From the NCBI GenBank assembly GCA_006503475.1, contig RSEH01000379.1, forward strand, positions 1-30,782: a DNA stretch of 30,782 nucleotides. Reading direction: 5' to 3'. A program made the translations under genes and the position numbers. The stretch is from Stentor roeselii. Lineage: Eukaryota; Ciliophora; Heterotrichea; Heterotrichida; Stentoridae. The notes beneath the pieces are model-generated. The model saw nothing but the letters and a program-made list of their open reading frames with translations. It was not told where the DNA came from and did no database searches. Shown in pieces: positions 1-30,782 of this stretch (its first letter is position 1; the number at the start of each line of letters is the position of its first letter).

Positions 1-388
1 GGTTTTATTTACTGTAATAAACTATTCAAATAGCAGGTTTTATAGCTACTAGGAAAGTGAGAAGGTAAAATATTAAGTTTGTAAATAATTTTTCATAAAA
101 CTTGAACCAAATCATTTTTTATCGAGAAAGAGTAGGTAATGGCTTTTGTTATCGATAGATAATTTATATAGTTAATTTCACTTTAAGAGAAACCATGATT
201 ACTTAAGCTTTCTATAATAAAAATCATTTCTGAATTACTTACAAGTTGAAAAATTTAAGAAAACCTAAAGACTTAGAAATTGAGGATGATTATGAGGTGA
301 CAAGTATTGGTTATACTTCTTTAGTACCTCCTAGTAGTTTTAGATACTCATTTTAATTAAAACTACATCAGTTTAACAAAATTAATTT
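1..388. other. AT-rich spacer, no supported gene
   Basis: This stretch is strongly AT-rich, with stops in all frames. The only mildly coding-like piece is a roughly 40-codon open frame on the + strand around 231-355. It contains an acidic run (EIEDDYEV) and ends in TAA. It may belong to the same decayed gene as the frame at 389-817, but nothing connects the two firmly. I saw no RNA gene, repeat array or telomeric repeat. Confidence 0.4.
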
Positions 389-817
389 GAAATTTTATTT
401 GATCTTGTAGAAGTAATAATCGAAAGGATGAAAAAAATTATCCAATTTTTTAACTTATTTCTGATAGAAAACCAGATGAAAATTCTTTCATTGATTTCTT
501 CAATAAATGCATCCTTTTTATTATATGAAAATGATTTATTGGTCATAAATAATATATTGAATATATCGTCTTCGTTAAAGCACGAGATTACACTTTTGAT
601 GAAATGAAAAAATGAATCCTTATTGATCCTACTTAAAAAATATTTTATTACTTAATTTAAAACAAAAAATGAGTTTCTTTATTGATTTAACTCTTTCATA
701 CGATATGGTTATAATGAGGAGGTTCAAAAGTCCTTGCGTTTATTTATAATCCTTAAAATTTTTGGAGTATTATTAAACCATAACACTTTCCTCATCATAA
801 AAGATAAATATTCATTC
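389..817 (+). pseudogene. Possible decayed protein-coding frame
   Basis: One + strand frame of 143 codons contains only three stops: TGA at 605, TAA at 653 and TGA at 683. In DNA this AT-rich about 8% of codons should be stops by chance, so roughly 11-12 would be expected. The first 72 codons are fully open and read as a helical, charged protein. The part after the last stop (EEVQKSLRLF and on) keeps the same character. There is no clear start codon, and I recognise no family. None of the stops sits inside a GT...AG segment of 14-16 nt, so short introns do not explain them. It could be a dead gene, or chance in AT-rich DNA. Confidence 0.3.
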
Positions 818-858
818 TGATAAAATTATTATAAAAATTCAAATCCTTCATCAAATAT

Positions 859-3042
859 TTACTTAAGAAAATCAGCAAATCCTCTAATTTTTCTCACTCC
901 ATAAACCTTCTGATTAACAATCCTTTCACTCCAAGCAATTCCATCCTGCACCTGTTTAGGAACATCAGGAATAAAATACGACAAAAGGAACTTCAAGAAA
1001 AAAATCCCATGTTCTATCCCAACAAACAAAATCCACTTGAAAGAAGTATCTTTCAATTGAAATGCATCAAAAGTAAAAAAAGCGATTCCAAGGTTGACTG
1101 AAACTCCAACAAACGAGACAGTTTGAATGATATCATGCCAGATGCCAATCGAATTATTCTGCACCGGAAAAGGTCTTCTAGTCAAATTGCAGAGTTTCCA
1201 GGCATCGACACGAATTTCAATAACAGCCAAAACAAGAGCTAAAATAGGAACAACCGGAAAAGCCACTCCAAAAAGAATGACATATCCAAATCCAATAACA
1301 ATTTCCATATAATCATCAAGAGGTTTATCATAATTTTCAAGTAAAGCCTGTTTTTCTTCATTTTTCAGTCGATGTCCTGCATGAGAGGCTCTTTTTTCCT
1401 CTTGTCTGATTTTCCACCTGCCTTTCAAGTAAGGCACTCCAAGTTCGACGATGTTGAGAAAGAAATTCGTGAGATAAATAGTAATAAGCTGAAGCCTTAA
1501 CTCTCCCATGCAGTCGCCATCAGAGCAGCCTCTGTGGGTATGAGCCTTGATGAACGCGATATAAAAAAGTGACGCGTAGCTATTAACGAACTGAAAGCAA
1601 AACAATTTAAACGTGAGAGAATCATTGTAAACCGTGTTAGTCTCGTTGTTTTCCCAGTCAGTCATCCTCTTCGCGACCACTCGATAAATCAAGTTCATAG
1701 CCTTTATCTGCAAAGCATTGACCACCCCAGCCACCGTCGCTCCCCAGGCGTACCTCGTCTGATCTCTGAAGGTGAAGATGGCAGTGATGGCAGCGATGAC
1801 CAAAGCAATGAAAAATAAAATAATTCCATATCCCATGAGTTTCATGTACTTCTCAAGTCCTTTCGGCTTATGGATTTTTTTTAACTTTCCTGAGACTTCA
1901 TCGATTTTTGGCTCACCTTTGTACTCTGCTCGTTGTTCTTCACTTTCAGCGAAACTGGAAAGTCCCCATTTCCAGGCGTAAATGTTTTCCTTGCGCACCC
2001 AAAGTTGGTCGAGGACTGTACTGGAAACTGCTAAAATTAGTGAATAGGCGAGAAGACAGCCACTGGAATAGGAAGTGTTTTCGAAGCCTCCTCCGATCCA
2101 GAGAAGTATGAAAATAAGGAATCCGAAGAGAGAAGGGATGCATAACCATTTTGTGTAAAACTCTAACCATGCGAAGTATAGAGCTATCTCTTCACCGAAG
2201 TAGTCTCTTACCTTGTCTAGGGGTTGAGGCTTTAATAGTGATGAGATACTTGCCCAGTGGAGTTTTAGGTCGTTCAGGGCGGGGAATGAGTGAAGAGGGA
2301 ACTCATGCTCTAGGATCTTTTTGTTGTAGAGACTTCCGAAACGTAGGGTGTCTGTTAACATGCTTTTTACTAGTCTCACTCTGTCGTTCATTTTGAATAA
2401 GTCACCTTCTTTTCTGGGTTGACCTTCGGCGTTGTACCTTTGATATAAACTTTCTGTCTCTGGATTGAGATCTTTAAACCCTAAAGACCTGCCACCATTA
2501 GTCTTTTCAAACGGTGCATAAGGCAAAACCAACTGAAAAGGTTTTTTCTCTTTAAATTTATCGATTCCAGCAGCTTCTTCATTCAGCTGAAGTCGGTAAT
2601 CAATCAAGTCAGCCTGAACTTTAAGGTTGTGGTCAGAGGCCCTGATTAAGACGAAGATTTGATCTTGGTCAGCAGACAAAAAAGGTTTGATGAGGAGTCC
2701 AAGATGTTCTTGCAAAAGTCTAAAAATCGAGGAAAGAACAACTTCAGTCAAGTCTTTTAATGACATGTCTGAAGATCTTTCAATGATTTTTTCTTTGAGT
2801 GATTCAAGACTTTGCTTTAAAATCAGTTCTTTTTCGTCTAATGAGAAGAAGTTCAAAAACTCGCTTTCAATTAGGCTTTGATCAAGCTTTTTTAAGAGTT
2901 TTGATGATGTGTAGAGACGGGTGTCTACAGGATTTGAAAAGACTAAAACGTAATCTTCCAGTTGGGTCTCGTCTATTGTTAGAGAGTCTGCATTCATCAA
3001 TGGAGTTGTTCGATCGTCAAATGGAAGAACCTTTTTCGACAT
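859..3042 (-). CDS. Anoctamin / TMEM16 family membrane protein
   Basis: This 727-residue protein belongs to the TMEM16 family of Ca2+-activated ion channels and lipid scramblases. Residues 1-295 form the cytosolic N-terminal part, ending in the family signature before the first helix (DYFGEEIALYFAWLEFYTKW, about 280-299). About ten membrane segments follow, the first near 297-317. Family landmarks are FVNSYASLFYIAF, NIVELGVPYLKGRWK, YMEIVIGFGYVILFG (577-591) and VIEIRVDAWKL. These keep the acidic residues that bind Ca2+ in characterised members: the glutamate of NIVEL, E580, E609 and D613. Whether it conducts ions or scrambles lipid cannot be read from sequence. The gene is a single frame with no intron. 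The start is the ATG at 3042, after an AT-rich leader; the stop is TAA. It points away from the dynein gene. Confidence 0.93.
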   Translation of the reverse strand: MSKKVLPFDDRTTPLMNADSLTIDETQLEDYVLVFSNPVDTRLYTSSKLLKKLDQSLIESEFLNFFSLDEKELILKQSLESLKEKIIERSSDMSLKDLTEVVLSSIFRLLQEHLGLLIKPFLSADQDQIFVLIRASDHNLKVQADLIDYRLQLNEEAAGIDKFKEKKPFQLVLPYAPFEKTNGGRSLGFKDLNPETESLYQRYNAEGQPRKEGDLFKMNDRVRLVKSMLTDTLRFGSLYNKKILEHEFPLHSFPALNDLKLHWASISSLLKPQPLDKVRDYFGEEIALYFAWLEFYTKWLCIPSLFGFLIFILLWIGGGFENTSYSSGCLLAYSLILAVSSTVLDQLWVRKENIYAWKWGLSSFAESEEQRAEYKGEPKIDEVSGKLKKIHKPKGLEKYMKLMGYGIILFFIALVIAAITAIFTFRDQTRYAWGATVAGVVNALQIKAMNLIYRVVAKRMTDWENNETNTVYNDSLTFKLFCFQFVNSYASLFYIAFIKAHTHRGCSDGDCMGELRLQLITIYLTNFFLNIVELGVPYLKGRWKIRQEEKRASHAGHRLKNEEKQALLENYDKPLDDYMEIVIGFGYVILFGVAFPVVPILALVLAVIEIRVDAWKLCNLTRRPFPVQNNSIGIWHDIIQTVSFVGVSVNLGIAFFTFDAFQLKDTSFKWILFVGIEHGIFFLKFLLSYFIPDVPKQVQDGIAWSERIVNQKVYGVRKIRGFADFLK

Positions 3043-4860
3043 ATGTTAATTGATATGAAATGTGAATCTAATTTACAAGATTGATTGAAATTATTAGGAT
3101 GCAAGAAAAATTTAAATATTTTGATTAGACTTAGGCTCCTTAATAAATCGAAAGAGATTTTTTAGGTTTGGCACCCAAAGATCTAAACTGGATGAAAAGT
3201 TGAGCACTAATCTTCAGATATTTTAGTTCCATCTTTTTCAATTGGTTAAAATTATCTGGTTTATCGTTAAATTAAATTGGATTTACAAATTCAGGAAAAA
3301 GACATAGAAAAATTATCAAGCTAAAAGTGCATCACTTCAAATCACATCGTAAGAGGCAGAATAATTAGCGATAGTTTAACTATATCAATCTCTTCACAAG
3401 AAAATCTTTAACAATTATCACTTACCTATCAATTACCCAAACAAAGTTATCCAGTAATATTATTTATTTTATAAGACACCTGAAATGCCTAATTTTCACC
3501 AAAAAGTAAATGCATTTAAACTTGAAATCAAATATTATGATTGAACTTGAAAATTTAAATTCAGGTTCAATGCCTGAAATATTGTCATAATCTTCAATAC
3601 ATAATTTTTCACAATTGATTTCGATAAATAATTGAGGAGTAAGACAAAGTATATTCAATCCATTTAATATTGTTATATCTCTTAAGAAAATTCATAATTT
3701 GAATAAAAAAGAGCAGCATCTATTCAAGTGTTGAAATACCATTCTTACTTATTGATAGAATATTTTAATTCCTCACTTATAATAATTCTTATTATTATTA
3801 GCGTATGGAAACTCATATAAATGCAGTCACATTTGAATCAATTAATTTTCGGTGAATAATTATTGAAAACGCTCAAGAATTTATAGACTATAATCTCTCT
3901 AATTATGATAAAATTAGATAAAGATTTATTCAATCATCTTTAAACTATAAGGCGCAAACTGACCTTTGTAATTTGAGGGCATCATAAAAATCCGAAATTT
4001 GGGTGAGCCATATGAGACTAAAGTTGCTCAAGTGCACCTTAAGATGACCAGATTATCTATGATTAACTAAATTTTTATTAAAATTCTGACCATTTCAAGC
4101 AATCATCTCAAAGTTCTGTATCAGTGTGATCCCAAAATCATGTTTGGATTAAAAGGAATTAAAAAAATTGAAAATATCCTGATTATAAATAATTGCAGAT
4201 TTTACAGTCAAAATTTAAATTATTGGTATCAATTAGATGAAAGAATATCAATTTTTAGAGAATTTATAAAAATTCATTAAATCTGAGATACAGGCTATTC
4301 ATGAAATTTATCATCAGAAGTGCAAATCCATAAAATACTATTATATAATATTATTGAAAAATATACAGATGATAACTAAAAATACTAAGAAATTTGAAGT
4401 TGAAACCTTATAGGAAAATTTAATGGCTTTTTTTTCCTTGATAGAAAACCGAAAGAAATAAGTCGGTAGTACATTGACTCTCAAATTTTTCATATTTAGC
4501 AGATCAATCCATTAATATGTCTCTATACTAAGCATTTGATCATGTTAATGAAGATTTGAAATTTTATTTTGAATAATAATTGTAAATAATGTTTTAACTG
4601 TTTGTTGATATGATTCAAATCCTTAATCTTAATAATGAAGAAATTTTATATCTTAAAATTGATAGTATTTAGTCTGAATATTTATTTGTGATGACATCAC
4701 ACTAAAAAATCCTTAATAAAAGATTATAAATAATAGAAAAACTAAATAAATCTATTGTTTCATTTACTTAATAACTCTGAAAACACAAAATAAGTACAAA
4801 ATCTTTAAAAACACTATCAATAGTTTTATTTAATAAATATCTATATTATTAAGTCTATAA
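3043..4860. other. Long AT-rich spacer, no supported gene
   Basis: About 1.8 kb of AT-rich DNA separates the anoctamin start from the coding-like remnant at 4861. All six frames are broken at about the rate expected for this composition. The longest open piece (minus strand 3464-3658, 64 codons) has low-complexity, AT-driven residues and no recognisable domain. If stops are ignored, several frames read plausibly, but different frames do so equally well, so I do not call a gene. The left end must hold the promoter of the anoctamin gene. I see no distinct promoter motif. Confidence 0.45.
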
Positions 4861-5214
4861 GATTCATCATCTGAATTAATAACCTTACTTCAAGACTATA
4901 AGACGACGACAGCACTCACAGCCTACCCAAGCCTCCTGAAAAACGCTAAGCATTTGACTAACCTGGTTCTCAAGTCAGAGGTCCTTCTAAACAAAGACGG
5001 TGCATGGTTCAGAGGGTTTAAAGTGCTTGACAAGCATAACAGTGGGAACCTCAGAGATGCACTGACCAGGTGTTGAATAATAATCAAGGAGAAATGGACT
5101 AGAATCAGCTTCTCCAGTAGACTACACAGTGAGGCAAGCAAAAGAAAAAGACTGCAAAGCCAACACAAGAGAATAATAAATCGGCTGAGGCGGTCAATCC
5201 AAGAAATAAAATAA
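4861..5214 (+). pseudogene. GC-richer coding-like remnant, family unknown
   Basis: Base composition rises sharply here compared with the AT-rich DNA to the left. One + frame is open for 71 codons from 4861, with ordinary protein content (LLKNAKHLTNLVLKSEVLL, DGAWFRGFKVLDKHNSGNL). It meets TGA at 5074-5076, then stays open for 45 more codons to TAA at 5212-5214. The last part is very basic (KRKRLQSQHKRIINRLRRS). There is no ATG at the left end and the frame is closed just upstream, so a start is missing. No in-phase 14-16-nt intron removes the TGA. A 19-nt GT...AG segment (5070-5088) would switch to another open frame ending near 5175. It may be a gene fragment, a pseudogene, or a gene in which TGA is read as Trp. 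I recognise no family. Confidence 0.4.
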
Positions 5215-5450
5215 AAATTACCTAACTTCAGATACCATCAAATCCTCTCCCTAAATTTCAAATAATTCAACAACTAAACCAGATTCAATTCAAATCCATT
5301 CCCAAATCTAAAAAAACCTCCATCCCAACATTAATCTCCTCATCACTTCCATCATCCACCCTAAATTTCACCCTCAAACCTTTAAAATTCTTCAAATGCT
5401 TCCAAAACTTAATCAAACTTGTTATCAGAGGTAATTTCAATCAGTTATAA
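5215..5450. promoter_or_regulatory. G-poor upstream region of the dynein gene
   Basis: From about 5217 to 5425 the + strand has very few guanines (I count about four) and is made mostly of A, C and T. The start codon of the dynein gene follows directly on a TA-rich GTTATAA at 5444-5450. The dynein promoter must lie here or further left. The opposite strand has a G-rich open stretch of 51 codons (5285-5440) without an ATG, which I do not call a gene. The regulatory role is inferred from position only. Confidence 0.35.
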
Positions 5451-8400
5451 ATGGAAGATCACGTGGTACAACTATCACTCGAAAAAATCTTTGCGTTGTG
5501 CGTGGACCGCAACCTCCGTGGAGAGCAGAACTCAATGTTCACAGTAATCAGCCAAAACACTTACTCCCAATGTTTCGAGGCCTTTGTGAAGTGGCTGTTG
5601 GGTCAATTCGATTTAGGCCGGGCAGTGAATTGTCCAGGTTTTGGAGTCTTGGGCTACAACCCTGCCCTGGACAATCCGAAGGCGATTTGTGTGAGTTTAG
5701 AAGACATTTTCCTTCAAAAGTACTCCTTGTCCTTCAAGTTCGACGAGCGCGAGTGTCCTTTTCCATTCAATCCTGGACCTAGCATCAAGATCAACTTTGT
5801 GGGAATCGCGAAAACTGGGAATATTGAGAAGTCTATTGTCATCACTGCCATCAATGGCTTCTTTGATATGATTGGATGTCTTTTAAATGAAAATTTAAGG
5901 GTTGAACTGGATCTTGGCATGCTTGGAAAGTTTAGCGGATTTAATAAAGCTGTCAAATTCAGCCCGATATCGAAAACTAGGACTGCTTATTTGTTTGGAA
6001 AAAGCACTGTTAGGAGCTTGATGGAAACTGGCAGGAGTATTCATGATAAATTGCCTCCTATTGAACAAAGCTTTGTTTTGCAAGACTTGGAAGGAAAATC
6101 ACCTGCTGGGGAAAAAAATAAAAGTTTTGCTTATTATCGACCTCAGGCTACTGATAGCAAAAATATGAGCATTGACATGCTAAGTGCAGGTCTAAACCCT
6201 CACGCAAGAATCAGTAACTACTCCTCAATAGCAGGTGATCCAGAGAAAATGATAAACACCAAATACAAAAAGCCTCAACTAGCAAGTACACGTTTTCCTC
6301 CAGTCCTAAGTATCTTCAGCCGAACGCTAGCAGCTCCAGTGACCTTTAACAAGCAATACATATCTCCCTCAGTTCGAATAGCTTCCAACTACAACCCAAG
6401 TTCAAAATGTTTAATAATAGATCCCGAGTCCCGTTCAATAAAATTCATAGAAATCGACACAGGTATAACATTAGCCGCGAATACAAATCCTTTAATCCCC
6501 CAAGTTCCGACCTTACAATCGAATTCAATAACTGCCTCAGGAGAAGACTCTCGTTCTTTAAACTACGACTACATCTCAAAGCGTTACGGTCACTACATCG
6601 AAAATGAAATAAGCACTGAGGTGATAGCGCCAATAAGACAATACTGGATCCACAACATCCTCGACCTAGTCCCCGCCGAGTGGCACTTCATTCAAAAGGA
6701 GCAGGTCGAGCTCATGCTTGATGAAATGCTGAATGAAATCAACAAAGACTACTACTCAGCCCTTCGCAAAAGCATCCTCGACTACGTCTTGAAGGACCCT
6801 GACCAGCTGAAGCGCCTTGGATTCGAGTACAACCCCCAGCCTCCCGTCGACTACGGCTCGAAGCCTTACTCGGGGCTGGAGCCGACTGAGGAGTGGCAGA
6901 CAAATGTGATGATGGCTCGAATGCTCATGTCTGACAACCTCTGCATCTGCTCTCCAGCTACTTTGATGCTCAGGCAACTGTGGATTGAATATGAAACTCT
7001 ACTTCTCATCGACTTGCCGCAAAAGTATGAAACTCTTACTATTGAAGAGTTCGTTGAAAGACAAACGGCTCGAATGGCCCAAATTCAAACTTTACTGTCT
7101 AATGACTGGACACAGTCTGCTGCAGGGATTATCATGGAGGAAATAAAGGAAATGGAAAAAGATCAGAGTAATACTTTGTGTCAAGCTGCAAGTACTCTCA
7201 TGTCGAATCAACTTAGACAACTCATTACTGACTCACTTAAAGCTTTTGACCAGTTCTTTAAAGAATTCGACTTGAAAGACCCTCCTCATCCCACAGACAT
7301 GATTGAAAATATTCCAAAAGTCTGGCCTGTCGCATTTCTAAAAGTTGAACTAGCTTCTCAAGACGGGAAAATCATTTTTTCATCAGACATCAAAGCGATC
7401 ACCAAGAAACTCAAGCAAATCGTAAAAAAAATCGCTGAAAAATCAGAAAAAATTTACAGACCTGACCAAAAAATCTCAAACGACAAAAATCATTACCTTT
7501 GGATAGTAAATAAAGAAGATGAACTAGTAGTGGCAGTATCTGCAAATGTAAAGCGAATTTCATCGAAAAACCTCGACGTCGCTTTTGAGTCTTTAGAAGT
7601 TTACAAGAAATACTCACATATCCTCACAGATCGAGCGATCATCGAAAGGTTCGTCTCCGGTGAGCGAAAAAGACAAGAATATTCAGACCTGATCGAAAAA
7701 TACTCCAACTTGGAAGCCGAGATCCGAAAGACCTGCCCTTTGCACATTCGTCTCAACATGGTTGAAGTTGACTGCTCAGACATCAACAAGTTCCTCTGCA
7801 AAGAATGCGACGATATCGTTAACTTGTTATGTGTTTCAATCAGAAACAAAAACTTAGAACGAGCTTCAAGTCTTTACAAAAAATTCGAGGACATCAACGC
7901 GTTCTTTCAAAATCACGCCACTTCTGAACAGGTCCTCGTGGAACATGAGAACTTCAAAGACCGCTGCCGAGACGTGACCATTCCTCAGTACTTCGACGAA
8001 TATCGAGACATTAAAGACTGGATCAAGCTGCTTTACGACCTGCCCTTTAAAATCGAAGACGAGTTGATTCCTCTTAAAAGTTGCAACTTCTGGGTTAAAA
8101 GAATCATCAGCTATATTCAGGATATTGAAGTTCGACTTCAAGGTGAAAAAGACACACTTATCACACAATTAAAGGAAAAAAGGAAAAACTTCGGAGAAGA
8201 AATCAACGTCATTGACCATGAAATCAATAAACTTAGAAATGCAAGCGAAAAGTCACTTTATCGTGAATACTGCGACCAAATCGCTATTTTAAAGCAGAGA
8301 CTTGAAGAAGCTGAGGAAAAAATGAAGGAAATCAACACGAAAGAAGAACTTCTTGGATGGCAGGCAACTGAATTTGGAAAACTTGAAGAAGCTCAGAAAA

Positions 8401-11400
8401 CCATTAAAAATTACGACGAATTATGGAAACTTGTCAGTCTCAGCAAGGAAAAAATCGACTCGTGGATTGGAACTCTTGTAAGAGAACTCGATCCTGATGA
8501 AATCGAACGGCAAGGACGACTTATGCAAAATCAAGCAAGGTCTCTTTACTACAGACTCAAGGAAAAAGCACCTAAACCTGCTGAAGTCGCACAGTTAACT
8601 TTAAGTGACAGTGAAAAGTTCATGAGAAATATTCCAATCATGAAAATCGTCTCAACAAGAGGTCTTGAAGAGAGACACTTCGAGAAAATCAATAAAATTT
8701 TAGGAAAGCCTTCAGGAACTTTTAAAATTGATGACACTTCAGTTTTCAAACATCTTCAAAACCTGGAACTTGAAAGTCATATAAATGAAATTGATGAAAT
8801 TGCACAGTCAGCATCAAGAGAGTTCAGTAATTATAAAATGTTGGAAAAGATGGAAAAGGACTGGGAGCCGATGAAGTTTGAGTTGAAAGAATGGGGAGAA
8901 ACCAAGACTTACATTTTACTTGGAGCTGCTGTGGAAATCATTCAAACTTTGCTTGATGAGCAGATTTTAACCACCCAGACGATGAAAGGGTCTCCTTATG
9001 CTGTGGTTTATTTGAACAGGATTAACAAGTGGGATGAGTGGCTGAATCTCGCACATGATGTCATTGAAGTCTGGATCAAAGTTCAGGCCTTGTGGATTGG
9101 ACTTGAACCTGTCTTTGCTAGTGCTGATATTCAAAAGCAACTTGCTAAGGAATCTGCTATTTTTAAAGATGCTGATAATAACTGGCATAAGGTCATGGAT
9201 GCCACTTTTAAAGATACTGCTGTTACTTCTGTTACTAGAATTGATAACTTACTGCAGACTCTTAGACATTGTCATGAAAGACTTGAAATTGTTCAGAAGG
9301 AACTTAATAATTACCTGGAAAAGAAAAGACTCTTTTTCCCGAGGTTCTTTTTCCTGTCAAATGAAGAACTTTTATCTATCCTTAAAGAAACGAGAGACCC
9401 CACAAAAGTCCAGCCGCATTTAAAAAAATGTTTCGAAGGTATAAAAAGTTTGAAATTCGACGACGAACATAAAATCTCAGCAATGATCTCTCAAGAAGGA
9501 GAAATAGTAGAAATAATCCGAATAATCGACCCAGCAAATGCAGAAGGTGCAGTAGAGCGTTGGTTGATAGAAGTAGAAGAATGCATGTTAAAAAGTACTC
9601 GAGAAATCATAGTAAAAGCTTTAAACGACTACCCAAAACGTGAACGTCGTGACTGGGTCTGCAACCACAAAGGCCAAGCAGTGCTTTGCGCAGGGATGAC
9701 TTTCTGGACAAGAGGAGCAGAAGAAAAATTAATAAACAGCGGTAGAAAAGGTCTAGCTGAATACGGCCAAGAGTGTACAAAAATCTTAAACGACGTGGTA
9801 ACCCTCGTAAGAGGCGACATCTCAGAACTAGTCCGTTGCACCTTAAAAGCCCTGATCGTCTTAGACGTCCACAACAGAGACGTGATCGTCGACCTTGCCA
9901 AGAAAGGCATCGACGACAAAAACGACTTCGGCTGGCTTGCTCAGCTTCGATACTACTGGGAAAACGACAACTCATGCATCCGCATAATAAACGCGCAACT
10001 GCCTTATGGATATGAATATTTAGGAAACTCTGAGCGACTTGTGATCACTCCTCTTACTGACAGATGCTATAGAACTCTTTGTGGCGCACTTGACCTTTAC
10101 TATGGAGGAGCACCTGAAGGACCTGCAGGGACTGGCAAGACTGAAACTGTGAAGGACTTGGCAAAAGCTCTTGCTCGAATGTGTGTCGTCTTCAACTGCT
10201 CTGATGGACTCGACTTCGAAGCCATGGGAAAGTTCTTTAAAGGACTCGCCGCCACTGGCGGCTGGAGCTGTTTCGATGAATTTAATAGAATTGACCCTGA
10301 AGTCCTTTCAGTCGTCGCCCAGCAGTTGTTAACTATTCAAAACGCGATTAAAGAAGATAAGACTGAATTTGTATTTGAAGGGACTTTGCTGCCGATAAAG
10401 AAAACATGTAATTGTTTCATTACTATGAACCCTGGATATGCTGGAAGGTCTGAACTTCCTGATAATTTAAAGGCACTTTTTAGGACTGTGGCTATGATGG
10501 TTCCTGATTATGCTCTTATTGCTGAAAATGTGCTTTATTCGTATGGATTTCATGATGCAAGGCCTTTGGCACAGAAGATTGTCGCGACTTATAAGCTTTG
10601 CTCTGAACAGCTTTCCAGTCAAAAACATTATGACTATGGAATGAGGGCTGTCAAGTCGGTTCTCACTGCTGCGGGAAACTTGAAGCGCAGGTATCCTAAT
10701 GAAAATGAAAGCATTATTATGCTTAGAAGTATCAATGATGTCAATCTTGCTAAGTTTCTTTCGCAAGATCTGCCTTTGTTTGAAGGAATCGCCTCGGACT
10801 TGTTCCCTGGAGTCAAACTTCCTGAACCCGATTATGCACATTTGTTGAATGCTCTGCAAAATCAGGTGCAACTCATGAATTTACAGTTTCCAGCTTATTT
10901 TCAGCTTAAGGTTATTCAACTTTATGAAATGGTTAATGTGAGACATGGACTTATGATTGTTGGGCTTCCTTTTTCGGGAAAAACTTCGGCTTTGAAGCTT
11001 TTAGCTAATGCTTTAACTGAACTTGCTCATAAGCAACTGATGAATGAAAATGAAGTACTGGTCTACACCCTGAACCCAAAAAGCATAACAATGAAGCAGC
11101 TTTACGGTGCCTACGACGAAGTAAGTAAAGACTGGCAAGACGGAGTTCTAGCAGCGGGTTACAAAGAATTCGCTAAAAACGAGTCAAACCAACGAAAATG
11201 GCTTCACTTCGACGGTCCAGTAGACGCGATCTGGATCGAGAACATGAACACAGTTCTAGACGACAACAAGAAACTATGTCTAACAAGTGGTGAAATCATC
11301 GCAATGAGCAACAACATGAACCTGATCTTCGAGCCGATGGACCTGGCAGTGGCGTCTCCAGCGACAGTGAGCAGATGTGGAATGGTCTACATCGAACCTG

Positions 11401-14400
11401 AAAGACTTGGGTGGGAACCTTTGTACCAATCTTGGAGAGCCCACAACCTGCCCAAGACCTTCTTCGAAGCCGAAGAACTCGAAGTCCACATGCTCATTGA
11501 CTGGATGGTCGAGCCTACTCTTCGCCAGGTCGAGACTAAAATGAAACTGATCGCGCCGATGATGAGACAAAATCTTGTCATGTCTCTTTTAAAGCTCTTC
11601 GCTGACTCACTCAAGTTCTTCAACGAGCAGACAGTCTTTGAAAGTATTGAAGAAAAGGAAAGGATAAAAATAATTGACTGTCTTTTTGTGTTTTGCATGG
11701 TCTGGTCAATAGGGGCAGCTGTTGTGTCAAATGATAGAAGAAGCTTCAACATCTGGCTGAGAAGACTCATCGGCATGGACGTCGCTGAAATAAAAAATAA
11801 AGGAAAAAAGATCCAGCCAGTGATTCCTGAAAGTGGCTCTTATTATGACTATATTTTTTTGGTTGATCAGAAAAATTGGAAACATTGGACAGAAGCAGAA
11901 ATCACTGATATTAATGCGGAAATACCTGCGAAAATCCTGCCGAATGAAATCATTGTGGCCACTGTTGACACTGTGAGATATACTTACCTGCTGGAAAAAA
12001 TGATCCTTGCAAATATTCCTCATTTGTTCTGTGGAGGGACTGGGACTGGAAAGACTGTTTACGTGAAAGACGTGATTCTTAACAAACTTAATCAAAATAA
12101 GTTTATCAATGCAGAAGTTGGCTTCAGTGCACAGACAACTGCTAACCAGGTCCAAGATACCATTGATGGAAAAGTCGACTGTCGACGTGGTCGAGGCCTT
12201 TTCGGACCCCCTCCTGAGAAGATCTGTGTTATTTTCATTGACGATTTGAACATGCCTGAAAAAGAATCCTACGGCGCTCAACCTCCCATTGAAATCCTTC
12301 GACAACTGCTGGACCAGGGCGGGTGGTATGATCGAAAAGACAACTCATTCAAAAAAATCATTGAAACTCGCTTCGTGTCAGCAATGGGACCACCAGGAGG
12401 AGGGCGAACTTTCATCACTCCTCGTTTTCAAAGACATCTCTCAATGATTTCATTGGCGGACTTCGAAGACGACACCTTGCTGAGGATCTTCAGCAGTATC
12501 TTGCATTGGTTCTTCACTAACTTCAAGTTCAGTGAAAATGTGACGAAGGTGGAAAATAAAATAGTCCAGGCAACTAGAGACATTTACAAGACTGCCATGG
12601 AAAAACTACTGCCGACACCTTTAAAGTCACATTATACCTTCAACTTGAGAGACTTCTCAAAAGTCATTCTTGGGATTTGCATGTCGGACTCACATACTGT
12701 TACTGAAACTGATGAAGTCATTCGACTTTGGGTTCATGAAATTTTAAGAGTCTTCGGAGATCGGCTTATTGATGATAATGACAGACTTTGGCTGTTAAAT
12801 CATGTCAGGGAAAGCACGAAAAGGATCTTTGGGGTTAATTTTGACAATGTTTTTAACAGACTTGACATTGATAAAAATGGAAAAGTTGAAACTCTTGATG
12901 AAATCAGAGGACTCATGTTTGGAAACTTGATGAGTCCTCCTGGAGCTTTGAAAAGATATGAAGAGATGAAGGATTACAACCATTTGTTGAAAAATTGTGA
13001 AAGTGCTTTAGAGATTTATAATGCCTCGTCTTCTAAACCTATGGATTTGGTACTTTTTTCTTTTGCTATTGAACATCTTTGCAGAGTTTCAAGAATTCTG
13101 AATCAACCTGGAGGACATGCTTTGTTGGTTGGAGTTGGAGGATCTGGAAGGCAAAGTTTAACGAGACTTGCTGCGAGTATTGCTGAGTTCGAACTGTTTC
13201 AGATTGAGTTGACCAAAAATTATGGGAAAAATGAATGGAGAGAAGACTTGAAAAAATTCATTCGAAGGGCTGGGGTTGGAGATCCTACTGTCTTTTTGTT
13301 TACGGATTCTCATATCAAGGATAAAAGTTTCTTGGAGGATATCAATACTTTGCTTAATACTGGAGAAGTACCTAATCTTTTTGAACCTGAAGAAAAAATT
13401 GAAGTTTGTGAATTGGTTAGAGGTGCTGCCAAGTCAGAAGGCAAAGCACCAGACGGTACACTAGCCCAACTCTACACATTCTTCGTATCAAGATGTAAAA
13501 AGATGTTACACATAGTCCTCTGCTTCTCTCCAATAGGAGAAGCATTCAGAACCCGACTGCGAATGTTCCCATCATTAGTAAACTGCACAACAATAGATTG
13601 GTTTTCAGAGTGGCCACAAGACGCTCTTCTTTCCGTGGCTCAAAAGTTTTTGAACCCGATAGAAATGGCAGCAGAGGTCAAGCTTCAATGCGTTGAGATG
13701 TGCCAAGTCTTCCATCGTTCCACAATAGCCTGGTCAAATAAAATGCTGATGGAACTTCGAAGACATTACTACGTGACTCCAACGAGCTACTTAGAAATGA
13801 TCACGACTTTCAAAGTCCTTCTTGATGAAAGAAGAAAAGCTGTAGCGACTGAAAAACAGAAATTCGAAATCGGAAACGATAAACTCATCACTACTGAAAA
13901 TTCTGTTGAAGGAATGAGAGCCAACTTAACTGACCTTCAACCAAAACTCATTGCTGCTCAAGCTGAAACTGACAAAAAAATCGTCATCGTCGATGCGAAT
14001 AAAAAGGAAGCTGAAATCATGGAAGCTGCTGTCAAGGAAGAAGAACTTATTGCAAGAGAAGCTGCTGGAAAGGCCCAAGCGATTAAAAGTGAATGTGACT
14101 ATTCACTTTCTCTTTGTTTACCTATTCTCCAAGAAGCTATTGACGCCCTCAACGTGTTGAATAAAGACGATATTTCAAAAATCAAGAAAAGTGCAAACCC
14201 GCCTCAGATGGTTAAAGATGTCATGGAAGCCATTTGCATTTTATTCGATGTTGACCCTCCTAAAAAGCAAAATCCTGATACTATGAAAATGGAACCTCAA
14301 TGGTGGGAAGCTTCACAAAAACTAATGAGCAAAGGAGACTTTTTAAAAGAACTTCTGGCATTTAAAAAAGAAGATATCACTGAAAAACAAGTGAAAAATC

Positions 14401-17400
14401 TTCAAAAGTTTGTGACTAATCCTGACTTTAACCCGGAAAATATGAGAACTAAAATTTCTAGTGCTGCTGCTGGACTTTGCTCTTGGGTTTGTGCTATGGA
14501 AAAGTTTTATCATGTTAATCTTGAAGTCGTTCCTAAGCAAAAAGCGCAACAGGCTGCTGAAGAAGAGTATAACAAGTATATGAAAAATTTAGAGGTTAAA
14601 GAATCTGAACTTAAAGTTGTTCAGGATAAAGTTGCTGCACTTCAGAGTGATTTGGACCAGACTCTAGCGAAAAAGGATAAACTTGAGCATGATGTTGATG
14701 ATTGTAAAAGAAAACTTGTTCGTGCCCAGCAACTCATAGAAAGTTTAGGAGGTGAAAAAGTTGCCTGGAAGGAATACGCAGAGCGTTTAGGAATCGAATA
14801 CATCAACCTAACCGGAGACGTATTAATCTCCTCAGGCATGATAGCATATTCAGGTCCATTCACCGCTTACTACCGAGCCCAAATTGCAGTAGAATGGAGC
14901 AAAGACTGCCTAGATCGTAAAATTCCAGGAAGCTCTGAATTTTCCTTGCAAGCCACTTTAGGAGACCCAGTAAAAATCAGACAATGGAACATCGACGGAC
15001 TACCCCGAGACTCCTTTTCAATAGAAAACGGAATCATTATCTCCAAAGCCAGAAGATGGCCTCTGATGATCGACCCGGAGTCACAAGCAAACAAATGGAT
15101 AAAAAAAATGGAAGGAAAAGAAAACACTTTACTCGTCATTAAACTCAGCGACGACAACTTTTTAAGACACTTGGAAAACAAAATCACCTTCGGACACCCG
15201 GTTCTTCTGGAAAACGTCGGAGAAGAACTCGACCCCAGTCTTGAGCCGCTTTTGTTGAAACAAATAGTAAAGAATATCTTGCGACTTGGAGAAAGCAACG
15301 TGGAATACAACAAGGAATTTCGATTTTACATCACGACAAGACTGAGAAATCCGCATTACATGCCAGAACTCAGCACAAAAGTCACTTTGCTTAACTTTAT
15401 GATCACTCCTGAAGGACTTGCTGATCAACTCCTGGTCACTGTTGTCGCTGAAGAACAACCTGAACTAGCTAGAACAAAAGAACACCTAATTGTCCAAACA
15501 GCTGAAAACCAGAAAAAACAAAAAAACATTCAAGACAAGATCTTGAATATCATGAGTGCATCTTCTGGAAATATTTTAGAAGATGATGAAGCGATTCAAG
15601 TCCTGAGTCAATCAAAAGTCGTCTCAAATCAAATCGAAGTTGAACAGGCGAACGCGAAAGTAACAGAAGAAAAGATAGACAAGACTCGTCTGGAATACAA
15701 ACCATTCTCAGACTGCATGAGTCTTTTATTTTTCTGCATCACAGAACTAGGAAACATCGACCCAATGTACCAATACTCTCTAGACTTCTTCAACAACCTC
15801 TTCGTCAGGTCCATCCGTGAAAGCGAGCCTTCTGACGTGCTTGAAACTCGTCTAAGCAACTTAAAAAAGCACTTCACTCGAAGTCTTTACAACAACATCT
15901 GCAGGTCATTATTCGAGAAAGACCGCCTGCTCTTTGCTTTCAATCTTACTTTGAAGTTCATGGAATACGACAAAGTTCTTGACACTAAAGCTCTTCGCTT
16001 CTTGATGACTGGAGGAATTGGACTTGATGAGAAACTTCCTGAAAAACCTGCTGAGTCTTGGCTCCTTGATAAGACTTGGGCTGAGTTCTGCAGATTAAGT
16101 GATTTGGAAAGGTTTGCAGGGTTTATTGATGACTTTCGATCGAGAATTGCAAGCTGGAAAGGCGTTTTTGAACATCCTAAGATTTATGAATGTGAACTTC
16201 CTGGAAAGTGGCAGACGTATTTGTCACAGTTTGAGAAACTCTTGATTTATAGGTGCTTGAGACCTGACTCTGTTGTTGTTGCTATTACGGAATTCGTGGC
16301 TAATCATTTGGGACGGGAATTCACTCAGAATGTACCGCTGAAGATGAAAGATATTTATAAGGATTCAAGTCGAAATGCCCCGCTTATCTTTATTTTGAGT
16401 CCTGGATCTGACCCTTTTAGAACTTTAAAAACTTTTTCAGATAGTAAAAGGAAAAATTTAATTAGCAAGTCTTTGGGACAGGGACAGGGCAAGTCGGCTG
16501 AGGAAAGTATTAATGTGGCTCTTGAAACTGGAGATTGGGTGCTACTCATGAACTGTCACTTGGCCGATTCCTGGATGCCCCGTTTGGAATACATCGTTCA
16601 AAACATCGCAGCAGACAGCAAAGGTCCAGGTCGAGACTTCCGTCTATGGTTAACAAGTTACCCATCTCCAAAGTTCCCCGTAACCCTTCTGCAAAACGGA
16701 ATGAAAATGACAAACGAGCCTCCAAAAGGTTTAAAAGCAAATCTATACGGCAGCTACAACAAAGACTTCATAGCCGACCAGCATTTTTTCAACTCATGCA
16801 AAAAAGAGCTAGAATGGAAAAAGCTTTTATACGGTCTCTGCTTTTTCAACGCAGTAATCCAAGAGCGGCGACTTTACGGCGCGTTAGGTTGGAACATTCC
16901 TTACGAGTTCTCAGAGAGTGACCTAAGAATAAGTGTGCAACAACTTCAGCTTCTTCTAAATCAATACGAAAAAGTGCCTTTCGACGCTTTGATGTACTTG
17001 ACAGGTGAATGCAACTTCGGAGGGCGAGTAACAGACGACAAAGACCGTCGACTGATCATCACACTTCTGGGCGACTACTACAACGAGAAGATTTTTAAAG
17101 ACGATTACAGATTTGCCGGAATCCAGGAGTTTTTCGTGCCTCCAACAGGCGAGTACCAAGACTACATCACACAAATCGAGGGCCTTCCTAACTTCTTCCC
17201 CCCTGGGATCTTCGGGTTCCATTCAAACGCGGATATCACTAAAAACCAAAACGAAGCAAATTCAATGTTCAACTCTTTGCTCCTCACTCAGTCCTCAGGT
17301 GGTGGAGGAGGAGGAAGCGTGAGTATTGAAAGCATCGTCACGAAAATCGCTGAAGGCATCTTGGCTGACCCTCCAGAGATCTTCAACGAAGAAGAAGCCC

Positions 17401-18158
17401 AAAGAAAGTACCCTCCTTCTTACAATGAAAGCATGAACACAGTACTTACTCAAGAAATCATCCGTTTCAATAACTTGACTAGAACTGTTCAGTCCTCGCT
17501 TCAGGACCTGCTGAAAGCCATTCGAGGAATGATCCCGATGTCAGGCGCGATTGAGTTGACCTTGCGAATGCTCTTTGACGGAAAAGTCCCGAAGGCCTGG
17601 GCAGACGTTTCTTATCCTTCACTCAAGCCTTTAGGGTCGTATATAAGCGACTTGAAGCAACGTCTCGACTTTTTCAAGAAGTGGCTGATGAACGGTTCTC
17701 CAGTGATTTATGAGATTTCTCGATTTTTCTTCACCCAGAGCTTTTTGACGGGTGCTCTGCAGAACTACGCCAGGAAATACACGATTCCCATCGATGAAGT
17801 CCAGTGCAACTTCGAAATCGTCTCGATGGATAACCCGGAGAAGCCGGAAGATGGAGTTTTAATCAAAGGCATGTTTTTAGAAGGTGCTAGATGGAGCAAG
17901 AAAAAAGGAGTCTTAGAAGAATCTCGACCTAAACGACTTTTCACTGACTGCCCCATGATCTGGATTAAGCCTGCTGTGGAAATGATAGAGTTCAAGCATT
18001 ACAACTGCCCGCTGTACAAGACAAGTGTCAGAAAAGGAGAACTGAGCACCACTGGACATTCAACAAACTTCGTCATGTTCATTCGACTCGCCACTGAAAA
18101 AGACCCAAGCCACTGGGTAAAGCGAGGAGTCGCACTTTTGACCCAACTCGACGATTAA
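5451..18158 (+). CDS. Axonemal dynein heavy chain with N-terminal CCDC81-type HU domains
   Basis: This 4235-residue motor protein belongs to the monomeric inner-arm group (DNAH3/7/12-like) and would drive ciliary beating. The six-AAA ring is recognisable. Walker A motifs are GPAGTGKT (AAA1, about 1557), GLPFSGKT (AAA2, about 1837), GGTGTGKT (AAA3, about 2195) and GVGGSGRQS (AAA4, about 2561, degenerate). The AAA1 Walker B region reads CFDEFNRI. An EF-hand (DIDKNGKVETLDE, about 2473) lies between AAA3 and AAA4, as in DNAH7 relatives. The stalk coiled coils and microtubule-binding tip span about 2790-3105. The C-terminus ends RGVALLTQLDD, typical of the family. The unusual part is residues about 35-172. 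They read as two HU/IHF-like units of CCDC81 type (FVKWLLGQFDLGRAVNCPGF, and VELDLGMLGKFSGFNKAVKF), followed by a poorly conserved linker to about 370. The frame is intact throughout, with no intron, and the stop is TAA. Confidence 0.95.
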   Translation: MEDHVVQLSLEKIFALCVDRNLRGEQNSMFTVISQNTYSQCFEAFVKWLLGQFDLGRAVNCPGFGVLGYNPALDNPKAICVSLEDIFLQKYSLSFKFDERECPFPFNPGPSIKINFVGIAKTGNIEKSIVITAINGFFDMIGCLLNENLRVELDLGMLGKFSGFNKAVKFSPISKTRTAYLFGKSTVRSLMETGRSIHDKLPPIEQSFVLQDLEGKSPAGEKNKSFAYYRPQATDSKNMSIDMLSAGLNPHARISNYSSIAGDPEKMINTKYKKPQLASTRFPPVLSIFSRTLAAPVTFNKQYISPSVRIASNYNPSSKCLIIDPESRSIKFIEIDTGITLAANTNPLIPQVPTLQSNSITASGEDSRSLNYDYISKRYGHYIENEISTEVIAPIRQYWIHNILDLVPAEWHFIQKEQVELMLDEMLNEINKDYYSALRKSILDYVLKDPDQLKRLGFEYNPQPPVDYGSKPYSGLEPTEEWQTNVMMARMLMSDNLCICSPATLMLRQLWIEYETLLLIDLPQKYETLTIEEFVERQTARMAQIQTLLSNDWTQSAAGIIMEEIKEMEKDQSNTLCQAASTLMSNQLRQLITDSLKAFDQFFKEFDLKDPPHPTDMIENIPKVWPVAFLKVELASQDGKIIFSSDIKAITKKLKQIVKKIAEKSEKIYRPDQKISNDKNHYLWIVNKEDELVVAVSANVKRISSKNLDVAFESLEVYKKYSHILTDRAIIERFVSGERKRQEYSDLIEKYSNLEAEIRKTCPLHIRLNMVEVDCSDINKFLCKECDDIVNLLCVSIRNKNLERASSLYKKFEDINAFFQNHATSEQVLVEHENFKDRCRDVTIPQYFDEYRDIKDWIKLLYDLPFKIEDELIPLKSCNFWVKRIISYIQDIEVRLQGEKDTLITQLKEKRKNFGEEINVIDHEINKLRNASEKSLYREYCDQIAILKQRLEEAEEKMKEINTKEELLGWQATEFGKLEEAQKTIKNYDELWKLVSLSKEKIDSWIGTLVRELDPDEIERQGRLMQNQARSLYYRLKEKAPKPAEVAQLTLSDSEKFMRNIPIMKIVSTRGLEERHFEKINKILGKPSGTFKIDDTSVFKHLQNLELESHINEIDEIAQSASREFSNYKMLEKMEKDWEPMKFELKEWGETKTYILLGAAVEIIQTLLDEQILTTQTMKGSPYAVVYLNRINKWDEWLNLAHDVIEVWIKVQALWIGLEPVFASADIQKQLAKESAIFKDADNNWHKVMDATFKDTAVTSVTRIDNLLQTLRHCHERLEIVQKELNNYLEKKRLFFPRFFFLSNEELLSILKETRDPTKVQPHLKKCFEGIKSLKFDDEHKISAMISQEGEIVEIIRIIDPANAEGAVERWLIEVEECMLKSTREIIVKALNDYPKRERRDWVCNHKGQAVLCAGMTFWTRGAEEKLINSGRKGLAEYGQECTKILNDVVTLVRGDISELVRCTLKALIVLDVHNRDVIVDLAKKGIDDKNDFGWLAQLRYYWENDNSCIRIINAQLPYGYEYLGNSERLVITPLTDRCYRTLCGALDLYYGGAPEGPAGTGKTETVKDLAKALARMCVVFNCSDGLDFEAMGKFFKGLAATGGWSCFDEFNRIDPEVLSVVAQQLLTIQNAIKEDKTEFVFEGTLLPIKKTCNCFITMNPGYAGRSELPDNLKALFRTVAMMVPDYALIAENVLYSYGFHDARPLAQKIVATYKLCSEQLSSQKHYDYGMRAVKSVLTAAGNLKRRYPNENESIIMLRSINDVNLAKFLSQDLPLFEGIASDLFPGVKLPEPDYAHLLNALQNQVQLMNLQFPAYFQLKVIQLYEMVNVRHGLMIVGLPFSGKTSALKLLANALTELAHKQLMNENEVLVYTLNPKSITMKQLYGAYDEVSKDWQDGVLAAGYKEFAKNESNQRKWLHFDGPVDAIWIENMNTVLDDNKKLCLTSGEIIAMSNNMNLIFEPMDLAVASPATVSRCGMVYIEPERLGWEPLYQSWRAHNLPKTFFEAEELEVHMLIDWMVEPTLRQVETKMKLIAPMMRQNLVMSLLKLFADSLKFFNEQTVFESIEEKERIKIIDCLFVFCMVWSIGAAVVSNDRRSFNIWLRRLIGMDVAEIKNKGKKIQPVIPESGSYYDYIFLVDQKNWKHWTEAEITDINAEIPAKILPNEIIVATVDTVRYTYLLEKMILANIPHLFCGGTGTGKTVYVKDVILNKLNQNKFINAEVGFSAQTTANQVQDTIDGKVDCRRGRGLFGPPPEKICVIFIDDLNMPEKESYGAQPPIEILRQLLDQGGWYDRKDNSFKKIIETRFVSAMGPPGGGRTFITPRFQRHLSMISLADFEDDTLLRIFSSILHWFFTNFKFSENVTKVENKIVQATRDIYKTAMEKLLPTPLKSHYTFNLRDFSKVILGICMSDSHTVTETDEVIRLWVHEILRVFGDRLIDDNDRLWLLNHVRESTKRIFGVNFDNVFNRLDIDKNGKVETLDEIRGLMFGNLMSPPGALKRYEEMKDYNHLLKNCESALEIYNASSSKPMDLVLFSFAIEHLCRVSRILNQPGGHALLVGVGGSGRQSLTRLAASIAEFELFQIELTKNYGKNEWREDLKKFIRRAGVGDPTVFLFTDSHIKDKSFLEDINTLLNTGEVPNLFEPEEKIEVCELVRGAAKSEGKAPDGTLAQLYTFFVSRCKKMLHIVLCFSPIGEAFRTRLRMFPSLVNCTTIDWFSEWPQDALLSVAQKFLNPIEMAAEVKLQCVEMCQVFHRSTIAWSNKMLMELRRHYYVTPTSYLEMITTFKVLLDERRKAVATEKQKFEIGNDKLITTENSVEGMRANLTDLQPKLIAAQAETDKKIVIVDANKKEAEIMEAAVKEEELIAREAAGKAQAIKSECDYSLSLCLPILQEAIDALNVLNKDDISKIKKSANPPQMVKDVMEAICILFDVDPPKKQNPDTMKMEPQWWEASQKLMSKGDFLKELLAFKKEDITEKQVKNLQKFVTNPDFNPENMRTKISSAAAGLCSWVCAMEKFYHVNLEVVPKQKAQQAAEEEYNKYMKNLEVKESELKVVQDKVAALQSDLDQTLAKKDKLEHDVDDCKRKLVRAQQLIESLGGEKVAWKEYAERLGIEYINLTGDVLISSGMIAYSGPFTAYYRAQIAVEWSKDCLDRKIPGSSEFSLQATLGDPVKIRQWNIDGLPRDSFSIENGIIISKARRWPLMIDPESQANKWIKKMEGKENTLLVIKLSDDNFLRHLENKITFGHPVLLENVGEELDPSLEPLLLKQIVKNILRLGESNVEYNKEFRFYITTRLRNPHYMPELSTKVTLLNFMITPEGLADQLLVTVVAEEQPELARTKEHLIVQTAENQKKQKNIQDKILNIMSASSGNILEDDEAIQVLSQSKVVSNQIEVEQANAKVTEEKIDKTRLEYKPFSDCMSLLFFCITELGNIDPMYQYSLDFFNNLFVRSIRESEPSDVLETRLSNLKKHFTRSLYNNICRSLFEKDRLLFAFNLTLKFMEYDKVLDTKALRFLMTGGIGLDEKLPEKPAESWLLDKTWAEFCRLSDLERFAGFIDDFRSRIASWKGVFEHPKIYECELPGKWQTYLSQFEKLLIYRCLRPDSVVVAITEFVANHLGREFTQNVPLKMKDIYKDSSRNAPLIFILSPGSDPFRTLKTFSDSKRKNLISKSLGQGQGKSAEESINVALETGDWVLLMNCHLADSWMPRLEYIVQNIAADSKGPGRDFRLWLTSYPSPKFPVTLLQNGMKMTNEPPKGLKANLYGSYNKDFIADQHFFNSCKKELEWKKLLYGLCFFNAVIQERRLYGALGWNIPYEFSESDLRISVQQLQLLLNQYEKVPFDALMYLTGECNFGGRVTDDKDRRLIITLLGDYYNEKIFKDDYRFAGIQEFFVPPTGEYQDYITQIEGLPNFFPPGIFGFHSNADITKNQNEANSMFNSLLLTQSSGGGGGGSVSIESIVTKIAEGILADPPEIFNEEEAQRKYPPSYNESMNTVLTQEIIRFNNLTRTVQSSLQDLLKAIRGMIPMSGAIELTLRMLFDGKVPKAWADVSYPSLKPLGSYISDLKQRLDFFKKWLMNGSPVIYEISRFFFTQSFLTGALQNYARKYTIPIDEVQCNFEIVSMDNPEKPEDGVLIKGMFLEGARWSKKKGVLEESRPKRLFTDCPMIWIKPAVEMIEFKHYNCPLYKTSVRKGELSTTGHSTNFVMFIRLATEKDPSHWVKRGVALLTQLDD

Positions 18159-18174
18159 CTATTAATACTTTAAT
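18159..18174 (+). other. 16-nt gap between two tandem genes
   Basis: Only 16 bases, CTATTAATACTTTAAT, separate the TAA of the dynein gene from the ATG of the next gene on the same strand. This leaves no room for a separate 3' UTR plus promoter. The downstream promoter must therefore lie inside the dynein coding end, or the two genes share a transcript, or the real start of the second gene is further in. Confidence 0.7.
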
Positions 18175-20253
18175 ATGAAAAGAACTGAATGGAACAAACA
18201 ACCCACTCCACTCGGCACTCCTCAGTTCAGCGTCACTAAAGGCTCTTCTTTCACAACTTCAAATGAAAACCATCACTCAGAAAGTCTAGTTCCGGCCAAT
18301 GAAAAGTCGTTTAAAATGATTTCAAAACCCGCTGAACGCAAATCAGAAACTTTGATGGAAATCCTCAGACTTCGAAATGCTTTTGAAGAAACTGTCAACA
18401 AAATTAAAAAAAACTACCTTCAGAAAGAAAGACAGGTTTTTCAGCTCATCCAAAATGAAGATGAACTCAAAGTTCTCATCGCCACTCGACCTGCTATTCT
18501 TGAAGTCAGGTCTCAAGTCGTTCCAAACTCGCAGGGCAAGACTCAAGGACGCTTCATCGACGACTACCGCACTGGCTTCAGACCTGTCCAGGCAGAAGTC
18601 CTCAAAAGGACCTTGCAAGAAGAAAATGAAAACAAAAGGAAAGAACTCGTTGTTGACTTGGAAAACTTCTTAAATGCTAAAACTGAAAGTTGTAGAAAGC
18701 TTGTTGAAGACTACTGGACTAATCGCATTGAAGACTTGGAAGATAAGTTAATGCAACTTGAGGAATGGCCTGAAGACCATGAAAAAAATGTGGATGTTGA
18801 AGAGATTCGTGAAGAGTTGGAAGAAAAGTACAGAAAAGAACTTGATCGTCGAAGATCTCAACGAAAAGTCCCGGTTTTGAGTAAAAAGGAAAGAGAAGCT
18901 TTGATTTTGAAGCTTGAAGCTGAAATCGAAATTCAACAAATCAACGAATTGGAAAATGAAAAAAAATCATGGGGACAGGAAGAAGTTAAAAAGGTAAAAA
19001 AAATGTGTGAAGAGAAGTGGAGAGAAGAACAGGATCTTATCGTTCAGAAAAAGGAAAAAGACCTGAAAAAACAAGCTGAACGAGAAACTCGTGATGTTCT
19101 CAACAACCTTTCTAAGGACTTCGAAGAAGTTTCTTCAGAAAACATCAAAAAAATCTCAGAAAGTCTAAAAAATCAACAAAATCAAATCGAGGACCTGCTT
19201 CAAGAAGAGGCTTATCAAGAGCTCATCAACGAAGCCCAAGAAAACTACAGAGAACAATCCTTAGAAAAGGTAAAAACTCTTCTAGAAAAAGACCTAAAGA
19301 AAAACCTATCACAACGCATTGAAATGGAGGTAAAAATCCGTTTAGAAGACTCAATTTACTCAGAACTAAACGAAAACTTCGAAGAAAACCACGAAATATT
19401 CCGTAAAAAGATAGAACAAGAGCAAGCGGCAAAGTTACTCGACCTTGAATACCAATGCGAGGTGAACCGAGGTGCGAATTTACAATCAACAATCGATAAA
19501 AAGTTCTCAAAAACAGAAAAAGAGCTAAAAATCAACTTTTTCAAAAAACTCGACAAACTCAAATCCGACCTTCGCAAAGAATACGAAGAAATTTACATCG
19601 GGCAGATAAAAAAAATCAGGACTTTACTCATTCAAGAAAAAAGCGAAGCTGCCCGGATCAAGTCTCAAATAAACGTTTACGTCAGTAAGACTTCAAATGA
19701 AAAAGCAGCTCAGATCAAATCGCTTCAAGACCAGGAAGACCTTTACGGACGTAGGGTCAGAGACCTGAGTATTAGACAACAACTGGAAATTGAACACTCT
19801 GCATTCAAAGCCACTCCTGAAAACTCTAAAAGTCCTTTAAGGAAGTCGAATACCAACTGTTCGGCTTCACCTTTGATACCTGATAGTGAAGTTTCGAGAA
19901 CTATCCCGAAACCTTTACCTCCTCCGACCTTGGTAAGTTTTAATGATGAAAGCAGGAAAAAAGAACAGTCACCTGAGAGAAGACTTCTTAAAGTTTATGA
20001 TACTAAAGAAATCGCGAATTCACTTATCATGAAAAATTATGAAGAAGCTCATAAACAGGCCTGGCTCACTTTAAAGGAAACAGAAGAACCTTTGAAAATA
20101 GATAATCCTCGACCCAAGTCGACTTATGCGGAAATAAGTGAAATGCTCAGTTCTGGAAAAACTCTGAAGATAAGAGAAGAACCGAAAAGGCACAGCTTGT
20201 ATAACGAATTATTGAAAAAGAAATATGGAGTTATTGAACCTAGAACTAAATAA
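18175..20253 (+). CDS. Coiled-coil protein, family unknown
   Basis: This 692-residue protein has no enzyme motif. Residues 1-55 are polar and probably disordered. From about 60 to 560 it is rich in Glu, Lys, Arg and Gln, with long stretches that should form coiled coil. The last 130 residues are again disordered, with proline-rich pieces (PKPLPPPTLVSF) and a basic tail. I cannot place it in a named family. The gene follows the dynein heavy chain by 16 nt on the same strand, which makes a ciliary or cytoskeletal role a reasonable guess but no more. The start chosen is the first ATG. The next in-frame one (in KMISKP, residue 48) would give a longer gap to the dynein gene and cannot be excluded. 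It stops with TAA and has no intron. Confidence 0.85.
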   Translation: MKRTEWNKQPTPLGTPQFSVTKGSSFTTSNENHHSESLVPANEKSFKMISKPAERKSETLMEILRLRNAFEETVNKIKKNYLQKERQVFQLIQNEDELKVLIATRPAILEVRSQVVPNSQGKTQGRFIDDYRTGFRPVQAEVLKRTLQEENENKRKELVVDLENFLNAKTESCRKLVEDYWTNRIEDLEDKLMQLEEWPEDHEKNVDVEEIREELEEKYRKELDRRRSQRKVPVLSKKEREALILKLEAEIEIQQINELENEKKSWGQEEVKKVKKMCEEKWREEQDLIVQKKEKDLKKQAERETRDVLNNLSKDFEEVSSENIKKISESLKNQQNQIEDLLQEEAYQELINEAQENYREQSLEKVKTLLEKDLKKNLSQRIEMEVKIRLEDSIYSELNENFEENHEIFRKKIEQEQAAKLLDLEYQCEVNRGANLQSTIDKKFSKTEKELKINFFKKLDKLKSDLRKEYEEIYIGQIKKIRTLLIQEKSEAARIKSQINVYVSKTSNEKAAQIKSLQDQEDLYGRRVRDLSIRQQLEIEHSAFKATPENSKSPLRKSNTNCSASPLIPDSEVSRTIPKPLPPPTLVSFNDESRKKEQSPERRLLKVYDTKEIANSLIMKNYEEAHKQAWLTLKETEEPLKIDNPRPKSTYAEISEMLSSGKTLKIREEPKRHSLYNELLKKKYGVIEPRTK

Positions 20254-20402
20254 TAATGTTTTTGAGGTTAGGGTAAAAAGAGTATCCAACGATTAAAAGT
20301 GATTTATTAAGAAACTAAAAAAGATTCAAGAATTTGTTTTACCGAAATGGCATTACACGATTATAATTTTGATCCAATCAAAAAATCACCAGATTTACAT
20401 AA

Positions 20403-22061
20403 ATGTGGATTCTTACAACCATTCTAATCGCATCTGCAGTTCAGCCGCTGCAGCAAAACGTCGTCGAATGCGACGCATGTCGGCTAGTGATGGAAGGTCT
20501 GAAGCTATACGCGATGGAAGCTCGTCATTGGGTGAAGCCGACCGAGTTGGCAGTCCAGATCTGTTTACTATCAGGGACTTACACCCTAGACGTATGTCAA
20601 GGAGCAGTGAATGAAAACGCAGAGATCGCGATTGACTCAGTTCTTAACCGAATACTTGACCCCGAACGTCTTTGCAAAGAACTAAACTACTGTTCTAGTC
20701 CTCAGTACAAACAAGAAAACTTCACTGACTGGGTGTCTAATGTCATGAAGGGCAAACCTGCAGGTCCTCGTCCCAACCCCACAGGACGAGCTTCTTACAA
20801 ATTCGCACATATGAGCGATATTCACATCGACATGTTTTACAAGGAAGGGACTGTAAGTAACTGCGACCACCCAGTCTGCTGTCGAAACGGAACTGGCACA
20901 GCTGGTCGATGGGGAGACTACAACTGTGACCTTCCTATTCCGACGTTTGAAGCAGCTCTTCAGCAGTTGCAAGAACTTTCTCCAGATTTCATCATTATCA
21001 CTGGAGACATGCCTCCACATGATATATGGGAACAAACTGATGTTTACAACATGCAGTATCAAAGCATAGCGGGTGGACTTGTGCGGAAATACTTCCCTAA
21101 TACTCAAGTTTATTCTCAGTTCGGAAATCACGCCTGCTTCCCAGTGAATCAATACGACTTCACCCCAGGAAATGAAGAATGGCTAACGAATGGCTTCGCA
21201 AATGACTGGGGACTGTGGCTTTCAGATGACGCGAAACAACAGCTGAGGAATTTGGGAGTTTATTCAATGCTTCATCCTGGAAGCAACTTGAGAATCGTCG
21301 CTTTGAACACCCAAGCTTGCAATGATCAGAACTTTTATCTCTGGGTGAATAGCACTGACCCAGGTGGGCAAGTGGCTTGGCTTTACCAGGTTTTATTAGC
21401 AGCTGAGAAGAATAATGAACTGGTTTACATGTTCGGACATTATTACCTGGCAGATGACGGCTGTTTGAAGTACTGGAGCTATCATATCAATGCACTTATT
21501 GACCGATTTGAAAATACTGTCGCTGGAATGTTTTTCGGTCACTCGCATTCTGACTCGTTCCACGTGAATCGAGCTCTTGACTCAAACCTGCCGACAGGCA
21601 TTCAGTTCGTAGGACCGTCTATCACGACTTACACGGACAAAAACCCCAGTTTTCGGGTTTACACTGCTGATGTGGATACTAAACAAGTCACTGATATTAC
21701 ACAGTATCGACTCAATTTACCCGCTGCTAATGCAAATCCTGATGCTAGTCCTCAGTATCAGGTTGCTTATAATTTTAAAGAGATTTATGGACTTAGTGAT
21801 ATGAACTTGCAGACTTTGTATTCACTTGGACTTAGTATTGGACATAATGAGACATTGGCACTTATTTATTTGAATAATCATGAAACTGGAGTTAATCCAC
21901 CGACTAGTTGTGATGCTGGATGTCAACATGGGCTTATGTGTGATATCACTTATGGAGTTGGGGATCAGGTTGATAGTTGTACTGGTGGACATGTACCTAA
22001 CTGGCAGGATGACTTGAATAATTGGCTGTTCCCTCCTTGGGAATATAAAGTAGGAAAGTAG
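20403..22061 (+). CDS. Acid sphingomyelinase-like phosphodiesterase (saposin B + metallophosphatase)
   Basis: This 552-residue protein is a secreted or lysosomal enzyme of the acid sphingomyelinase group, which cleaves sphingomyelin to ceramide and phosphocholine. Residues 1-17 look like a signal peptide. Residues 21-98 form a saposin B domain with six cysteines (23, 26, 54, 65, 91, 97). The calcineurin-like phosphatase domain follows. It has SDIHID (D139, H141), TGDMPPHDIWEQT (D202, H206), GNH (N242, H243), GHYYLADDGC (H346) and FGHSHSDSF (H380, H382). These match the two-zinc site and catalytic histidines of ASM. The usual GNHE is GNHA here, followed by the family's PVN. The substrate is not proven; ASM-like relatives also cleave nucleotides. 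It is one frame with no intron and stops with TAG. A 149-nt AT-rich gap precedes it. Confidence 0.93.
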   Translation: MWILTTILIASAVQPLQQNVVECDACRLVMEGLKLYAMEARHWVKPTELAVQICLLSGTYTLDVCQGAVNENAEIAIDSVLNRILDPERLCKELNYCSSPQYKQENFTDWVSNVMKGKPAGPRPNPTGRASYKFAHMSDIHIDMFYKEGTVSNCDHPVCCRNGTGTAGRWGDYNCDLPIPTFEAALQQLQELSPDFIIITGDMPPHDIWEQTDVYNMQYQSIAGGLVRKYFPNTQVYSQFGNHACFPVNQYDFTPGNEEWLTNGFANDWGLWLSDDAKQQLRNLGVYSMLHPGSNLRIVALNTQACNDQNFYLWVNSTDPGGQVAWLYQVLLAAEKNNELVYMFGHYYLADDGCLKYWSYHINALIDRFENTVAGMFFGHSHSDSFHVNRALDSNLPTGIQFVGPSITTYTDKNPSFRVYTADVDTKQVTDITQYRLNLPAANANPDASPQYQVAYNFKEIYGLSDMNLQTLYSLGLSIGHNETLALIYLNNHETGVNPPTSCDAGCQHGLMCDITYGVGDQVDSCTGGHVPNWQDDLNNWLFPPWEYKVGK

Positions 22062-22389
22062 TTAAGTTAGGACTTTTAGGGCATCTTGATTATGAGATTT
22101 GGGAAAAGGTATCTTTGAAATTAGGAAGATTATAAAATGATAAAGAAGGAAAAAATTTGAATTTTCATTTGAGAGAGAAATTAGATTGAACGAGATTATT
22201 TTATTAATTAATCTGGTTGTAATCATATTAAACTTTCAAACTTTTTAGAACTTGAGGGTGATTAAATTGAGATTCAGTTATAAACTTTTAGAATCTTCAC
22301 ATCATCTCTACCTAAATACTAAATTTTGAAACCAAATAAACTAAAACTACCCTTTTGAGTGGTAAATTAAATACAAAACTTGCTACCAC
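22062..22389. other. AT-rich spacer between two + strand genes
   Basis: These 328 bases separate the sphingomyelinase-like gene from the PP2C gene. The stretch is AT-rich with frequent stops in all frames, and I see no coding or RNA signal. It should contain the 3' end of the first transcript and the promoter of the second. No motif stands out. Confidence 0.5.
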
Positions 22390-23988
22390 ATGGATAATTA
22401 TAAACTTCTAAAGATGATTAATGGATATCACTCGAAGATGGTCATAAAGCTATCAAGCGATTTAAACTCATTAAAATTTTTATTAAGTCTGAGAAACGAA
22501 GCTGCAACGAAAATACAGAAGTGGTATAAGTCACACAAAGCTTTTCTACGTCCACATATCAATGCTTTGGTTGCTTCTCTTGAAAATATTAGGTCACAAG
22601 CTTCAATTTTGATACAAAAAGTGTTTAAAGGGTATCAGGTGCGTTCTAGTTTGAAATTTTTGCGAAATATTCCTCAGAAAAAGCTCATTCGCTGGGTTCA
22701 TGAAGCTAGTTCAGTTAGTCTGGCAGGTACCTTTACAGAGCCTCCATGGAAGTTATTGGTATCACTAAAGCGTTGTAAATATCTAAACGAGTTCATCTCA
22801 ACAGCTCTAGTAGATTTCAAAGTGCCTCGCGGTACCTATCTAGTAAAGTTCCTAGTAGACGGAGTATGGGTGTGTGACGGTAACCTTCCTGTATCCCAAG
22901 ACATAAGCGGCAACTACAACAACGTGATAGTAATAAACGACCAAAAGGTAGGAATATCCCGAGCAATGAGTGTTCGATCCTTCCAATCAGCAGCAAATGA
23001 ACTAGCAAGTCATATAAAGACCCAGCAAATGAATTCTCCAATAATCCTAGTCAGGTCAATCAGCGGCAACCTGGAGTCTCCTCGAGGCTTCGGCTTTTTA
23101 GAAGAAGACAAAATCAAACATCCGGTCAAGTTAATCATGGCTGGGCACATGATCGCCAAGCCTTTCAGCAAGACCTCTGCATTAAAAGCTGCAGGCAGTG
23201 CCGACTCCTGGCTAATCGATGAAGACCTGCAGTTCTTCGGAGTCGCTGACGGGGTAAGTGAATGGTCGACTTTTGGACTGGACACAAGTCGATTTCCGAA
23301 TGAGTTGATGAAGAATTGCTTGAAAGTTTTAAACGAAACTGACATGAATGAAACTGAAGAGACTGACTTACTAGAAAGAGTTGTTTTAGAGGCTTCTCAT
23401 AGAGTGAACTCGTATGGATCGAGTACTTTGTTGCTTGCCATTTGTAGGAACTCTTTGCTTTACACTTACTGTCTCGGGGACTCTTCTTTCATTGTCCTTC
23501 GCAAGCGGGATGAGACTTCTTTGGTTACTGTTTACAGGTCACTTGAACAGCAGCATTCTTTTAACTGCCCGTTTCAGTTGTCGAACCTGCCGAAACCTCA
23601 TTTGTTTGAGGAACTCACCGCCAAGGGCTTCGGGAAACTTGTTTCTCTGTTGAAAACAAACTCGAAAGCTATGAACGACTCGCCTTTTGACGCGATAAAC
23701 GAAATGATTCCAATGAAAATCGGAGATATCATCATCGCCGGCTCTGATGGGCTTTTTGACAACTTGTACGACCAGGATATCATCAAAACAGCTGAAGCGA
23801 AACTTTCAATAAGAGACACGAGGCAGTTCTGTGAAACTTTAGCTGTCACTTTAACTGAAAAAGCCGTTCGTAAGGGCTGGGATCATAACTATAAGTCGCC
23901 TTTTGCTAGAAATGCCGCGAAAGCAGGGAAAAAGTGTATGGGAGGGAAACCGGATGACACGACAGTAGTTGTGGCAATCGCTACTTAG
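22390..23988 (+). CDS. IQ-motif / glycogen-binding / PTC7-type PP2C phosphatase fusion
   Basis: This 532-residue protein combines three modules. Residues about 38-57 (AATKIQKWYKSHK) and 70-90 (ASILIQKVFKGYQVRSS) are IQ motifs that would bind calmodulin or a calmodulin-like protein. Residues about 100-185 read as an AMPK-type carbohydrate-binding module (VSLAGTFTEPPWK, YLVKFLVDGVWVCDG, NNVIVIND). Residues about 250-532 are a PP2C phosphatase of the PTC7 group. Here FFGVADGVSEWSTFGLD holds metal-binding D287, AGSDGLFDN holds D453, and GGKPDDTTVVV holds D522/D523. The family removes phosphate from Ser/Thr. The extra modules suggest an enzyme brought to glycogen-like storage polymer and controlled by Ca2+; that is inference. 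It is a single frame with no intron, stops with TAG, and ends 19 nt from the stop of the convergent gene. Confidence 0.88.
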   Translation: MDNYKLLKMINGYHSKMVIKLSSDLNSLKFLLSLRNEAATKIQKWYKSHKAFLRPHINALVASLENIRSQASILIQKVFKGYQVRSSLKFLRNIPQKKLIRWVHEASSVSLAGTFTEPPWKLLVSLKRCKYLNEFISTALVDFKVPRGTYLVKFLVDGVWVCDGNLPVSQDISGNYNNVIVINDQKVGISRAMSVRSFQSAANELASHIKTQQMNSPIILVRSISGNLESPRGFGFLEEDKIKHPVKLIMAGHMIAKPFSKTSALKAAGSADSWLIDEDLQFFGVADGVSEWSTFGLDTSRFPNELMKNCLKVLNETDMNETEETDLLERVVLEASHRVNSYGSSTLLLAICRNSLLYTYCLGDSSFIVLRKRDETSLVTVYRSLEQQHSFNCPFQLSNLPKPHLFEELTAKGFGKLVSLLKTNSKAMNDSPFDAINEMIPMKIGDIIIAGSDGLFDNLYDQDIIKTAEAKLSIRDTRQFCETLAVTLTEKAVRKGWDHNYKSPFARNAAKAGKKCMGGKPDDTTVVVAIAT

Positions 23989-24007
23989 ATTATTTAAGAT
24001 GTAGAAA
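23989..24007. other. 19-nt gap between convergent genes
   Basis: The stop codons of the PP2C gene (+) and the VWA/TPR gene (-) are 19 bases apart. Both transcripts must end within this gap or overlap the opposite coding sequence, so antisense overlap at their 3' ends is likely. Confidence 0.7.
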
Positions 24008-26904
24008 TTAATCATTGGAGATAAATGAATATGCGAGTTTTCCTCGAGTTTTTGATACTTTTTTCAGAACTTCTCTGATAAAATCGAAGACTTTTTCGTA
24101 GTCTGAAGTTTCGTCGATTATAAATGAAGGGATTCCTTCATCTTGAATGAACTCCAGTAGTTCTTCAGGAATCGCTTCAGGTTTATATAAAACTATCAAG
24201 TTTATGAATTTTTCTTGAAAAAGTTCCAAATTTTTCAGCTTTGCAGCGCCTTTTGTGTCAGGTTTCTGCAAGATCAAAGAAATCACCACCTTTGAAGTTG
24301 AGTCGTCTTCGAAGCTGAAAACTGAATTAACAAGAGAATCATACAAATTAACAAAAGTGACTTGTTTGCATGCGTTTTTTAGAAGGTCTTCCAGGTCGAA
24401 TTCAGGTAAATCTCGTTGAACCACGTCTAAAGCCATGTTTTTATACCGGTCATCAAGTAAAATTCCTATTTTAAACCGAACTTTATCAATATCAGTCTTA
24501 AAAAACTCGACCAAGGCGTTATTAAGTTTATTTTCAGCTTCAATTTCATAAACCAATACAAAAAGAACAGAACATTCAACACTCGACACATTTTCCTGAA
24601 TCTGCTGAAAGTCTTTTGCATTTTCAAGAAGGTCATTTTCTTCCATCAATCCACTCAAACTTGTAACAGCCTGAATCCTGACAGCAGGGTCGAAGTAGTT
24701 CCCATATTCCTTCATAAATCTTACAATAGCAGAAGTCAAGCAATGTGCAGCTTGCTGAATTTTTTCAAGTTTTAAAAGAATTTTTCCTCTTCTTAAAAAC
24801 ATTTCTTGCATCAGGATGTCTTTTTCATGACTCACGCTGTTGAGTATGAAATGCTTTGTACTTGACGAGGACTCTTCAAGTTTAATTGAAATTCCGATGC
24901 TTCGAAGTCGTGTGATGTCGATGTCGACCTCTACCACCTGGCCCGGCTTGATTTTAACCAGTTCGTCTTTCACGACTTGTAAAAGTTGAAGACTTGAATG
25001 AAAATATTTCAGGTATTCAAAGATCTTTGCCATGCTCAGAAGGACTTTTATCATTCGGAAAAAGTGAGTGCGAGTTGAGATGTAATATTCAAGAACTTCT
25101 AATTGGAACTTGTTGATTTCTTTTAATTTTTTACGGGACAGAGAATTTTCTTCGATTGAATCGATGAATTGAGACTCGAGGATCATGCAGAGTTGCTCTT
25201 TACGGTCGTTTATGTTGGCTCTTAGGAAAAGCTTTTGATCTTCCCAGCTTCTTTTAGTCCGACCTGTTCTTTTGCGAAGAAGAGAAGATTCAGAAGAGCT
25301 GAGGGCTTCATGGTCTTTTTCTATTTTTTCCACTTTTTGGTAGAGTTTTTCTGTGTTTAGAAGGGAGCACATGTAAGCGTCTTTCGCCATTTCGAAGTTT
25401 TTTAGAAGGAAGAAAGAGTTTCCGATAAGATTTTTAGTTACTGCCATTCCTCTGTAGTTTTTCAGTCTTTCAAAAAAATCATGAGCTTCTGTTAAGTTTC
25501 TTATTCGAGTCTGTAGATTTGGGTTCATTAAAAAGTGAGGATCTATGAATTTTTCAAAAGTCGTTAAGAGCTTTAAAGAATTAATGACTTGATTTACTTC
25601 TCGATTGTATAAACTCAGAGTTTCTGCTTCAGTCGCTTTTCCTGAAAGAATTTTAGAAATGATGGAAATCGGAGAAAAAATCTTGTCACTGATAACTTTA
25701 GAAAGTTTTATTGTTGCGAAGATTGAAATAAGAATAAAACTGATGAAAATAGACATTTGAATGAAGATAATGTCAAGAACTTTCTCTATGATATTGTTGA
25801 GACCATATAGCATGAGTCTCTCGTTTTTTATTACTCCAGCAAGATATCTATCTGAGCTGGTAAATGAAGAATTTCCAGTGATTCCTGATAATTGCAAAGG
25901 AGTGAAAGATCCCATAAAGACCGAGTTAAATCCTGTGTATTTCACTCCTTCAGTCTCATTCGTTACTTTTCCTGCAGTTTTTTCACATTCTTCTTGAAGT
26001 TTTAAATCCTCATCAAAGAGTCCTTCACAAAGCTGCTTATTATAAAACTCATGATTTTTTGATAAAAATATCAAACTCGACTGATCCGAAGTATGAACAG
26101 TAAAGACCAGGTCTTCAAGAGACTCTTCAGAAAGACTATCCAAGATGTTCTGATGAAACAGAAGATAATGCATGTAAAAAACTACGACTCCGTATTCAAA
26201 TCCAAAACTCACTGAAAAATATTCACATTCATGAAGCAAGTTGATATTATCATGCTTGTGACTTTTGTAAAGCTCAGTCTTTTGAGGGTCATATTTCGAT
26301 TCGCAGTCAAGAACAAGATTCATATCAAGAGCTGGATACCGAAATTCAAGTCCATCGTCCAGAATGACTCCCAATTGAAAAATTCCAGGTCTTGTGCTGT
26401 TATTTGTTAGAAACATATAAACCATATCATATGTACCCTTCATAAACTCATTAGTTATTTTCAATGCTTCATAATCCAAATCATTCAATTCATCAAGACT
26501 TTTCAATTTTTTCGAGTACCAAACCGACTGTGAAAAGTTGGTTTCTAATTAAATTTACCTGAAGCTTCTTCAAATCGGACAAAAGTTGAGTCAAGGACTT
26601 GAGACTGCTTTAAAGTGCCTTGTTGCACCCCTTCATAAGTCTTTGCGATGAAAACCAAGCTGAAAGTGACCTTAATATTTCTTACAGAATCAACCAGGAC
26701 AGTAAAAGAATCAGCGAAGCTATTCGAGACATATTCGAAATGTTTCATATCATGATCCCTTAAATCATCTCTAGAAGTATTCAACCAGGAAAGATGTTCA
26801 ACAAACATAATAGCGACACTGCAAAGAGCAGAGAAGACAATTCCTATAATCAAAGGCGAAATCGTAAAATATTGAAGTCTTTTGCTAAGGTTGACCTTTG
26901 CCAT
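24008..26904 (-). CDS. Two-pass receptor-like protein with TPR and degenerate VWA region
   Basis: Joining two frames across the 14-nt intron at 26545-26558 gives 960 residues in phase. A first membrane helix (about 13-36) is followed by a roughly 330-residue extracellular region with several cysteines and N-glycosylation sites, in the position of a Cache-type sensor. A second helix (about 371-395, IIFIQMSIFISFILIS) comes next, then a short HAMP-like segment. Cytoplasmic parts include TPR-like helices (about 479-511 and 695-725). From about 770 to 945 lies a VWA-like alpha/beta domain (VLFVLVYEIEAEN, FINLIVLYKPEAIPEELLEF). The VWA metal-site motif DxSxS is absent, so metal binding is doubtful. 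No kinase or cyclase domain is present. I infer a signalling receptor or scaffold; the ligand is unknown. The start is the ATG at 26904, 18 nt after the upstream gene's stop. It stops with TAA. Confidence 0.8.
26545..26558 (-). other. Spliceosomal intron of 14 nt
   Basis: Read on the minus strand the segment is GTAAATTTAATTAG. The upstream frame stops at TAG inside it (26545-26547). The downstream frame, followed backwards, stops at TAA inside it (26549-26551). Removing exactly these 14 bases joins ...EEAS to ETNFSQSV... in phase and gives one protein. Neither frame stop lies outside the GT...AG segment. Other GT...AG pairs nearby give the wrong phase. Confidence 0.8.
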
Positions 26905-26922
26905 ATTTCATTATAATTCTAA
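26905..26922 (-). other. 18-nt gap between two tandem minus-strand genes
   Basis: The kinase gene stops with TAA at 26923-26925 and the next gene on the same strand starts with ATG at 26902-26904. The 18 bases between them are AT-rich. As with the dynein junction, the downstream promoter must overlap the upstream coding end, or the genes are co-transcribed. Confidence 0.7.
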
Positions 26923-28650
26923 TTATCGATTATCAGCCCACTCATTAAAGAAAATCTTGAAATCTTCATTAGTTGTTTGACATGAAAGTATAAAAGGATG
27001 GTTCAACAATTCTTTCGAGTTCGCCCTTTCTTTCGGGTCTTTAACAAGACACTTGCTGATAAAATCATTAAATTCTTCAGACCATTTTTCAGGTTTTTCC
27101 AGTCGAGGAGCGTCGTTTTCCATGATTTTTCCGATGATCCTTTGTTGTCCATCGCGATAATGAGGAGGCTCTCCATGTGCGAGTTCAAAGGCAACGATTC
27201 CTAAACTCCAGACATCGATATTCATGCTGTACGTCTGTTGTGATAAGATCTCAGGAGGCATCCAGAGAAGAGTTCCAGCGAAAGTGTTTCGATTTTGATG
27301 ATTTCTCTCTAATTGTGTAGCAAATCCCAAGTCTCCAACTTTTACTTGCCCTTGCTGGTTGATGAGAATGTTGTCACTTTTAATATCTCGGTGAATGCGT
27401 TTTTGACTGTGAAGGAAATAAATCCCTTGCAAGATTTCTTTTAATACATAAGCGATGATGTTCTCTGGAATCATTCCTTGCAAGTCTAAGATGATGTCGG
27501 CTAAGGAGCATGACATGAGTTCTTCGATTATCCAGAACTTTCGAGAGATTTTGAAGTATTCCAGGTATTTTATTATGTTTGGGTGAACGGAGTTCATTGT
27601 TAGAATCACCTCGTTTTTTATTAGGGATTCTTCTTGGTCTGACTTGGAATCGATTATTTTTATTGCCACGTAATCTTCTGTTCCTATTTTTTTACCGATG
27701 TAAATTATGCCTGAACCGCCTGTTGCTAGTTGTTTTACTATGGTGTAGTGGTCTTCAGGGTTTTCTGAATTTAAAGGCACTTGCTCCAGCTCAGGGTAGA
27801 TTGATGCACGGATTGGATTTACTACTTTAGGCTTTATTGAAGGAAGGCTTATATTCGCTTTTTTACTTTTTACGCTCACGCCTGAGAAGTTGTCGTCTAA
27901 GGGCTTTGGAATTTTTTGTTCTTCATTTGATGGATTTTCTGGTTTGTTGGCATCGATTTGACTTTCTTTTATCGCTTTTTTAAAATCTTCTTCATATTTA
28001 TCTTTGATTCTTTTTTCCTCCTCATAAGCTAGTTTACTCATTTCTAAAGCTTCTTGCATGGATTGGTCTTCTTCTAGGTTTTTTGGATGTTTCGGATTTA
28101 ACATGTGTTTAGGTGCTCCATAATAGGGAGCATATACAGTTTGAGGTCTTTCATCGAAGTTTTCTTGTGGGATAAGGCCTGGATTTCTGTTGTGCAAATG
28201 CGGTGATGATTGAATATTGTTATAAGGGGAAGGGTTGCTAAAGGGCCACAAATACCCACCGATATTACCAAAATATCCATTTTTAGGCTCCTCCTGGTTG
28301 TCTAAAATTTCAGGAGAATAATCTTCTCTTTCTCTTTCAAATGCTTTTTGTTTTTTATTTTTATGGATGCTTTTCATTTGATTTTCAAAGAAACCCTTAA
28401 AAGTGATTTCTTGTTTATTCATGATCTGTGATTCTGTGATCATAAATATACAATTGTGACAGTGTCTTCTTCTCATGAAAAATTCAATAAATCCTGGCTC
28501 GAGTTCTGTGCATTCTTGACAACATCTCGATTCTGTTTAATCCTTACTGCAAAATTTGCACGTCTTCAAAGAATCATTAGGTCTTTCACAGATAAAACAT
28601 GTTGATTTTCTAGGAGAATTCGCTGAGATGTGAAAATAGTTTCCATACAT
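26923..28650 (-). CDS. Zinc-finger, tandem-UIM, STE20-like protein kinase
   Basis: With the 15-nt intron at 28533-28547 removed and the ATG at 28650 used, the protein has 570 residues. Residues 18-62 form a cysteine-rich finger with four CxxC pairs (18/21, 31/34, 39/42, 59/62) ending RRRHCHNC, of FYVE/RING-like cross-brace type. A linker follows, with two ubiquitin-interacting motifs: DQSMQEALEMS (about 189-203) and EEDFKKAIKES (about 215-228). The kinase domain spans about 296-548, with glycine loop ATGGSGIIYIG, lysine VAIK (326), IHRDIKSDN (Asp 417), DLG (435) and GTLLWMPPEIL. This points to an active Ser/Thr kinase near the PAK/STE20 group. Reading from the internal ATG at 28476 would lose the finger. 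The decayed copy lacks that Met but keeps the finger, so the longer form is preferred. An open extension continues to 28865 but has a TAA at 28720. It stops with TAA. Confidence 0.85.
28533..28547 (-). other. Spliceosomal intron of 15 nt
   Basis: On the minus strand the segment reads GTAAGGATTAAACAG and contains an in-frame TAA. Removing it fuses ...LKTCKFC to KSRCCQEC in phase and completes a finger of evenly spaced CxxC pairs. The same 15 bases occur unchanged in the decayed copy at 30645-30659. The length matches the 15-nt introns known in heterotrich ciliates. Confidence 0.85.
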
Positions 28651-28865
28651 TCTATATTTATTTATATATTTATCTAAAGAATCAAGAATGTCTATAATAA
28701 TGTAATTTTCTTCTAAATTTTAATTTATTTCTCTTAAACATTTTCTATCTTTAGGATGTCTTTCGATGATGTCAACATTTGGGGCTTTCATAATTTCACT
28801 ATTTTCTTATACTAATCATCTTTCCTATTTAGTGGATTTTCGGACTTATTATTATTCTCGCCCAT
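28651..28865 (-). other. Possible longer 5' end of the kinase gene, with 14-nt intron and a TAA
   Basis: Upstream of 28650 the minus strand stays coding-like. An ATG at 28865 opens MGENNNKSENPLNRKDD. A 14-nt segment GTATAAGAAAATAG (28799-28812) contains stops of both flanking frames and, when removed, joins to YEIMKAPNVDIIERHPKDRK in phase. The frame then continues to 28650, broken only by TAA at 28720-28722, in the context REIN-stop-NLEENY. No GT...AG intron covers this TAA. Either the gene starts at 28650 and this is an old, now silent, 5' end, or the TAA is an allelic change or sequence error, or it is read through. Confidence 0.5.
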
Positions 28866-29515
28866 ATCAAAATCCTAAATATCCAGGTATTTGCATATAT
28901 AAATAAACAACTTTACTTGATTGTCCTCTAATCTTTTGGAATTTTTTCCCTTTACTAGACATCGGGCTGTGCAGAAAGATATTCTTGGTTAGAAAACTCG
29001 AAGCAGGATTGGTTTGAAAATATTAAGATCAAATTTATACCTCAGAATATGATAATGATGTGAAAGGATATTAAACTGGAGTAAAATATCTTTAGTTCTT
29101 ATAGAGTGTTAAGAATAATTAATTATATATTTATCCTAAGTTCAAAGCCAAGAATCTTGTGATGATTTCTTGTCTATAAATAAAATTGGGTTAGGTAATC
29201 AAAATTTATAGAATTATTATGTAAATGAAATTCAAACCAATTATTTTCAAGATGCTTTTCAGAGAGTTTTTAATTAACTCTTTATAAAATTTTACTCAAA
29301 TATATGTTCAAATTAGCAATTACATTTATTCAATTTCGAGTATTCAATTTTAATTTTTATTCGCAGATATTAAATGCTCCAATGATACCATTAAAAATAA
29401 TTACATACATATATTAAACTCTTCATCACAACTTTCGAATATCTTATAAATTTTCCATTCTTCGATTAATCAATTATTTAATACAACCCATGATAAAAAA
29501 CTTAAATCTCACTCC
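28866..29515. other. AT-rich spacer, no supported gene
   Basis: About 650 bases between the kinase gene and the broken kinase are AT-rich with frequent stops in all frames. I see no coding frame, RNA gene or repeat that I can support. The left end should contain the promoter of the kinase gene. Confidence 0.45.
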
Positions 29516-30358
29516 TTATATACTTGAAGTTAGCTTTAAAGTCCCTTTCACCAAGTCTAAATATTCCAAAGACTTCGCAAAAGTCAGTCTCTGACTCTCA
29601 TCATAACTCAACAAAACCTTTAAAAAGTCCTTAGTATTATCATTGAACTCAAGATTTTCAATATCCTGATACATCTCCTGATGTGTAGTGTTCTTAACAT
29701 TTTTGTGAGTAAGAAATTGATAAAAAACAATTCCTAAAGAATAAACATCCGATTTCTCTGGATAAAATCGTTGCCTAGCCTGTTTTTGAGGTGAAAGCCA
29801 GCCATCTTCATTACTGCTGAACTTCATCTTGATTAAAGTAGCATCAAAGTCAATGATTTTTAAGACCCAGCCTTCATTTAGGTCTTTCACAAGAATGTTG
29901 TGAGGCTTGATGTCATTGTGAATAATACGATTTTCAGACATAATTGCGAAAGACGAAATAAGTGAATGCACAATGTCAAGGAAAGTATTTTCATTTATTT
30001 TCGCTTTAGTTGCTGATCTTATGTTAATGATTTCGTTTAAATCGCTTGGGTACCAATCCATGACAAGTTTAACTGAGTTTTCTTCAAGCACAGTACCGTG
30101 GTACCTGATGAAGCAGTTGGAATCAGCCGATAGTAATGAAAGAGTCTCTAAGATTCATCTCATTTTCTAGTTCTTTTAGTTCCTGCAAATTGTTTCGGGT
30201 AGTGTATGATTAAATACAAACTTCTTTTTGATTGTAAATTCCTTTCGAAATTTTAACTCTAGTTTCTTGCTTCTTGGCTGCGTAGATGACTTCGTCTATA
30301 ATTCGAATTTCGGATTGTCTAATGAAGCAAGTTAACGAAGAAGATACTCCTGGGTTTG
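29516..30358 (-). pseudogene. Broken protein kinase gene
   Basis: The intact part (29516-30115) covers most of a protein kinase domain. It includes IIHNDIKPHNILV (HRD changed to HND, catalytic Asp kept), IIDFDATL (DFG changed to DFD), DVYSLGIVFYQFLTH and a normal C-lobe ending before TAA. Upstream, the N-lobe is still readable but damaged. A one-base frameshift near 30150 falls in the region of helix C. A TAA at 30210-30212 stands exactly where the VAIK lysine is expected (VCI-stop-SYTT). Further upstream the frame is open to about 30358 (IRIIDEVIYAAKKQETRV). No short GT...AG intron removes either lesion. A shorter product from an internal start is possible but would lack the ATP-binding lobe. 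It is not a close copy of the kinase at 26923. Confidence 0.7.
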
Positions 30359-30375
30359 GCCTGTCAAGCATCGAT

Positions 30376-30782
30376 CCATATTACTAAGAAATCCATTTTT
30401 ATGTTCTTCTTGATTGGCTAAAATTCAGGAGAATAATCTTCTCTTGCTCTTTCAATTACTTTTTTTTTTATTTTTAGAGGTGCCTTTCATCTGATTTTCA
30501 TAGAAACCCTTAAAATTGATTTTTGTTTATTCATTATCTGTGATTCTGTGATCATAAATATACAATTGTGGCAGTGTCTTCTTCTCTTGAAAAACTCAAG
30601 AAATCCTTGCTCGAGTTCTGTGCATTCTCGACAACATCTAGATTCTGTTTAATCCTTACCACAAAATTTTCACCTCGTCAAACCATAAGAGAGTTTAAAT
30701 TTTACAGATAAAACAAGTTCCCATACTTGAACAATTTACTAAGCTATTGTAAAATTTTCCTTACATTCTATATTTAATCTTA
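30376..30782 (-). pseudogene. Decayed second copy of the zinc-finger 5' end of the kinase gene
   Basis: This segment resembles 28261-28660 at the DNA level over roughly 400 bases and runs off the window end. It keeps the finger core (CCRECTELEQGFLEFF, then RRRHCHNCIFMI) and the identical 15-nt intron at 30645-30659. Lesions include a one-base shift just before the second CxxC pair, a TAA upstream of it, and a deletion in the linker (after REDYSPE) that leads to TAG. The Met at 28476 in the other copy is Lys here. The homology ends near 30376, directly upstream of the broken kinase, so the two may once have been one gene with finger plus kinase. Confidence 0.75.
30645..30659 (-). other. 15-nt intron preserved in the decayed copy
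   Basis: The sequence GTAAGGATTAAACAG is identical to the intron at 28533-28547 and sits at the same place in the finger. The flanking exon bases have diverged. Confidence 0.7.

Follow-up and report, generated by a model that had tools for sequence, protein, structure and literature searches.

The minimum length usually quoted for an intron is 15 bases, and a minus-strand gene of Stentor roeselii raises the question of whether a segment of 14 nt can be a spliceosomal intron. The window, by which we mean the whole stretch of DNA that was analysed, is one entire contig of 30,782 nt from a genome of 44.39 Mb in 522 contigs. The standard genetic code fits this DNA; a dynein heavy chain frame of 4235 codons, for example, is read without stops. 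In the gene, an upstream frame runs from ATG 26904 to TAG 26547-26545. The frame downstream of it has its stop codon at 24010-24008 and reaches upstream as far as TAA 26551-26549. Both limits lie inside the same 14-mer, GTAAATTTAATTAG, and removal of this segment in phase 1 yields a single protein of 960 aa plus stop. The location at 26545-26558 and the count of 960 codons, as given in an earlier note on this DNA, are therefore right (Table 1).

Read on the minus strand, the 14-mer begins with GT (26558-26557) and ends with AG (26546-26545), as a U2-type intron would, and it holds two candidate branch adenosines, A9 at 26550 and A10 at 26549. Alternative joins were sought among segments 6-199 nt long whose first base lay between 150 nt before and 60 nt after the site. 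The 14-mer was the sole GT..AG segment below 50 nt that joined the two frames; with other ends, joins below 50 nt were made by AT..AC segments (14, 20 and 35 nt) and by one GC..AG segment (38 nt). Pfam analysis of the window protein returned a sub-threshold TPR match in exon 2 and nothing more, and its earlier description as 'two-helix receptor-like' was a call made by eye. With high probability, in our view, these 14 nt are a genuine U2-type spliceosomal intron that belongs to a minor class beside the main 15-nt class. This reading, which the earlier note had proposed, is supported by the introns of paralogues, by further 14-nt cases, by a length-specific excess and by the scarcity of indels.

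Table 1. Features of the window and the set of 14-nt joins. Positions are those of the window unless a locus or contig is named.
Feature	Position	Strand	Remarks
Putative 14-nt intron GTAAATTTAATTAG	26545..26558	minus	Phase 1; letters, frames, motif test, paralogues
Exon 1	26559..26904	minus	115 codons + 1 nt; N-terminal hydrophobic segment by eye
Exon 2, stop codon included	24008..26544	minus	Relatives on C81, C89 (two), C91, C97, C103, C171
15-nt intron GTAAGGATTAAACAG of the neighbouring kinase gene	28533..28547	minus	Yardstick of the common class
15-mer identical to GTAAGGATTAAACAG	30645..30659	minus	Within an incomplete, diverged duplicate of the kinase 5′ part, by eye
Cys-rich kinase N-terminus	28533..28650	minus	
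Shortened kinase-domain frame	29516..30091	minus	
Repeat of the kinase 5′ part	~30400..30782	minus	
Dynein heavy chain frame	5451..18158	plus	4235 codons
AMPK1_CBM protein	22390..23988	plus	
14-nt joins (5)	Window; L011:683-696 (C10:10683-10696); L011:4889-4902 (C10:14889-14902); L017:2779-2792 (C80:12779-12792); C97:55396-55409 (L031)		Motif-join test

A length of 14 nt lies below the intron lengths reported in the literature compared here, for which excerpted text of each paper was used. In Stentor coeruleus, 8173 of 8806 introns are of 15 nt and 633 of 16 nt, with the branch adenosine mostly at position 10 or 11 (PMC9505925). The window intron falls outside this heterotrich 15/16-nt class. 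The dominant class of the present genome is likewise of 15 nt with A at position 10, although a few 15-nt calls lack that A. Common to both species are the standard code, GT..AG ends, A/T-rich introns and the dominant 15-nt length, and in both the branch adenosine, here a candidate, is usually at 10, followed by a 5-nt tail. They differ in the side class, which is of 16 nt in S. coeruleus and of 14 nt here (PMC9505925); no 16-nt intron was called in 311 kb by the gene models or the motif-join test described below.

Other short introns in the excerpted papers are longer. Those of Blepharisma stoltei, also a heterotrich but one in which UGA encodes Trp, are predominantly of 15 and 16 bp, and the excerpt mentions no 14-nt class (PMC9942806). 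Loxodes magnus resembles S. roeselii in having very short ciliate introns, but with a longer mode (17 bp) and a negligible share below 16 bp, although its RNA-seq mapping allowed introns as short as 10 (PMC11441545). In Mikrocytos mackini, 217 of 224 introns are of 16 nt and 7 of 17 nt; they are similarly numerous, near-uniform in length and strongly conserved in sequence, but belong to a mikrocytid and not to a ciliate (PMC10245619). The comparators cited in a 2025 paper were Stentor, at 15 nt, and Bigelowiella, at 18 nt (PMC12316389). No 14-nt spliceosomal intron appeared among the matches listed in the open-licence PMC literature, as judged from titles and the starts of abstracts. In two papers the wording '14-nt intron' or '14-bp intron' stood for an insertion and a deletion within introns, and these were set aside. 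The Arabidopsis genome provides a warning on unverified tiny introns: introns annotated at up to 30 bp were unsupported, and the smallest verified one was of 59 bp (PMC6161759).

A 14-nt class was tested for in 311,462 nt of sequence, the window included and a duplicate locus (L027) left out. Matches to the motif GTRA-N-A-NN-YAG, with the A sixth from the end, were collected at lengths of 10-22 nt, and a match was scored as a join if it connected two open frames, each of at least 30 codons, with a positive coding score on both sides. In this sample, which is not random (it holds the window, its gene relatives, and stretches of C10 added after 14-nt cases were found there), joins made up 5 of the 22 matches of 14 nt and 25 of the 66 of 15 nt, compared with 2 of 378 at the eleven control lengths (10-13 and 16-22 nt). 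The difference between 14 nt and the controls was significant by Fisher's test (P = 6 × 10−6), also without the window's own case (P = 8 × 10−5). In a blind subset of 20 stretches (200 kb), picked before anything was known, 3 of 13 matches of 14 nt were joins; for 15 nt the figure was 13 of 47, and for the other lengths 1 of 242 (P = 4 × 10−4 for 14 nt). All five joining 14-mers match GTAAANNNAANTAG, with AA at positions 9-10. The 5:25 ratio of 14-nt to 15-nt joins overstates the 14-nt class, because motifs of the GTAAANNNAANTAG type have 7 matches in the examined sequence, against 1.6 expected from the genome count.

A gene model scoring dicodons under a strict penalty called 17 introns of 15 nt, five of 20-33 nt and a single one of 14 nt, which was that of the window, with a margin of 2.4 nats; this model missed short first exons, such as that of the AP-1 sigma gene considered below. 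A lenient model made 26 calls at 15 nt, seven at 14 nt and a single one at 12 nt; 14 calls fell at 20-26 nt and none at 13, 16 or 17 nt. With nine control dinucleotide pairs, the lenient model made 0-4 calls of 14-nt introns and 0-5 of 15-nt ones. Among its seven GT..AG calls at 14 nt, those in L003 and L032 are without the motif, and that at L011:4116-4129 resembles a gene boundary, the frame ahead of the NSUN6-like gene there being presumably NADAR-like. A motif-free census of frame-joining segments found 9 joins at 15 nt, compared with at most 2 in controls, but at 14 nt the 4 joins by GT..AG were equalled by the control AA..AG and were not significant. The census was rejected as a test of the class; it is too noisy and counts gene-gene boundaries as joins, three of them judged so by eye (L011:4116-4129, L004 index 712 on the minus strand, and L004 index 3189, of 13 nt).

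Genome-wide, the pattern GTAAA-Nk-AANTAG occurs 225 times at 14 nt, 369 at 15 nt, 161 at 16 nt and 148 at 17 nt, and its reversed control 420, 373, 528 and 511 times, respectively. Relative to 17 nt, which is the coding-phase match for 14 nt, the pattern is over-represented at 14 nt (OR 1.85, P = 4 × 10−7), as it is relative to 16 nt (OR 1.76, P = 2 × 10−6). The excess corresponds to 70-100 sites, a count that is not independent of the candidates, because the AA motif was derived from them (7 of the 225 matches lie in the examined sequence). From these counts, 14-nt introns may number about a hundred in the genome.

The class was not seen with other motifs. The first 100 of 159 matches to GTAAGN{1,7}ACTTAG showed no excess at 14 nt (7, 14, 3, 66, 1, 5 and 4 matches at 12 to 18 nt, in that order), nor did GTAA-N5-AYTAG (460, compared with 506 at 17 nt). 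GTAAANNNABNTAG, which lacks A10, was background-like, with 196 matches, at least 9 of them from one tandem array, against 754 for the reversed control. The array (G000:C95:91523-91733, period ~21 bp) repeats GTAAACAAATGTAG and inflates that count. Because all three patterns show none, the 14-nt class shows up only where AA occupies positions 9-10. Pattern counts did not separate A9 from A10 as the branch adenosine.

Removal of the 14-mers restores a continuous conserved protein, as expected of U2-type introns, not only in the window gene but also at the AP-1 sigma and NSUN6-like sites. Without L017:2779-2792, AP-1 sigma residues 1-145 align gap-free with AP-1 sigma-1A chains (4p6z, 1w63; E = 1.6 × 10−44), and the joined protein scores 163.6 bits in Pfam over profile positions 1-140, compared with 155.2 bits with five X at the join. 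Without L011:4889-4902, the NSUN6-like product scores 133.9 bits, compared with 125.4 with a five-residue insert. Its junction is gap-free against 5zvd and 2yxl; against NSUN6 itself (5wwq), gaps occur just downstream of the junction. For the TPR gene L031, the TPR_12 score was 37.4 bits for the joined protein; five X reduced it to 24.0, and the downstream part by itself reached 21.6. The best PDB match of the joined protein (E = 0.074) was unconvincing. The joined product of L011:683-696 had no Pfam matches.

Relatives of the window gene carry introns close to the site. When the genome was searched with exon 2, there were 8 matches, one of them the window itself. Seven sequences, the window and six relatives, were aligned after removal of putative introns; one of these (L034) is partial, at a contig end, and a further partial relative (L029) was left out. 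L028 and L034 have phase-1 introns of 15 nt (GTAAGACTTAAGCAG and GTAAGACTTAGGCAG) at most one residue from the window site, as measured from a shared SVW; two columns separate the sites in the alignment, which is poorly conserved there. The window intron shares its phase and, to within one residue, its position with introns of homologues, as a U2-type intron may. The remaining four aligned relatives have no intron there, and 15-nt introns elsewhere only. Because L028 and L034 keep 15-nt introns at that place, the window intron is probably, and most simply, such an intron from which one base was lost.

Separately, a phase-0 intron of 15 nt occupies one alignment column in four of the aligned copies (L028, L030, L032 and L033), and the unaligned L029 has a flank like theirs; the models of the window gene and of L031 lack it. 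On the aligned sequences, this pattern is read as intron loss or gain inside the family.

The lengths of the paralogous introns would also fit another explanation, anticipated in the earlier note, that all these introns are truly of 15 nt and that the assembly dropped one base in each. Base-calling errors gather in homopolymer runs, and there is a run of eight A in the NSUN6-like 14-mer and of five A in the 14-mer at C10:10683, but the longest run is of 3 bases in the window 14-mer and of 4 in that of AP-1 sigma. The 236,784 coding nt include 5827 A/T runs of at least 4, 2308 of at least 5 and 94 of at least 8. Six candidate frameshifts were proposed there at the loosest gene-model setting and none at two stricter settings, bearing in mind that a gene model can disguise a frameshift as a gene boundary. 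The losses expected in 30 introns are 0.006 (95% bound), or 0.011 if the six loose candidates are real; five were seen. Furthermore, the genome-wide excess sits at 14 nt, with 15 nt counted separately. Because ~237 kb of coding sequence is without the indel rate needed, assembly error appears unlikely as the source of the 14-nt introns, and we give the dropped bases little credence.

It could also be that the window gene has no intron, and that the frames are connected at the overlap (+10/+11), either because a base is missing or because the ribosome slips by −1, with about five extra residues kept. At the end of the 14-mer the frames do come within one base of each other, so one −1 step would suffice as a join. 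Against this, L028 and L034 have introns at that place, GT..AG ends and one motif are common to all five sites, and a five-residue insert costs 8.4-8.5 bits in the AP-1 sigma and NSUN6-like proteins, whereas proteins freed of the 14-mers are gap-free across the join. These observations make an intronless gene very improbable. Least probable of all, by a small step, would be a chance GT..AG segment joining the frames of neighbouring genes or of a decayed gene. Cases of this kind do exist: by eye, half of the four census joins at 14 nt (L011:4116-4129 and L004 index 712) resemble gene-gene boundaries, with ATG directly after the join. However, chance would hardly account for the concentration of motif joins at 14 nt, in the whole sample (5/22 vs 2/378) as in its blind part (3/13 vs 1/242), or for the continuity of protein domains at three of the five sites. 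The 844-codon downstream frame of the window gene is, moreover, open and has conserved relatives.

For the preferred reading, a 14-nt U2-type intron, RNA splicing is inferred from DNA and protein homology, and the branch adenosine is a prediction. The genome contains a U2 snRNA gene (C18, 142.6 bits), as the major spliceosome requires. U1 and U6 would read GUAAA, U2 would pick A9 or A10 of the AA doublet, and the AG at positions 13-14 would be the acceptor. Branching at A9 would give a 9-nt lariat loop, one shorter than in the 15-nt class, and a 5-nt tail; with A10, the loop would stay at 10 nt and the tail would drop to 4 nt. The 10-nt loop of Stentor has already been debated as a steric problem, according to the excerpted text (PMC9505925). 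We lean towards a distinct 14-nt class with its own tight consensus, GTAAANNNAANTAG, accommodated by a 9-nt loop or a 4-nt tail. If true, this would be the shortest class of spliceosomal intron known, and its branch geometry would be tighter than in the 15-nt class; its members, if RNA confirms them, would be among the shortest messenger-RNA introns known. An intron size floor constrains how the branch helix, the lariat and the 3′ splice site pack in the active site, and a class one base shorter, so far linked to AA only, would offer a substrate for locating the limit in loop or in tail spacing.

A second 14-nt candidate had been proposed in the window at 28799..28812 (minus strand; GTATAAGAAAATAG). 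It is unsupported as an intron: its removal leaves a TAA after 43 codons and then a further stop, and the 15-nt intron of the kinase gene explains the kinase N-terminus better. Once that 15-nt intron is removed, the kinase N-terminus is Cys-rich, with CxxC pairs recognized by eye and no Pfam match. The shortened kinase-domain frame matches the Pkinase profile at positions 69-258, and the repeat of the kinase 5′ part near the contig end, identified by eye, is partial and diverged. On the plus strand, the dynein heavy chain frame matches 15 Pfam families, mostly dynein motor domains, and a further protein combines a glycogen-binding domain (AMPK1_CBM) with an IQ motif and matches PP2C weakly.
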